DNA of 57,862 bases. Source: Methanobrevibacter sp. (GTDB taxonomy: Archaea; Methanobacteriota; Methanobacteria; Methanobacteriales; Methanobacteriaceae). The position numbers were made by a program, and so were the translations under genes. The DNA is taken from contig JAFZMD010000078.1 of NCBI GenBank assembly GCA_017553445.1, positions 1-57,862 on the forward strand, in the 5' to 3' direction. The notes beneath the pieces were generated by a model that saw nothing but the letters and a program-made list of their open reading frames with translations, ran no database searches and was not told where the DNA came from. Positions 1 to 57,862 of this stretch are shown piece after piece. Position 1 is the stretch's first letter. The number at the start of each line of letters is the position of its first letter.

Positions 1-1
1 C

Positions 2-661
2 ACTCTTTTTAATCTGACGGATTATGTTATCTGGATAAATGTTGTTGCAGTCTTGACTGGTGCCTTTTTACCATTCTTTATCAGAGGCAAGTTTGACAAA
101 AGCATTATCAGTTTTCCGCATCTAGTTGAGAGATTTGAATTATTAACAATCATAACCTTCGGTGAGGCGATTGTCGGCCTTACACATTTCTTTGACACAT
201 CAAACTTCAATCCGGTTCCAATATTGGTGTTCTTTATAATTTTAACAATGTTCGGGTCATATGTCATTCAGATTCATCGTTTGATGGAACATCAAAGAGT
301 GGAAAGATCGCTGAGACTAATGTTCAGCCATTACTTCATTGTAATCAGCATCAATCTGGTTACTGTGGCTTTGGAGCTCGTACATTCAGGTGAAGTAAAC
401 CATTTATTTGCAAGCGGTTTGATGATTGTATCACTGGTTGTTTTCTACCTGTCAATAATGGCCAATAAGGAATATTATAGGCAAAATATCAAATTAACAA
501 AAAGAGATGTGCTGATGATGATAGGAACCACAATTGTGGGAATAGCAGTTATTTTGATATTCATTTCAAATTTATACGCTTTCTTAATCGGAATCTTAAT
601 CATTACATTTGGCAATTTTGAAGTATTGCTAATGAAGTATAAAATGTTTTTAAGGAACTGA
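2..661 (+). CDS. Low temperature requirement A (LtrA) family membrane protein, 5'-truncated by the window edge
   Basis: The reading frame is open from base 2, so the true start lies upstream of the window; an internal TTG at 53 is not a convincing start. The visible part is about 219 residues. It contains the segment HLVERFELLTIITFGEAIVG, which resembles the core helix of the LtrA family (an ERF/ERFG..TII.LGE type motif), followed by several hydrophobic helices and a basic cytoplasmic end. The family is made of polytopic membrane proteins of unknown biochemical role, named after a Listeria cold-growth locus. It is followed 48 bp downstream by another small membrane protein gene in the same direction. 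Family assignment is by motif recognition; function is not known. Confidence 0.75.
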   Translation, partial: TLFNLTDYVIWINVVAVLTGAFLPFFIRGKFDKSIISFPHLVERFELLTIITFGEAIVGLTHFFDTSNFNPVPILVFFIILTMFGSYVIQIHRLMEHQRVERSLRLMFSHYFIVISINLVTVALELVHSGEVNHLFASGLMIVSLVVFYLSIMANKEYYRQNIKLTKRDVLMMIGTTIVGIAVILIFISNLYAFLIGILIITFGNFEVLLMKYKMFLRN

Positions 662-709
662 ATAACAGTTAATTATATTTAATTACAGATATTGTTTTAA
701 GGTGATAGT

Positions 710-1273
710 TTGAATAAAGATAGGATAATGGCTTTAAGTGATGGGATTGTTGCAATTGCAGCAACAATTATGGTTTTGGAATTGGCAGTTCCTCAAACAA
801 TTTCTATTAATTCCCTATTGTCTCAAGTACCTATTTTTTACTCATATGTTATAAGTTTTTCATTAATATATCTGGCTTGGAGATCCCATCACAACGCATT
901 TGAAAAAGCAGACTTGATTGACGGCAAAATATTTATAGCTAATGGAATTTGGTTATTTTTCATTACATTGATTCCATTTACAACAGCGCTTGTAGGTAAT
1001 GGACCGAATGTAACATTGGCTGAAGCCATTTATGTTATTTCATTGATTTTATGGACCGCATCATTTCAGTTTTTAGACATTGCAATAACAAAAGCAAACC
1101 CTCAAGCACCGAAAGACGAAATGCGCGACAATAAAAATAGGCTGCTTCTTTTCGGAGGTTATTTCATAGCATTGATTGTCGCATTCATCATTCCACAATT
1201 GACTATCATTATCATTGGATTGGATGTTTTGGTAATGGCTGTAAGTCTTTTTTTGAATGTAAAAAGTGATTGA
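710..1273 (+). CDS. TMEM175/DUF1211 family membrane protein (putative potassium channel)
   Basis: 187 residues starting at TTG 710, chosen because GGTGAT at 701-706 gives an ideal ribosome binding site. The N-terminus RIMALSDGIVAIAATIMVLE is the family hallmark (the FSDG(V/I).AI..T..VL first helix that lines the pore in prokaryotic TMEM175 channels); the usual phenylalanine before SDG is leucine here. About six transmembrane helices follow, including a WRSHH motif near residue 58. Prokaryotic members assemble as tetrameric K+-permeable channels; that activity is inferred from the family. It lies just upstream of an aldo/keto reductase gene (16 bp gap), so the two may be co-transcribed. Confidence 0.75.
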   Translation: MNKDRIMALSDGIVAIAATIMVLELAVPQTISINSLLSQVPIFYSYVISFSLIYLAWRSHHNAFEKADLIDGKIFIANGIWLFFITLIPFTTALVGNGPNVTLAEAIYVISLILWTASFQFLDIAITKANPQAPKDEMRDNKNRLLLFGGYFIALIVAFIIPQLTIIIIGLDVLVMAVSLFLNVKSD

Positions 1274-1289
1274 ATAATGGAGGATTTAA

Positions 1290-2330
1290 ATGAAATACAT
1301 TAAATTGGGAAACTCAGATTTGAAAGTAAGCAGAATATGTATGGGCTGCATGGGTTTCGGAGATCCGGAAAACGGAATGCATACATGGACATTGCCTGAA
1401 AAAGAATCAATAGAAATAATTACAAACGGACTTGGCAAAGGAATCAACTTCTTTGATACGGCTATCGGTTATCAGAATGGAACTTCAGAGCAGTATGTGG
1501 GAAAAGCAATCAGAGAGAACGCTTCCCGTGAGGATATTGTTGTTGCAACAAAGTTTCTGCCACGATCACAGGAAGATATTGAAAACAATATCTCCGGCAG
1601 ACAGCATATTCACAACATGGTTGAAAAGAGCCTGACAAATCTCGGTCTGGATTACATTGACCTTTATATCTATCACATGTGGGACTACAACACTCCCCTA
1701 TATGACATTCTTGAGGGCCTAAACGAAGTCATTGAAGAGGGTAAAGTTAAATATATCGGAATATCAAACTGTTTTGCCTGGCAGCTTGCAAAGGCCAATG
1801 CCCTTGCAGAATCAGAAGGTTTTGCAAAATTTGTATCAATTCAAGGTCATTACAATCTGATTTTCAGGGAAGAGGAACGTGAAATGATTCCATTATGTCA
1901 TACTGACAATATCGCAATAACTCCTTATAGTGCACTTGCTTCAGGAAGACTGTCAAGGCTTCCTGGTGAGGAATCTAAAAGACTGAATGAAGACTTTTAT
2001 GCAAAATTGAAATATCAAAATTCCGAACAGCAGGATTTGGAAATCATCAAAAGAGTTGATGGGATAGCTCAAAATTATGATGTGTCAATGACTGAAGTGT
2101 CTCTGGCATGGCTTCTTACAAAAGTGACCGCACCTATTGTAGGGGCCACTAAAATGCATCATGTTGATGGCGCAGTCAATTCCGTTGATTTGACATTAAC
2201 GGAGGATGACATTAGTTATTTGGAGGAACCATATGTGCCCCACGATTTGGTGGGAGTAATGGCTGAAAATAAGGTTTCAGCAAGCGATAATGAGAAAGTC
2301 TGGATTAAACACACTAAAAATAGGATTTAA
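1290..2330 (+). CDS. Aldo/keto reductase
   Basis: 346 residues; ATG at 1290 preceded by GGAGG at 1279-1283. The sequence follows the AKR (beta/alpha)8 pattern: KLGNSDLKVSRICMGCMGFG at the N-terminus, the catalytic Asp/Tyr pair in FFDTAIGYQNGTSEQYVGKAI (about residues 54-75), the catalytic lysine in VATKF (about 88), the histidine in YIYHMWD (about 127-133) and the NADPH-binding GATK near residue 290. It should be a cytosolic NADPH-dependent carbonyl reductase; the substrate cannot be inferred. It converges with the HXXEE gene, leaving only 6 bp between stop codons. Confidence 0.88.
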   Translation: MKYIKLGNSDLKVSRICMGCMGFGDPENGMHTWTLPEKESIEIITNGLGKGINFFDTAIGYQNGTSEQYVGKAIRENASREDIVVATKFLPRSQEDIENNISGRQHIHNMVEKSLTNLGLDYIDLYIYHMWDYNTPLYDILEGLNEVIEEGKVKYIGISNCFAWQLAKANALAESEGFAKFVSIQGHYNLIFREEEREMIPLCHTDNIAITPYSALASGRLSRLPGEESKRLNEDFYAKLKYQNSEQQDLEIIKRVDGIAQNYDVSMTEVSLAWLLTKVTAPIVGATKMHHVDGAVNSVDLTLTEDDISYLEEPYVPHDLVGVMAENKVSASDNEKVWIKHTKNRI

Positions 2331-2336
2331 ACCAAA

Positions 2337-2942
2337 TTATTCTCTCATCTTTTTAATCATTTCTTTCCTGTTTATTCCCATACTCCCATAAACTTGTGAA
2401 TTTAATATCATGAAACTTATAATAAACAATATTGCTCCAATTAAATAATCTATTGGACTTGCAACGTTAAATTTGCTTAATTGGATAATTGAGTATATTG
2501 CAGCTATTGCTAAAATCCATGCCGTGATTAAACCTGGTGTGTATGGCTTATCTAATTTGTGGATTTTAATTCCTGCTGTGTGAATGAACGCTTCAAAAAT
2601 GGATAATACGATTGTCATCATGAAGAAAAATACAAAGTTATCAAATATGTATCCCAACCCGAGATAAACTAACCAGAATATAAATACTGCTAAATTGGCT
2701 CTTCCCACATCAAAATCATTGATATTTATTTCAAGTTTCTTCAACATTAAATCAAAAAAACCGCCGGGCCAATATTTTTCTTCGATTTCATGCAGAATCG
2801 CCAATATTCCAAACAGGTTTACTAATTTTCTCACAATGGAAATTTGATCCCAATTCAAAAGGTCATAAACAGTTAAAACAGCAATTAAAATAATGAAAAT
2901 GTGCATATTATATTTTTTGAGAAACTCAATCATGAAGAACAC
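2337..2942 (-). CDS. HXXEE domain-containing membrane protein
   Basis: 201 residues with about five to six transmembrane helices. The motif HEIEEKYWPGGF (about residues 50-61) contains the H-x-x-E-E signature that names the family; a conserved EAFIHTAGIK segment follows later (about 115-124). Metal binding by the H/E residues is a reasonable inference but not established here. The first codon is ATG at 2942, followed by a second Met at codon 4, which could be the real start. It converges on the aldo/keto reductase. Physiological role unknown. Confidence 0.7.
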   Translation of the reverse strand: MFFMIEFLKKYNMHIFIILIAVLTVYDLLNWDQISIVRKLVNLFGILAILHEIEEKYWPGGFFDLMLKKLEININDFDVGRANLAVFIFWLVYLGLGYIFDNFVFFFMMTIVLSIFEAFIHTAGIKIHKLDKPYTPGLITAWILAIAAIYSIIQLSKFNVASPIDYLIGAILFIISFMILNSQVYGSMGINRKEMIKKMRE

Positions 2943-3472
2943 CTTATTTATTGTGTAAAAATTTTGTCATGTTTTTTTTCAATATTGTGGATAATTTATT
3001 TATTATATGTTATGTTGTGTTTAAATATTATTGCATCAAATATTATAATGTAAGAGCGATAAGCAGTAAATATTTTGTATAGTGTGCGGGCAACAAAAAA
3101 TCTTTATTATTTTGGTTTATTTGACTTATTAATTATTAATATTAAGTTTATTCTTTATTTAATTAATATAAATTATTTTATTATGTTATTAAGTATAGGA
3201 AGTTCATATTTTAAAAAAATGTGCTTTTTTTTAAGGAATAAATTTCGTCTTTTTTTTTAAAGAGCATTATATTTTATATGCTTTTTTGTATATTGACTTT
3301 AAATTCTTTGAAAAATTATAATCTTCTGGTTTCGGAGTCAAAAGAAGCATTCAAGCACATTGTTGATGTAATACTTGATTAATTGATAATGTCATCAATT
3401 TAGTTTAGTTCCAACACAATCTGGATGTGAATTGATGAATGACATTATCTGTGGTGTAACTGAAGGATTTGA
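2943..3472. other. Intergenic region with a repeat copy and a short coding remnant
   Basis: No complete gene is visible. It holds repeat copy A (3100-3320). Just after it, frame 3305-3382 reads as about 25 codons that look protein-like (LLVSESKEAFKHIVDVILD then stop), possibly the tail of a lost gene. The end of the NSS transporter gene follows on the minus strand. Confidence 0.35.
3100..3320. repeat. AT-rich intergenic repeat, copy A
   Basis: Shares an ordered series of blocks with 5370-5580: an ATTAATnATTAATATT block, a TTATTTTATnATGTTATT block, a block around GTGCnnnTTTTTTAAGGAAT, a TTTnGTCTTTTT block, then TTTATAT/TTTTTT runs. Its right end (AAATTCTTTGAAAAATTAT) also matches the right end of the copy at 6508-6558. 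No coding capacity. Confidence 0.45.
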
Positions 3473-4960
3473 TTATATTCTCTCTTCAGTTTTAAACCAT
3501 TCTTCAGATTTGGCAGGTAGCAATGAAAATATCAATGATGAAATAATCAGTATTAACCCGAGGACTATTAAAATTATCAGGGATTCTGTGGTTTTCATGG
3601 CCGCTAGTTCATATAATCCTCCAAACCATATCACTACTAAAAGAATCGGAATGATATATTTAACATGTGATAACCACCATTTGCCAAGTTTAAAATGTTT
3701 GCTCCGGCCATTCATAAAGTCAATTAATCTTTCAGCCTTAAATACCCAAGCAAATAGGATACATTCTACAAATACTGATAAGATAATAACGATATTATTT
3801 ACAAAAATGTCTGCAATTCCAAGTATGTATCCTCCGGCGGAAGTTGCATAAACCATTGATGTTATGCCTCCGACCACACATAATATTAATGTGGCTTTGT
3901 ATCTTGTTAAAGCGAATTTATTTTGAATTGATATTGAAAGCACTTCAAATGATGATAACATGCTGGTAATTCCTGCAATATAAACTGTAAAGAAAAATAG
4001 AGGGCCCAAGATTAATCCAAGTGTTCCCAGGATATTGAATACTTGCGGATATGCTACAAAAATCAAAGTTGTTCCCTGTGAAACAATTTCAGAAACAGGA
4101 GTTCCTGACTGAATGGACATGTAACCTAAAATTGAGAAAACTCCTAAAGCTGCGAAGTTTTCAAAGGCACAATTTGCAAGAATGACTATTAATCCTGATG
4201 AGATTAAATCAATGTCGTCATTGGTATAGCTTGCATATGTAAATCCTGCGCCCATCCCCAAACTTAAGGAAAAGAAAATTTGCCCGAATGCGGCCATCCA
4301 AATGTCAAAATGCCATAAACGTGACCAATCTGGATTAAATAATTCTGAAAGACCTATTGAAGCGCCAGGCAGTGTTAGGGAGAAAATTACAATAAAAAGC
4401 GTAACTACAAAAAGTAAAGGTACAAAGATTTTACATACTTTTCCCAAACCTTCATCTAGATTTTTATGGGAAATAAACCAAACGATGAACCATCCGACAA
4501 GCATGAAAACGGCAATGAATGGAATAAAGTTAAAAACACCGCTTAATGAATCTGTGGCCTGCAGCAGATTTACATTTAAATAGGTATTCGGATCAGCTCC
4601 CCATCCCTTAAAAAAGCTTAAGAATAAATATATTCCGTCCCAGCCTATGATTGTGGAATAGTATACTGTCATTATAAATACGACAACAGGTAAAATCCAC
4701 CCATAGACTTCGAATTTAGGTTTGAGTTTAACGATTGCTTTTGTAAATGATGACTGGTAATTGTAACCAACCCCATATTCCAAAATCAAAAATGGAATTG
4801 CTAAAGTCACTATAGCAACCAGATATGGAATATAAAATGCTCCTCCACCATTGGAATAAAGAACATAAGGATATCTCCAAATGTTGCCCAATCCAACAGC
4901 AGATCCTATCATTGCAAGTACAAATATAATATTGCTTCCCCATTTATTCTCATTTGCCAT
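3473..4960 (-). CDS. Neurotransmitter:sodium symporter (NSS/SNF) family transporter
   Basis: 495 residues, about 12 transmembrane helices. The N-terminus NKWGSNIIFVLAMIGSAVGLGNIWRYPYV is the NSS signature, with unwound helix 1 carrying the AVGLGN motif that binds substrate and Na+ in LeuT-type transporters; FSLSLGMGAGFTYASY (about residues 235-250) matches helix 6. It should import an amino acid or related small amine with Na+. Which amino acid is not predictable. The ATG at 4960 heads the first conserved block directly. Its 5' side faces a decayed flavoprotein gene. Confidence 0.88.
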   Translation of the reverse strand: MANENKWGSNIIFVLAMIGSAVGLGNIWRYPYVLYSNGGGAFYIPYLVAIVTLAIPFLILEYGVGYNYQSSFTKAIVKLKPKFEVYGWILPVVVFIMTVYYSTIIGWDGIYLFLSFFKGWGADPNTYLNVNLLQATDSLSGVFNFIPFIAVFMLVGWFIVWFISHKNLDEGLGKVCKIFVPLLFVVTLFIVIFSLTLPGASIGLSELFNPDWSRLWHFDIWMAAFGQIFFSLSLGMGAGFTYASYTNDDIDLISSGLIVILANCAFENFAALGVFSILGYMSIQSGTPVSEIVSQGTTLIFVAYPQVFNILGTLGLILGPLFFFTVYIAGITSMLSSFEVLSISIQNKFALTRYKATLILCVVGGITSMVYATSAGGYILGIADIFVNNIVIILSVFVECILFAWVFKAERLIDFMNGRSKHFKLGKWWLSHVKYIIPILLVVIWFGGLYELAAMKTTESLIILIVLGLILIISSLIFSLLPAKSEEWFKTEERI

Positions 4961-5030
4961 ATAAACCGTCCTAAATTCTATATATTTTATTATAGGATTA
5001 GAACTATAAATTTATTTTGTATAATTTAAT

Positions 5031-5369
5031 ATGGTGAAAAATATGAGGATGGTGATTGTCGGTGCAGGTGTTTGGGTTTGGCCCGCCATCAAACTAACAA
5101 ATAATGATGAAGAAACTGAATTAATAATTTTTACAAAAAGCGAAGATATTGCATATTCTCCATGTGCTGTCCCTTTAGTTTTAGGAGGTAATATCAAATC
5201 CTTTGATGACATAATTAGCATGATGCAAAGCATTATTTGGAGAAAAATATGCAATTGCATTTGTCCACCGCAGTCACTGCCCTAGATTCATCCAACAAGA
5301 CAATCACATTCGAAAAGGACTCTGAATCTGAAAACAATAACATATGATAAATTAGTGCTTGCAACACCA
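5031..5369 (+). pseudogene. Decayed FAD-dependent pyridine nucleotide-disulfide oxidoreductase (NADH oxidase/CoA-disulfide reductase type), N-terminal fragment
   Basis: The frame from 5031 begins with the FAD-binding beta strand MRMVIVGAG, but the following glycine-rich turn is replaced by VWVWPA. It continues with NNDEETELIIFTKSEDIAYSPCAVPLVLGG, which closely fits the N-terminus of this family, including the SPC.(I/V)P active-site cysteine. Then the frame is lost: LDSSNKTITFEKDSES is readable at about 5275-5329 and TYDKLVLATP at about 5340-5369 in yet another frame. These two pieces normally precede the second nucleotide-binding domain. Nothing of the remaining roughly 350 residues is present; the fragment stops at the start of repeat copy B. 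At least two frameshifts plus a large 3' deletion make this a pseudogene. Confidence 0.8.
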
Positions 5370-5580
5370 ATATCTTTTTTTATTTGTCTCATTAATCATT
5401 AATATTGAATTTTTTCTTTAATATCTTAATATAACTTATTTTATGATGTTATTGGGTGTAATGTGCGAAAATTTTTAAAAAAGAGTCTTTTTTTAAGGAA
5501 TTATTTTTGTCTTTTTAGCGGGTGTTTATATTTTGTATAGTTTTTTCACTATATTTACATTTGGAGTAAATTTTTTTAGA
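5370..5580. repeat. AT-rich intergenic repeat, copy B
   Basis: Starts immediately after the last recognisable codons of the flavoprotein pseudogene. It shares blocks with 3100-3320, and its right end (GTTTTTTCACTATATT, then TTGGAGTAAATT) matches 6510-6543. The gap on to 5653 shows no gene. Confidence 0.45.
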
Positions 5581-5653
5581 TTTGATTTAACATTAAAAGC
5601 AGTGTTTTTTTCTACTGGAAATTAAAAGATTGACTTGGGATAATAAAATTAAT

Positions 5654-5672
5654 AAGGGAAATAAAATCCCTT
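5654..5672 (-). terminator. Terminator of the M14-like gene
   Basis: Arms AAGGGA (5654-5659) and TCCCTT (5667-5672) with a 7-nt loop; on the minus strand the stem is followed by an A/T-rich tract. It overlaps the last codon of the gene ending at 5672. Confidence 0.5.
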
Positions 5673-6358
5673 TATTTGATATTATTTGAAATTAAATTAA
5701 ATAGTTCTTTGGTTTTGTCTGTTGCAGTCGTCTCCCAGATGTCTTCAGGAATTTCATAGACAAAAGTTGGATATCCGGCCTCAGCAATAGGTTTTGAAAC
5801 TAAAACTGCGGATGTTGATTTATAGGTTTCATTGCCTGTGACAGGATAATAATTAAAATCACTGGTTTGACTTATTTTTGTGGCGATATTAACGGATGCA
5901 TTGTCCATTGCTGGTGTTGCAAGGTAAAATCCTTCACCATAATTCGGATTGTGGGAATGACTGATGATTACTGCATCAGCACCGGAAGATGTGACATGAG
6001 GATTTACGTAATCATGAACAAGACTTTCTCCATTGGCTCTGCCAACCTCATAGTCTTGAGGGCTGTCGGTTACGGTAACCTTATAATGAATTATTTTGAC
6101 ATCATTGTTTCCGAATTGCTTTGCTGCTTCAATTTCCGGATCGATTGATAAAGTTTCTCTTGGATGTATTCCGGTAATTAAAGCAATACTTGTTGATGCA
6201 TTTTCATTTCCTGAAACACCGACTTCCACAGTACCGATACTTGTATTGGCTATTGTAGTGTATGTAATTTCATTGTAATTGCTGTTTTGAGTATATATGA
6301 TTCCACCAATGATTAGTAAAATTACAACAGTGAGAATCAATTTTATTTTTCTTTCCAT
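5672..6358 (-). CDS. Membrane-anchored M14-like zinc carboxypeptidase/deacylase-fold protein
   Basis: 228 residues. An N-terminal signal anchor (residues about 6-24, hydrophobic after MERKIK) puts the rest outside the cell. The body has GIHPRET (about residue 63), fitting the H-x-x-E zinc motif of M14 carboxypeptidases and succinylglutamate desuccinylase-like proteins; VIISHSHNPNYGEGFYL (about 130-146), fitting the third zinc-ligand histidine; and YEIPED near residue 205, where the catalytic glutamate is expected. At about 200 residues the domain is shorter than classical M14 enzymes. I infer a cell-surface hydrolase acting on peptides or amides; pseudomurein peptides are one speculative substrate. 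The assignment rests on motif spacing and is moderate. Confidence 0.5.
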   Translation of the reverse strand: MERKIKLILTVVILLIIGGIIYTQNSNYNEITYTTIANTSIGTVEVGVSGNENASTSIALITGIHPRETLSIDPEIEAAKQFGNNDVKIIHYKVTVTDSPQDYEVGRANGESLVHDYVNPHVTSSGADAVIISHSHNPNYGEGFYLATPAMDNASVNIATKISQTSDFNYYPVTGNETYKSTSAVLVSKPIAEAGYPTFVYEIPEDIWETTATDKTKELFNLISNNIK

Positions 6359-6507
6359 AATTTCACTTAAGTTTAATATTGCTCTTTTTGATATTTAATA
6401 CCATATTATATATTAAGCTTTGGGGTTTGTGAATTTTTGACCCCTGATTTGAGCTTATCTTTTTTAATATTTCATGTTAAAGCTAATTTAATAATATTTA
6501 TTTTTGC

Positions 6508-6558
6508 ATGTTTTTTCACTATATTGCCCTATTGGAGTAAATTCTTTGAAAAATTATT
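6508..6558. repeat. AT-rich intergenic repeat, partial copy C
   Basis: Carries GTTTTTTCACTATATT as in copy B and AAATTCTTTGAAAAATTAT as in copy A, so it joins right-end sequences seen separately in the other two copies. It lies in the promoter region of the MarR gene. Confidence 0.45.
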
Positions 6559-6608
6559 GGGGAATTAATTATAAGACTTAAAATACAAATATATATTGGG
6601 TGGTTTTT

Positions 6609-7067
6609 ATGATTGATTTAAATTCAGGCGATGAAAGAATCCCTTTTACACCGGTAGCTCTATATATTGATTATATTAGCATTCAGTACACCAAATATTT
6701 AAAAGACAATTATCCTGAAATTACTCCCCGTGATTTCACATATTTGAGCACCATTCATTATAATCCGAATCTGACTCAAAGGGAATTGTCTGAAATATTA
6801 TTTGTTTCAGAAGCCAACGTTGCTCAAATCATTAAGCGGCTTGAGAAAAATGAATTGATATATCGGGTCTGTGATGAAAATAATAAGTCTAAAAAGATTT
6901 TAAATGTTACTGATAAAGCCAAATTAATTATTTTTTCACTATTAAAAGAAATGTATGAATTTGATGCCAAATTTTTTGAGGATTACAGTGATGAAGACAC
7001 AGAAAAATTCAAGAAGATGATTCACGCATATTCCGAGTGGGCTAACCTATTCGTTAATTTTAAATAG
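6609..7067 (+). CDS. MarR family transcriptional regulator
   Basis: ATG at 6609 is preferred over the in-frame GTG at 6600 because GGGTGG at 6598-6603 then serves as ribosome binding site, giving 152 residues. The core is a winged helix: YLSTIHYNPNLTQRELSEIL (H1-H2), FVSEANVAQIIKRLEKNELI (recognition helix) and YRVCDENNKSKKILNVTDKA (wing), typical of MarR repressors. The N- and C-terminal helices form the dimer interface. It sits 62 bp upstream of a ferritin-like gene. TAAGACTTA lies upstream of the gene (about 6570-6578) and a perfect CTTAAG-type inverted repeat lies before the ferritin-like gene, so autoregulation and control of the neighbour are likely. Confidence 0.85.
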   Translation: MIDLNSGDERIPFTPVALYIDYISIQYTKYLKDNYPEITPRDFTYLSTIHYNPNLTQRELSEILFVSEANVAQIIKRLEKNELIYRVCDENNKSKKILNVTDKAKLIIFSLLKEMYEFDAKFFEDYSDEDTEKFKKMIHAYSEWANLFVNFK

Positions 7068-7091
7068 TATTGTTCAGATATTCATTTATAC

Positions 7092-7108
7092 ACTTAAGAA
7101 TCTTAAGT
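7092..7108. promoter_or_regulatory. Inverted repeat, probable MarR operator
   Basis: ACTTAAG-AAT-CTTAAGT is a perfect 7+3+7 inverted repeat 22 bp before the ferritin-like start codon and 25 bp after the MarR stop. Size and symmetry suit a dimeric winged-helix repressor. A shorter related element (TAAGACTTA) lies upstream of the MarR gene. Confidence 0.6.
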
Positions 7109-7129
7109 CATTTAATTAAGGTGAAAATT

Positions 7130-7609
7130 ATGTCTGATAAAGAAAAAACAATTGAAGCATTACAGTTTATTGTAACAGGATTATCCGCAAATTCATTTGG
7201 ACACAGAATCCAAGCTAAAATATTTGCAGGCCTAGGATTCCAATCATTAGGAGACAAATACATAGCACATGCAACAGAAGAAATGGATTTCGTAGAACAG
7301 TTCATGGACCGCATCCTTGATTTGGGCGGAGAAATCAAACAGGAAGCACAGGAAGCTAAACCAATCTTTAATGATATAATTGAATTCATTGAACATGACT
7401 ATGAGGTATCAGTTGAAGGAACTGCATATTTGGCTGAACTAATTGACTCCGGAATACTCGATGCAACAACCTATGACTTGATGAAAGTATATCTCAAGGA
7501 TGAAGAGGAAGACATGTACTGGAGCGAACAACAATTAGACTTAATTAAAATGATTGGAAAAGAAAATTACTTGACCCAATTATTAATCAACGGTGTACCT
7601 GCCGAATAA
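7130..7609 (+). CDS. Ferritin-like/bacterioferritin-like four-helix protein
   Basis: 159 residues from ATG 7130, chosen over an upstream in-frame start because AAGGTGA at 7119-7125 precedes it and because the sequence upstream contains an operator. The four-helix pattern resembles bacterioferritin: FQSLGDKYIAHATEEMDFVE (second helix) and LKDEEEDMYWSEQQLDLIKMIG (fourth helix, cf. EEEH.DWLE.QLDLI..IG). Several positions that hold diiron ligands in bacterioferritin look changed: the second-helix E-x-x-H reads EMDF, and the histidine three before the conserved Trp reads Asp. Iron oxidation may therefore be altered or lost. It is preceded by a MarR gene and a perfect operator-like repeat, and followed by a clear terminator. 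A stress- or redox-controlled storage or scavenging role is inferred. Confidence 0.75.
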   Translation: MSDKEKTIEALQFIVTGLSANSFGHRIQAKIFAGLGFQSLGDKYIAHATEEMDFVEQFMDRILDLGGEIKQEAQEAKPIFNDIIEFIEHDYEVSVEGTAYLAELIDSGILDATTYDLMKVYLKDEEEDMYWSEQQLDLIKMIGKENYLTQLLINGVPAE

Positions 7610-7616
7610 ACATTTA

Positions 7617-7642
7617 AGGGATTACACTAATCCCTCTTTTAT
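7617..7642 (+). terminator. Terminator of the ferritin-like gene
   Basis: AGGGATTA-CAC-TAATCCCT, a perfect 8-bp stem with a 3-nt loop, followed by CTTTTATATATTT, 8 bp after the stop codon. Confidence 0.7.
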
Positions 7643-7731
7643 ATATTTCAACACACTATTTTTCATATTTATTTTTTTTAAATTAAAAATAATGGCTTCT
7701 AAAACACTAATGCAATAATTTACATCATTTT

Positions 7732-7802
7732 ATTGAATGCTTATTTATATACTATCATTCAATATATTGAATAATTATTTATATTATAGTATTCAATATA
7801 TT
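7732..7802. promoter_or_regulatory. Duplicated palindromic promoter/operator of the ATPase gene
   Basis: Two tandem units of about 35 bp, each reading ATTGAAT, 2 nt, TTATTTATAT, 6 nt, ATTCAATAT. At the junction they form the perfect 16-bp palindrome ATTCAATATATTGAAT (7757-7772). A further ATTCAATATATT (7791-7802) sits right before the ribosome binding site. Each unit contains a TATA-like TTTATAT. Confidence 0.65.
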
Positions 7803-7821
7803 ATCAAAGAGGTGGTTTATT

Positions 7822-9282
7822 ATGAATCCTGATAATGAAGATTCCTTTTATGATTTTTTACAAAGTCAAATTACAGACACTCCTTTATCTCTAAACAATG
7901 AATTGTCCAATAGGGGTGTTAAATTTAATCATAGGGATGATTTTGATGAAATAAAAGTTTTTATAGATGAATTTATCGATGGAAATAATGTTAATCGATA
8001 TATTGTATTGCCTGGTCTTAGGGGTGTTGGAAAAACAACAATTCTATTTCAGGTATATGACTATCTGTTGAATCAGAAAAATATCAATCCTGAGCAGATA
8101 TTATATTTTTCGTGTGAAGAAATAAATAAAATAGAAGATTGTGATATCTACGATACAATCAAATATTACCTAAAAACATTTCATAACTCATCACTGCAGA
8201 CTCTTGATGAAAAAATATTCCTATTGATTGATGAATCACATTTTGACAGGGATTGGTCGGTTTCAGGCAAATTAATTAATGACAAATCAAAAAACATTTT
8301 CATGATTTTTACAGGTTCATCATCAATAAACCTGGAGTATAATGCGGAAGCTGCAAGAAGGATGATACGATACCCAATAACTCCTCTAAACTATTCACAA
8401 CACTTGAAATTGAAATACAACTATCAAACTGATATTTCCAATGATTTGGTGGACTTGTTGTTCAATGGTAATGTTGATGATGCAATCATAAAAGAAAAGC
8501 AGATAAATCGTGATTTATTAAATCTAAAAAATTACAATTCAATGGATTGGGATAATTATTTTAAATTTGGAGGATTTCCATCAGTGATGCATGATACAAA
8601 TCACAGAAATGCATCAAAAAAATTATACTATTCTGTTGAAACAGTTGTAACAAAAGATTTGGGGACAATGAATAATCTAACTGCAAATACACAAACAAAT
8701 GCATTAAGGTTAATGAAATTTTTAGCGGAAAAATATCCTGGAGACATTTCACAAAATGCACTTGCAAATAAGATTAAAACATCAGCGGGAACTGTAAATA
8801 CAATAATGGACTTGCTTGAAAAGACTCATTTGATATTCCACACAGAACCCTATGCCGGTGCAAATGCAAGAGCAAAAAAATCATGGCAATATTATTTTGC
8901 AACACCAAGCATAATGCATGCAATAAATCTCAAATTCGGATTTTCATCCATAAAATTAAGCGAATATGAAGGAATTTTACTAGAAACATTGGTTGGATCA
9001 AACCTGGTCAACCTGAAAAATAGTGAGAAATTCTTTGAATTCAGCATATTCTATGACTCGTATAAAGTGAAAAAGCAACGTGTTGACTTTATAATAAAAA
9101 AAGATTTTGATGAGGTAATTCCGATAGAAGTTGGGCATGGTGTTAAGGATACTGGTCAAATTAATGATGCGATAAGGCGTTATAAAGCTCCACATGGGAT
9201 TGTTATATCTGATACAACAAAAACAATTGAAAAAGTTGATAATGTAATATTCGTGCCAATAAAAACTTTCTCATTGATGTGA
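7822..9282 (+). CDS. AAA+ ATPase with C-terminal DUF4143 nuclease-like domain
   Basis: 486 residues; GAGGTGG at 7809-7815 supports ATG 7822. Residues about 55-230 form the P-loop ATPase: LPGLRGVGKTTILFQVYDYL is Walker A, FLLIDESHFDRDW is Walker B and MIFTGSSS is sensor 1. Residues about 270-480 fit DUF4143: an ETVVTKDL helix, a winged-helix-like segment (GDISQNALANKIKTSAGTVNTIMD), and a C-terminal restriction-endonuclease-like core (RVDFIIKKDFDEVIPIEVGHG) with D-x-x ... E-V. This family is abundant and strain-variable in archaea and gut bacteria. Roles in mobile-element or genome defence are suspected but unproven. The duplicated palindromic promoter suggests tight, possibly auto-, regulation. 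Confidence 0.85.
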   Translation: MNPDNEDSFYDFLQSQITDTPLSLNNELSNRGVKFNHRDDFDEIKVFIDEFIDGNNVNRYIVLPGLRGVGKTTILFQVYDYLLNQKNINPEQILYFSCEEINKIEDCDIYDTIKYYLKTFHNSSLQTLDEKIFLLIDESHFDRDWSVSGKLINDKSKNIFMIFTGSSSINLEYNAEAARRMIRYPITPLNYSQHLKLKYNYQTDISNDLVDLLFNGNVDDAIIKEKQINRDLLNLKNYNSMDWDNYFKFGGFPSVMHDTNHRNASKKLYYSVETVVTKDLGTMNNLTANTQTNALRLMKFLAEKYPGDISQNALANKIKTSAGTVNTIMDLLEKTHLIFHTEPYAGANARAKKSWQYYFATPSIMHAINLKFGFSSIKLSEYEGILLETLVGSNLVNLKNSEKFFEFSIFYDSYKVKKQRVDFIIKKDFDEVIPIEVGHGVKDTGQINDAIRRYKAPHGIVISDTTKTIEKVDNVIFVPIKTFSLM

Positions 9283-9438
9283 AATATTTAAATTTGGGAA
9301 ATATTATTTATTTTCCATTTTATTAAGTTACTTTTCATGAAAACATTATTTTTTGCTCCATATTTAATCAATAGTAGGTCATCAGGTGAAAATTTTTATA
9401 TGATATAATGTTCATATTAGAATTAAAAACAAAAAAAC

Positions 9439-9508
9439 CGACTGAAAGTCGAAAAAATAATTGACGAGAATATGGAGTTAATTGTAATATAAAACAGACT
9501 GATGGTCT
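9439..9508. promoter_or_regulatory. Two related inverted repeats upstream of the TetR-CPBP operon
   Basis: CGACTGAAAGTCG (9439-9451) and AGACTGATGGTCT (9496-9508) share GACTGAnnGTC and are each symmetric at the ends. Their start points are 57 bp apart and both precede the TetR start at 9524. They are the natural candidates for autoregulatory operators. Confidence 0.55.
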
Positions 9509-9523
9509 ATTTGGTGGCATATT

Positions 9524-10138
9524 ATGAGAAAAGGTGAAAAAAGGAAAAAACAGCTATTAAAGATAGCCTATGATATGTTTATCACGCGGGGATATGAGAA
9601 TACTTCCGTTGACGAAATCATAGAAAAAGCACAAATCGCTAAAGGCACATACTACTATTATTTCCAAAGTAAAGAGCAGATGCTTGAAGAAGTCATAGAT
9701 ATGATGATTGATAATGAGACCGAAATGGCAAAGCAGATTATTGGAATGGATATTTCAGTACCGCAAAAAATAGTCGGGATACTTACATCAATGAAACCTA
9801 CCGAAGCAGAACAACCAGTAAAGAATGCTCTTTTCCAGCCGGAAAACGTGTTAATGCATTATAAAGTCAGACAAAAATTGATTAATGTTCTTACTCCACT
9901 TTTATCCGAAGTTATAGGTGAGGGAGTAAAGGAAGGCATCTTCGAATGTGAAAATATACCTGAACGGGTTAAGATGCTCCTTATCATCAGCGACAGTACT
10001 TTTAATGAAGGCACATTCACTGAAAATGATATTTCCGTCTTTATAGACATGACAGAAAAACTTTTCGGGGCAGAGAGCGGAACGATGAGTTTCATTTACG
10101 ATCTTATTGATAAGAGCGATATGGGGGTGGTTGAGTGA
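9524..10138 (+). CDS. TetR/AcrR family transcriptional regulator
   Basis: 204 residues; GGTGG at 9512-9516 supports ATG 9524. The N-terminal helix-turn-helix is canonical: LLKIAYDMFITRGYENTSVD, then EIIEKAQIAKGTYYYYFQSK, with the KGT.Y.YF.SKE recognition-helix pattern. The C-terminal ligand-binding half is divergent, as usual. It overlaps the following CPBP gene by 4 bp, so the two are co-translated. Likely a repressor of its own operon through the two GACTGAnnGTC repeats upstream. The inducing ligand is unknown. Confidence 0.9.
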   Translation: MRKGEKRKKQLLKIAYDMFITRGYENTSVDEIIEKAQIAKGTYYYYFQSKEQMLEEVIDMMIDNETEMAKQIIGMDISVPQKIVGILTSMKPTEAEQPVKNALFQPENVLMHYKVRQKLINVLTPLLSEVIGEGVKEGIFECENIPERVKMLLIISDSTFNEGTFTENDISVFIDMTEKLFGAESGTMSFIYDLIDKSDMGVVE

Positions 10139-10995
10139 CCAATACGGAAAAATACAAATATAAACCGGTTCTCTTTTTTGCTCTGGCCTATGTTTTTACC
10201 TGGATATTTTGGATTCCGGCAATCTTTTTGCCAGAAAGCATCGCTCCATTACTCATGCTATTAGGCCTTATGGCTCCAGCCATTGTGTCTACAGTTTTCA
10301 TTATGGCGTCAGGCTCAGATGCACTTAAGCAAGACTTTAAGAATAAAATCATAGGCTTTTACAAAGTAAAATGGCTGAATGTAGTTTGGGCGGTGATTGT
10401 ATTTGCGATTGTAATAGTCTGCTCTATTCTATTATCTCTACTCTTTGGACAGTCAATTGACCAGTTTTCCTTTACTGAAAACTTTTCTTTTACCGGTGTT
10501 GGAATAGCTGGAGCATTTATTACCATTACAATTGCTTCGATAATTGAGGAAGTTGGATGGAAAGGATACTGTGAGGATTCTATCGGTAACTATATGAACT
10601 GGTTTTGGGAATCCATGATTTTTGGAGTGCTATGGTCTTTATGGCATTTACCTTTAATCTTCATTCAGGGAACATATCAGGCGGGACTTATGGTGAATCC
10701 TCTTTATGTCATTAACTTTTTTGTGAGTGGAATCCCTATGGGATTTGTCATTACATGGGTCTATCTTGAAAGCGACCGTTCGATATTGGCTTGTATGATA
10801 TTCCATTTCTTTGTCAATTTCATGCAGGAGAAAATAGCATTGACTCCGGAGACCAAGTGCCTGGAGACGATAGTAATAACAGTACTTACAGTTATTATAG
10901 TCATGGCTAAAAAAGACATGTTCTTTGAAACTCGCCATGTCGGAAGACTGCTTGAATACAGCAACAACAGTGATAATGAAGTCCACACAGACTAA
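10135..10995 (+). CDS. CPBP family intramembrane (CAAX-type) metalloprotease
   Basis: 286 residues starting at GTG 10135, whose last bases form the TGA stop of the TetR gene. About eight transmembrane helices. The Abi/CPBP motifs are all present: IIEEVGWKGY (EE...(R/K)G, about residues 139-148), WSLWHLPLIF (catalytic/metal histidine, about 169-178) and FHFFVNF (third motif, about 223-229). The family comprises glutamate-type intramembrane proteases (eukaryotic Rce1; bacterial bacteriocin immunity or export proteins). Its substrate here is unknown. Co-expression with a TetR repressor suggests an inducible membrane-stress or antimicrobial-peptide immunity role. Confidence 0.88.
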   Translation: MTNTEKYKYKPVLFFALAYVFTWIFWIPAIFLPESIAPLLMLLGLMAPAIVSTVFIMASGSDALKQDFKNKIIGFYKVKWLNVVWAVIVFAIVIVCSILLSLLFGQSIDQFSFTENFSFTGVGIAGAFITITIASIIEEVGWKGYCEDSIGNYMNWFWESMIFGVLWSLWHLPLIFIQGTYQAGLMVNPLYVINFFVSGIPMGFVITWVYLESDRSILACMIFHFFVNFMQEKIALTPETKCLETIVITVLTVIIVMAKKDMFFETRHVGRLLEYSNNSDNEVHTD

Positions 10996-11052
10996 TTGGG
11001 CTTCATGCTATCTTTGTTGTGGATGAAATTGATTATATCAAAATAGCTTTGA

Positions 11053-11094
11053 GAAATAAGACATAAAAGCTTATTTCCATTTTTTTATTTTTAT
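11053..11094 (+). terminator. Terminator of the TetR-CPBP operon
   Basis: GAAATAAG (11053-11060), 9-nt loop, CTTATTTC (11070-11077), a perfect 8-bp stem followed by a T-rich run. Confidence 0.6.
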
Positions 11095-11279
11095 GTTTTT
11101 TTTCTACCTGGAACATATTGGAAGCGTTATGAACATTAAACTATAATCGAAAATTATATTGTTAATATTATCTTATTTTGGAATAATTATGTTTTAAATT
11201 TTTTATTATAAAAATTAGAAACATTTAAATAAGTAATTTTATAATATGTGTAATTATAGATTTAAAATAAGAGATTTAG

Positions 11280-11302
11280 TCGATGTGAATGTTTCATATC
11301 GA
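11280..11302. other. Inverted repeat in a gene-poor region
   Basis: Arms TCGATGTGA (11280-11288) and TCATATCGA (11294-11302) differ from perfect complementarity at one position and enclose a 5-nt loop. Flanking AGATT (about 11272) and AATCT further out extend the symmetry. Could be an RNA hairpin or an operator for the small ORF downstream. Confidence 0.35.
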
Positions 11303-11374
11303 TAATCTGAAACTTAAATAGGGTAATTTGGGAATTCAAACAGGTGTTGAAATTTAAAAATTAAAAATGATTTG

Positions 11375-11470
11375 ATGGGTATGATAAATGATATTATTGT
11401 TACAACGGGCATAAACATAGTATTGTTGGCAGTTTTATATAAATTGATGGCCTATGGGGGATTAATATAG
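11375..11470 (+). CDS. Possible 31-residue hydrophobic membrane peptide
   Basis: ATG 11375 (or ATG 11381 after GGGT) opens a short frame ending in TAG. It encodes one predicted transmembrane segment (TTGINIVLLAVLYKLMAYGG). The ribosome binding site is weak. It lies between the inverted repeat at 11280 and decayed minus-strand coding remnants. Real expression is uncertain. Confidence 0.3.
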   Translation: MGMINDIIVTTGINIVLLAVLYKLMAYGGLI

Positions 11471-11489
11471 TCCAATGCCAAGATAGGAA

Positions 11490-11925
11490 TTTTAAATGTA
11501 GGGAGAGTTATGTGAATACCTCCTGCCATATTAACTCGTTGAGTTTGAACTTCAGAAACTATTTTTTAAAGCTCCGGTAAATGCCACTGCACAGTCATCA
11601 TGAATGGATTCATTCGCTATGCAGTTATCTTTTCAGAAATTCTTCGCCCATTTTTTCGTGAACCCGTTGAATCCTTTCCAACAAGGAAAATTCCCTTCTA
11701 GAATATCTGCTGAAACCCTTTTTTCACGATTAACTTTATTTTCTCTTGAATTGCCTGCACCTGTGGTTAACCCTCTTTGGTTCATCTCAGCGATAATCAA
11801 TTAACTAAAGTTCCAATCTGTGCTTCCGTCGAGTTCAATATATTGCACATCGGACTTGTCACGTTCAAAAGTATTTAATATTTCATTAATCAGCTTTCTT
11901 GGAGTATCTAATGGTGGGAGAGTTT
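11490..11925 (-). pseudogene. Decayed coding remnant, unidentified
   Basis: Read on the minus strand from about 11925, several open pieces look protein-like but are separated by stops and frame changes: about 39 residues containing LDTPRKLINEILNTFERDKS and VQYIELDGS; about 55 residues containing EMNQRGLTTGAGNSRENK; IHDDCAVAFTGALKN; and near 11500 MAGGIHITLPTFKIPI. They appear to be successive parts of one lost gene. I do not recognise the family. The base composition is less AT-rich than the surrounding spacer, consistent with former coding DNA. The rest of 11100-12130 shows nothing else convincing. Confidence 0.35.
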
Positions 11926-12134
11926 ATTGTGTTGTCTATATTTCATGCTTAAGCGAAATTGTCAAATTTTGAAAGATTGTTGTCATTTGAAAGTAAATTC
12001 ACTTAAACGTGTAAGTATGATGTATTGTTCTCCAATATTTTCTCATTAATATTTGACCTTTTTGTGGTTTTATATAGTTTTTGTAGCATAATGGACAAAA
12101 ACTATGGATGTAGTTACTATTTTCAAATATGGTA

Positions 12135-12180
12135 GAACGTTTGTTCTTAATATTAATTTTTTATAACGGAACGTTCGTTC
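12135..12180. promoter_or_regulatory. Two operator copies (GAACGTTCGTTC type) upstream of the acetolactate decarboxylase gene
   Basis: GAACGTTTGTTC (12135-12146) and GAACGTTCGTTC (12169-12180), 34 bp apart. Arms GAACG/CGTTC are inverted around TT. They lie about 20 bp upstream of a TATA-like AAATATAAATTT (about 12203) and 60 bp before the start codon. The same 12-mer recurs at 16308 and, inverted, at 20642 and (one mismatch) at 26947. Confidence 0.75.
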
Positions 12181-12240
12181 TCTACATCATTTAATAATCA
12201 TAAAATATAAATTTAATTCTACAATAAGGAGGAAATCACG

Positions 12241-13044
12241 ATGAATAAAAAAATTGTGTTTGCATTGATTGTAGTGGGTTTGCTTGCTGTTTCAGCAGTC
12301 AGCGCTCAGAATTTTTTATTTATAAACAAAAATAATGATGATTCCATGTATCAGGTCTCTTTAATGCAGGCTTTCATGCATGGGGAATATAATGGTGTAA
12401 TCACTGTGGAAGATTTTAAATCACACGGAGATATAGGTCTTGGAACATTTGAGGGTGTAAATGGTGAGATGATAGTTTTGGACGGTGTTGTTTATCAGGC
12501 AGCCGCTGACGGAAGCATTAATGTAATGCCGGATAATGAAACCATACCATTCGCCACAATAACTCACTTTAATGAAGATGCAAAAATTGATAACATTACA
12601 GCCAAGAACTTTGACGATTTAACCGGTCAATTGGACAAGGAAATTGAAAAATATGGTACTAACAACATGTATGTAGTCAAAATCAAAGGTGATTTTTCAA
12701 ACATTACTGTTAGAAGCGTTGAAAAACAGGAAAAACCATATAAGGAATTCACTGAAGTTGCAAAAGTAGACCAAAAGGTATTCAACCACACTGACCAGAC
12801 CGGAACGCTTGTGGCAGTATATTTCCCGGAGTACATGAACGAGTTGAACATGCACGGCTGGCATCTTCATTTCCTGTCTGATGATAAGACAAAAGGAGGT
12901 CATGTCCTAGGATTCAATAATTTTAAGGGATCAGGCCAGATTGATGAAATCCATGAATTCAGTATGATACTTCCAACAGACGATACATTTGCAAAAATGA
13001 ATTTTACTGAAAATATGTCAAGTAAAATCAGTAGTGTAGAATAA
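12241..13044 (+). CDS. budA: Secreted alpha-acetolactate decarboxylase
   Basis: 267 residues with AAGGAGG at 12227-12233 before ATG 12241. Catalyses (S)-2-acetolactate to (R)-acetoin plus CO2. Diagnostic blocks are FKSHGDIGLGTFEGVNGEMI (substrate pocket and glutamate) and GWHLHFLSDDKTKGGHVLGF, whose H-x-H plus H thirteen residues after the first supply the zinc ligands; an arginine in ITVRSVEKQ fits the catalytic Arg. Residues 1-22 are a signal peptide (MNKKIVFALIVVGLLAVSAVSA), so the enzyme is predicted to be exported, as in some Gram-positive homologues. Two GAACGTTCGTTC-type operators control it. No acetolactate synthase is adjacent, so its substrate may come from community members or from branched-chain amino acid synthesis. 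Confidence 0.88.
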   Translation: MNKKIVFALIVVGLLAVSAVSAQNFLFINKNNDDSMYQVSLMQAFMHGEYNGVITVEDFKSHGDIGLGTFEGVNGEMIVLDGVVYQAAADGSINVMPDNETIPFATITHFNEDAKIDNITAKNFDDLTGQLDKEIEKYGTNNMYVVKIKGDFSNITVRSVEKQEKPYKEFTEVAKVDQKVFNHTDQTGTLVAVYFPEYMNELNMHGWHLHFLSDDKTKGGHVLGFNNFKGSGQIDEIHEFSMILPTDDTFAKMNFTENMSSKISSVE

Positions 13045-13074
13045 CTCTTTGAGTTATTCCTTTTTTTATTTTTT
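13039..13074 (+). terminator. Terminator of the acetolactate decarboxylase gene
   Basis: GAATAACTC-TTT-GAGTTATTC, a perfect 9-bp stem that overlaps the stop codon, followed by CCTTTTTTTATTTTTT. Confidence 0.8.
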
Positions 13075-13174
13075 AATTGATTAATACCTTGAACCAAGTG
13101 AAAATTAGCATCTTTTATGATTAGTTAAAAGAAAGAAAAAAGTTTAAATCAAATTAAAGATTTAAATACAAAAA

Positions 13175-13209
13175 TTTTTAAAAAAAATAAAAGCAATCAA
13201 AGATTGCTT
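13175..13209 (-). terminator. Terminator of the DUF308 gene (copy 1)
   Basis: AAGCAATC (13191-13198), AAA loop, GATTGCTT (13202-13209). On the minus strand the stem is followed by a long T-rich tract (13175-13190). The same GCAATC stem terminates the paralogue at 22429-22884. Confidence 0.7.
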
Positions 13210-13214
13210 AATTT

Positions 13215-13670
13215 CTATTCTGAAATATATAATCTTACACCTTGGATGATTAAACATATACCTATAAGAATTGCGACATAAATCGGATTATTAATTGAGA
13301 ATCCTCCAAGGATAAATGCTATAATACCCAGAATTATTATCAATACTGAAGCAATTTTTGACATGTCTTGTCCTGAAAAGAAACCTGCTATACCTAATAG
13401 AATCATTAGAATACCAATTATATAGAATTGTAATCCTAAAAGGAATGATAATGCATCAATGTTGAATATGAATAATAAACCGAATATGATGGCCAGGATT
13501 CCAACAATGACACTTGGGGCTGAAAATCCACCTAATATTGATGCTATACCTAAGAACAGTAAACTTACTCCAATCATGATTGATACTAATTCGGAACTAA
13601 AAATAGGGAAAATTATAAAAATTAATCCTAAAATTATTGACAATATTCCGGATGTTTTATTGGCTTCCAT
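13215..13670 (-). CDS. DUF308 (HdeD-like) small membrane protein, copy 1
   Basis: 151 residues, about six short transmembrane helices in a repeated hairpin pattern (SIILGLIFIIFPIFSSELVSI, then SVIVGILAIIFGLLFIF, then IASVLIIILGIIAFIL), which is typical of DUF308/HdeD proteins. Acid-resistance HdeD of E. coli is a distant relative; no biochemical function is established. GGAGGAAAAAATATGG forms the start context. It is a close paralogue of the protein at 22429-22884 (same length, same start context, same terminator stem). Confidence 0.75.
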   Translation of the reverse strand: MEANKTSGILSIILGLIFIIFPIFSSELVSIMIGVSLLFLGIASILGGFSAPSVIVGILAIIFGLLFIFNIDALSFLLGLQFYIIGILMILLGIAGFFSGQDMSKIASVLIIILGIIAFILGGFSINNPIYVAILIGICLIIQGVRLYISE

Positions 13671-14011
13671 ATTTTTTCCTCCTAATTTTTGTTATGCTCA
13701 CTTTTCAAGTGAAAAAATATAAGAATTCAAAAAGCAACATGCTTTTCACTTTTAGATTATCTTTTATATGCTATTTAATATTTTTTATAAAATAAGGAGT
13801 TATTTCATTTCGTATTGCCCAGTCAACCAAAAAATTAATCGGCTGTCAAATGCTGTTTAATTATGAGGGTTATGTTAAAATAGGAATTGATTCTGATATT
13901 ATTCGGTCATTATCACTAAGAGCCGTGAGTAATTTGATTTGTTATAAAGTGCTGGTATAACTGCAATCAAAAGGTGATGTTATCATTTAAAAAAAGTTTA
14001 AGATGTAGGAA
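13671..14011. other. Intergenic region with a possible startless reading frame
   Basis: No standard gene. On the plus strand 13802-13960 is open for 52 codons (FRIAQSTKKLIGCQMLFNY at the start of the protein-like part) but has no ATG, GTG or TTG near AAGGAG (13794-13799). It may be a gene remnant or chance. Confidence 0.25.
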
Positions 14012-14155
14012 TTAAAATCCTAGTAATCCTAATATTATGGAAATAGCTAATAAAGCTATTGCTATTTTTAATAATGTTTTTAAGCCTTTTACTGCTGCAT
14101 ATATTATTATAGCTACTATTATTATCCAAATAATTTTCATTATCAGATTTATCAT
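14012..14155 (-). CDS. 47-residue hydrophobic membrane protein
   Basis: ATG at 14155 is preceded on the minus strand by AGGGGGC, a usable purine-rich ribosome binding site. The product is almost entirely hydrophobic with two short helices (IIWIIIVAIIIYAA and KIAIALLAISIILGLLGF) joined by the basic turn VKGLKTLLK. It is the last gene of a minus-strand set with 14241-14942 and 14972-16234 (85-bp gap). It is likely co-expressed with those surface proteins. No family recognised. Confidence 0.5.
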   Translation of the reverse strand: MINLIMKIIWIIIVAIIIYAAVKGLKTLLKIAIALLAISIILGLLGF

Positions 14156-14240
14156 ATTTTTAGCCCCCTAATATTATTTCTTTGGAAATTTCTTCTTTTT
14201 TAAATTAAACATTCAATTAATATTCATTTGTTTTTGAGTA

Positions 14241-14942
14241 TTAAATAGGCAACTTTCCGGTGTATTGCTCTATTGTTGTTTTAGCATCATTTAAATTAAC
14301 TCCAGTCTTTTCTTCTACTGTGGATTTAACCTTACTTAAATTAGTATTGTTTGCATAATCATTTGCTTTTGACTGTAAATCTCCAGTCATGTTTTTCACG
14401 CTTGAAATAGTATTTTCTAATTTGGTCTTGTCCGGATAAACATTTTTGTACTCAACTGATTTTGCCATGTGGGCGGCAATGTTCTTGTCATTGCAGCAGA
14501 TCAGGATATTGTCGTGTGTAGTTTCATTAGTTAAAGGAATGCAGTAGAATTTGCCGTTATAATTTACTTTAATGATATCAAATATTTGAATTTTTAATAA
14601 TTCATCAGCATTTATTACATAACATGTAATCCCATCGATATCCTGTTTTTCCCCATTTTTTATTACTTCCTTCAGGGTATTGAATCCTAATTCAGTTACT
14701 TGGATGAAATTTGGGTCCTCGTGATTATTGTATGTAACTAATATTCCGTTGTTCCAATGCCATATTTTGGCCCCTGCAGCATTTCTGTCATATTCTGTCT
14801 GATTGGCAGGAACTTCTATTGTTGTTCCGTTTGGCGTTATATAAATTCTTTCATAATTGACGGTGGTTAACATTAGAAAAATAACGACTGCTGCTATAAT
14901 AAACAGTATTACTCCAATTATAATAATTTTTTCATTCTCCAC
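14241..14942 (-). CDS. Membrane-anchored extracellular protein, unknown family
   Basis: 233 residues. Residues about 5-26 form a signal anchor (KIIIIGVILFIIAAVVIFLM); the remainder is hydrophilic and predicted extracellular. The central part (about 45-160) has several aromatic and cysteine residues (ITCYVI, FYCIPL, ILICCND), which could allow disulfides. The C-terminal 70 residues are a predicted helical, charged, Asn-rich stalk (TISSVKNMTGDLQSKANDYA and following). Sequons such as NQT, NET, NMT and NLS occur. It begins 29 bp after the upstream gene, so it is in the same operon. No function assigned. Confidence 0.55.
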   Translation of the reverse strand: MENEKIIIIGVILFIIAAVVIFLMLTTVNYERIYITPNGTTIEVPANQTEYDRNAAGAKIWHWNNGILVTYNNHEDPNFIQVTELGFNTLKEVIKNGEKQDIDGITCYVINADELLKIQIFDIIKVNYNGKFYCIPLTNETTHDNILICCNDKNIAAHMAKSVEYKNVYPDKTKLENTISSVKNMTGDLQSKANDYANNTNLSKVKSTVEEKTGVNLNDAKTTIEQYTGKLPI

Positions 14943-14971
14943 AGATTCACCTTCATTATTTTTAATGAATA

Positions 14972-16234
14972 TTAATATATTTTTCTTATCCTGTTGTAAA
15001 TAAATGCTCCAATTGTAATAATCACGAATGATGTTATTATAATTACTGCATTTTCAATAGTATTAATCAATAAGTTTCCGGATGATTTCAGGAACTTTAA
15101 ACTTGCTTGAATTAATGACATGATTTGATTGATTATATCAATAATGAAATTTATTAACCCGGACAGCAATCCTAAAATTTGCTGCAGAATTGAGATAATT
15201 GTGGTGATAAGTCCTACAATGACTTCAAATATATATCCAATTAAGTTTAAAAGCTGTTCAAGGACAGTCAATATCATGCACAATATTTTTAAAATCCCGT
15301 CAAGTGTTTCCCATATCAATCCAAGCATCTCTAAAAGTTTTTCAAGGACGTCAACTAAAGTATGGATTTCTTTTATAAAGTCTTTAAACAGGTTTAAAAA
15401 TTCTTCCAGAGTATTTATAAACATCAGATATCCATTTATTAACATGTCGATAATAGGTTTCCAGGAGTCATATAATGCATTGGCAAGGAGAGCAAAATAA
15501 TCATACATGTTATTTAGTAATGTAGCATTTGTTTCATTATCGATTGGCGGAGTTATATTTGTAATGTTGGTTGCATTTGGGATGTTTGGAGTATTTATTG
15601 CAGAGGTTGCATTATTTGTGTCTTTTTTACTATCATCAATTGTTTTAAATGATACTTTATATGCAAAATAATCTGATTCATTACCTGATACGGATTTTAA
15701 AACTTCAAAATCAAAAACACCTTCAACATTATCGTTTATTTTAACAACTTCATGGTCACTTATTTTTTCGTGTGATGCAGCAACAGATGCACCGACTGGG
15801 GTACTGGAAGAACCGGTTTTTACAAAATCCGCTATTATTTTTTCAATTTGGTTTGCTGAATTCTGTTTGAAGCATTCAATTATGGCTAGCTTCAGTGTAT
15901 TTGAATTGCCTACAGTTGATGTAGAGACATGTTTGAATTCATCTCCTGAACTTGCGGGAGGTTTTGAATAATCCAGAATAAATCCTATAAACCCATCACT
16001 AAATGCAATGTAATTTCCATTTCCTTTAGCTAAAATATAGTTATTTTTGGGTTTATTGTCCGTTTTGTTTTTATCGGTTGTCTGGTTATTGTCAGTTGGA
16101 TTATCTTTATCGATTGTTTTGTCATGATCTGTTGTCTTGTTATCATCATTTGTGGTATTGTCCGCTACAACAATACTTAAAAAACAAAAGGAAATTAATA
16201 TAACAATAATTAATGTAACTATTTTTTTATTCAT
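14972..16234 (-). CDS. Secreted/surface protein with an Asp/Asn/Lys/Thr-rich linker and a long helical C-terminus, unknown family
   Basis: 420 residues. A signal peptide (KIVTLIIVILISFCFLSIVVA) is followed by a low-complexity D/N/K/T linker (about residues 25-65), a globular domain (about 66-205) with an AFSDGFIGFILDYSKPPASS segment, a second Asn/Thr-rich spacer, then about 180 residues of continuous amphipathic-hydrophobic helices rich in Leu/Ile with periodic Glu/Asp (for example LEEFLNLFKDFIKEIHTLVD), ending in a transmembrane helix and RIRKIY. The helical part resembles a long stalk or a membrane-associated helical bundle. First gene of a minus-strand operon. The operator GAACGTTCGTTC lies 74 bp upstream, between it and the divergent DUF4013 gene. 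Confidence 0.6.
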   Translation of the reverse strand: MNKKIVTLIIVILISFCFLSIVVADNTTNDDNKTTDHDKTIDKDNPTDNNQTTDKNKTDNKPKNNYILAKGNGNYIAFSDGFIGFILDYSKPPASSGDEFKHVSTSTVGNSNTLKLAIIECFKQNSANQIEKIIADFVKTGSSSTPVGASVAASHEKISDHEVVKINDNVEGVFDFEVLKSVSGNESDYFAYKVSFKTIDDSKKDTNNATSAINTPNIPNATNITNITPPIDNETNATLLNNMYDYFALLANALYDSWKPIIDMLINGYLMFINTLEEFLNLFKDFIKEIHTLVDVLEKLLEMLGLIWETLDGILKILCMILTVLEQLLNLIGYIFEVIVGLITTIISILQQILGLLSGLINFIIDIINQIMSLIQASLKFLKSSGNLLINTIENAVIIITSFVIITIGAFIYNRIRKIY

Positions 16235-16306
16235 ATCATGCCTCTGTATTAATAGTTTATATTATACACATATATTAAATATTACGGCAATTTCAGATAA
16301 TGGTAC

Positions 16307-16320
16307 CGAACGTTCGTTCT
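16307..16320. promoter_or_regulatory. Operator copy (GAACGTTCGTTC) in a divergent promoter region
   Basis: Core 16308-16319 is identical to 12169-12180. It lies between the minus-strand surface operon (start 16234) and the plus-strand DUF4013 gene (start 16404), so it can control both. Confidence 0.75.
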
Positions 16321-16403
16321 TTGGTAATTAGAGGCCTGCTTTAAATTTTAAATACTATTATCTAAAAATATATATCTGTCAAGCAGTTAAGTATGTGATA
16401 AAA

Positions 16404-17210
16404 ATGAATTTACGTGAAATTATAATTGACGCTATTAAATATCCTATTGGCGATACTCGAAAATTTTTAATATTCTGCGCTTTAATTAGTTTAATGAGCT
16501 TATCAACAATTCTCCCATCATACGGCTTTAATAATGATACTGTATCTATTATTCTAAGTATTGTGACATTAATCGTTATGTTTATAGTTTTAGGGTACTT
16601 AGTTGAGGTAATGAAAGGCGGAACTGAAGGTGATGACGCCCTTCCTGATTTTGATTATGTAAAACAATTTATCATTGGCATTAAAGCATTTATTTTAGAC
16701 ATGATTTATTTCATCATACCTGCAGTCATTGTCATAATTGTCGCTTCAGTAACTGGACTGTTTACTTCATTAACTAAAATCGTATATGCCAGTATTGGAG
16801 CCGTAGATAATGGTGCAAGCAATTTCACTATGATAATGGCAACAATTCCCCAATCAACAATGACCACATTCACCAATGCGTTAACTGTTACTTTAATAGT
16901 TGCAATTATATTATTTGTCCTATTTTCATTGATGGCAGTTACAGCTCTGGTCAGATTTGCAAGATTGGGAAGCGGGATTGAAGGTCTGAGATTTAGGGAA
17001 ATACTAAATGACATGTCAAAAGTCGGTTTTGTAAAGATTATAGTTACCTTGATTGTGATTTATATAATTGTAGTTGCTTTGACAGTTGTTATCGGGCTGA
17101 TTGGATTGATTCCGGATATTGGTGTTTTCATAGGCATTTTTGTCGTAGTGCCTTTCATACTCTTGTTTTTATATAGGGCTATCGGTTTATTGTATGCTGA
17201 TACACAATAA
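16404..17210 (+). CDS. DUF4013 domain-containing membrane protein
   Basis: ATG 16404 is chosen over GTG 16395 because GTGAT at 16395-16399 then acts as ribosome binding site; 268 residues. About six transmembrane helices. The pattern DAIKYPIGDTRKFLIFCALI at the N-terminus, a GGTEGDDALPDFDYVKQFIIGIK segment near residue 75 and an RF..L...GIEGLRFREI loop match the DUF4013 family common in methanogens. The family has no known biochemical role. The divergent operator at 16308 links it to the TetR-controlled set. Confidence 0.75.
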   Translation: MNLREIIIDAIKYPIGDTRKFLIFCALISLMSLSTILPSYGFNNDTVSIILSIVTLIVMFIVLGYLVEVMKGGTEGDDALPDFDYVKQFIIGIKAFILDMIYFIIPAVIVIIVASVTGLFTSLTKIVYASIGAVDNGASNFTMIMATIPQSTMTTFTNALTVTLIVAIILFVLFSLMAVTALVRFARLGSGIEGLRFREILNDMSKVGFVKIIVTLIVIYIIVVALTVVIGLIGLIPDIGVFIGIFVVVPFILLFLYRAIGLLYADTQ

Positions 17211-17492
17211 TAAAAAACATTAAATATCAAGTTACATGGGGTAGTTATGCTAAAATGAAAAAAAGCAAATGCTTAAGCATTTACTACTCTAATTTCTGAT
17301 TAATTTTTCACTAGTCAAATTACTTCTTTTATTTTTGATATAGCTACAATTAAAATTAAACATTAAAGAATTGTTTTAATTTTAAGGAAAGTTATTTGCC
17401 ATTAACGGACACATATTCCTAAATTTATAAATTTTAATTCATTAAGTATATATATATCAAACAGTTTACAAAGTCATTTTTCAAAAATATGC

Positions 17493-18884
17493 TCATGCGT
17501 TGCTGTATTTTTTAAGAAATATTAATGCAATAATGACCGTTGCAATAACTGAAATCACATTGGCAATCATTGAAGGCAATCTTAAACATTCTGGAGCCTG
17601 CAGAATATATCCGAATGCAATTAATGTGCACACAATTGCCGGAATCAATGCAATAACATATGGTTTTTCATTATTGCTGAGATAAGCGCTTGCAGCATAT
17701 AATACTATTGTAGCCACTATTAATTGAGACACTGCAAAATATCTCCAAATCAAACTGAAATCAACAAAAGTTAATCCGAATGCCACTAAAAACAATGGCA
17801 CAGCAATTTTCAGTCTTGAAATTAGTTTTTCATGGTTGAGATTGAGTTCATCGGCAATTGTTATTCTTGAGCTTCTAAGTGCCGTATCGCCTGATGTAAT
17901 TGGACAGATGACAACCCCGATAATAGTTAAAACCAAACCGACAGGTCCAACTAATGTTTTTGCCATTTCATAAACTGCTACTGAAGGTGTTGCACCATAG
18001 ATTACTGCAAGCTGAGGCTGTCCGTGGAAAAATGCCATTGCAATTGCAGCCCAAACAAGAGCAACCAAACCTTCCAAAACCATGGCGCCATAGAATACTG
18101 GTCTGGTATCGTTCTCATTTTCAATGCATCTTGCAACAATTGGGGATTGGGATGCATGGAAACCTGAAACGGCACCGCAGGCAATTGTAATAAACAGATA
18201 TGGGAAAATGCTCTTGTCAGTTAAATACAAACCTTGTGTTGTGAACTCAGGAATGGAGTATGATGGATTTAAGATCAATGCTCCAATCATCAGCACTGCC
18301 ATAATTAACAATAATGCTCCAAAAACAGGATATATTTTCCCGATGATTTTATCAACCGGAAATACGGTTGCAATCAAAAAGTAAATGAATATTATTGTTA
18401 CCCAAATAAGTATAGGAATACTAGTTATGTCTGTGAGCAAACCGGCAGCTCCTTTTGCAAATGTGGCTGAAACAAAAATTCCCGTAATTACAATAAGGAC
18501 TGCCATGAACTTTTGAATTTTAGTACCCAGATATTTTGAAATAATGCTGGGCATTGTGAATCCGTCATTTCGCACGGACATGAATCCTGAGAAGAAGTCA
18601 TGAACTCCTCCAATGAAAATTGTACCCAGTACAATCCATAGGAATGCAGCAGGACCGAACAATGCTCCTTGTATTGCTCCAAAAATAGGTCCCAAACCGG
18701 CAATATTTAAAAAATGAACTAAAAAGTTCTTGATTTTAGACATTGGCATATAATCAACACCATCCTGCAGTCTAAATGCAGGTGTTTGGTGGGTTTCATC
18801 AACCCCAGAAATCTTTTCAAGGAATTTTCCATAAACAAAGTACGAAGCAACCAATGCCAGAACACAAATAATAAAACTATACAT
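17493..18884 (-). CDS. CstA-family carbon starvation/peptide transporter
   Basis: 463 residues, about 13 transmembrane helices. Conserved CstA segments are present: NIAGLGPIFGAIQGALFGP (about residues 61-79), GGVHDFFSGFMSVRNDG (about 92-108), ACGAVSGFHASQSPIVARCI near residue 240, and PITSGDTALRSSRITIAD near 335. It is the short form of the family (E. coli CstA is about 700 residues). Bacterial CstA/BtsT import peptides or pyruvate; substrate here is not predictable. Neither a terminator nor an operator of the GAACG type was seen near it. Confidence 0.85.
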   Translation of the reverse strand: MYSFIICVLALVASYFVYGKFLEKISGVDETHQTPAFRLQDGVDYMPMSKIKNFLVHFLNIAGLGPIFGAIQGALFGPAAFLWIVLGTIFIGGVHDFFSGFMSVRNDGFTMPSIISKYLGTKIQKFMAVLIVITGIFVSATFAKGAAGLLTDITSIPILIWVTIIFIYFLIATVFPVDKIIGKIYPVFGALLLIMAVLMIGALILNPSYSIPEFTTQGLYLTDKSIFPYLFITIACGAVSGFHASQSPIVARCIENENDTRPVFYGAMVLEGLVALVWAAIAMAFFHGQPQLAVIYGATPSVAVYEMAKTLVGPVGLVLTIIGVVICPITSGDTALRSSRITIADELNLNHEKLISRLKIAVPLFLVAFGLTFVDFSLIWRYFAVSQLIVATIVLYAASAYLSNNEKPYVIALIPAIVCTLIAFGYILQAPECLRLPSMIANVISVIATVIIALIFLKKYSNA

Positions 18885-19134
18885 GAAAGTATATTTGATT
18901 TTTGATTTTAAAAATATTTGCAGAACAGATGTTTTGGTACTGTCAAATCTTTTTGCAGAAATCGTTTCAATTTATTAAAGAATAGTTCTTTTTTAATTGA
19001 ATGTTTCAAAAACAATGTCTGCTCCCACATAGGACAGTTCAAAGAAAATAAAGCAAACAAATATCCAGATATCAAATATGCCATAAACAGCAAGTCGGGA
19101 TACTACAATCTTCATTACAAAATGATATTCAAAA
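18885..19134. other. Intergenic region without a recognisable gene
   Basis: Short open frames on both strands here show no family motif or ribosome binding site. They probably belong to the same decayed DNA as 19135-19320. Confidence 0.3.
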
Positions 19135-19320
19135 AATAATTTAAAAATCTGTTTTCCGTCCGGGTTGGAATTAGTTCATGACCTATTGTGGCATTAGTTA
19201 AAACATTGTCAAAAGCATTTAATTTTGTCGACCCTTCATCTTTTCCAGAACTATTGATATTCTCAGTATACGCCCATTTTTGCTCTTTCAAATAGTTCTT
19301 CAGTATGAATTTTTTAGAAA
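19135..19320 (-). pseudogene. Open coding-like remnant, unidentified
   Basis: On the minus strand a frame is open from about 19320 to the stop near 19135, containing LKEQKWAYTENINSSGKDEG and, further on, FDNVLTNATIGHELIPTRTE. It has protein-like composition but no start codon with ribosome binding site, and its 5' side runs into the TetR gene at 19355. I read it as a leftover gene fragment; no family recognised. Confidence 0.3.
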
Positions 19321-19354
19321 AATAAATGGATTGAAAAGATTAAAAAAATTGTTT

Positions 19355-19957
19355 TTACTGGCATTTGATGGCCTGCCAGGTCATTTCAAAGTTTTTCTCA
19401 AAAATGGAATCAATATCCTCATTTGGAAAAGATAACCAAATGCCTTGAATTCCCATATACATGATATACAATGATTGGGCAATGTTTTTACTTGGGAAGT
19501 CTTTTCTGATTTCATTTTGCCTTTTGCCGTCTTCTACAAGGCCGGTTAAAAATAATTCAATATCATTTCCTGTTTGTAAAATTATCCGGTTAACCTCATC
19601 ATTGGCATATCCTGTTGAGGTTAAAAGAATTAACACTGTCCCATAACTGATTTTTTCATCGATGCTTTCAATTTCCACACCGTCTATGAAGTGATGTAAA
19701 ATATAAAACAGTGCATCATGGATTCTGTCCCTTGATGAACCTTCAAAAGGGATTTTATCAAAATCAATTTTAATATAATCCACCATATACTTTTGCATAA
19801 TTGCTTCAAATAGGTCTCTTTTATCTGAAAAATGATAATATATGCCGCCGGTTGTAAGTCCTGTGCAATTTCGAATTTCACTAATTGAAATATCGATTGT
19901 GCCTTTATCCAATATCAATTTCAGCGTTTTTTCAACAATCAAGTCTTTAGTGTTCAT
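19355..19957 (-). CDS. TetR/AcrR family transcriptional regulator, tandem copy 1
   Basis: 200 residues. The N-terminal DNA-binding domain reads ISEIRNCTGLTTGGIYYHFS followed by DKRDLFEAIMQ, the standard TetR helix-turn-helix. The N-terminus MNTKDLIVEKTLKLILDKG parallels that of the upstream neighbour (MNTKKLILEKTLKLMIEKE), and similarity continues (SIDEKISYGTVLILLTSTGYANDE against SIDDEIDYRIILSVLTAKGY), so the two arose by duplication. The gap between them is 32 bp, consistent with one transcript. One or both are the best candidates to bind the GAACGTTCGTTC operator. Confidence 0.9.
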   Translation of the reverse strand: MNTKDLIVEKTLKLILDKGTIDISISEIRNCTGLTTGGIYYHFSDKRDLFEAIMQKYMVDYIKIDFDKIPFEGSSRDRIHDALFYILHHFIDGVEIESIDEKISYGTVLILLTSTGYANDEVNRIILQTGNDIELFLTGLVEDGKRQNEIRKDFPSKNIAQSLYIMYMGIQGIWLSFPNEDIDSIFEKNFEMTWQAIKCQ

Positions 19958-19989
19958 CTAACCACATTATGTTTTTAATAGTTAATTTA

Positions 19990-20598
19990 TTATTCTCTGA
20001 ATCTTATCTTTTCCCATTCCAAATTAAAAATATCTTCAAAGACTGAAATCATATCATTAATTATAAACATCTCCCATTTATATTGAATTCCCCAGTACAT
20101 GATAATTAATGACTCTACAATGTCTTCGGTTGAGAAGTCTTGTCTGATCTGTCTGTTTTTTTGACCTTCCTTAATAATTTCTGTGAAAAATTCTATTAAT
20201 TCTTTTAGGGCATTTTGGACTGACTCCAGGGTATTTTCATGAACATATCCTTTTGCAGTCAAAACTGACAATATGATTCTGTAGTCGATTTCATCATCAA
20301 TTGATTCAATTTTGATTCCGGTTTCCTTTTGCTTAAACATCTCAGCCAGGACATCGTGGATTTTCTCTTTTGCATTTCCCTTTATCTGGCGGAGTTTGTC
20401 AATGTTGAATTTGTAATAGTTAATATAGTATCTTTCAATAATTTCATTATATATCTCTTCTTTATTTGAAAAATAGTGATATATTCCACCAATAGCAATT
20501 CCTGAGGCATCACTGATTTCTCTAATTGAAATGATGGAGTTTTCCTTTTCAATCATTAATTTTAAAGTCTTTTCTAAAATTAATTTTTTTGTATTCAT
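19990..20598 (-). CDS. TetR/AcrR family transcriptional regulator, tandem copy 2
   Basis: 202 residues. Helix-turn-helix ISIREISDASGIAIGGIYHY followed by FSNKEEIYNEII. The C-terminal half is helical, as expected for the ligand-binding and dimerisation domain. It is the first gene of the pair. An operator palindrome AGAACGAACGTTCT lies 42 bp upstream of its start codon, shared with the divergent MFS gene at 20862. This is the classic arrangement of a TetR repressor autoregulating itself and an efflux pump. Confidence 0.9.
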   Translation of the reverse strand: MNTKKLILEKTLKLMIEKENSIISIREISDASGIAIGGIYHYFSNKEEIYNEIIERYYINYYKFNIDKLRQIKGNAKEKIHDVLAEMFKQKETGIKIESIDDEIDYRIILSVLTAKGYVHENTLESVQNALKELIEFFTEIIKEGQKNRQIRQDFSTEDIVESLIIMYWGIQYKWEMFIINDMISVFEDIFNLEWEKIRFRE

Positions 20599-20640
20599 AC
20601 ATTTAATAATTATATTTTTTATACTTATTAAATAATGTAG

Positions 20641-20654
20641 AGAACGAACGTTCT
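20641..20654. promoter_or_regulatory. Operator copy (AGAACGAACGTTCT) between the TetR pair and the MFS gene
   Basis: Arms AGAACG/CGTTCT around AA, a perfect 6+2+6 inverted repeat; the reverse complement contains the 12-mer GAACGTTCGTTC seen at 12169 and 16308. Placed to control both divergent transcripts. Confidence 0.8.
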
Positions 20655-20861
20655 GTAATGTGGAAAATTTGTATAAATAACAAATGTTTTGTTATGTTGG
20701 AAAATGCTAATTAAATTCATAGTTTTTATTCATTAAGCATCATAAACTTTATAAAACAATAAAATAATAAATATTAGCAAGAAAAATATTGAACATCTAA
20801 ATCAACATTATTTGTTAGTATTTTCTTAAAATTTTTATATTGATGTGGAGGATTAATAGAC

Positions 20862-22373
20862 ATGAATGAAACTCTTAAGGAACACTCATGGATTCCATTG
20901 ATATTGGTGGCCTGTGCTTCATTTATTATAACATTGGATGCTACATTCATGAATGTTAGTATTTCCAAGGTTGTAGTTGACCTGCATACTGATGTGAGTA
21001 CCATTCAATTGATCATGTCCTTTTATACTCTGATTACCGCAGCATTCATGCTCCTGAGTACCAAACTTCAGGACATAGTCGGTAAAAAGAAACTGTTTAT
21101 TATCGGTACAATGCTTTATGGTGTCGGTACATTTACTGCAGCAATAAGTTGGGATACTGGAGTATTATTTATCGGATGGGCATTGATTGAAGGTATTGCA
21201 GGAGCATTAATGACGCCTGCTACTGTTTCTCTTATAAGTGGAATATATCATGGTGAACAACGTACATTTGCTTTGGCAATTGAAAGTGTAATGGTTTCCA
21301 TTTCCGCTGCTGTCGGTCCACTGTTCGGTGGGGTCATGACAACATTCTTCAGTTGGAGATGGGGATTCGCAATTGAATTAATATTTGTAATCTTTATTTT
21401 AGTGATGCAAAGTAAAATACCTGACTTTGAACCTACCGAATCCAGAAGCGATTTGGATATTACTGGTGCTATAATTTCATTAATAGGACTTGTCTTGTTC
21501 GTATGGGGTATTTTAATGCTGACAAAAGATACATCTACCAGCGTAATGGTAATCGTTGCAGGTTTAGTTATCTTGGCAGCATTTGCATGGTTTGAAAGCA
21601 GAAGAAAAAGTAACGGTAAAGTGCCGTTACTTGATATGGGATTATTCAAAGACAGAAATTTACGTGTAGGAGCAATCATTAGATTGATAGGTTGTCTTGC
21701 TATGGGAGGAGCATTGTTTGCTGTTTCCCTGTTCCTGCAAAGTGTAATGCAGTTAAATGCATTAAATACAGGTTTGACCACACTACCTATGACTATAGGT
21801 CTGCTTATTTTTGCAATAGCAGCCCCAAGTTTGTCTACTAAATTTAGTCATAAGACACTCATTGCAGTAGGATCTTTAATCGCAATCGCCGGATGTGTGA
21901 TTTTAAGCTTCCAATTCAGATTGAATACATCAATGTATGATTTAATGCCTGGCTTGTTTGTATTGGGTGCTGGACTTGGTTTTGTAATGTCTTTAAGTAC
22001 AGATATTTCATTGGCCAATATTCCTGAGGAAAATGAAAACAATGCATCCGGGGTTCTTACAACCACACAGACATTAGGTGAATCAATGGGTACGGCAATT
22101 ATTGGAGTAATTTTAATTCTTGGAGTTATGGGAGGTTTAAGCACTGCAATCGATATGTATGCACCAGACCATTCAGGTGACGCAAAATTCTTTGATGATG
22201 CAGCAAATTACCTCCAAGCAGCCGGTACTGATAATATTACACAGGACAGCACTGTTATGAAAGCTGTAGATACCATTATTCAGGAAGCCATGGGATTCGT
22301 GATGATAGTAACGACTATTCTGCTGGCAGTTGTATTTATTGCAACGCTGCGGCTGCAGCCGAAAAAACAATGA
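20862..22373 (+). CDS. MFS drug exporter, DHA2 (14-TMS, EmrB/QacA-like) family, copy 1
   Basis: 503 residues, GTGGAGG at 20844-20850 before ATG 20862. About 14 transmembrane helices. Motifs: LDATFMNVSISKVVVDL (D1-type motif in helix 1), LQDIVGKKKLFIIG (motif A loop between helices 2 and 3), GIAGALMTPATVSLISGIY (helix 4) and GPLFGGVMTTFFSWRWGFAI (motif C, antiporter signature). Expected to export hydrophobic or amphiphilic compounds in exchange for cations. The TetR-operator-MFS arrangement upstream supports inducible export of the TetR ligand. Terminated by a hairpin overlapping the stop codon. Confidence 0.9.
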   Translation: MNETLKEHSWIPLILVACASFIITLDATFMNVSISKVVVDLHTDVSTIQLIMSFYTLITAAFMLLSTKLQDIVGKKKLFIIGTMLYGVGTFTAAISWDTGVLFIGWALIEGIAGALMTPATVSLISGIYHGEQRTFALAIESVMVSISAAVGPLFGGVMTTFFSWRWGFAIELIFVIFILVMQSKIPDFEPTESRSDLDITGAIISLIGLVLFVWGILMLTKDTSTSVMVIVAGLVILAAFAWFESRRKSNGKVPLLDMGLFKDRNLRVGAIIRLIGCLAMGGALFAVSLFLQSVMQLNALNTGLTTLPMTIGLLIFAIAAPSLSTKFSHKTLIAVGSLIAIAGCVILSFQFRLNTSMYDLMPGLFVLGAGLGFVMSLSTDISLANIPEENENNASGVLTTTQTLGESMGTAIIGVILILGVMGGLSTAIDMYAPDHSGDAKFFDDAANYLQAAGTDNITQDSTVMKAVDTIIQEAMGFVMIVTTILLAVVFIATLRLQPKKQ

Positions 22374-22400
22374 GAGTTTAACTCTCATTTTCATTTTTTT
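22369..22400 (+). terminator. Terminator of MFS copy 1
   Basis: AATGAGAG (22369-22376), TTTAA loop, CTCTCATT (22382-22389), then TTCATTTTTTTAT. The stem overlaps the stop codon. Confidence 0.75.
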
Positions 22401-22428
22401 ATATAATTAAATTTTTGGAGGAAAAAAT

Positions 22429-22884
22429 ATGGAGTCAAATCAAATATCTGGAATATTATCAATAATTTTGGGATTGATTTTTTTAATTTGTCCTATTTTT
22501 AGTACTGCATTTTTATCTATTTTTATTGGGTTGAGTTTAATATTCTTTGGTATAGCTTTTATACTATCCGGATTTTCAGCAGCCAATATAATTATTGGAA
22601 TTCTTGCCATCCTGGTTGGGCTGGTATTCGTATTTAATATTGCCGCATTATCATTCGTTTTCGGATTACAATTCTATATCATTGGTATCCTAATGATTAT
22701 AGCAGGTATTGTTGGTATTTTTTCAGATTCACAATTTGGAAAAATCGCTTCTATATTCCTTATAATTTTAGGTATAATATCCTTTGCTCTTGGAGGATTT
22801 TCAATCGATCAGCCTCTTTTCGCTGCAATCCTTATAGGTGTAGCTTTAATCGTCCAGGGTGTAAAATTATATCTGCTGGAATAG
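22429..22884 (+). CDS. DUF308 (HdeD-like) small membrane protein, copy 2
   Basis: 151 residues with GGAGGAAAAAATATGG as start context, identical to copy 1 at 13215-13670. Near-identical hydrophobic hairpins: SIILGLIFLICPIFSTAFLSI, then NIIIGILAILVGLVFVF, then IGILMIIAGIVGIFS. The two proteins align along their whole length. This copy sits in the TetR/MFS cluster between the two exporters; copy 1 follows the acetolactate decarboxylase gene. A role in envelope stress is plausible from HdeD but unproven. Confidence 0.75.
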   Translation: MESNQISGILSIILGLIFLICPIFSTAFLSIFIGLSLIFFGIAFILSGFSAANIIIGILAILVGLVFVFNIAALSFVFGLQFYIIGILMIIAGIVGIFSDSQFGKIASIFLIILGIISFALGGFSIDQPLFAAILIGVALIVQGVKLYLLE

Positions 22885-22893
22885 AAGTTTAAT

Positions 22894-22927
22894 AAAGCAA
22901 TCTTTTGATTGCTTTTTTTATTTTTTT
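22894..22927 (+). terminator. Terminator of the DUF308 gene (copy 2)
   Basis: AAAGCAATC (22894-22902), TTTT loop, GATTGCTTT (22907-22915), then a T-rich run. The stem core GCAATC/GATTGC is the same as that of copy 1. Confidence 0.8.
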
Positions 22928-22985
22928 AAAAGTTTTGTATTAACTTTTTTTAATAATGCAGTACGCATGAGGATTTGGTGAAAAG

Positions 22986-24386
22986 ATGAATGTCAAATTA
23001 AACAACCGGACTTCGCTATTGGTATTGTTTATTCTAGCCGCAAGTCTGGTAACAATAGCCCAATCAATTATTACAACAGGAGTTGTTTATCTGATGGGTG
23101 ACTTTTCTGTCTCATCAACACAGGCACAGTGGTCCTATTCCGCATTTTTGCTTGTTGTGGGAGTTATGATTCCTTTAAGTGCTTATATATCACGCAGATT
23201 CAGTGCAAGAACAATATTTTTCTTTTCATTAACCATATTCCTTTTGGGATCCATCATATGCTATTTTTCAACTTCATTAATTGTGTTGATTATTGGTAGG
23301 GTTCTTCAGGCTATTGGAAACGGCATTATAATGCCTTATGTCCAGATTTTGCTCTTGAGAACCATCCCTGAAGAAAAATGGCAAACATATATGGGATTAT
23401 ACGGTTTGGTTGTTGCAATAGCGCCGGTCGTCGGTTCATTTATAGGCGGATTTGTAATAACATTATATGGCTGGAGAGAACTGTTTTCGTTTTTTACAGT
23501 CGCCACGATAATCATTTTGGTTTTAGGCATATTTTCTGTAAAGGACAACACTCCTAGTGAAGATTATCCTCTCGACTATTTGTCTGTTGTATTGTCAGTG
23601 ATTGGATGTTCAGGAGTGATGCTTGGCTTTACAAATGTTGCGGATTATGGATTTACACATTATCTGGTAATTTTGCCGATAATTATTGGGATTATAACTT
23701 TAATTCTATTTGTAAAACGTCAATCAAAATTGGATAAACCTTTGATTAACTTGTCCATACTTAAAAACAAGTATTTCCTGGTGGGCACAACATTTATCTG
23801 CATTCTCTTTTCATGCTTGAACGGATGTACTGCACTTATCCCAATATTCATTCAGGGCGTAGCCTACAATTCAGCAATTATTTCAGCATCAGTGCTTCTG
23901 CCTGGAGGATTAATGATAATTATTTTTAATATCATAGGCCCATTGCTTACAAATAGAATAGGAATCAAAAAGGTCCTGATTATGGGGTGTATTGTTTCCA
24001 TAATGGGATTTGCAACAATGATGTTCTATACTCAGGATTCCTCCTTTGAATTCATGACCATAACTCAGTCAATCCGTCTTATCGGTGCGGGGTTGGTTCT
24101 GATGCCTGCCACAACATGGACATTGACCATGGTATCGGATAAGGTGGAGGACGGAACTGCAGTAAACAATACCCTAAGACAGATTTTTGCAGCAATCGGA
24201 TCATCAGTTGTAGTTGTTATAGTTGCTGTTTTGGCAGGAGGTGCTATAGACCACAATATCGCATCAGTTACAGCATTCAACCAGACTGCACTGATTCTTC
24301 TGGTTTTACATGTCGTGATGCTTATTTTGACCATATTATTCATTGATGATAAGGACAAAATTGAAAATTCGAATACGGCCGCATAA
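22986..24386 (+). CDS. MFS exporter, DHA2 family, copy 2
   Basis: 466 residues; GGTGA at 22977-22981 before ATG 22986. About 14 transmembrane helices. The second periplasmic loop and helix 4 show GRVLQAIGNGIIMPYVQILL, and motif C is APVVGSFIGGFVITLYGWRE. It differs clearly from copy 1 and ends in a charged tail (DDKDKIENSNTAA). It should be a cation-coupled exporter of lipophilic compounds or drugs. It is followed 162 bp later by the NBD-less ABC-like gene. No GAACG operator is present directly upstream, so it either reads through from upstream or has its own control. Confidence 0.88.
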   Translation: MNVKLNNRTSLLVLFILAASLVTIAQSIITTGVVYLMGDFSVSSTQAQWSYSAFLLVVGVMIPLSAYISRRFSARTIFFFSLTIFLLGSIICYFSTSLIVLIIGRVLQAIGNGIIMPYVQILLLRTIPEEKWQTYMGLYGLVVAIAPVVGSFIGGFVITLYGWRELFSFFTVATIIILVLGIFSVKDNTPSEDYPLDYLSVVLSVIGCSGVMLGFTNVADYGFTHYLVILPIIIGIITLILFVKRQSKLDKPLINLSILKNKYFLVGTTFICILFSCLNGCTALIPIFIQGVAYNSAIISASVLLPGGLMIIIFNIIGPLLTNRIGIKKVLIMGCIVSIMGFATMMFYTQDSSFEFMTITQSIRLIGAGLVLMPATTWTLTMVSDKVEDGTAVNNTLRQIFAAIGSSVVVVIVAVLAGGAIDHNIASVTAFNQTALILLVLHVVMLILTILFIDDKDKIENSNTAA

Positions 24387-24548
24387 CTATACTGACTACT
24401 TCTCCAACGGATTATTCTATCAGAAGCTATTAAAAGTTCAACCGATACGAAAATAAAAATCAAATAAAATAATAACAGAATGAACCAAGAAGCAAAACAA
24501 TCCATATTACACCGATTGACAATTATATATTTATTAGTTAAAAACAAA

Positions 24549-26543
24549 ATGATTATTATGAGAAAGTTTTTGAAGGTTTCATTGAAATTCCAATGGAAGA
24601 CAATATTGGTTATTTTCGCTTTGATAGTTATTCAGACATTCTTTCAAATGGAAATAATTGATTTGTTCAGTACGGCTTTGACTGGTGTTAAAGAACAGAA
24701 TATCGATTTGCTTGTCAAATCCGGATCATACATGTTATTGTATACGGTCATTTCAGTGATTTCCATTTATGTCATTTCATTTCTCTCAACAAGAGTGGCT
24801 TCAAATGCAGCATATACGGTCCGTGAGAAAATATTTCATATACTGATGAACTTGCCTGGTGAGGAAATTGCCAACTTTAAAATTTCAGGGCTAACTACAA
24901 GGTCAACCAGAGGGATGTCCTCAGAACAGGGCTTTATAGTGATAATACTCACACAATTAATGCTGGTTCCAGTTACACTCGTAGCAATTATTTATGAAAT
25001 AGCATTGATTGATACGACTTATGCGATATTCTTCTTGGTATTTGTCGGTGTTCTTGCAATGATTCTAATTTTTAGAATGAAACAAATTGTAAAAATATTT
25101 TTCAGAGCCAAAAAGACATACGGAAAACTGAACCTGATGTTTTTATCCAAAATCAGTGATATTGCAGGCAGGATTCCATTCAATAAACAGGAGTATGAAG
25201 AGGAATTTGAAAAGGCATGTGAGAATTCCTATGACAAGAACGTCACCTATATTTTAAGCCAATATTACCTTGGGCCGGTATTATTATGGGGTTTATATGC
25301 CATTGTTCTGATTACATTTGCAATGGTTAATTCCGGATACACCATTGGCTTTGAAACCGACAGTGTTGTGGATTCATTCATTATTCTGATATATGTTGCC
25401 TACTTCGTCAGTACTCTGACGTTTCTGCCGGCATTAATTGACAGGTGGCCACGTGCATATGCCACTTCTGTGCGTCTGGAGGAAGTCCTGAATCTGGAAG
25501 ATAAAACCATAAAATCCAAAAACACTGATAATCCAAAAAGAATAGAAATTGTAGAGGAAGATGTTTCCTGGCATGATATGGGCATATGGGCTGAAAGAAG
25601 GGAAATCTCTCAAAAATTCACTTTAATATTGAAGGATGACCGAGCCAAAGTAGGAATATCAATGATTTTACTTACGGTATCCACATTGTGCATGGTTTAT
25701 GCCCCTAAAGTTGCAGGAAAGACTGTTAATTTATTGAGTTCCAATGTGAATTCATCCAACGATGCTGCCATCTACATTAACCTGGCCTTGCTTTTGGTAT
25801 TATATTCTGCAGGGTATCTCTTAAAATTAACTCCAAAGAGAATCATGGGGATTACCGGTGAAAAAGTGGCCTATAATTTAAGAATGGGATTATTTGACAA
25901 GATTGATGCTGTCGGATCTACTTTCATTCAGGAAAACTCAAAGGGTCTCATCATGTCCAGATTAAACAACGACGTGATGAACATCAGGGAGTTTGTCTCT
26001 TCCAAAATTTCTGAACTTTATGCGCAAATCCTATCGATAGTCCTTGTAATAGTACTGATGATGACGACAGACTTCAGATTGAGCTTAATTTATTTGGCGA
26101 TATTGCCTGTTTATATCATTTCCTTTTATTTATGCGATTATAAATCTAAAGACTATTATGATGGTCATCAAAAGCATTTGGGGCGTATGATGAGCTATTT
26201 TGAAAGAGGTCTTACAAATCGTGATTCATTCCATGAAAAAGGGTTTAAAAAACTCAACCAAACTGTAATTGACTATTATGCCAAATCCAGAAACGTTACT
26301 AATATTATGGAGCCTGTTACAACCCTTTTGACAAATGTGAGCAATATAACTGTTTATATGGCGGGCATTTACTTTTTATCAGTTGGTGAAATACAGCTGG
26401 GAACTCTATTGGCGGTTATCATGTATGGGCAGTTATTGACTAAACCTATTAAAAAACTAAGCACCTCTATGGCGTCTATTGAAACTGCATTTTCAAGCAT
26501 CAAAAGAATATTTGCTATTATTGACTATCGAAAAGAGGAATGA
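24549..26543 (+). CDS. Fused double transmembrane domain of an ABC exporter, lacking both nucleotide-binding domains
   Basis: 664 residues from ATG 24549 (24558 or 24480 are alternatives). A TATA-like TTATATATTT at 24523-24532 predicts a transcript starting almost at 24549-24558, so the mRNA may be leaderless. First half (to about residue 320): a type I ABC exporter TMD with the coupling-helix region LPGEEIANFKISGLTTRSTRGM and the terminal linker ALIDRWPRAYATSVRLEEVL. Where the ATPase should begin there is only RIEIVEEDVSW, then the sequence jumps into a second TMD (LKDDRAKVGISMILLTVSTL, IMSRLNNDVMNIREFVSSKI, GTLLAVIMYGQLLTKPIKKL) that ends at IFAIIDYRKEE, exactly before its ATPase. No Walker A, Q-loop, LSGGQ or Walker B is present here or downstream. 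Partner ATPase, regulator or decayed transporter: undecided. Confidence 0.8.
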   Translation: MIIMRKFLKVSLKFQWKTILVIFALIVIQTFFQMEIIDLFSTALTGVKEQNIDLLVKSGSYMLLYTVISVISIYVISFLSTRVASNAAYTVREKIFHILMNLPGEEIANFKISGLTTRSTRGMSSEQGFIVIILTQLMLVPVTLVAIIYEIALIDTTYAIFFLVFVGVLAMILIFRMKQIVKIFFRAKKTYGKLNLMFLSKISDIAGRIPFNKQEYEEEFEKACENSYDKNVTYILSQYYLGPVLLWGLYAIVLITFAMVNSGYTIGFETDSVVDSFIILIYVAYFVSTLTFLPALIDRWPRAYATSVRLEEVLNLEDKTIKSKNTDNPKRIEIVEEDVSWHDMGIWAERREISQKFTLILKDDRAKVGISMILLTVSTLCMVYAPKVAGKTVNLLSSNVNSSNDAAIYINLALLLVLYSAGYLLKLTPKRIMGITGEKVAYNLRMGLFDKIDAVGSTFIQENSKGLIMSRLNNDVMNIREFVSSKISELYAQILSIVLVIVLMMTTDFRLSLIYLAILPVYIISFYLCDYKSKDYYDGHQKHLGRMMSYFERGLTNRDSFHEKGFKKLNQTVIDYYAKSRNVTNIMEPVTTLLTNVSNITVYMAGIYFLSVGEIQLGTLLAVIMYGQLLTKPIKKLSTSMASIETAFSSIKRIFAIIDYRKEE

Positions 26544-26943
26544 TTGGATTTTTAATCATGTTAATATAAAAAGGAACTTATAAACCTTTATTTATTTTTT
26601 TAATTTGGATAAGTGTAAAACTTCAAGGATAAATTTTTTTTATATTCGATGCAAAGGATTTAATCCGTATTATAATAATTGTGCATTCTCGCATATTTGA
26701 TATATGCTTTAATGGTTGATTTCAGTTGTTTTTTTTTAAGTTTGAATGTTAAAATTGATGTCAATTAAATCTTATTGTAAATTTCGCTTTTCTCTTGTTT
26801 TTTTTTGCTTTTAAAGCATTGTTTGTAAGAATTCATTTAAATTATCAATTAAAAAAATAATGCTATATATTTATTAATAATCAAAAATAAAACTCTATAT
26901 TAAGTATTGTAATTATTCACAATGCATATGTAAGTATTAATGA
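26544..26943. other. Upstream region of the giant adhesin
   Basis: Very AT-rich spacer without reading frames of note. It carries the promoter region of the adhesin and ends in the operator at 26944-26961. No terminator hairpin was seen after the ABC-like gene. Confidence 0.4.
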
Positions 26944-26961
26944 ACAGAACGAATGTTCTGT
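26944..26961. promoter_or_regulatory. Operator copy upstream of the giant adhesin
   Basis: ACAGAACGAATGTTCTGT, a perfect 7+4+7 inverted repeat, 40 bp before the adhesin start codon. Its reverse complement contains GAACATTCGTTC, one base from the 12-mer shared by the other sites. Confidence 0.7.
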
Positions 26962-27001
26962 CATATTACTTGATTTTTAGACAATATGAGGTATTTTTAA
27001 A

Positions 27002-30000
27002 ATGAAGAAAAAAACGATTGGGGTATTACTGATAACTCTTGTAATGATTATAAGTATCGGTGCAATTTCAGCGGCCGATACAAATGATACATTGCTGGGG
27101 GCTGTTAGTGATACAAATAATCCATTGCTAGTGGAAGCTAGCGATACAAACATTGCAACAACGTCTGTTGCTTTGGATTATGAAGACAATGCCACTTCGC
27201 TTGAAAGTGATGCAGGCAGTGATGTTGAAATTAATGTAAATGATAATCAAGATGAAATTTCAAATCAGAAAGTGGGAACTTCTTCTAATGTAAATGATGA
27301 TTTGCTTTCTGCTGCTTTAAATGATGATCTGCTTGGAGAAAACCCAAACTTTTATTATAAAGAGAAAGGCAAATGGTACGGAGATTTGGATGATGCCGTT
27401 GACGATGCCTGTGATGATGGTGGGGGAACAATATTACTTACAGCAAGAGCATGGGGTTACGATTCGGCTGAACGAAAAATTACAATTAGTGACGGTGTAA
27501 GGATAACATTCCAGCCTTATAATCCAGGGGATACGGTTATTTTTGACGGCCAAGGTAATGAGTACTGGTTCTTTGTGATAGACGATGCAAATGCACATGT
27601 CACCTTCAATAACATAACCTTTAGAAATGGAGGTGCATTTCAGGGTGGTGCTATTGAGGTTGTACATGGATCTTTGACCTTGGACAACTGTAAATTTGAA
27701 AACAATAAAGCTTATAAGAACAAAGCTGGAGGTTTTGGTTGGGGTGGAGCAATCTTTCTTGATGAATCAGATGCTTCACTCATAGCTAAAAATTGCCGGT
27801 TCACAAACAATAACGCAGCATCTGGGGGTGGAGCGGTCTATGTTGAAGATGGGGCTACAGCTACTTTTAATAGCTGTTATTTCGAGGGCAATAAAGCAGC
27901 CGGAAGTGCTAACCATGTTCAGGATGAAGATAGTTCATCATCCCATTCCTTTTCCGATTGTCAGTTTATAGGAAGCGGTTCCCTTGATATTGATGTGGAG
28001 GTTACTACTAATACAGTTCGTATAACTCCTGATGTAAACGATGATGTGAATTATGCTGTTTTATATAAAAATGGTGAGGTATGTGGTAGAGAACCTTGTA
28101 ATGATGGTGATACTGCAACTTTCGATAATCTGGAGAAAGGAACCTATACAGTTTACATGATGAAAAATTGGGAAGCAAAATATGAGTATCCAGGAAATAC
28201 TTTTTCTCTTATAAATCCTTCTTTTGTTTTAGATGGTGAGCAGGTATTTGAAAATTTAAATGCTGCTGTAAATGCTATTCCTAGTGGTGGATCAGGAGTA
28301 ATTACTGTTGAAGGTGGAACTTACACGGATCCTGCTAATTTTATGGTCTGTATTGAGGATAAAACGGTAACAATTATGCCTAAAGATTATGATCCTTTGA
28401 ATCCTGTTATTTTTTCACCCGATTCTATACAAAATTTTGTGTTTTCGGTTTTTCCGAATGGCCAACTCACTATGGAACATATAACTATGACAGGGAATAT
28501 GCCTAGTGCATTAGTAATCTATGCTAATCGGGTGTGTACCATTTCAAATTGTGAATTTAAAAATATTGCATCTTTTGGAACTTTACCGGGAGAACCAATT
28601 TATGCGATTGGTGCAAATCTGGTACTGGATGGCAATACTTTTGAATCTAATGGTAGAATGTACTTAGAAAATACTGTTGTAAATATAGATGATTGTACTT
28701 TCACTTCTAATAATGATTATTCCAATTGTCAAGGGGGAGCTATCTATGCTGATTCTTCTTCAAATGTAACAGTTACCAACTCAGAATTTACATATAATCA
28801 GGCCTTCAACGATGATAAAGATGATCCGGTTAAGGTCGCTAAAGGTGGAGCAATATATGCCAGTAAACTTAAAGTAGATAATACGGAGTTTATAGGAAAT
28901 GGAGCAGAATTGGGGGCGGCTATTTATATCGCCGGCGACTCTAATGATCCTGTAAATATAACCAACTGTGTTTTTGATTCCAATGTTGCAACTAAAGGTT
29001 ATAGACACATATACTCCGAATCAGCCACAAGGATATTTAATTTAGAGTTCAATGAATATGATGTGAATATAAAAATAGATGCAAAAGATGGATCATATGG
29101 TGAGGATTATATTCTTGAGGGTGATTTTGACTGGGGATCTAATTTAGATAATAATTATACTTTTTTTACGGGAACTATAGATGATGGAGATGTGGTTGGA
29201 GACTTAGTCAACATTGAAGATAGTCGATTTAAAATAAATATTGGTGTATTGTCCGGAGGAACACACGAATTCGCCATTATAGGAATGTTTGTTCAAGAAG
29301 ACAGTAATGATTATTTCTACACCCATAGGTATCATTCTGATTTATATGGAAATCAATTCTATATAGATAAGGACGCATATGCAGAAATATTGATTGATAA
29401 AGCTAAAATAACATTAACTCTTGATGTAAATAATGTTTTAATTCCTGAAACACCTGTTTTAAATGTTGAAGCTAATTGGGATTTGAATTATACTATTTTT
29501 ATTGGAAATAAATATTATCAAATGGAAGTTAAAAATGGTAAGGGCAGCATGCCGTTGACTGGCCTTGATTTAGGTAATTATACCGTTGTTGCTATGCGCG
29601 ATAGTGATGAAAACTTTTATCTTGCTATGAATTACACTAATTTTTCAATTAGTAAAACTTACAGCAACTTCCTTGTCTTAAGTACAAATGTGGAATATGA
29701 TACCTTGAATGAGGCTGTAGCCAATTCCAATAATGATGATACAATTTATGTTAAAAAGGGTACATATAAAAACACTGGAATAGTAATATCCAATAGGACT
29801 TTGGATATCACTGCATTGGAAGGCGCAATCTTTGATGCTCAAGGCGGTGACGCCAATTTCATAATAGTAAATGAAAACGCCATAGTTGATATATCTGGCA
29901 TAACATTCAGAGGACTTCACAACAGAAATACTAATTATGGGGCTATAGTCAATCACGGATACCTTACACTGACTTCATGTAATTTCACAGACAATAAGAT

Positions 30001-33000
30001 TACAAAGACATCATTTGCTGAAAATGGTGGGGCAGCCATATTCAATGACGGGTATTCATTGGAGATTGACAGTTGTAATTTCATAAATAATGCCGCTCCT
30101 TTAAAAGTAAGTACTGCAGCAGTCACATCTGTGGGTTATGAGGACATTTCAATCACATCTTCCAAATTCATAAATAACTCTGCACGTGAAGGAGGAGCAT
30201 TGCACTTCAAGAACATATCCCAATTTGAAGCGGCAATCATTTCATGTGACTTTGAACAGAATACTGCTGTTAAAGGATCTGCAATATATGTAGGTAGCAA
30301 TTCCAGATATCTGGCTGTCACATCATCCAGCTTCAAGAAAAACGACATCAAAAACAGTTTGGGAGAAAATGCGCAGCTGGAAGGTGGAGTAATATATGTT
30401 AACGCCAACACCAGTGAAGTAACCTTTGATATTGATTTATCCAATTTTGAAAACAACTCCAACAGAAATGTTAACGGTGGAGTCATATGTCTAGATGGAA
30501 ATTCAAAAGCCATAATTGAAAGCTGTATATTCAATAACAATAGCGGTAAGGTGGGTTCTGTAATTTTAATCAAAAACCCTTATAACAAAAAGCTCACGTT
30601 ATTCGTAGATGACAGTAACTTTATAAATAACCATGCAACAACTGGAGCCATTGCAACCTCTCCTAGAATTACAACACTCATTGACGAGTGCGTTTTTGCA
30701 GATAACACCGGAGAAAACAGGAATATTTACAGCAATGGATTTACAGTAGTTCATGATTCTATTTTTGATGTTAAGGATGCCAAATTAAATGCATTGTCTG
30801 TTCAATATGGTGAAAGCTCAACAATCAGCGGTACAGCAGATGTCGGTACCAATTTGTATGCAGCAGCCAATTTAACAGTTGCTGATGATAACGTTCTTGT
30901 GGAAATCGAAAACAATACTTTCACATATAAAACAGATATATTGAATCATGGCAAATATTATGCTGTTTTAAACAAGATTTCTGATAACAATAATAACACA
31001 TATCTGATGGACAGCATAACTGAAATTTTCAGGGTTAACAATGTTGCCCTTGATTTTGGTGTTTCCGTTGACAATATTACCTATGGTGAAACTCTGAAAG
31101 TAGTTGAAAGCATACCTTCAAATGCTACAGGTACGTTAGATTACCAGTTGAACGGAAAGTATTACACAAAAGAAGAAATTGAGTCATTGAACTTAGATGC
31201 AGGAAAATATACTCTTGTAGCGGTCTATGATCATGAAGATTTCGCCTTCTCATCAACCACTGTTGATTTTGAAGTTTATAAAGCCAATCCAACCATATCT
31301 GTAGCGGATGTGGAAGTAGTATATGGCGACAGCATTATTGTAAACATAGAAACAAATGTTCCGTCAATATATACAATAGAAATTGATGATTACAAAACTG
31401 TCAAATTCATTAATGGAAGCAGATTTGTTGAAATAGAAAAAACATTCGAACCTGGCAATTACACAATCAAAGTCACTTCACAGGAACGTGTAAACTACAT
31501 ATCAAATTTCACTGAGGCCATTTTGAAAGTCAATAAAAATCGTGCATTATTCATGTTAAGTGTCTCTAATAACGTTGCAGATTCCGATGATACTGTCATC
31601 AAGGTTTCAGCTCCGGATAATGCAGTGGGAAATATAAGATACACAGTCTCAGATTCAAATAAAAACATTGTTTATACCACAACCCAATCCTGCAGTGATG
31701 ATTTAATCATTCCGGACTTGGATGATGGAACCTATGAAATAAATGGTGTATTTGAAGGTGATGATTTATACTATCCGACTAATAATATTCAAATGACTTC
31801 ATTATCCATTAGGAAATCATCAGCTGATGTCAACAATAACAACATTGGTGAAGAGGAAGATGAAGGCAGATTCATGTATCAATACGATGAAGATGATGAT
31901 TACAGCTATTTTGATACTTTAGAGGATGCAGTCGATGAAGCCGTGTTATATGGTGCAGGTATCATTACAGTTAGAGGCGGAACCTATCTCGTATCCAGTA
32001 TGGATATTGAAGGAGAAGTGGAATTAACAATCAGGGCTTACGGAGATGAAGAGGTTATCTTTGACTGTGGCGGTGATGATTACTTCATGCTTTTAACATA
32101 TGGTGAGGAAGTAGAGTGGGTCACGGTACCTCCACCTCCACATCCAGAGACATATCAGACAGATGGCCCTACCGTTACACTCGAAAACATTACAGTAACT
32201 GGGGGAAAATGCAGGTATGGTGGCGCTATTGACCTGAGAGTAGGTACTTTGACCTTGACCAACTGTAATTTCATCAATAACCATGCTACTGTTAAGGGTG
32301 GAGCCATATATGTTGGTACATGGGATGGAGAAAATGATGCAACTCTCATTGCACTAAACACTACCTTTACAAACAATTATGCAGAAGATGAAGGTGGAGC
32401 AATCTATATTGCAGATGACAATTTAGATGGCCAATCAACATCAGCATCATTTATGTTATGTACCTTTTTAGACAACTACCAAGGTGAAGATGATGAGAGA
32501 GTGAGGAATTACTTTGGTGGTGAAACTAAGCATATAACTAGCCAGTATTGTATCTTTAACGGTAATGGTACAATATACAATTTTGAAATAGATAAAATCA
32601 ATCAGACTGTCTATGTTAACGGTACTTCTACTGATGTATTCGATTCAGTGGTCTTATTGTACTTCAATCAGGCACCTTTATACTCAATTGACAATAAGGG
32701 GGCAAGTGATTTCAACGTCACTTTTGAGGATGTGATTGGTGGAAACTATACTTTAGGTGTAATGAACGACCATAACTTCAATACATACATATTTGATGTC
32801 ACATTTGAAATGAAAGTGCCGAATTTTATCATATCCGAAGATGAAGTATATGAAAACTTAACCGATGCTATTGATGCCGTTGTGGAAAATGGCATTATTT
32901 ATGCAAATGTAAATTATTATACTGAAGACAATATGGAAATTGATATCCACAAATCATTCACCCTTAAAAACTTCAGAGACAGAGATGTTGTTTTCGACGG

Positions 33001-36000
33001 AAGCGGTGAAAAATGGTTCTTTACAATAGCTGAAGGAAATACTGTTGTATTTGAAGGATTATACTTTACTGATGGGGCTGTAAAAACTTATGCAAGCATT
33101 GAAAATAACGGTAATTTAATAATTAAAAACTGCTCATTCGATAGTTTCGAAACCAGTGAAATCATACACAACACAGGTTTATTGAACATATTAAACAGTA
33201 CGTTTTCACTTAATTCAGTTAATAACGCTCTTGTTTGGAATGATGCGACCTTATTCATTGAAACAGTTGAATTTTCAGATAATATCGTCAATATAAGTTC
33301 TGCTGTATACAACAATGGGGCCGCAGAAATTGTCTCTTCCAATTTCACAGGAAACTATAATGGTGGAAATGGTGGTGCAATATATAGCACTAATTCATTA
33401 TCTGTTAAAGACACTGTTTTCACAGAAAATGAGGGGTATGATGGTGGAGCTATTTACAGTATGGGGATCTTACAGGTCTTAAACTCTACTTTTGAAGATA
33501 ACAGTGCAAACGGATATGGTGGAGCAATTTTCAATGGAAATGAAGCAAACATATTTAATTCAACATTCACCGGATCATCCAGCGAAAAGGACGGCGGAGC
33601 TATTTATAACAATCATACAATGACTATTAATAATTCCACATTCGTTGGTAACACCGCAACCGGAAAAGGCGGAGCCATTTACAACAACGGATCTTTAAAC
33701 CTTACAAAATCATTCTTTGGAATTAACTACGCTGAAGAGTTTGCAAACATTTACAATGCAGGAGATATTCAATTCAGCCAAAACATATTTGATTTCTATG
33801 ATGTTGTATTGATTGTACCTGATGGTGAATACGGCATTCCTACAACAATTACAGGTACACTTAACCCTGAATTCAACATGGACATTCAGGTAACATTGCC
33901 TGAATTTGTTAATAATGACGATGCTCAAGTTACCATTTCAGACGGCGTATTTGAATATATTACAGACCCTTCCCTGCCAAAAGGCATTTATCCTGTTAAA
34001 TTAAATGAAACCATTTATGACGTCTACGGCAACGTTTATTATGGTGAATTAATAAGTGACAGGCTTATCATAAATAAGGCGAATGTCTACATCAATGTGA
34101 CTGTAGGTGATGTTGTCATACGTGGTGCACCAGGAATACCGCATTTAAATATTGATGCAAGTCAAAACGGATTATTCTATATTCTTTTCAATAATAAGCT
34201 TTCAAATGTCACTATTACTGATGGTCATATTGCATTGGACTTGGAAGCTGTAGGTGAAGGAAATTACTCTGTATTCGTTTTCCGTGAGGGTAATGAAAAC
34301 TATAACGATGCGATAAACACAACAACATTCAAAGTCACAGAATATGAAGGCAACTTCATTGTAAACAGTACAGGCAATCAATCCGATACATTACGTGAAG
34401 CCCTTGAGGATTCTAGACCTGAGGACATCATTTATGTAAGGGAAGGAAACTATACTGGCGCTGACAATTTGGGCTTGTCCATTTACAGTAAAAAATTAAC
34501 TATAATTGCACTTGGAGATGTTGTTTTTAATGGAGATTCAACTGATTTAAACTTTTTGACTGTTGATGCAACTGCCGATGTTACTATATGTGATGTTGTA
34601 GTTTCTAGCTTTAATACTAATAATAATAGGGCAATCATTGAGAATAGAGGTAATTTGACTCTTGACGGATGTGTCATTGTCAATAACACTTGTAGTAAGG
34701 AATGTCTTACAATTGTATACAATTCTGGAAATTTAAATATTACCGGATCCGAATTTTATGACAATATTGCAGATTATGACAATATTGCAGAATATTACAT
34801 TATTCAGAGTGATTCAGGACTTATCATTAATGAATCAACATTTGAGAATAATACAGTTAATAATGCTATTATTTCAATAAAGGATGTAGAAGATTCAGTA
34901 AAAATTATATCAACCGAATTCGTTGGAAACACATTATCAAACTATATTATTGATGTTCGAGAGTGTAGTGATGTTCTTATTAGTTCTGAATTTTACAATA
35001 ACACTAAATGTGGAGATGAACTGGTAGATATTATTTATGCGTGGAAGTCCACTTTACTTGTTGAAAATTCCATATTTATAGGTAATGCTATGAATGCGAT
35101 AATAGGTGGATTTAGTAATAATAAAAATGTTATTTCAGGATGTGTATTCACAGATAATGCCGTTAATAATGTTGTTTTTAGTGATGACATTAATCTATCC
35201 GTTATTGATTCCATATTTGCAGGTAACACACTTTCAGACAATAATGCATTATGCATTGCAGCAGATGTAAATGCAGTAACTGTCAATGGGTGTGTCTTTT
35301 CAGACAATAAGGCAGACAATTACAGAAACATTTATAGTTATAGTTCTTGTTCTGTGAATATTGCCAATACAACATTTGATGCAATAAACGTTGATTTTAC
35401 TGTTCGTGATATTGACTATGATGAAAACGAAACAATTAATGGAACTATTGACATCGGTACAAACCTAAACTTCACAGCTAATTTAGACATTAACTCCAAA
35501 ATCTATTCAGTAAATGTATCTGACAATAAGTTCACATTAAATGCAGGAATTCTTAACGGTGGAGACTATACTGTTGTATTAAATCCGAATGGTGATAATT
35601 CAAACACTTATGTATTTAATAAAATAACCAAAATATTTACTGTCAATCGTATAGATCCTGGTTTGAGCGTTTCAATAGAATATATTACTGAAGGTGAAAA
35701 ATTAAATGTTACTTCAACTATTGCTAAGAAGGCTAAGGGTAATGTTGTCTATGAATTGAATGGTGTTGTCTACAGTAAGGCTCAACTTGAAAATCTCACA
35801 TTAAACCATGGTAATTATTTAGTTACAGCAGTGTACAGGGGAGATAAAAACTATCTTCCGGCTACTGAAATAGTTAATGTGAATGTTAACAAAGTCGCTC
35901 CAAACATAACAGTAAATGATGTAGCAGTTAACTATGGTGATGAGATTAAAATTAATGTAACTGTTGATGTTGCTGATTATTATACAGTATTTTTAGACAA

Positions 36001-39000
36001 CAGATACAATGAATCAGTTTCATTATATGTTGAAAATAGTGAAATATTCACATTCCCAAGCGAAGGCTTCAAACCTGGCAGTTATAATATCACTGTTTAT
36101 GTGTTTGAAACTGACGATTATGCTGAAGCCTATGGCAATGCCACTTTAACCGTCAATAAAGCTGTTGGAATTTTCAATATATCCGACGATTCAATTAATT
36201 ATACTGAAAATGCAACCATTAATGTAGAAGTTCCAGTCAATGCATATGGAAACATTACATACAAGGTATACGATAGCGATAAGGAAATAGTCTATAACAT
36301 TACACAATCCTGTCTGGAAGAACTTGTTGTTCCTAATTTAAGTGTTGGAAAATATAATGTCACAGGTACTTTTGAAGGTGATTCCTACTACACTAATGAG
36401 TCCATAATCAATTTTGGTGTAATAGAGGTCAATACCAAAGCTGTAGACTTAAACATTACTGTATCCAACATAACCTACACGGAAAATGCCACCGTTATCG
36501 TTGAGGCTGATGTTGATGGTAAGTATCTTGTTTATGTGGGTGATAATCCTTATACTGTAAATGTTGATAGCGGTAAAGGAAATGTTACTGTTCCTAATTT
36601 GACTGTTGGAAATTATACTGTTAATGCTACTGCCGTTGATGCTAATTATTCTGCATTTAACGAAACTGTATTTAACGTAACCTCTAAACCTGTTTCTGTT
36701 AGCATTTCCATTGAAAATATCGCATACAGTGAGGATGCTATTGTTAATGTTTCTGCTGAAGTTGATGGAAAATACATTGTAGAGATATATAATCAGAAGT
36801 ATCCTGTAAATGTTGTTGACGGTAAAGGTAATACTACCGTTTCTGATCTGTTTGTTGATGAAAATATTTCAGCTTCTGTATCTATTGCTGACGGTAACTA
36901 TAGTGCATATAATACCACAACATTTAATGTAACTCCTAAACAGGTTCCTGTAATCATTTCAGTTGAAAATATTACTTATGGTGATAGTGCTATTGTCAAT
37001 ATTGCTGCTGAAATTGATGGAATGTACACTTTGTACGCAAATAACGTTGAATATCCGATTAATGTAACTGGTGGTAAAGCAAGTCAGGAGATTTCCGGTT
37101 TATTTGCTGAAAATTATACTGTACAAATAGCTATTGTCGATGGTAATTATTCAGCATTTAATCAAACTGTGTTTAATGTAGCTCCTAGACCTGTTTCTGT
37201 TGCTGTATCTGTTAAAAACATAACCTATGGTGAAAATGCCACTGTTACTGTTAAGGCAGATGTTGATGGCGAGTATTTGGTTTATGTGGGTGATAATCCT
37301 TATACTGTAAATGTTGTTGGCGGTAAAGGAAATACTACTGTTGATGGTTTGACTGTAGGCAGTTATGTTGCTAATGTTACTGTTGTTGATGGTAATTATT
37401 CTGCTGTTAATTTCACTTCATTTGATGTGGCAGCTAAACAGATTGATGTTTCAGTGTCTGTTGAGGATATCACCTATGGTGAAGGAGCTTTGGTTGTTGT
37501 CGTATCTGATGTTGATGGTGAATACATTGTAGAGATATGTAATCAGAATTATACTGTAAATGTTGCTGGCGGTAAAGGAAATACTACAGTTTCTGATCTC
37601 TTCGTTGGTGAAGATATTTTAGCTTCAGTATCTATTGCTGATGCTAACTATGGTGCATATAATACTACAACATTTAATGTAGCTCCTAAACAGATTCCGG
37701 TAATCATTTCAGTTGGAAACATTACTTATGGTGAAGATGCTGTTGTTATTGTTCGCTCTGATGTTGCCGGTGATTACATAGTAAATATTAGGGGTGTAAA
37801 CTACATAGTATCCGTAAATGGAGGAAACGGAGTTAAATTTATTCCTAATTTGGATGTTGGAAATCAAATAGCTGTAAGTGTTAAACGTGACGATAACTAC
37901 ACAGCACTTAATGAAACTGCATTTAATGTTAATCCTAAATTAGGCAGTGTTTCAGTTTCTGTTGAGGATATTACTTATGGTGAGAATGCTATCGCCAATA
38001 TTGTAGCTGAAATTGATGGAATGTATACTTTATCCGTAAATAATGTTGAATATCCGATTAATGTAACTGGTGGTAAGGCAAGTCAAATCATTTCCGGTTT
38101 ATTTGTTGAAGATTATGTCGCACAGATTGCTATTGTCGATGGCAATTATTCAGCATTTAATCAAACCGCATTTTATGTAGCGCCTAGACCTGTTTCTCTT
38201 GTCGTATCTGTTGAAAACATAACCTATGAAGAAGATGCAGTGGTTATTGTTGAAGCTGATGTTGATGGTGAGTATTTGGTTTATGTTGGTGATGATCCTT
38301 ATGTTGTGATTGTTGATGATGGTGTTGGTGGCATTGCTGTTGATGCTTTGGCTGTTGGCAGTTATGCTGTTAGTGTTACTGTTGTTGACGGCAATTATTC
38401 TGCTGTTAATTTCACTTCATTTGATGTGGAAGTTAAAGAGATTGATGTTTCCGTGTCTGTTGAGGATATTACTTATGGTGAGAGTGCTTTGGTCTTTGTT
38501 GAGGCTGATGTTGATGGTGAGTATTTGGTTTATGTTGGTGATGATCCTTATGTTGTGATTGTTGATGATGGTGTTGGTGGTATTGCTGTTGATGCTTTGG
38601 CTGTTGGCAGTTATGCTGTTGGTGTTACTGTTGTTGACGGCAATTATTCTGCTGTTAATTTCACTTCATTTGATGTGGAAGTTAAAGAGATTGATGTTTC
38701 AGTGTCTGTTGATGATATAACCTATGGAGAAAAAGCAGTGGTTATTGTTGAAGCTGATGTTGACGGTGAGTATTTGGTTTATGTTGGTGATGATCCTTAT
38801 GTTGTGATTGTTGATGATGGTGTTGGTGGCATTGCTGTTGATGGTTTGACTGTTGGCAGTTATGCTGTTGGTGTTACTGTTGTTGACGGCAATTATTCTG
38901 GATTTGATTCCACTTCATTTGATGTGGAAGTTAAAGAGATTGATGTTTCCGTGTCTGTTGAAAACATAACCTATGGAGAAAAAGCAGTGGTTATTGTTGT

Positions 39001-41011
39001 GTCTGAAATTGACGGTGAGTATTTGGTTTATGTTGGTGATGATCCTTATGTTGTGATTGTTGATGATGGTGTTGGTGGCATTGCTGTTGGTGGTTTGGCT
39101 GTTGGCAGTCATGTTGCTAGTGTTACTGTTGTTGACGGCAATTATTCTGGATTTGATTCCACTTCATTTGAAGTTACTGCTAGCCCTAAACCTAAAGAGA
39201 ACGCTACTATCAGTATCGATGCTCCTGCAATTAATGAAGGTGAAAATGCTACTGTTACTGTGACTTTACCTAAAGATGCCACGGGTATTGTAGCTATTGG
39301 TGATGAGCTTGTTATTGTTGAAAATGGTACTGCCAGTGCTGTTTTAACCAACTTGCCTGTCGGATATACTAATGTTTCTATTGCATACTCCGGTGATGAC
39401 AAGTATAATCCGATTGAAACCAGTGCTGTTGTGACTGTTTATGAAAAACCTGTTCCTTCTAAGGAGAATTTAACAATCAGTGCAGCTGCTAATCCTATTA
39501 CTGTTGGTGAAGATGCTACTATTGTTGTTTCTGGTTTGAAGGATGCTACCGGTGAAGTGGCTATTACTGTTAATGGTAAATCTTACATGGCACCTATTGT
39601 GAAAGGCAGTGCTTCTGTTAATGTTCCTGGTTTGACCAAAAATGTTACTGCTGAGGTTTCTTATGTTGGTGATGCTAAGTATAATGGCGCTTCTACTAGT
39701 GTTGATATTGTTGTCAATCCTAAACCTAAGGAAAACGCAACAATCAGCATTGATGCACCTAAGGAGGTAACTGAGGGCGATAACGTTACTGTTACTGTAA
39801 CCTTGCCTAGTGATGCTACCGGTACTGTGACTATTGGTAATGATGTTGTTCCTGTGGTTAAAGGTACTGCCAGTGCTGTTTTAACCAACTTGCCTGTTGG
39901 AAACAATACTGTTCCTATTACCTACTCTGGTGATGACAAGTACAATCCAATAGAAACTGGAGTCACTGTAAATGTTAAAGAAGATAAATCAGATATTATT
40001 AAAGCTCCGGATGTAACCAAATACTACCATGGAAGTGAAAGATTTGTTGTAACAGTAACTGACTATCAAGGCAATCCTATTGCAAACAAATCAGTTGCTA
40101 TTGTTATTAATGGAAAATCATACACTAAAACTACAGATGCAAACGGAACTACATCTGTTGGTCTTAATTTAGGCTCTGGGGTTTACAATGCAACTGCTAC
40201 AGTTGACAACACTACAATCCACTCTGTAATCACTATATTGACTACAGTTAACGGAACTGATCTTGTCAAGGTATTCAGAAACGATACCCAATACTATGCA
40301 ACATTCCGTGATTCAAACGGTAACTACTTGGCTGAAGGAACCTCTGTCAGATTCAACATCAACGGAGTAATGTATGACCGTAAAATATCCGGCGATAAAG
40401 GATTAGCAAAACTAAACATTAACTTGCCTGATGGAGAATACATAATCACTGCAATGAACCCTGAAACCGGTGAAATGGCTTCCAATAACATTACAGTTCT
40501 TCCAAGAATTGTTGATAACCATGATTTAACCAAATATTACAGAAACGCTTCACAATACACTGTAAAATTAATTGGTGATGATGGCAATCCTGTTGGTGCC
40601 GGTGAAAAAGTTACTTATAACATCAACGGTGTATTCTACACACGTACAACAAACGCTTCAGGAATTGCTGAATTAAACATCAACCTGATTCCGGGAGATT
40701 ATATTATCACGGCAGAATACAAAGGATATAAAGTTTCAAACAACATTAAAGTGTTGCCGACATTAACCGGTAAGGACGTAACCAAAAAGTACGGTCAAGA
40801 TGGTGCATTTGAAGCCAAATTGGTTGACGGTCAGGGAAAACCTTATGCTGGACAAAAAATAGAGTTCAACATCAATGGTGTCTTCTACACAAAAACAACC
40901 AATAATAATGGTATTGCAAAATTAAACATTAATTTACAACCTGGCGAGTACATTGTTACTTCAAGATATGGTCAAGCTGCCTTATCAAACAAAGTAACTG
41001 TAACCGCTTAG
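27002..41011 (+). CDS. Giant adhesin-like protein (4669 residues): beta-helix repeats plus Ig-like tandem arrays
   Basis: ATG 27002 follows GAGGT at 26989-26993. Signal peptide: KKKTIGVLLITLVMIISIGA, then SAADTND. Residues about 120-330, 410-650, 930-1240, 1610-1830, 1930-2260 and 2440-2790 are right-handed beta-helix/Pmp-like repeats (recurrent GGAIY and F..N motifs such as CKFENNKA and STFEDNSANGYGGAIFNG). Ig-like domains lie between them and from about 2800. Residues about 3148-4060 are eleven 83-residue Ig-like units (VSVSVENITYGE type). Three longer Ig-like units follow (ATISIDAP type, about 4060-4330), then four C-terminal units each with NINGV(F/M)Y and LNINL motifs. Sequons (NxT/S) are very frequent. 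There is no C-terminal transmembrane helix, so attachment must be non-covalent or through the C-terminal repeats. Presumed surface adhesin; the operator at 26944 places it in the TetR-controlled set. Confidence 0.92.
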   Translation: MKKKTIGVLLITLVMIISIGAISAADTNDTLLGAVSDTNNPLLVEASDTNIATTSVALDYEDNATSLESDAGSDVEINVNDNQDEISNQKVGTSSNVNDDLLSAALNDDLLGENPNFYYKEKGKWYGDLDDAVDDACDDGGGTILLTARAWGYDSAERKITISDGVRITFQPYNPGDTVIFDGQGNEYWFFVIDDANAHVTFNNITFRNGGAFQGGAIEVVHGSLTLDNCKFENNKAYKNKAGGFGWGGAIFLDESDASLIAKNCRFTNNNAASGGGAVYVEDGATATFNSCYFEGNKAAGSANHVQDEDSSSSHSFSDCQFIGSGSLDIDVEVTTNTVRITPDVNDDVNYAVLYKNGEVCGREPCNDGDTATFDNLEKGTYTVYMMKNWEAKYEYPGNTFSLINPSFVLDGEQVFENLNAAVNAIPSGGSGVITVEGGTYTDPANFMVCIEDKTVTIMPKDYDPLNPVIFSPDSIQNFVFSVFPNGQLTMEHITMTGNMPSALVIYANRVCTISNCEFKNIASFGTLPGEPIYAIGANLVLDGNTFESNGRMYLENTVVNIDDCTFTSNNDYSNCQGGAIYADSSSNVTVTNSEFTYNQAFNDDKDDPVKVAKGGAIYASKLKVDNTEFIGNGAELGAAIYIAGDSNDPVNITNCVFDSNVATKGYRHIYSESATRIFNLEFNEYDVNIKIDAKDGSYGEDYILEGDFDWGSNLDNNYTFFTGTIDDGDVVGDLVNIEDSRFKINIGVLSGGTHEFAIIGMFVQEDSNDYFYTHRYHSDLYGNQFYIDKDAYAEILIDKAKITLTLDVNNVLIPETPVLNVEANWDLNYTIFIGNKYYQMEVKNGKGSMPLTGLDLGNYTVVAMRDSDENFYLAMNYTNFSISKTYSNFLVLSTNVEYDTLNEAVANSNNDDTIYVKKGTYKNTGIVISNRTLDITALEGAIFDAQGGDANFIIVNENAIVDISGITFRGLHNRNTNYGAIVNHGYLTLTSCNFTDNKITKTSFAENGGAAIFNDGYSLEIDSCNFINNAAPLKVSTAAVTSVGYEDISITSSKFINNSAREGGALHFKNISQFEAAIISCDFEQNTAVKGSAIYVGSNSRYLAVTSSSFKKNDIKNSLGENAQLEGGVIYVNANTSEVTFDIDLSNFENNSNRNVNGGVICLDGNSKAIIESCIFNNNSGKVGSVILIKNPYNKKLTLFVDDSNFINNHATTGAIATSPRITTLIDECVFADNTGENRNIYSNGFTVVHDSIFDVKDAKLNALSVQYGESSTISGTADVGTNLYAAANLTVADDNVLVEIENNTFTYKTDILNHGKYYAVLNKISDNNNNTYLMDSITEIFRVNNVALDFGVSVDNITYGETLKVVESIPSNATGTLDYQLNGKYYTKEEIESLNLDAGKYTLVAVYDHEDFAFSSTTVDFEVYKANPTISVADVEVVYGDSIIVNIETNVPSIYTIEIDDYKTVKFINGSRFVEIEKTFEPGNYTIKVTSQERVNYISNFTEAILKVNKNRALFMLSVSNNVADSDDTVIKVSAPDNAVGNIRYTVSDSNKNIVYTTTQSCSDDLIIPDLDDGTYEINGVFEGDDLYYPTNNIQMTSLSIRKSSADVNNNNIGEEEDEGRFMYQYDEDDDYSYFDTLEDAVDEAVLYGAGIITVRGGTYLVSSMDIEGEVELTIRAYGDEEVIFDCGGDDYFMLLTYGEEVEWVTVPPPPHPETYQTDGPTVTLENITVTGGKCRYGGAIDLRVGTLTLTNCNFINNHATVKGGAIYVGTWDGENDATLIALNTTFTNNYAEDEGGAIYIADDNLDGQSTSASFMLCTFLDNYQGEDDERVRNYFGGETKHITSQYCIFNGNGTIYNFEIDKINQTVYVNGTSTDVFDSVVLLYFNQAPLYSIDNKGASDFNVTFEDVIGGNYTLGVMNDHNFNTYIFDVTFEMKVPNFIISEDEVYENLTDAIDAVVENGIIYANVNYYTEDNMEIDIHKSFTLKNFRDRDVVFDGSGEKWFFTIAEGNTVVFEGLYFTDGAVKTYASIENNGNLIIKNCSFDSFETSEIIHNTGLLNILNSTFSLNSVNNALVWNDATLFIETVEFSDNIVNISSAVYNNGAAEIVSSNFTGNYNGGNGGAIYSTNSLSVKDTVFTENEGYDGGAIYSMGILQVLNSTFEDNSANGYGGAIFNGNEANIFNSTFTGSSSEKDGGAIYNNHTMTINNSTFVGNTATGKGGAIYNNGSLNLTKSFFGINYAEEFANIYNAGDIQFSQNIFDFYDVVLIVPDGEYGIPTTITGTLNPEFNMDIQVTLPEFVNNDDAQVTISDGVFEYITDPSLPKGIYPVKLNETIYDVYGNVYYGELISDRLIINKANVYINVTVGDVVIRGAPGIPHLNIDASQNGLFYILFNNKLSNVTITDGHIALDLEAVGEGNYSVFVFREGNENYNDAINTTTFKVTEYEGNFIVNSTGNQSDTLREALEDSRPEDIIYVREGNYTGADNLGLSIYSKKLTIIALGDVVFNGDSTDLNFLTVDATADVTICDVVVSSFNTNNNRAIIENRGNLTLDGCVIVNNTCSKECLTIVYNSGNLNITGSEFYDNIADYDNIAEYYIIQSDSGLIINESTFENNTVNNAIISIKDVEDSVKIISTEFVGNTLSNYIIDVRECSDVLISSEFYNNTKCGDELVDIIYAWKSTLLVENSIFIGNAMNAIIGGFSNNKNVISGCVFTDNAVNNVVFSDDINLSVIDSIFAGNTLSDNNALCIAADVNAVTVNGCVFSDNKADNYRNIYSYSSCSVNIANTTFDAINVDFTVRDIDYDENETINGTIDIGTNLNFTANLDINSKIYSVNVSDNKFTLNAGILNGGDYTVVLNPNGDNSNTYVFNKITKIFTVNRIDPGLSVSIEYITEGEKLNVTSTIAKKAKGNVVYELNGVVYSKAQLENLTLNHGNYLVTAVYRGDKNYLPATEIVNVNVNKVAPNITVNDVAVNYGDEIKINVTVDVADYYTVFLDNRYNESVSLYVENSEIFTFPSEGFKPGSYNITVYVFETDDYAEAYGNATLTVNKAVGIFNISDDSINYTENATINVEVPVNAYGNITYKVYDSDKEIVYNITQSCLEELVVPNLSVGKYNVTGTFEGDSYYTNESIINFGVIEVNTKAVDLNITVSNITYTENATVIVEADVDGKYLVYVGDNPYTVNVDSGKGNVTVPNLTVGNYTVNATAVDANYSAFNETVFNVTSKPVSVSISIENIAYSEDAIVNVSAEVDGKYIVEIYNQKYPVNVVDGKGNTTVSDLFVDENISASVSIADGNYSAYNTTTFNVTPKQVPVIISVENITYGDSAIVNIAAEIDGMYTLYANNVEYPINVTGGKASQEISGLFAENYTVQIAIVDGNYSAFNQTVFNVAPRPVSVAVSVKNITYGENATVTVKADVDGEYLVYVGDNPYTVNVVGGKGNTTVDGLTVGSYVANVTVVDGNYSAVNFTSFDVAAKQIDVSVSVEDITYGEGALVVVVSDVDGEYIVEICNQNYTVNVAGGKGNTTVSDLFVGEDILASVSIADANYGAYNTTTFNVAPKQIPVIISVGNITYGEDAVVIVRSDVAGDYIVNIRGVNYIVSVNGGNGVKFIPNLDVGNQIAVSVKRDDNYTALNETAFNVNPKLGSVSVSVEDITYGENAIANIVAEIDGMYTLSVNNVEYPINVTGGKASQIISGLFVEDYVAQIAIVDGNYSAFNQTAFYVAPRPVSLVVSVENITYEEDAVVIVEADVDGEYLVYVGDDPYVVIVDDGVGGIAVDALAVGSYAVSVTVVDGNYSAVNFTSFDVEVKEIDVSVSVEDITYGESALVFVEADVDGEYLVYVGDDPYVVIVDDGVGGIAVDALAVGSYAVGVTVVDGNYSAVNFTSFDVEVKEIDVSVSVDDITYGEKAVVIVEADVDGEYLVYVGDDPYVVIVDDGVGGIAVDGLTVGSYAVGVTVVDGNYSGFDSTSFDVEVKEIDVSVSVENITYGEKAVVIVVSEIDGEYLVYVGDDPYVVIVDDGVGGIAVGGLAVGSHVASVTVVDGNYSGFDSTSFEVTASPKPKENATISIDAPAINEGENATVTVTLPKDATGIVAIGDELVIVENGTASAVLTNLPVGYTNVSIAYSGDDKYNPIETSAVVTVYEKPVPSKENLTISAAANPITVGEDATIVVSGLKDATGEVAITVNGKSYMAPIVKGSASVNVPGLTKNVTAEVSYVGDAKYNGASTSVDIVVNPKPKENATISIDAPKEVTEGDNVTVTVTLPSDATGTVTIGNDVVPVVKGTASAVLTNLPVGNNTVPITYSGDDKYNPIETGVTVNVKEDKSDIIKAPDVTKYYHGSERFVVTVTDYQGNPIANKSVAIVINGKSYTKTTDANGTTSVGLNLGSGVYNATATVDNTTIHSVITILTTVNGTDLVKVFRNDTQYYATFRDSNGNYLAEGTSVRFNINGVMYDRKISGDKGLAKLNINLPDGEYIITAMNPETGEMASNNITVLPRIVDNHDLTKYYRNASQYTVKLIGDDGNPVGAGEKVTYNINGVFYTRTTNASGIAELNINLIPGDYIITAEYKGYKVSNNIKVLPTLTGKDVTKKYGQDGAFEAKLVDGQGKPYAGQKIEFNINGVFYTKTTNNNGIAKLNINLQPGEYIVTSRYGQAALSNKVTVTA
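36443..39181 (+). repeat. Eleven tandem 249-bp units inside the adhesin gene
   Basis: Each unit encodes one 83-residue Ig-like domain. Phase was checked at 36443, 36692 and in the last four units, where GAGTATTTGGTTTATGTTGG recurs at exact 249-bp steps (38270, 38519, 38768, 39017). The first units are diverged at DNA level; the last four (38186-39181) are nearly identical and have a GTT/GAT/GGT-heavy codon choice unlike the rest of the gene, a sign of recent expansion or gene conversion. Confidence 0.85.
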
Positions 41012-41015
41012 GGTC

Positions 41016-41059
41016 GAGAAGTTATTAATTTAACTTCTCTCCAATTTTTTCTTTTTTTC
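41016..41059 (+). terminator. Terminator of the giant adhesin gene
   Basis: GAGAAGTTA (41016-41024), TTAATT loop, TAACTTCTC (41031-41039), then TTTTTTCTTTTTTT. Begins 5 bp after the stop codon. The remaining gap to 41345 shows no gene. Confidence 0.8.
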
Positions 41060-41345
41060 ATGTAGATAACAATATTTCGTTTCACTGTTTTTTAAATACT
41101 GATTGATTATTATAAAATTAGTCTCATTTATTTTAGCTGATTTCCAAGTTACTATTAATTTTTTTAATCATATATTCAATTAAAATGGTGGTTGGGTGTT
41201 GGGTTTATTTTTGATGAATTGATTTTGTCTTTTTTAGCGCATTGACTTTGTATCAGTGTATCGAAATAGAACTTCTTTATATAAGATTAAAAAAGTGCCA
41301 AAAATATGAAATAATAAATAAAAATTAGTATCGTAGAAAATCAAA

Positions 41346-41738
41346 TCATAAAATGTCTTTTATATCGAGTACTGGGGTGCCGTTTAACATGTCAACTCCG
41401 GTGAACTTAATGACATTTCCATTGATTTCCTTGATTTTAATTGTAGAGACGCCGATAGGGTTTGGCCTATTTGGCGCATGAGTTGAAAACAAACCTTTTA
41501 TTGGACCGTTTCCCCTAAAAGGAACTCTTTGTTCAAATCCTTTAGATTTATGGAAATAGAATAAAACCAAGTATTCCTCACCGGCCTCCATGCTTGACAT
41601 GCTTTCCAGGTATTCCTCATTAATGATTATTTCAGCTTCTACATCTCCGGACTCCCTGGTTGATTTTGGCATGCTTTTTACATCTTCATATGGGGACTTA
41701 ATATAACCAATAGGCTTAAAAATTATTTCTTCAACCAT
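41346..41738 (-). CDS. trmO: tRNA (N6-threonylcarbamoyladenosine(37)-N6)-methyltransferase TrmO
   Basis: 130 residues from the ATG at 41738, chosen over the longer frame starting at 41780 because GGAG lies upstream at usual distance and because family members begin with the F.PIGYI.SPY block. Conserved pieces: KPIGYIKSPYEDVKSMPKST, then FHKSKGFEQRVPFRGNGPIKG and FSTHAPNRPNPIGVSTIKI, the signature of the TrmO (UPF0066/YaeB) beta-barrel, which methylates t6A37 of some tRNAs using S-adenosylmethionine. The C-terminal GVDMLNGTPVLDIKDIL completes the domain; the archaeal protein lacks the extra C-terminal domain of the E. coli form. Confidence 0.88.
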   Translation of the reverse strand: MVEEIIFKPIGYIKSPYEDVKSMPKSTRESGDVEAEIIINEEYLESMSSMEAGEEYLVLFYFHKSKGFEQRVPFRGNGPIKGLFSTHAPNRPNPIGVSTIKIKEINGNVIKFTGVDMLNGTPVLDIKDIL

Positions 41739-41796
41739 AACACTATTCTCCATTAAAAAATCATATAAGTTTGAAAACATTCAAATGGGGATTATA

Positions 41797-42249
41797 TTAA
41801 TCGCGCAGTTTCGTAGTTCCCTTTTTGCTTATAATCCTATCAATTCCTGAGTTTTTTATCATTCTAAAGCATATTGGACAAGGTTCCGCATCATCTATTT
41901 CAACCCAGGATCCATCATCATACTTTTCTCCGGCCAGATAAATGGTTGATCCAAGCATTTCATTCCTGCTTGCACTAATCATGGCATTTTGCTCTGCATG
42001 AACTGAAAAACAGTCGTTATAGTTACCTGAATTTGATGGAAGGTCCATTCTCTGACAGTTTCCTCTATCACAACAGTTTTCATCTCCTCTCGGGTTTCCA
42101 TTATAGCCCGTACTGATTATTTCATCGTTATTGACTATTACTGCCCCATATCGTCTTTTTAGACATGTGCTTCTTTTTGATACAACAAGAGCAATTGCAA
42201 GATAATGCTCGGTTTTACTCATACGATTTGTGTTATTTTCATCTACCAT
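41797..42249 (-). CDS. Deoxycytidylate (dCMP) deaminase family protein
   Basis: 150 residues. Zinc-dependent cytidine/deoxycytidylate deaminase fold: HAEQNAMISASR supplies the H-A-E zinc/proton-shuttle motif (about residues 83-94), PCPICFRMI the PC-x-x-C zinc cysteines (about 122-130). The insertion RGDENCCDRGNCQRMDLPSNS with additional cysteines and histidine is characteristic of ComEB/dCMP deaminases, which convert dCMP to dUMP for thymidylate synthesis. It lies 58 bp upstream of trmO on the same strand and could be co-transcribed with it. Confidence 0.85.
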   Translation of the reverse strand: MVDENNTNRMSKTEHYLAIALVVSKRSTCLKRRYGAVIVNNDEIISTGYNGNPRGDENCCDRGNCQRMDLPSNSGNYNDCFSVHAEQNAMISASRNEMLGSTIYLAGEKYDDGSWVEIDDAEPCPICFRMIKNSGIDRIISKKGTTKLRD

Positions 42250-42554
42250 ATTATCTTTTCCTTTTAAATAGATATTTGATAATTAAATTTTATATTGAAT
42301 AATAATGCTTAAAACATTCCTGCATAAATTATATGTATTTTTACCATTATAATTTTTTATATTGCTTTTTGAATATTTGGGTGAGGTTAGGGGTATTGTT
42401 TTTTCTACACATATAGGTTCACAACTATCTCCTATAATTTTGTGGTGGCGGTTCAACTATTTCTAAAATTTAAAAAGTGTGTTAATCAGAATTCAAAATC
42501 CACTCTAATTATCTTATATTATTGCTTTTCACAAAGTCATTTTCGCTTATGTGT
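42250..42554. other. Intergenic region, nothing recognised
   Basis: AT-rich spacer between the dCMP deaminase start and the end of the TfoX-N gene. The promoter of the deaminase gene must lie at its left end; no repeat, hairpin or gene was seen. Confidence 0.4.
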
Positions 42555-42869
42555 CTATTTGCGCTTTTTTGGAGCAGGAAGCTCTTCATACATCGCTTCC
42601 ACAAGATTTTTTAAAAACTCTTTGTTTTCCACATCATCAACGAGCAACATTTCCTTTGCTCCCTCATAGGGCAATTCCATTTTTGCTTCTTGCATCATTT
42701 CTTTAGCTGATTTAACCGGTTTTACAAGAAAGCGGTCATCGTAAATACCACCGATAATCTTTCCGCGATAGTATATGATGTATTCTCCCATCATTTTTCT
42801 ATGAGTTATATCATCCAAATCTGATAGCTGCTCAAGTATGTATTCCAGATACTCTTTGCTTGATGCCAT
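42555..42869 (-). CDS. TfoX N-terminal domain protein
   Basis: 104 residues from ATG 42869. The sequence YLEYILEQLSDLDDITHRKM followed by MGEYIIYYRGKIIGGIYDDRFLVK is typical of TfoX/Sxy N-terminal domain proteins: a helix followed by a small beta sheet ending in a FLVK strand. The EGAKEMLLVDDVENKEFLKNLVEAM helix follows, and the tail is PAPKKRK. Stand-alone versions are widespread in gut bacteria and archaea and have no defined biochemical activity; the competence role of full-length TfoX should not be assumed. No operon partner. Confidence 0.8.
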   Translation of the reverse strand: MASSKEYLEYILEQLSDLDDITHRKMMGEYIIYYRGKIIGGIYDDRFLVKPVKSAKEMMQEAKMELPYEGAKEMLLVDDVENKEFLKNLVEAMYEELPAPKKRK

Positions 42870-43036
42870 ATTAATTTCTCCTTTACTGTGTTCAATAGTT
42901 ATTATTATTTTAGTATTTAATACTTTGTTATAATATTTCCTCGTTTTTTAGGATATAACCAAGAGAGCATATATTTTTAGTTCAAAATCCGGTTATCTGC
43001 AAATTATTTCAATTTCATAATATCTATATGTGGGGA

Positions 43037-43055
43037 GGGATGGTTAAACCATCCC
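43037..43055. other. Strong GC-containing hairpin
   Basis: GGGATGGTTAAACCATCCC: 9-bp perfect arms around one base. Followed by CTTTGAAG on the plus strand, with no T-tract. Candidate 3' end or processing structure of the short minus-strand transcript described at 43186-43307, or a stand-alone DNA palindrome. Confidence 0.4.
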
Positions 43056-43185
43056 TTTGAAGTCAGATTATTGAATATGTCAAGTATGGTCAAAGAGAAA
43101 ATAAAACTCCAAACAAAATGGCTTGAAAAATTTTGTCCTTAAAAAACTCAATATCTATCAATCCATCAATTCTCAAAAATGACTT

Positions 43186-43269
43186 CTAATCCCTAATTAA
43201 TAGGGAAATTAAGTATGCATGATAACTAATGGATAGAAAAACCATAGCATCAAGCAATACTTTTACCAT
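43186..43269 (-). CDS. 27-residue hydrophobic peptide with a strong ribosome binding site
   Basis: On the minus strand CAGGAGGTAAA precedes the ATG at 43269. The product (MVKVLLDAMVFLSISYHAYL then ISLLIRD) is one hydrophobic segment between basic ends, like small membrane proteins. Its start overlaps the stop of a 14-codon ORF (43263-43307), the arrangement of translationally coupled genes. No family recognised. Confidence 0.4.
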   Translation of the reverse strand: MVKVLLDAMVFLSISYHAYLISLLIRD

Positions 43270-43307
43270 TTTACCTCCTGAAGGAGTTTTAAAGCAAATT
43301 TAATCAT
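43263..43307 (-). CDS. 14-residue peptide ORF upstream of and overlapping the 27-residue ORF
   Basis: AAAGGAGG precedes the ATG at 43307 on the minus strand. The product is MIKFALKLLQEVKW, an amphipathic cationic helix. A TATA-like TTTATATATATT (about 43365-43375, minus strand) lies at suitable distance for a transcript starting near 43335. It could be a leader peptide that controls access to the second ribosome binding site. Confidence 0.35.
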   Translation of the reverse strand: MIKFALKLLQEVKW

Positions 43308-43666
43308 CTGAAAAATCCTCCTTTAATTAAATGTTTTTCAATGACCAGGAAATAACCCTTTATATTAAAATATATATAAAAATAACTCTTCTTTGATTAT
43401 AATATTGCTTTTAGATTAAAGAAAACTAATTAAATAGAAAAATTGCCTTGAAATAAAAATTATATGTAAAAAGGAATATTATAAATAGTATAAAATAATA
43501 ATAATTATATGAAGCAATTTACATCTGGAAATTCTTCATGTTGATAGTTTGGATAAAAATGGCTTGAATTTTAAATTTTTATCCAATTTTATTAACAAAT
43601 GTCTTGTTTTTTTCTAAAGTAAATTTTTATGGCATTTTTGAGATTATTGCATATTTTTAAGATAAA
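43308..43666. other. Promoter side of the small ORFs and spacer before the MutS-like gene end
   Basis: Contains the TATA-like element for the small minus-strand ORFs. From about 43400 the spacer is very AT-rich and shows no gene or clear terminator for the MutS-like gene. Confidence 0.35.
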
Positions 43667-45601
43667 TTAGAATTTTTCCAATATTCTCGCATAAACAGCT
43701 TTTAAATCGTCATCCGATTTTTCATATATTCTTTTTAAAATCAGTTCCGGAGTACTTTTTGCAAGGAAATTCATTTTAGGCGTTCTGTCGACTATTAGGT
43801 TATAGTCTTCATCAAGTCCTTTTGCTTCTATTCCGTCCACCCTGATGTCTGTGTAATTCATAAGTTCCCTTGCCATGTGGGTTACTATTATTCCATATGA
43901 GTTTGATTCCTTTATCATGTCTATGAATGTTGATATTATTTTGACGGCCGCTTCAAGTTCTGTTATTCCTTCAAGCTCGTCCAAGAGCACCAGTTTTTCG
44001 CTTTTTGTTGTTACTATCGGTATGAATACGTTTAAAAATGATTCGAATGCCCCTGCATCAAGTGACCGTTTTTTGGAGAAGTGATATATTTCATCGAAGA
44101 GCTTTATTTCGCATTCGTCTGCGCTTACCGGCAGTCCCATCTGTGCCATTATTGATATCTGGGTCAGAGTTTCAAGTAGTGTTGTTTTACCTCCGCTGTT
44201 TGCTCCGGTCAGCAGTGCGACGTTTTGGTCTTTTGTCAGTTCATAGTCAATTTTTTGAATGTTTTCGTCATCCTTTTTAAGCGTTAAATCTAAGTGCAGG
44301 GCTCCTTTCAATTTGATTTCCTCACTAAATTCGGGCTCCACCAAATCATATTCATATGCAAAGCTTCCAAGGGAGAATTCATAATCGAATCTTATTGCGT
44401 CATTCACTTCAGCTATTGCCTTTTCCTTTATTGAATTGAGCTGTATTGCGGCGCTTTTTTTAATGTCGAAGATATCATTTTCCTTTTTTGATGAGCGTTC
44501 CAGTTTCACCCTTTCGATTTCCTGCTCGTCTATTTCTATCGGATATTTCCTGAGGTACGGATCAAAGTCCATCCCAGTTTTTTCCCTGATGATTGCCTTG
44601 CGTTTACTTATAATATCGTCAAATATTTTACTAATCTTTGGAGGGAAATTATTGTTTAGGAGGTTAAGTATTTCATCTCCTTCAAGATCAATATTTTTAA
44701 TGGACTTTTCCAACTCCTCATCCATCTCATATTTTAGGGAATTGACAAGTTCGTCAATGTCGACTTCTTTCTTCTCAACGATATTCAGCTCATCAATAAT
44801 GGGTATGATGTCTCCAAGGACGCTTTCCTTGTTCCTGATTTTCTGGATTTCATGAACCCTTTGGAAAGTATCCTGGTTTTGCGTAAAGAAGTTTATAATC
44901 TTTTCAGGAACTATTTCATAATCGTTTTCTTCAATGTTTATCATGACCAGGTTTGGCATTCCCTCAAAGTCAAGAATTCCCTGGGAATAAACGTAAAATA
45001 TCAAATCGTAATTCATCAGTTCTTCCCTGAGGAGCGGTGAGTCGCTTGCTGTTAAAATAGGGTAATATTGGTTAAGGCCCAAATCGGTTAAATATGAATT
45101 GTCCTCTTCACTTTCAACTAAGATGACTTTGCTTGCATCATATTCGGCTTTTGGATCTTCAAGCTCTTTTAGATTCTTCATAAGCCCTCTCAATTTGATG
45201 ATGGGCATCTGTGAAACTTCTTTTTTAGCATCCATTACGAATTTGACTTGCTTTTTGATTTTATTTTCATCTTTTGTGGGTGAAAGCAGGAGTATTCTGT
45301 TTTTTGAGTATGACGTATTGGAATAGGCCAGAATCTTACTGATGATGTCTTCATAAATCTCCAAAGCCCTGTCGCTTTTCATGAATTCATAATTGTCATT
45401 GTTCAGTAACTGGTTCATTATTTGAATCGCTTTTCTCTGACTGATTCCGTCAATGTTAATGATTCTTTCAACATCAACTTCATCAATTATTTTCTGGAGT
45501 TCCTCTTCTCCTCCAACGCTTCTTATTATTTTTTCAGAGATTTTATCTCCTATTCCCTTTATTTCTTGCAATGTATGTAAGTCTCCTTCCATATTAACCA
45601 A
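43667..45601 (-). CDS. MutS/MutS2-like ATPase with N-terminal helix-hairpin-helix
   Basis: 644 residues if TTG 45601 is used; ATG 45592 (codon 4) is an equally good start. Residues about 10-70 form helix-hairpin-helix DNA-binding motifs (IKGIGDKISEKIIRSVGG and IDGISQRKAIQIM). A coiled, charged middle region (about 250-400) fits the MutS core and lever. The ATPase domain has VALLTGANSGGKTTLLETLT (Walker A, about 462-478), KLVLLDELEGITE (Walker B, about 535-547) and IVTHMARELMNY (switch histidine). No mismatch-recognition domain I and no C-terminal Smr nuclease are visible, so it is not a canonical MutS or MutS2. Archaeal MutS-like proteins of this kind are thought to act in recombination control; the exact role is inferred. 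Confidence 0.85.
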   Translation of the reverse strand: MVNMEGDLHTLQEIKGIGDKISEKIIRSVGGEEELQKIIDEVDVERIINIDGISQRKAIQIMNQLLNNDNYEFMKSDRALEIYEDIISKILAYSNTSYSKNRILLLSPTKDENKIKKQVKFVMDAKKEVSQMPIIKLRGLMKNLKELEDPKAEYDASKVILVESEEDNSYLTDLGLNQYYPILTASDSPLLREELMNYDLIFYVYSQGILDFEGMPNLVMINIEENDYEIVPEKIINFFTQNQDTFQRVHEIQKIRNKESVLGDIIPIIDELNIVEKKEVDIDELVNSLKYEMDEELEKSIKNIDLEGDEILNLLNNNFPPKISKIFDDIISKRKAIIREKTGMDFDPYLRKYPIEIDEQEIERVKLERSSKKENDIFDIKKSAAIQLNSIKEKAIAEVNDAIRFDYEFSLGSFAYEYDLVEPEFSEEIKLKGALHLDLTLKKDDENIQKIDYELTKDQNVALLTGANSGGKTTLLETLTQISIMAQMGLPVSADECEIKLFDEIYHFSKKRSLDAGAFESFLNVFIPIVTTKSEKLVLLDELEGITELEAAVKIISTFIDMIKESNSYGIIVTHMARELMNYTDIRVDGIEAKGLDEDYNLIVDRTPKMNFLAKSTPELILKRIYEKSDDDLKAVYARILEKF

Positions 45602-45661
45602 ACCCTTAATGATATTTAATATGTATATAATAAATAGCTATTTGCCTAGAGCATTTGACAA

Positions 45662-48016
45662 CTAATAATTGCCTTTTGTGGTATTTCTTAATATTTTCTT
45701 GTTTTTGATTTTGCCGTCCAATGCATCCTTATATAAATCAATCATTTTGATGTAATCTTTATCTCTAAAACGCCCGTCAATTGAAAAGTTAACATAGCCG
45801 ATTGATGATAGATATTCGATTTCTTCCATTAGTGACAAATCCTGGCTGTTGAAGATAATCAGCTCTTCGCCTGACAGGCTGTATTTTATCGGATAGCTGT
45901 TGTTTTTGGTGTCAATTAAACTGGTATTTTCTGTTTTTTCTCTAAATCCGTATCGGGTTTTCATAAGTTCGATTGAACCCTGAACCAGAAGCTCTATTTT
46001 CGAGCAGTCTTTGCAGTTTCTAATAATGTCTTCATAATCCTTTTTTCTAAGTTCCGGGGATAACATGACCAGTTCATAATTTTCAAGTGAGTTTACAGCT
46101 TCTGTATTTGCAATGTTCATTGAATATGGTCCATATTCTCCCTTAAAGTCATTTGACATTATTTTTATCTGATAGCCCATCTTGCTTAAGATTCCCTTTA
46201 CCTTGCTTAATGATTTTATCAGCTCGTCATGTGCAATATCGGGCCATTTCCATATTAATTCGTAATCCTTCACGTAAGCTAATTCCAAAGCCTTTTTCAG
46301 GAAATTAACCATGAAATTAATGCTGTTGTTTGGCGGAATTTCCAAATAGACTCTTTTTACTCCATCAATCAATTCCAGATCATCTAAATTATTTGTATAA
46401 TATGATAGCGATATTTCGCCGCTTTTTTTAGTTTGGTTTTTCTTGTAATTAATCTTTTCTTTTTTATTCTCGTATAAATTATGAATCTCTTCCTCCAAAC
46501 TGTTTAAAAGCTCTCTTCTTAGTTTATTGATTTCTTTGATTGGAATGAACATGCTTCCGTCATAGTTCATATTAATCTGTGTAATCTGGAACGGGTAACT
46601 GTCTAGCTTTGACAATTGCTTTTCTATAGTCTCTCCCGTAACGTTTCTCTTAAGCGGGGTTTCAAATTTTACAGAGCCTGTTACTTCAGATGTCACTTTC
46701 TTGTGATTGGCCAAGGTTAATCTGCCTTTCAGGTGAGGATATTTGTTTTTAAGTGAAAAGGTTAGAATCAATTTGGATTTGACAAAACTTGATTTTTTGT
46801 TTTCAATCTCTTTTACTAATTTGGAAAGCGAATTTCTTTTTGTCAGATAAACGTCACAGTTTTCCAAATTAAAGCCGCTTTTCTTGTTTTGCCTAACCTT
46901 TTTAACAATCAGCACTTTATCCGGTCTATTTAAATCTTTAATCTGCTTTAATCTGTTTTTATTGAAATGATTCAATGTGGTTACAATAGGATTTTGGGAT
47001 ATTTCCATTCCGTAATCATTGTCTTTTTTGATGAATAATAGTCCATCACCTTTTTGGGGTATTGTAGCTATATTGTCATTGATTTTAATTGCAATCTGTG
47101 AGTTTTCAACCTCAATTACCTTTCCTATTTTAAGCCCCATATGGCCCGGCCTCAAGCTTCTCTGGTAGGAATCTGCGAATTTTCCTTTTGTAAAGCCTCT
47201 GTTGAAAACCAGATTGAGATTTTCGGACTTTGATGTTTTATTGCTTTTAAGCCTGTTTAAGGCCTTCCTGTATTCGCTTACAACAACTGCCAAATACTCT
47301 TTTGAACGCATCCTTCCCTCAATTTTGATGCATTTGATGTTCATTTCGCTGATTTCTTTTAATTCGTCATATAAACATAAATCTTTAGGGGATAAGTAGT
47401 AGTCTTTCTTGTTGTGAAGTTTGTATTGCTGTCTGCATGGCTGTGCGCATGTTCCTCTGTTTCCGCTTCGCCCGCCTTTAAAACTGCTCATCAGGCATTG
47501 TCCTGAATATGAGTAGCATAATGCGCCATGGGCAAATATTTCAAGCTCCATATTTGTTTTTAAATTTTCAATCTCTTCTTTTTTCATCTCGCGAGGAAGA
47601 ACAACCCTTTTAACATTTTTGCTTTCAAGATAATCCAGTTTTCTTTGGTTTTCACAGGTCAGCTGCGTTGAGGCATGGATTTTTAATTTTGGAATGTATC
47701 TGTTGATTAAGTCTATCAGTCCCAGATCCTGAATCAGCACTGCATCAACGCCTATTGCATAGAGTTCATTGAGATAGTCTAAGACACTTTCAAGCTCTGA
47801 CTCTTTAATCAGTGTATTGACTGTTATGTAAACCCTCACATTATAGAGGTGTGCAAGCCTTACGGCTTTTCTGATTTCATCCAGGCTAAAGTTTTCGGCA
47901 AACTTTCTTGCACCATAATTTTTCCCGGACAAATAAACGGAACTTGCTCCGGCATTGATTGCAATTCTTAAATGCTCCATGGATCCGACAGGTGCAAGCA
48001 GTTCAGGTATCTTCAT
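45662..48016 (-). CDS. Peptidase U32 family protein, second of a tandem pair
   Basis: 784 residues from ATG 48016, chosen because GGAAGG precedes it and because the family begins PELLAPVGS. N-terminal TIM-barrel-like domain (about residues 1-260) with the U32 signature around residues 150-195: EIFAHGALCYSYSGQCLMSS, then SGNRGTCAQPCRQQY. The cysteines in this region bind a 4Fe-4S cluster in characterised relatives (RlhA, TrhP, UbiU/V). Those relatives hydroxylate RNA or ubiquinone precursors, so hydroxylation of rRNA or tRNA is more likely than proteolysis. A long C-terminal part (about 400-784) repeats U32-type strands. Its start overlaps the end of the upstream paralogue by 14 bp, so the two are translationally coupled. 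Confidence 0.88.
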   Translation of the reverse strand: MKIPELLAPVGSMEHLRIAINAGASSVYLSGKNYGARKFAENFSLDEIRKAVRLAHLYNVRVYITVNTLIKESELESVLDYLNELYAIGVDAVLIQDLGLIDLINRYIPKLKIHASTQLTCENQRKLDYLESKNVKRVVLPREMKKEEIENLKTNMELEIFAHGALCYSYSGQCLMSSFKGGRSGNRGTCAQPCRQQYKLHNKKDYYLSPKDLCLYDELKEISEMNIKCIKIEGRMRSKEYLAVVVSEYRKALNRLKSNKTSKSENLNLVFNRGFTKGKFADSYQRSLRPGHMGLKIGKVIEVENSQIAIKINDNIATIPQKGDGLLFIKKDNDYGMEISQNPIVTTLNHFNKNRLKQIKDLNRPDKVLIVKKVRQNKKSGFNLENCDVYLTKRNSLSKLVKEIENKKSSFVKSKLILTFSLKNKYPHLKGRLTLANHKKVTSEVTGSVKFETPLKRNVTGETIEKQLSKLDSYPFQITQINMNYDGSMFIPIKEINKLRRELLNSLEEEIHNLYENKKEKINYKKNQTKKSGEISLSYYTNNLDDLELIDGVKRVYLEIPPNNSINFMVNFLKKALELAYVKDYELIWKWPDIAHDELIKSLSKVKGILSKMGYQIKIMSNDFKGEYGPYSMNIANTEAVNSLENYELVMLSPELRKKDYEDIIRNCKDCSKIELLVQGSIELMKTRYGFREKTENTSLIDTKNNSYPIKYSLSGEELIIFNSQDLSLMEEIEYLSSIGYVNFSIDGRFRDKDYIKMIDLYKDALDGKIKNKKILRNTTKGNY

Positions 48017-50495
48017 GTAACCTTCCTTCAATGTAATTTCCCTTATTGATATATGATTGTGAGAAATCCATTATCTCATATTTGAATTCGGATAACTTTT
48101 CATCACTAATCTGGTCCAGGCTTTCATTGTAAATTGATAAAATCTGTTTGGTGTATTTTTCATTTGAATATCTGCAGTCAACAATCAGATTGTCCAGGTT
48201 TAAATTTTTAATTTCATTCATTTCCTCTATTAAACATAAACAGTCCTTGTTGAGGATATGGCTTTGCCTGTTGTAGTCGAAAAATATCTTGTATTTGAAT
48301 TTTTTTCTTTTTTTATCTTCCAGGGTCGCATATTCTCCGTCATTTGAAATGATGAAGTCCCGTCCCTCATTGAGGTTTGTAAAGTCATCACGGCTTACGA
48401 TAACCTCCAGGTTACCGTGAACAATCATTTCCAAATCAGTATTTTTGATGTAGTTTTTCTTTGCAATCTCTTTGATTTCACGTCCTGAAAGCTCTGATGA
48501 TAAAATAAGTCCGTTGTATTTGGAGAGGCTTTCAACAGCATATGAATTCCATATGTTCAGGTTATGGTTTCCGTAAATTGGGCATTTAAAAATCTTTTCC
48601 ATTCCAGGTGAGTCAACCATTACTGAGATTAAATATCCTTCACTTTCCAGTTCTTTAATTATCTCATTGGCTTTAAGCACTTCATATTCATTGATAAATG
48701 ATGATAAGACCCATACGATTTCGATTTCGGGAGCTATCTGAGTTGCTTCTTTTAAGGTATCTTTGATGTTTTTATAGTAATCATCCTTGTTGTTATATGA
48801 GCAGTTAACGTCCAGATATATTCTTTTCAAATCAAAGCCGTTCGCCGCTCTAATCTGGGCTAAATCATTACAGAATAGTGATAACTTGGCTTTGACATTA
48901 TTTTTATTTTCATACTTGTCATAATTGTTTTTAAACTCTTCAATTCTTTTTCTCGTTGCCTTAACTGACTTTTTGGTTGGAGTATAATGATTTAAAAGCA
49001 GCTCTTCTGCTTTATCCAGGATTTCCCTTCTGATTTTATTCAGGCCGCTGATTGGAATGAACAGGTTTTCAGGCATATCATTGAACCTTATTTTTTCCAT
49101 ATAAAATGGTGTTCCGCCAGTTTTTTCAAGCTGCTTTATAATGGATTCTTCACTAATCGGTCTATTTTTCGCCTCTTCAAAGCGGGCTATTCCCTTATGT
49201 CTGAAATTGATTAACTCGTTGTTAATGTAATATTCGACTTTAATTGAAGCGGTCAAATCTTTCTGGAAATTAAATGTCACGTTAATAGGGATTTTGCTTT
49301 TAATAGTTTCATTTTTAAACTGCTTTAGATTCTCATGGGTTTTGGCAGAATAGCTTATGAACACTTCGGTTCCAACCTTAACCAGACGGGTGGTGTCAAT
49401 AATTATTTCATTTTCATCCTGCTTTATGATGTTTTCAAGGTATATTCCCTTGATTTTGCCGTTATATTTAAAGGCTATGCCGTCTCCCTTTTCTAAAATG
49501 ACTGGAATTTCTCTGTTTTTAATCTCAATGGTCACTTTGGTTCCGTCAATATCTGTTATGTCTCCAATGTATAATCCCTCATGGCCGGAACTTCCCCTTC
49601 CCATAACCTGGCCGGGCTTGTCATTCATGATGTATCCGTTGGTAAACTGTCTGTTGAAAACAAGATGCAGGTCCTTTTTCCAGTCTCCGGGATTTCCGTC
49701 AATAATGTTTCTGTAGCTGTTGACGATAGTTCCGATATAGTCTCCTGATTTCATTCTGCCTTCCAATTTGAGGGAAGTGATTCCCGCATCAGCTATTTCA
49801 TTAATGCTGTTGTATGTTGCAAGATCATGTGTTGATAACAAAAATCCGTTTCCAACGTTATATCCTCTGTATTTGAGACGGTATTCTCTCCTGCACGGCT
49901 GTGCGCAGGCTCCACGGTTTCCGCTTCTTCCGCTGTTGTATGAAGACATGTAGCAGTTTCCAGAAACGCAATAGCATAGTGCGCCGTGACCGAAAGCTTC
50001 CAGTTCCAGGTCAATATTGTCCTTTTTTAATTGATTGTGAATTTTGGAAATCTCATCTATTGACTTTTCCCTTGGAAGAACGATTCTTTTGATATTGTTT
50101 TCATAAGCCCATTTCATAGCAGTGTAATTGCTTAATGCCATTTGGGTTGAAGCATGAACTTCCAAATCCGGAATAAGTTTCTTTAAAAGCTGAATTATTC
50201 CAAAATCCTGTACGATGACTGCATCAACGCCGATTCGGTAAAGCTTGAATAGGTAATCAATGACATCTATGATTTCAAAATTGTTAATTAATGTATTGAC
50301 GGTAACGTGAACCTTAACATTATTTAGATGGGCATAATTTACTGCCTTTTCAATTTCATCTAAAGTAAAATTTTTGGCAAAGGCCCTAGCACCGTAATTT
50401 TGACCTGCAATGTAAACTGCATCAGCTCCTGCATTTACTGCAATAACTAAAACATCATAAGAACCTGCCGGAGCCAATAATTCTTGTAAAGCCAT
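48003..50495 (-). CDS. Peptidase U32 family protein, first of a tandem pair
   Basis: 830 residues from ATG 50495. Same architecture as the downstream gene: LQELLAPAGSYDVLVIAVNA at the start, AVYIAGQNYGARAFAKNF, a VHASTQMALSN segment, and the cysteine signature LEAFGHGALCYCVSGNCYMS, then SGNRGACAQPCRREY (about residues 168-205). The C-terminal half ends in a second barrel-like domain. The pair probably arose by duplication and diverged. RNA hydroxylase-type activity with a 4Fe-4S cluster is inferred from family members, with no substrate evidence here. Gene order U32-U32-MutS-like on one strand, with a 60-bp gap before the MutS-like gene, suggests a housekeeping operon. Confidence 0.88.
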   Translation of the reverse strand: MALQELLAPAGSYDVLVIAVNAGADAVYIAGQNYGARAFAKNFTLDEIEKAVNYAHLNNVKVHVTVNTLINNFEIIDVIDYLFKLYRIGVDAVIVQDFGIIQLLKKLIPDLEVHASTQMALSNYTAMKWAYENNIKRIVLPREKSIDEISKIHNQLKKDNIDLELEAFGHGALCYCVSGNCYMSSYNSGRSGNRGACAQPCRREYRLKYRGYNVGNGFLLSTHDLATYNSINEIADAGITSLKLEGRMKSGDYIGTIVNSYRNIIDGNPGDWKKDLHLVFNRQFTNGYIMNDKPGQVMGRGSSGHEGLYIGDITDIDGTKVTIEIKNREIPVILEKGDGIAFKYNGKIKGIYLENIIKQDENEIIIDTTRLVKVGTEVFISYSAKTHENLKQFKNETIKSKIPINVTFNFQKDLTASIKVEYYINNELINFRHKGIARFEEAKNRPISEESIIKQLEKTGGTPFYMEKIRFNDMPENLFIPISGLNKIRREILDKAEELLLNHYTPTKKSVKATRKRIEEFKNNYDKYENKNNVKAKLSLFCNDLAQIRAANGFDLKRIYLDVNCSYNNKDDYYKNIKDTLKEATQIAPEIEIVWVLSSFINEYEVLKANEIIKELESEGYLISVMVDSPGMEKIFKCPIYGNHNLNIWNSYAVESLSKYNGLILSSELSGREIKEIAKKNYIKNTDLEMIVHGNLEVIVSRDDFTNLNEGRDFIISNDGEYATLEDKKRKKFKYKIFFDYNRQSHILNKDCLCLIEEMNEIKNLNLDNLIVDCRYSNEKYTKQILSIYNESLDQISDEKLSEFKYEIMDFSQSYINKGNYIEGRLHEDT

Positions 50496-50735
50496 TTTTT
50501 ATTTACACCTTTAATAATTTTTAACATTTTAAATTATGTATTTCGTCTTATTTAATATGATTTATTTACACTTGAAATTATTATTAAAACTTTTTATTTA
50601 ATAAAATAATCATTTAAAAATAATATTTTTTAATTTAAAAGATTTTATTCAATGTTTTTTAAATTAATTTATGCCAATAACTTTATATACTATTAAAATA
50701 AATTATTTATTATTTAATTTATGGTGGAAATTAGT

Positions 50736-51572
50736 ATGATTTCTAATGTAAACAAAACCGTCACTGATATAACTAAATATGTTGTTTCTTCTTTAAATGA
50801 AAATAATATGGATATTAATGAATTTTCTGTTCAAAAAATAATTTATCAGATTAAAATGGATTTAAATAATAAGCGTTCCCTATATAATCAATTACCTTAT
50901 TATTGGTATTATTATGGTCCATATAGTGAATTGGTTCATGATTCATTCAATAACATTAATTTTAATGAAAATATTAATCATGATGAAATTACATTAAAAT
51001 ATCCTGAGATTATAAATTTGGTACAGGATCTTTTAGATAAGGGAAATTATGTCTATCATGATTTGGGAAGGGATATCTACAAAAAATACGCTCCATTTGA
51101 TGTTTTATATCCATTTAAATATAAAATTTTCAATGTTACTCAATATGATGCATTTTCATGTGATGGTGATGAATTTGTAAATGCATTCCGATATTGTCAG
51201 CCAAGATTTTCCCTTAATCATTTTCATCATGATTTTTCTTGTGTTTTTTCTAAATTAGCTATGAGAATTGACATGTTAAATGATAATAATTTAATTGAGG
51301 ATTGTTGGGATATATTAAGACTTCCTATTCGTAATTTGTGGTTTACTTTTGCCGAATCTTTAAGAGTTAAAATTCATGATGAGTATTATGATAATCAATC
51401 CGAAAAATGGAATAATATCTTTTTAAATTCATTAAAACAATCAAATCAAGAAATTGATAATATGATCAATAAAACTAATCCATTGATTGATTTTTCAATT
51501 TATGGAGAATATGATGATTTTGATAAAAATCTTCTCAATTCAACACTTGGAAGTTATTTGGGAGATGATTAA
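50736..51572 (+). CDS. Uncharacterised protein with a YwgA/SocA-like N-terminus, first gene of a two-gene module
   Basis: 278 residues from ATG 50736, chosen because GGTGGAA (50723-50729) is then a ribosome binding site; an upstream in-frame ATG at 50721 lacks one. Residues about 30-75 (FSVQKIIYQIKMDLNNKRSL then YNQLPYYWYYYGPYSELVHD) resemble the N-terminus of YwgA- and SocA/Panacea-like proteins, in which K(I/L)(I/L)Y ... YGP(Y/V)S is typical; such domains neutralise toxins in several systems. The rest is novel to me, with many aromatic and acidic residues. The stop codon directly abuts the start codon of a PIN-like gene, so the two are co-translated. An antitoxin-like role is a guess from context. 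Confidence 0.5.
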   Translation: MISNVNKTVTDITKYVVSSLNENNMDINEFSVQKIIYQIKMDLNNKRSLYNQLPYYWYYYGPYSELVHDSFNNINFNENINHDEITLKYPEIINLVQDLLDKGNYVYHDLGRDIYKKYAPFDVLYPFKYKIFNVTQYDAFSCDGDEFVNAFRYCQPRFSLNHFHHDFSCVFSKLAMRIDMLNDNNLIEDCWDILRLPIRNLWFTFAESLRVKIHDEYYDNQSEKWNNIFLNSLKQSNQEIDNMINKTNPLIDFSIYGEYDDFDKNLLNSTLGSYLGDD

Positions 51573-51983
51573 ATGGATAGCATTGAAAATCATTTTTTAG
51601 ATACTAATATTCTTATTGGCCATGTGCTACTAAATAATTCTAAAGAAATTTGCAAAAATTATATGGATTTAAAGTCTTCCAAAATTGTTAGTGATAATGT
51701 TGTACATGAATCATATAATATAATTCATAAGTTAGAAAATATTTCTTTGTCCATCTTGAATTATATCTCTAATTATATTTCTTTAAACAATGTAAGTGAT
51801 GAAAAAATTTCATCTACCATGAAGTTAATTGAAAAGAATTTTTTAAAGGAGTATGAATATGATGAATATCCTTTCGGTTTCACTCAGAAAAAATTTAATA
51901 AAATTTCTAGAAATCTGTTTCTTAAATATCGTGACATAATTAAAATATGTATTTTTTATCATAATTTAGCGAGAATACCCTAA
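51573..51983 (+). CDS. PIN-like domain protein, possibly C-terminally truncated
   Basis: 136 residues starting immediately after the previous stop. NHFLDTNILIGHVLL at the N-terminus carries the D-T-N motif of PIN ribonucleases, and SDNVVHESYNIIHK offers the conserved glutamate (about residue 47). The third acidic position could be D in KYRDIIKI near the end. The usual fourth acidic motif (a D in a final beta strand) is missing because the frame stops after FYHNLARIP, so either the domain is shortened or the gene is broken. PIN proteins are commonly toxins cutting tRNA or rRNA. Pairing with a co-translated upstream gene fits a toxin-antitoxin-like module. Confidence 0.5.
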   Translation: MDSIENHFLDTNILIGHVLLNNSKEICKNYMDLKSSKIVSDNVVHESYNIIHKLENISLSILNYISNYISLNNVSDEKISSTMKLIEKNFLKEYEYDEYPFGFTQKKFNKISRNLFLKYRDIIKICIFYHNLARIP

Positions 51984-52275
51984 CTTCTTAAGTTGGGAAT
52001 GATTGCAATGTTGGGGGTACTTTTATTTTTACTAATTTTTCTAGTTGATTTTCTAAAATAGGCTATTTTTTTCATGGTATTTGTATTGGATTTTTCATTC
52101 AGTATGCTGTTTTTTTGATTGTTTTTGTCACATACAATATGGTATACTCACTATACTTGAATATTTCTTTAATTTTTCTGGCTTAAAATTATAATTAAAA
52201 TAGGTTAATTCATAGAATAAGTCTTTAAATGGGGTGTTTTTAAATTTAAATAACTTGCAGATGGTTAAAAAAATA
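51984..52275. other. Spacer after the PIN-like gene, nothing recognised
   Basis: AT-rich DNA between the PIN-like stop and the adhesin terminator; only trivial short frames. I looked for a continuation of the PIN domain in the other frames and did not see one. Confidence 0.35.
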
Positions 52276-52306
52276 AAATTTGATTATTAGCATTGAACTA
52301 ATAATC
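52276..52306 (-). terminator. Terminator of the beta-helix adhesin gene
   Basis: GATTATTAG (52282-52290), 7-nt loop, CTAATAATC (52298-52306), a perfect 9-bp stem that overlaps the final codons. On the minus strand it is followed by CAAATTTTATTTTTTT. Confidence 0.7.
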
Positions 52307-54682
52307 TTCATTGTTTGATTTTCGTCTGTATCCCACAATCAATAATGCAAGGATTGCCAATCCGAGTAGAATTGGAATTAAAATGTTAGTTGTCTGAGGA
52401 TGATCAGTAATACTTTTTATAACTTCGTATGCATTAGATGGGCTTACAGCACCGGCGGCTGAAGGACTACTTGAATCGGAATCTGATGATTGACTTGTTT
52501 TGTCTTTACTTTTTGCTGATTCTTCTCCTGTGATACTTGGATTAGTACTGTTGGTTTTTATGACTTCGCCGTTGTTTGAGTTGGTAATTACCTCTCCACC
52601 TTCTGTATTTGAGGTCATGTTACTAGGAACTTTTGAATCAGGCAGACTAATTCCATTGTCTAAAGGTTTATCGCTATTGTCTGGATATGTACCTTCAGTA
52701 TTCTGTTTTTGGGATTCTGCTTGTTTTTTTGTATAATCCTGCCATTCATCATCGTTGTTTGTTTCATGGTTGGTATAGTCTTCCCAATTGTCTTTAACCT
52801 CTTTATTGGTTAAATCAATGTTTTCAGATGTGGAATTAGTTTTTGTGTAATCATCAGTTTTCTTATTTTTATCATTTTTGGTGTAGTCGTCTAATTCGGT
52901 TTTTGAAGCGGAATTGGTATAATCGTCAACCCCTCCTTTTGTGGTGGAGTTTGTAAAATCATTCAATCCTTCTCCGTCATCACTTCCTTTTCCTTCAGGA
53001 GTATCGGTATTCGGATTGACATTTGGTTTTACAGGTTTTGTTCCATTTCCATTCTGCATAGGATTTGAATCATACTGGGGATTTTTATTTTCGGGATCCA
53101 CATATTTGCCGTTAATGTTATTGGTGAGATTGTTAACATTTTCGGGAGTTTTATAAGTTGTATCTTCTCCGCCGTCAATGTTGTTTAAAATTTTAGACCA
53201 ATATGTATATTCGTTTAAAACGGTATTGTTGTAGAATGTATCTCCACTATGGTCTTTAGGCCCTTCTTTATAACCATTAAGGGTTTTATCCTCTGCATCT
53301 TCTCTTGACGTGACAAGCACGTTGTTTATAATGGTTGAGTCCAGTGATGATAATAGGTAAACTGAATAGTATCCTTCACTGAATACCAGATTATTTTCAA
53401 TGTCAAATTTGTGGTCCCCATCAGTATTTTGCCTGTAGCTTATACCGTAAAGGTTGTCCTCTTCATCCACGTCTCCAACACTGTGAACTTCAATCCTGTT
53501 ATTGCGGATAACATCATCTGAATCCTGAACTTCAATACCTGCAACCAATGCCCATTCATGTGTTCCTGCAAGTCCCGTAATGTTTATATCGTTATTTTCT
53601 ATGAGAAGTGCAGTTGCTCCATATGTATTTTGTGAATAAATTCCCAAATTAGGCCCATTTGATATGGAATAAATATGATTGTTAGTTATGTTCACATTAT
53701 CCAGAGGACCTTCCATTTGGATTCCATAAGCCGTACCTGCTGCCATCACACCTCCTTGTGTTTTTATCGTGAAATTATTAGAATCAACGGATAGATTCCG
53801 TATCTGATGAATATCAATACCATAAAGGTAATTGACAGACCCCAGACTTGTTACAAAATCTTCCATAGACAAGTCATTGTTTTTGACAATACCGTTATTT
53901 GAATTTAAAATTCTAACGGCAACTAATGTAGGATATTCACTTAGAGGTCTTTTGTTGACATTTACGGTTATGGTGTTATTTGCGAGTTTAAAGTAATCGC
54001 TTTCTTCAATACAAATTCCGAGAACATGATTGACACCACCAGTTTCAAAATTGATGGTTCTAAGAGGGAAATATGCTTCAAGAGTATTGTTTGCAATTGT
54101 TGCATTGTAACATCCCTCTACATTGATTGCACGTGTGGTTCCATCGTTGTTATTGTGCGCATCAAAATAAATGGTATTGTTTAAAAGCCTGATGTTCTGC
54201 TTAAAGTTTGCATTTATTGCGCATGCACTAACGTCTTTTGGAGTAACGTAATACAAATCAACATTGGATACTGTCACATCATTACCATAAATGAAAATTC
54301 CACTGTAGTCGTTATCTTCAAATTCGCCAGTTAAATTAAGTGTAACGTTTGATAGTGTAACATAGTCAGTATTTATAAAAAATACTGTGTCTTTAAATAT
54401 TGTTTCATTGGTTCCGATGAGCGTTGCATTTTTAGCTTCAATATTTAAAGTACCTAAATTATCAAATTCTCCTTCAAAACTAATTGTTTTATTTTCATAA
54501 GATGAATTTAATGTATTGGTGTCATCAAAATAATTTTGAATGTTGTCTTCAGTTATAGTGATTGTGTCCTGTGTCAAATCTGCTGTAAGGATCGTTGAAT
54601 TCTCTTCAGCATTGATGGGAGTTATAACCACTATTAAAGTCAATATTACACATATCAGTATGACACTTCGTGGCTTGATTAT
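52298..54682 (-). CDS. Surface adhesin-like protein: beta-helix, DYTN-rich stalk and C-terminal membrane anchor; apparent ATA start
   Basis: 794 residues if ATA at 54682 is the start. AGAGGTGA sits just upstream, an in-frame TGA follows that, and no ATG, GTG or TTG exists before TTG 54643, which would cut the signal peptide in half. With ATA the N-terminus becomes (M)IKPRSVILICVILTLIVVI followed by TPINAEE, an excellent signal peptide. Residues about 35-540 are right-handed beta-helix repeats (NATIANNTLEAYF, NVNITNNHIYSIS, VIRNNRIEVHSV). Residues about 560-690 are a low-complexity stalk with repeated D-Y-T-(N/K). The C-terminus has a transmembrane helix (NILIPILLGLAILALLIVGY) followed by RRKSN, a membrane anchor. 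Presumed adhesin facing outwards. A purely membrane-anchored adhesin contrasts with the unanchored giant protein at 27002. Confidence 0.8.
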   Translation of the reverse strand: MIKPRSVILICVILTLIVVITPINAEENSTILTADLTQDTITITEDNIQNYFDDTNTLNSSYENKTISFEGEFDNLGTLNIEAKNATLIGTNETIFKDTVFFINTDYVTLSNVTLNLTGEFEDNDYSGIFIYGNDVTVSNVDLYYVTPKDVSACAINANFKQNIRLLNNTIYFDAHNNNDGTTRAINVEGCYNATIANNTLEAYFPLRTINFETGGVNHVLGICIEESDYFKLANNTITVNVNKRPLSEYPTLVAVRILNSNNGIVKNNDLSMEDFVTSLGSVNYLYGIDIHQIRNLSVDSNNFTIKTQGGVMAAGTAYGIQMEGPLDNVNITNNHIYSISNGPNLGIYSQNTYGATALLIENNDINITGLAGTHEWALVAGIEVQDSDDVIRNNRIEVHSVGDVDEEDNLYGISYRQNTDGDHKFDIENNLVFSEGYYSVYLLSSLDSTIINNVLVTSREDAEDKTLNGYKEGPKDHSGDTFYNNTVLNEYTYWSKILNNIDGGEDTTYKTPENVNNLTNNINGKYVDPENKNPQYDSNPMQNGNGTKPVKPNVNPNTDTPEGKGSDDGEGLNDFTNSTTKGGVDDYTNSASKTELDDYTKNDKNKKTDDYTKTNSTSENIDLTNKEVKDNWEDYTNHETNNDDEWQDYTKKQAESQKQNTEGTYPDNSDKPLDNGISLPDSKVPSNMTSNTEGGEVITNSNNGEVIKTNSTNPSITGEESAKSKDKTSQSSDSDSSSPSAAGAVSPSNAYEVIKSITDHPQTTNILIPILLGLAILALLIVGYRRKSNNEDY

Positions 54683-54832
54683 TTTTCACCTCTCATTAAT
54701 TGTTATCCTTTAGAATATAATTTTCAAAAAGACATTTGTATATATGTAAAATATAGTTTATATATTTAAGTTTTTTTTGAAGGTTTTTAAAAAATAATTA
54801 ATGCTGATGCTTTGTTGTGTTTGTACTATTTT

Positions 54833-55229
54833 CGGAAGCTTTAAAATAGTAAAAAAATAATATTTTTGGGAGTATTTTTGATGTAATGGTCTGGTATAAT
54901 GCCCATATCTTAAGTAGGATGTTAAAAATGAGTTATTATAATAAAATGGTGTTAAAATAGTTTTAAAGTTAATCAATGCCTACAACATGATTAAGCATGC
55001 TTGAGTAGGTAGACATTGATTTAAACTCACAAATTAAAATTTTAGAATTTAAGTACCCATAATTGGATTTAAACTCTATTCAATATTATGAGATGAAGTG
55101 TATATAAAGTTTATTATTTTTAATTTTTAAATTGCAGGTAGTGTCGATTATAATCCAATCATAGCTGATTAAGGCTATCGCTAAACAATAATTATAATAT
55201 TTGATGATTCTTACAATTTAGAGGAGAAA
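54833..55229. repeat. About 400-bp direct repeat, copy 1
   Basis: Matches 56695-57103 over its length, best from 54955 to 55229. Conserved parts: an inverted repeat TCAATGCCTAC/GTAGACATTGA (54973-54983 and 55009-55019), a block around AATTTAAGTACCCATAATTG, a TATA box TATATAAAG (55101-55109), a hairpin ATAGCT-GATTAA-GGCTAT (55161-55178), and a ribosome-binding-site-like GAGGAGAAAT at the right end, here without a start codon. Ends 9 bp from the ATPase pseudogene. Confidence 0.8.
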
Positions 55230-55237
55230 TTGTTTAT

Positions 55238-56459
55238 TTAAATCATATTTTGAAACATATCTATTTTTGACACATCACCTAAATTAGCTATAATCAGGAA
55301 ATAAACAAAATATAATCTGTTAACAAATGAATATTCTCCACTGTTTTCTTTACCAATAGATTCTATAATTTCCAAATCGCGCATTCGTTTTAAAAAATCA
55401 TCAAACACACGATTTTCATCAGAAGATAAAAATTCTTTTACTTCGGATTTTGTAAATTCCATTTTTTCATTTTTGCCTAATTTATATAGGATTGTAGTAT
55501 AATATGGGCTTTTAATTTTGTTTAATTTGTTTCTAATCTGTTTGTTACCTAATTCCACTGCAGCATTAATGATTCCTGAGTATGTATTGTCTTTATCAAT
55601 TGTACCATCAAGTGAATTCCAGAAAACTGCATCTCCAATTTGTTGCATTATTAAAGGCATGCCCCAAGAATAATAAACCATTTCTTTTAAATATTTCTCA
55701 TCGCTAAATTTGATATCAAATTCGTTAAATGTATCTAAATTCTTTAATATCTTCATCATCAAGATGACCTATTTCTATTAAATTAAAAATTCTGGAAAAT
55801 GATGGATTTTGGTCACATAACTGTTCAAATTTATCCTGATATGACACTAATGTAAAAGAAACAGGTATGAATTCTTCATCAAAATCCATTGTTTCAAATA
55901 AACCTTTATACCAATTAGCAAATTCTGGAGTATCTGATAATCCATTAATATCATCAATTACTATGAATATGCCTTTTTTATCTTTTAATTCTTTACAAGT
56001 ATTAATTATGAAATCAGTGAAATTGTTTTTTATATTCGCTACCAATTCAGGTTTATTTTTTAAAGATATGCCGAAACCTTTAATATTAATTTCATCAATA
56101 TTATCTACAAAACTTGAAATTATTTTTTGACCCCATGTTTCTTTATTGAATTCTTTAAACATTTTTTCAACTAGATTTTGGATTAATTCATCAATTGTAT
56201 TGGTGCCTTCATTATTTACATAAATATGAACCATCTGATAATTATCTTCAGCAAGACTGCCGATATATTTTACAAATGATGTTTTACCCATTCCCCTTTT
56301 ACCAGTAATAAAGAAATGTTCTGGGGTTCCTTTATTTATTACACGAGGTAAGTATCTAATAATTTTTATTATGTCATTTTTTCTACCTTTGAACTTATCT
56401 GGAGATACAGGGTGTCCCGGTTCAAAAGGACTATCAGGAAATTCTGTTGTTAAATCCAT
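55238..56459 (-). pseudogene. P-loop ATPase (AAA/archaeal ATPase type) split by a frameshift
   Basis: The frame starting at ATG 56459 covers 244 residues: FEPGHPVSPDKFKGRKNDII, Walker A HFFITGKRGMGKTSFVKYIG (about 48-67) and Walker B GIFIVIDDINGLS (about 164-176), ending LDDEDIKEFRYI. The rest continues in a neighbouring frame from about 55735: LDTFNEFDIKF, then MVYYSWGMPLIMQQIGDAVF, and a winged-helix-like C-terminus (SEVKEFLSSDENRVFDDFLKRM). Joining them at DDEDIKEF/LDTFNEF needs a single one-base shift. Total about 400 residues, the normal length for these archaeal ATPases. Either a recent loss of function, a sequencing error or recoding. It lies between two copies of the 400-bp repeat. 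Confidence 0.7.
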
Positions 56460-56694
56460 TTTAAATCATCTCTAATATTTTTTTCATCGGTATATTGGGG
56501 TAAATATTTTTTTATGTTATTCTTTTTTTATGTTTTCCATGTTTTTAATAATAAATTATGAATATTATTTCCAGATAATGGTTTTATTATCATGATTAAT
56601 CAAAAATTTAATATGGTGGTTATTTTGGCGTTTTTATTCGATTTTGGCTTTGTTTTCTATATTTTCTCCATATTTGATTTTTTGTTATCATTTT
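56460..56694. other. Spacer upstream of the ATPase; shares a segment with the right end of the window
   Basis: Holds the minus-strand promoter of the ATPase. 56625-56694 (GGTTATTTTGGCG onwards) matches 57598-57675 (TTATTCGATTTTGGCTTTGT in common). No gene seen. Confidence 0.4.
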
Positions 56695-57103
56695 TTGGAA
56701 TCTTTAAAATAATAAAGAGTAATATTTTTGGTGAGTTATTTTTTTGGTGTAATTTCTAGTATGATGATTATATCTTAAAAATAGAATGTTCAAAATTAAG
56801 ATATCATTAAATTGGGATTAAAATAGTTTTAAAGGTTAATCAATGTCTACAACATGATTATGTTGGGACAATTAGACATTGATTTAAAACCATCCATTAA
56901 AATTTTAGAATTTAAGTACCCATAATTGGATTTAAACTCTATTCAATATTATGAAATGAATTGTATATAAAGTTTATTATTTTTAATTTTTAAATTGCAG
57001 GAAGTGTCGATTATAATCTAACAAACCCAATCATAGCCGATTAAGGCTATCGCTAAACAATAATTATAATATTTGATGATTCCTACAATTTAAAGGAGAA
57101 ATC
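56695..57103. repeat. About 400-bp direct repeat, copy 2
   Basis: Counterpart of 54833-55229. Inverted repeat TCAATGTCTA/TAGACATTGA (56840-56849 and 56873-56882) is perfect here. TATA box TATATAAAG at 56964-56972. Hairpin ATAGCC-GATTAA-GGCTAT at 57033-57050. The right end AAAGGAGAAATCATT leads directly into an ATG at 57107. Substitutions between copies in both stems keep or improve pairing. Confidence 0.8.
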
Positions 57104-57106
57104 ATT

Positions 57107-57261
57107 ATGTCATTGGATCAATTGTATGCAATCCATATGATGTAGAATGCCAAACACCATGTGATGATGGTGTATATGATCATTCCAATCCAAAATTTCT
57201 TTTGGATACTCATAAGGATTCCTCCATTTTAATAGATGGATTTTGCCAAGAGGAGAGTTAA
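57107..57261 (+). pseudogene. Short Cys-containing frame downstream of repeat copy 2, out of frame with its start
   Basis: ATG 57107 has a good ribosome binding site (AAAGGAG), but its frame stops after 12 codons at 57145. A neighbouring frame (57109-57261) is open and protein-like (IVCNPYDVECQTPCDDGVYD, with four cysteines including one near the end). A one-base indel after the second codon would join them. Either a broken small gene or chance; the minus-strand frame over the same DNA is an alternative. Confidence 0.3.
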
Positions 57262-57313
57262 TTAAAACTTCTGTTCTAAATTCTCTCATGTGCAATATTA
57301 TTTTGTCCGGAAT
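57110..57313 (-). CDS. Possible 67-residue protein with an ATT start codon
   Basis: On the minus strand AAAGGAGGTGAT, a near-perfect match to the anti-Shine-Dalgarno sequence, lies 5 nt before ATT at 57313. The frame then runs open to TGA at 57110, encoding PDKIILHMREFRTEVLIN and a His-rich end (WNDHIHHHHMVFGI). The first standard start (TTG 57295) is too far from the ribosome binding site. A TATA-like TTTATAG lies upstream. Overlaps the plus-strand Cys frame, so only one of the two can be real. No family recognised. Confidence 0.3.
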   Translation of the reverse strand: MPDKIILHMREFRTEVLINSPLGKIHLLKWRNPYEYPKEILDWNDHIHHHHMVFGILHHMDCIQLIQ

Positions 57314-57590
57314 AATATCACCTCCTTTGGATCAAGAGTTTGATTGCTTATAATATTAAATTTCATACTATAAATAATTTATTTGTTCTATTCTCAGGTA
57401 AATATTGCTTTCACTTTGAAAAAAGACTTATTTGTGGTTTGATTAATGATTAAGGATTGAAAATTAGTAATAAAATACATATTGTCTTTGAAAAGTTTCA
57501 TGTCATATTATATTATTTTCTAAAAAAACTTCAATTAATCCTTTTAAATTAGAATTCATGTTTAATACCTAATTCATATGTTAAAATATT
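57262..57590. other. AT-rich spacer with the promoter region of the small minus-strand frame
   Basis: Apart from the ribosome binding site at 57316-57328 and a TATA-like element near 57370 on the minus strand, nothing recognisable. Confidence 0.3.
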
Positions 57591-57725
57591 GGTGGGGGTT
57601 ATCTTGTTGTGTTTATTCGATTTTGGCTTTGTTTTCCATTTGCTCTATATCTGGTTTTTTGTTATCATTTTTTGAAATCTTTAAAATAGTAAAAAATATT
57701 TTGTGGTGAGTTATTTTGTGTAATG
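57591..57725. repeat. Partial third copy of the repeat's left flank
   Basis: Matches 56614-56751 in order (TTTATTCGATTTTGGCTTTG, then TTTTTGTTATCATTTTTTG, then ATCTTTAAAATA, then GGTGAGTTATTT, then GTGTAAT). After that the similarity stops and no hairpins or TATA box follow. The end of the window (57726-57862) shows nothing else. Confidence 0.6.
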
Positions 57726-57862
57726 CCTATCAATAAAACATTTGCAATATTGTCAATTTTTGATTGAGCATATTGGCATTTTTATTGAGCATATTTTAAT
57801 TAAATTTGGGATTAATATTTCTAAGTAGTTTTTATTTATTTTATATTTTAATTAACTATTTC

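What the first reader, a model, noticed from the sequence alone, without database searches (positions are those of the whole stretch)
12135..26961. A five-site operator regulon linking decarboxylase, surface operon, TetR/MFS and giant adhesin
Seen: the 12-mer GAACGTTCGTTC occurs at 12169 and 16308, and inverted at 20642; single-mismatch versions occur at 12135 and (inverted) 26947. All five are inverted repeats located in promoter regions: secreted acetolactate decarboxylase, surface operon/DUF4013 divergent promoter, TetR pair/MFS divergent promoter, giant adhesin. A specific 12-mer is expected far less than once in this window by chance. Known: TetR proteins bind such palindromes and autoregulate beside efflux pumps. 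Inference: one or both tandem TetR proteins coordinate export, envelope proteins and adhesion in response to one small molecule.
Basis: partly seen in the sequence, partly recalled or inferred. Interest (0 to 1): 0.75.

Follow-up and report, generated by a model that had tools for sequence, protein, structure and literature searches.

The report
TetR-pair operator regulon for archaeal adhesin
A rumen methane-producing archaeon carries a short DNA address tag that a pair of TetR-type switch proteins almost certainly reads; across related species the tag, the switch pair and one giant surface adhesin are inherited together, which gives a concrete candidate for how these microbes turn a sticky surface protein on and off.

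Summary
Three exact and two one-mismatch copies of GAACGTTCGTTC lie at the stated positions (shuffles: 0.05 expected). All five are intergenic, in four promoter regions, and are five of only six such sites in the 1.96-Mb genome (a Methanobrevibacter from the rumen). Comparative tests that could have refuted the idea supported it. In 139 family genomes the exact 12-mer occurs in 25 of 28 genomes with the upstream TetR (TetR-A) and 1 of 111 without. All 34 TetR-A genes with upstream DNA carry the operator, typically 42-43 nt before the start, usually with a weaker second copy about 36 bp further out. The extended operator is an 18-bp palindrome, ACAGAACGWWCGTTCTGT. Acetolactate decarboxylase and MFS genes carry it almost only inside the TetR-linked cluster. 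Most likely this is a compact, autoregulated TetR-pair regulon controlling surface adhesion plus locally recruited transport and envelope genes, probably by repression. DNA binding, repression and ligand are inferred.

The parts
12132..12149 (+). distal (weaker) operator of the ALDC promoter, core GAACGTTTGTTC 12135-12146
   Evidence: matrix score 13.6; the two-operator layout also seen at most TetR-A promoters
12166..12183 (+). proximal operator of the ALDC promoter, core GAACGTTCGTTC 12169-12180, 60 nt before the ATG
   Evidence: same position (58 nt) in G013 and G059
12190..12197 (+). TATA-like TTTAATAA, in a roughly 30-bp stretch shared with the TetR-A promoter
   Evidence: alignment; promoter role inferred
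12241..13044 (+). acetolactate decarboxylase (267 aa) with an N-terminal signal-like segment
   Evidence: Pfam PF03306 E=8e-74; TIGR01252 above cut-off
14241..14942 (-). 233-aa protein without a Pfam/NCBIfam match, downstream of the 420-aa gene
   Evidence: homologues in 3 other genomes
14972..16234 (-). 420-aa protein without a family match, 73 nt from operator 16308
16305..16322 (+). operator between the 420-aa gene and the DUF4013 gene
   Evidence: operators between the same two genes in G018, G020 and G027
16404..17210 (+). DUF4013 protein (268-271 aa, start GTG 16395 or ATG 16404)
   Evidence: PF13197 E=1e-23
19355..19957 (-). TetR-B (200 aa), second gene of the TetR pair
   Evidence: PF00440; 37% identical to TetR-A; found with TetR-A in all 35 pairs, gaps 9-34 nt
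19990..20598 (-). TetR-A (202 aa), first gene of the pair and best candidate operator-binding protein
   Evidence: PF00440; operator upstream of all 34 copies with upstream DNA
20625..20632 (-). TATA-like TTTAATAA of TetR-A, about 9 bp from the operator
   Evidence: conserved in the alignment; promoter role inferred
20639..20656 (-). proximal operator of TetR-A (43 nt) and MFS (208 nt), ACAGAACGTTCGTTCTCT
   Evidence: score 30.9
20678..20689 (-). degenerate distal operator AAACATTTGTTA, 36 bp from the proximal one
   Evidence: sequence; the equivalent operator scores clearly at 29 of 34 TetR-A promoters in the set
20862..22373 (+). DHA2-type MFS efflux transporter (503 aa), divergent from TetR-A
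   Evidence: PF07690; best NCBIfam TIGR00711 EmrB, below its cut-off
26944..26961 (-). operator of the giant adhesin, ACAGAACATTCGTTCTGT, 43 nt before the ATG
   Evidence: site 26-58 nt (mostly 42-43) from the start in 14 other genomes
27002..41011 (+). giant adhesin-like protein (4669 aa) with signal-like N-terminus, beta-helix and Ig-like domains
   Evidence: Pfam; subfamily distribution

Best explanation
The five sites are operators of the tandem TetR pair at 19355-20598. A TetR-A dimer (possibly with TetR-B) binds the 18-bp palindrome ACAGAACGWWCGTTCTGT. It controls its own operon and a dedicated giant adhesin, plus neighbouring genes that in this lineage lie in the same cluster: secreted acetolactate decarboxylase, DUF4013 and 420-aa surface genes, and probably the MFS exporter. 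The likely action is repression. At TetR-A and ALDC the operator lies next to the upstream side of a TATA-like element, where a bound dimer would block TFB/TBP; at the adhesin it lies downstream of the TATA-like region, near the expected start of transcription. A small molecule, perhaps a substrate of the MFS, would release the repressor. Shown by computation: sites, positions, co-inheritance, conservation. Inferred: binding, repression, effector.
For: (1) Exact 12-mer in 25/28 family genomes with the TetR and 1/111 without, Fisher P = 3e-23; the one exception is inside a gene. (2) All 34 full-length TetR-A genes with upstream DNA have the operator at near-constant distance (mostly 42-43 nt) and constant orientation; where there is no exact copy, one or two bases have changed. 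(3) Only four places in the genome match the 18-bp palindrome, all in this cluster. (4) Matrix hits in fetched loci: 5/112 in ORFs versus 87% ORF coverage. (5) The adhesin subfamily co-occurs with the TetR (26/28 vs 2/39, P = 5e-14), and 25 of those 26 have an operator upstream (the 26th starts off its contig). (6) Out-of-sample test: the adhesin of G017, on a contig where no TetR was found, has ACAGAACGAACATTCTGT 42 nt before its start. (7) ALDC and MFS orthologues checked in TetR-negative genomes have no site, 0/7 and 0/11. (8) Three loci keep an exact operator beside MFS though the adjacent TetR is a remnant, while an intact pair sits elsewhere in each genome.
Against: No binding or expression data. 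Most ALDC and MFS orthologues outside the cluster lack the operator even in TetR-positive genomes, so these genes are not obligate targets. The operator lies upstream of the TATA-like element at TetR-A/ALDC, a position also used by archaeal activators, so the sign of control is not settled. TetR-B could be the binder or a partner. Point 8 is biased, because those loci were found by the exact 12-mer.
Confidence: 0.8

Rival explanations
1. The TetR pair activates some or all of these promoters (upstream-bound activator), or acts in opposite directions at TetR/ALDC and at the adhesin.
For: At TetR-A and ALDC the operator lies just upstream of the TATA-like TTTAATAA, and there are often two operators about 36 bp apart.
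Against: Most characterised TetR proteins are repressors (general knowledge); at the adhesin the operator lies downstream of the TATA-like region, a repressing position. TATA and start positions are inferred.
Confidence: 0.15
2. TetR-A and TetR-B act as a heterodimer, or divide proximal and distal operators, so the regulon integrates two signals.
For: The two genes are always together (35 pairs, gaps 9-34 nt), co-diverge (r = 0.64), and both have conserved HTHs with different recognition helices. Every GAACGWWCGTTC in the genus has TT/AA at its centre, never AT/TA. Most TetR-A promoters have two operators.
Against: The operator arms are symmetric, both orientations occur at adhesin promoters, and a central AA/TT step can be a shape preference of a homodimer.
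Confidence: 0.3
3. Another regulator reads the sites, for instance the second TetR in the window (9524-10138) or a global factor.
For: There is another TetR gene in the window.
Against: No homologue of that TetR was found in the fetched loci around the sites; the site follows TetR-A across the family and is all but absent from TetR-A-negative genomes; sites are not genome-wide.
Confidence: 0.04
4. The sites are copies of a dispersed repeat or mobile-element end, not operators.
For: The ALDC and TetR-A sites share about 30 bp of flank, so promoter segments may have been copied.
Against: Outside the shared ALDC/TetR flank, surrounding sequences differ between targets while the palindrome is kept; distances to start codons are nearly fixed; sites are nearly absent from coding DNA.
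Confidence: 0.03

Closest known systems
FadR_Sa of Sulfolobus acidocaldarius (PMC6449355)
   Same: Archaeal TetR-family regulator with semi-palindromic operators, only four genomic binding sites, and a compact local gene cluster (30 kb) under control, including its own promoter region.
   Different: FadR_Sa controls lipases and beta-oxidation and responds to acyl-CoA. Here the targets are a giant adhesin, ALDC, surface proteins and transporters; the regulators are a tandem pair; sequence relation is only general TetR level (6el2, E = 4e-6, residues 6-95).
TetR/DHA2-MFS pairs such as QacR/QacA (general knowledge)
   Same: A TetR gene next to a DHA2-type efflux gene with a palindromic operator between them; the MFS resembles EmrB/QacA models.
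   Different: Two TetR genes, and in many relatives the divergent neighbour is the adhesin, not the MFS.
IcaR of staphylococci (TetR repressor of the ica biofilm operon; general knowledge)
   Same: A TetR protein controlling a cell-surface adhesion function; IcaR appears among the distant HTH matches (2zcm).
   Different: Different domain of life and target (polysaccharide synthesis versus a giant protein adhesin); no specific homology.
Adhesin-like proteins of Methanobrevibacter ruminantium M1 (PMC2812497, PMC5816558)
   Same: Large surface proteins; six rise in co-culture with Butyrivibrio and many rise under lauric acid.

Membership tests
TetR-family regulators | N-terminal TetR_N helix-turn-helix | tested here: met
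   PF00440 above cut-off in both proteins
TetR-family regulators | all-helical C-terminal ligand/dimer domain | tested here: inconclusive
   all-helical model whose best PDB matches are TetR proteins (52 matches with E <= 0.001), but mean pLDDT 64 and weak C-terminal confidence
TetR-family regulators | palindromic operator of about 15-20 bp at its own promoter | tested here: met
   18-bp palindrome upstream of all 34 TetR-A genes with upstream DNA
TetR-family regulators | measured DNA binding released by a ligand | not testable with these tools
   needs purified protein
FadR_Sa-type local archaeal TetR regulon | few genomic sites confined to one cluster | tested here: met
   5 of 6 sites with up to one mismatch, and all four 18-mer places, lie in the window
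FadR_Sa-type local archaeal TetR regulon | targets are fatty-acid metabolism genes | tested here: not met
   targets are ALDC, DUF4013/surface genes, MFS and adhesin
FadR_Sa-type local archaeal TetR regulon | acyl-CoA effector | not testable with these tools
   ligand unknown
TetR/DHA2 efflux pair (QacR-like) | efflux pump sharing the operator region in every copy | tested here: not met
   MFS is the divergent neighbour in only part of the copies; the adhesin is in many others

The most novel reading that the evidence does not exclude
A dedicated two-protein (TetR-A/TetR-B) chemical sensor is co-inherited with one giant adhesin in rumen methanogens and switches cell-surface attachment, extracellular acetoin formation and efflux together in response to a compound in the rumen. 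The two TetR proteins would work as a heterodimer or as a two-input switch on double operators.
Probability: 0.25. Interest if true: 0.72.

Novelty: new member of a known kind. Interest (0 to 1): 0.55.

Why it matters
Methanobrevibacter genomes can carry dozens to over a hundred adhesin-like genes (105 in M. ruminantium M1, PMC2812497), and attachment to partner microbes is thought to matter for methane production. In the literature searched here I found no dedicated regulator for any of them. This module supplies a named regulator pair, a defined operator and a named adhesin, testable in vitro without growing the organism. It also adds a well-supported local TetR regulon in Archaea, where few are characterised.

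Tried and rejected
Chance: rejected by shuffles and by whole-genome counts. Genome-wide regulon: rejected, because no further strong sites exist. The sixth own-genome site (C36) and the G029 site lie inside ORFs and are treated as chance. The second TetR of the window as reader of the sites: rejected. ALDC and MFS as obligate targets: tested and rejected. TetR-A structure: the AlphaFold model was too weak (pLDDT 64) to suggest a ligand; PDB matches are a mixed bag of drug, fatty-acid and redox regulators. Literature: no relevant paper holds the 12-mer; none joins acetolactate decarboxylase with Methanobrevibacter; a search for GAACGTTC with TetR and palindrome listed only unrelated papers. Rfam: no match in 11000-27300.
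Full report
OBSERVATION. The 12-mer GAACGTTCGTTC is present exactly at 12169, 16308 and, inverted, at 20642; one-mismatch copies are at 12135 and, inverted, at 26947. Dinucleotide shuffles of the window give 0.00 exact and 0.05 one-mismatch matches on average, and none of 100 reaches the observed numbers. In the whole genome of 1.96 Mb there are six sites with up to one mismatch; five lie in this window and the sixth is inside an ORF. The extended palindrome ACAGAACGWWCGTTCTGT with up to three mismatches hits four places in the genome, all here. All five window sites are intergenic: two before ALDC (60 and 94 nt), one between the 420-aa gene and DUF4013 (73 and 84 nt), one before TetR-A (43 nt; MFS 208 nt) and one before the adhesin (43 nt).

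WHAT THE ORGANISM IS. Relatives of TetR-A are found in goat, roe deer and other rumen or gut Methanobrevibacter assemblies, and the genus-level matches are the same contigs. The window is therefore taken as a contig of a Methanobrevibacter genome, 91% complete. The context is archaeal, with TBP/TFB promoters, not sigma-70.

THE REGULATOR. TetR-A (202 aa) and TetR-B (200 aa) both carry TetR_N and are 37% identical to each other. In the fetched loci there are 35 TetR-A/TetR-B pairs, always adjacent with gaps of 9-34 nt, and their divergence is correlated (r = 0.64). The HTH part is more conserved than the C-terminal part in both (A: 82% vs 71% mean pairwise identity; B: 87% vs 73%).

CO-OCCURRENCE TEST. 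The exact 12-mer was sought in 139 genomes of the family and TetR-A in the same genomes. 28 genus members have the TetR (two of them only as fragments, G028 and G032); 25 of these have the exact 12-mer. Of 111 genomes without a close TetR-A, one has it, and that copy is inside an ORF (G029). Fisher P = 3e-23. The three TetR-positive genomes without an exact copy still have the operator at the same place: GAACGTTCGTTA in G049, GAACGCTTGTTC in G050, GAACGGTTGTTC in G055. A close TetR-A and the exact 12-mer are confined to one genus within the family.

GEOMETRY. All 34 full-length TetR-A genes with upstream DNA have the operator, in the same orientation and mostly 42-43 nt before the start. In 29 of the 34 a second, weaker copy scores upstream, usually 34-37 bp further out; in the window it is degenerate (AAACATTTGTTA, 20678-20689), but the ALDC promoter has the same double layout (34 bp). 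Downstream of the TetR-A and ALDC operators is a conserved stretch, CTACATYATTTAATAA, with a TATA-like TTTAATAA about 9 bp away. At the adhesin the operator has different flanks and lies about 42 nt before the start, downstream of a TATA-like region. TATA boxes and start sites are inferred.

PREFERENCE FOR INTERGENIC DNA. A symmetric matrix built from 42 distinct sites gives 112 hits at score 10 or more in 760 kb of fetched loci; 5 fall in ORFs of at least 100 aa, and three of these lie in over-extended TetR-A reading frames. ORFs cover 87% of the DNA.

TARGETS. Window targets recur in other species. The operator between DUF4013 and the 420-aa gene recurs in G018, G020 and G027. The ALDC operator recurs at 58 nt in G013 and G059, and ALDC is also divergent from TetR-A in G017 and G018. 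The TetR-A/MFS intergenic operator recurs in many genomes. The adhesin operator recurs 26-58 nt (mostly 42-43) from the start in 13 other genomes, plus G017 found later at 42 nt. In nine further genomes the adhesin is divergent from TetR-A and shares its operator region (G003, G010, G016, G027, G040, G050, G053, G054, G055).

THE ADHESIN IS THE CONSTANT PARTNER. A 600-residue part of the adhesin (residues about 467-1067) finds 64-77% identical homologues, generally one per genome, in 28 genomes: 26 of the 28 TetR-positive and 2 of 39 TetR-negative (P = 5e-14). The four exceptions (G032, G039, G045, G056) are assemblies of 75-87% completeness. Of the 26, 25 have an operator upstream of the adhesin (in G028 about 530 nt away); the adhesin of G019 starts off its contig. 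ALDC and MFS are looser. Among 12 ALDC orthologues checked outside the fetched clusters in TetR-positive genomes only two (both in G028) have a site; among MFS orthologues outside the cluster only one of nine; in TetR-negative genomes none. These genes are thus members mainly when they sit in the cluster.

TRANS-ACTION. In G027, G039 and G040 an exact operator remains beside an MFS gene although the adjacent TetR is a remnant, while an intact pair lies on another contig. This suggests the operator serves the MFS and is read in trans. These loci were found through the exact 12-mer, so the retention is biased; no TetR remnant was found at the other MFS loci checked.

MECHANISM. Best supported: TetR-A (perhaps with TetR-B) binds the 18-bp palindrome, represses its own operon and the adhesin, and is released by an unknown ligand. 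Co-inheritance and operator positions are shown; binding, repression and ligand are inferred. The centre is always TT/AA in GAACGWWCGTTC sites across the genus. This may be a shape preference or a sign of a heterodimer; both orientations occur at adhesins, which argues against a strict heterodimer polarity.

KNOWN SYSTEMS. The nearest functional parallel is FadR_Sa of Sulfolobus: a TetR protein with four genomic sites that represses a 30-kb cluster (PMC6449355). The target class and tandem arrangement differ. Adhesin-like genes of M. ruminantium respond to co-culture and to lauric acid (PMC2812497, PMC5816558), but no dedicated regulator was found in the passages read. No paper in the library links this 12-mer to a regulator.

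VERDICT. A real, evolutionarily conserved and compact TetR-pair regulon, predicted with high confidence. It is a new member of a known kind (local TetR regulons), of specialist interest because it gives a testable handle on adhesin control in methanogens.

Noticed in passing
24480-26543 (+): A 687-aa protein whose C-terminal part matches an ABC exporter membrane region (two ABC_membrane stretches) but with no match to an ABC ATPase domain; relatives of about 661 aa are 92-93% identical in several species and lie just upstream of the adhesin.
   Followed up: partly
20740-20862 (+): The 5' untranslated region of the MFS gene holds an imperfect inverted repeat (AAGAAAAATATTG ... AGTATTTTCTTAA) between the TATA-like element and the Shine-Dalgarno, kept in relatives with varying loop length; no Rfam match.
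   Followed up: partly
19355-26543 and relatives L074-L109: Transporter neighbours (MFS, CstA, ABC-like, ALDC) are often 90-96% identical between species where the linked TetR pair is only 71-84% and the adhesin 50-71% identical, so the regulators seem to evolve faster than the genes beside them.
   Followed up: no
9524-10995 (+): A separate TetR gene followed by a CAAX-protease-like (Rce1) gene, apparently unrelated to the GAACGTTCGTTC sites.
   Followed up: partly
L075:2038-2979, L076, L107, L109: In related clusters a 313-aa sodium/bile-acid symporter family protein sits near CstA or the ABC-like gene, a faint hint that the sensed compound could be an organic acid or bile-acid-like.
   Followed up: no
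G013:C44 and G060:C8 (L076, L109): Tandem duplication of the whole TetR-A/TetR-B pair, each copy with its own operator; the paralogous pairs fall in different TetR-A clades but share one operator.
   Followed up: partly
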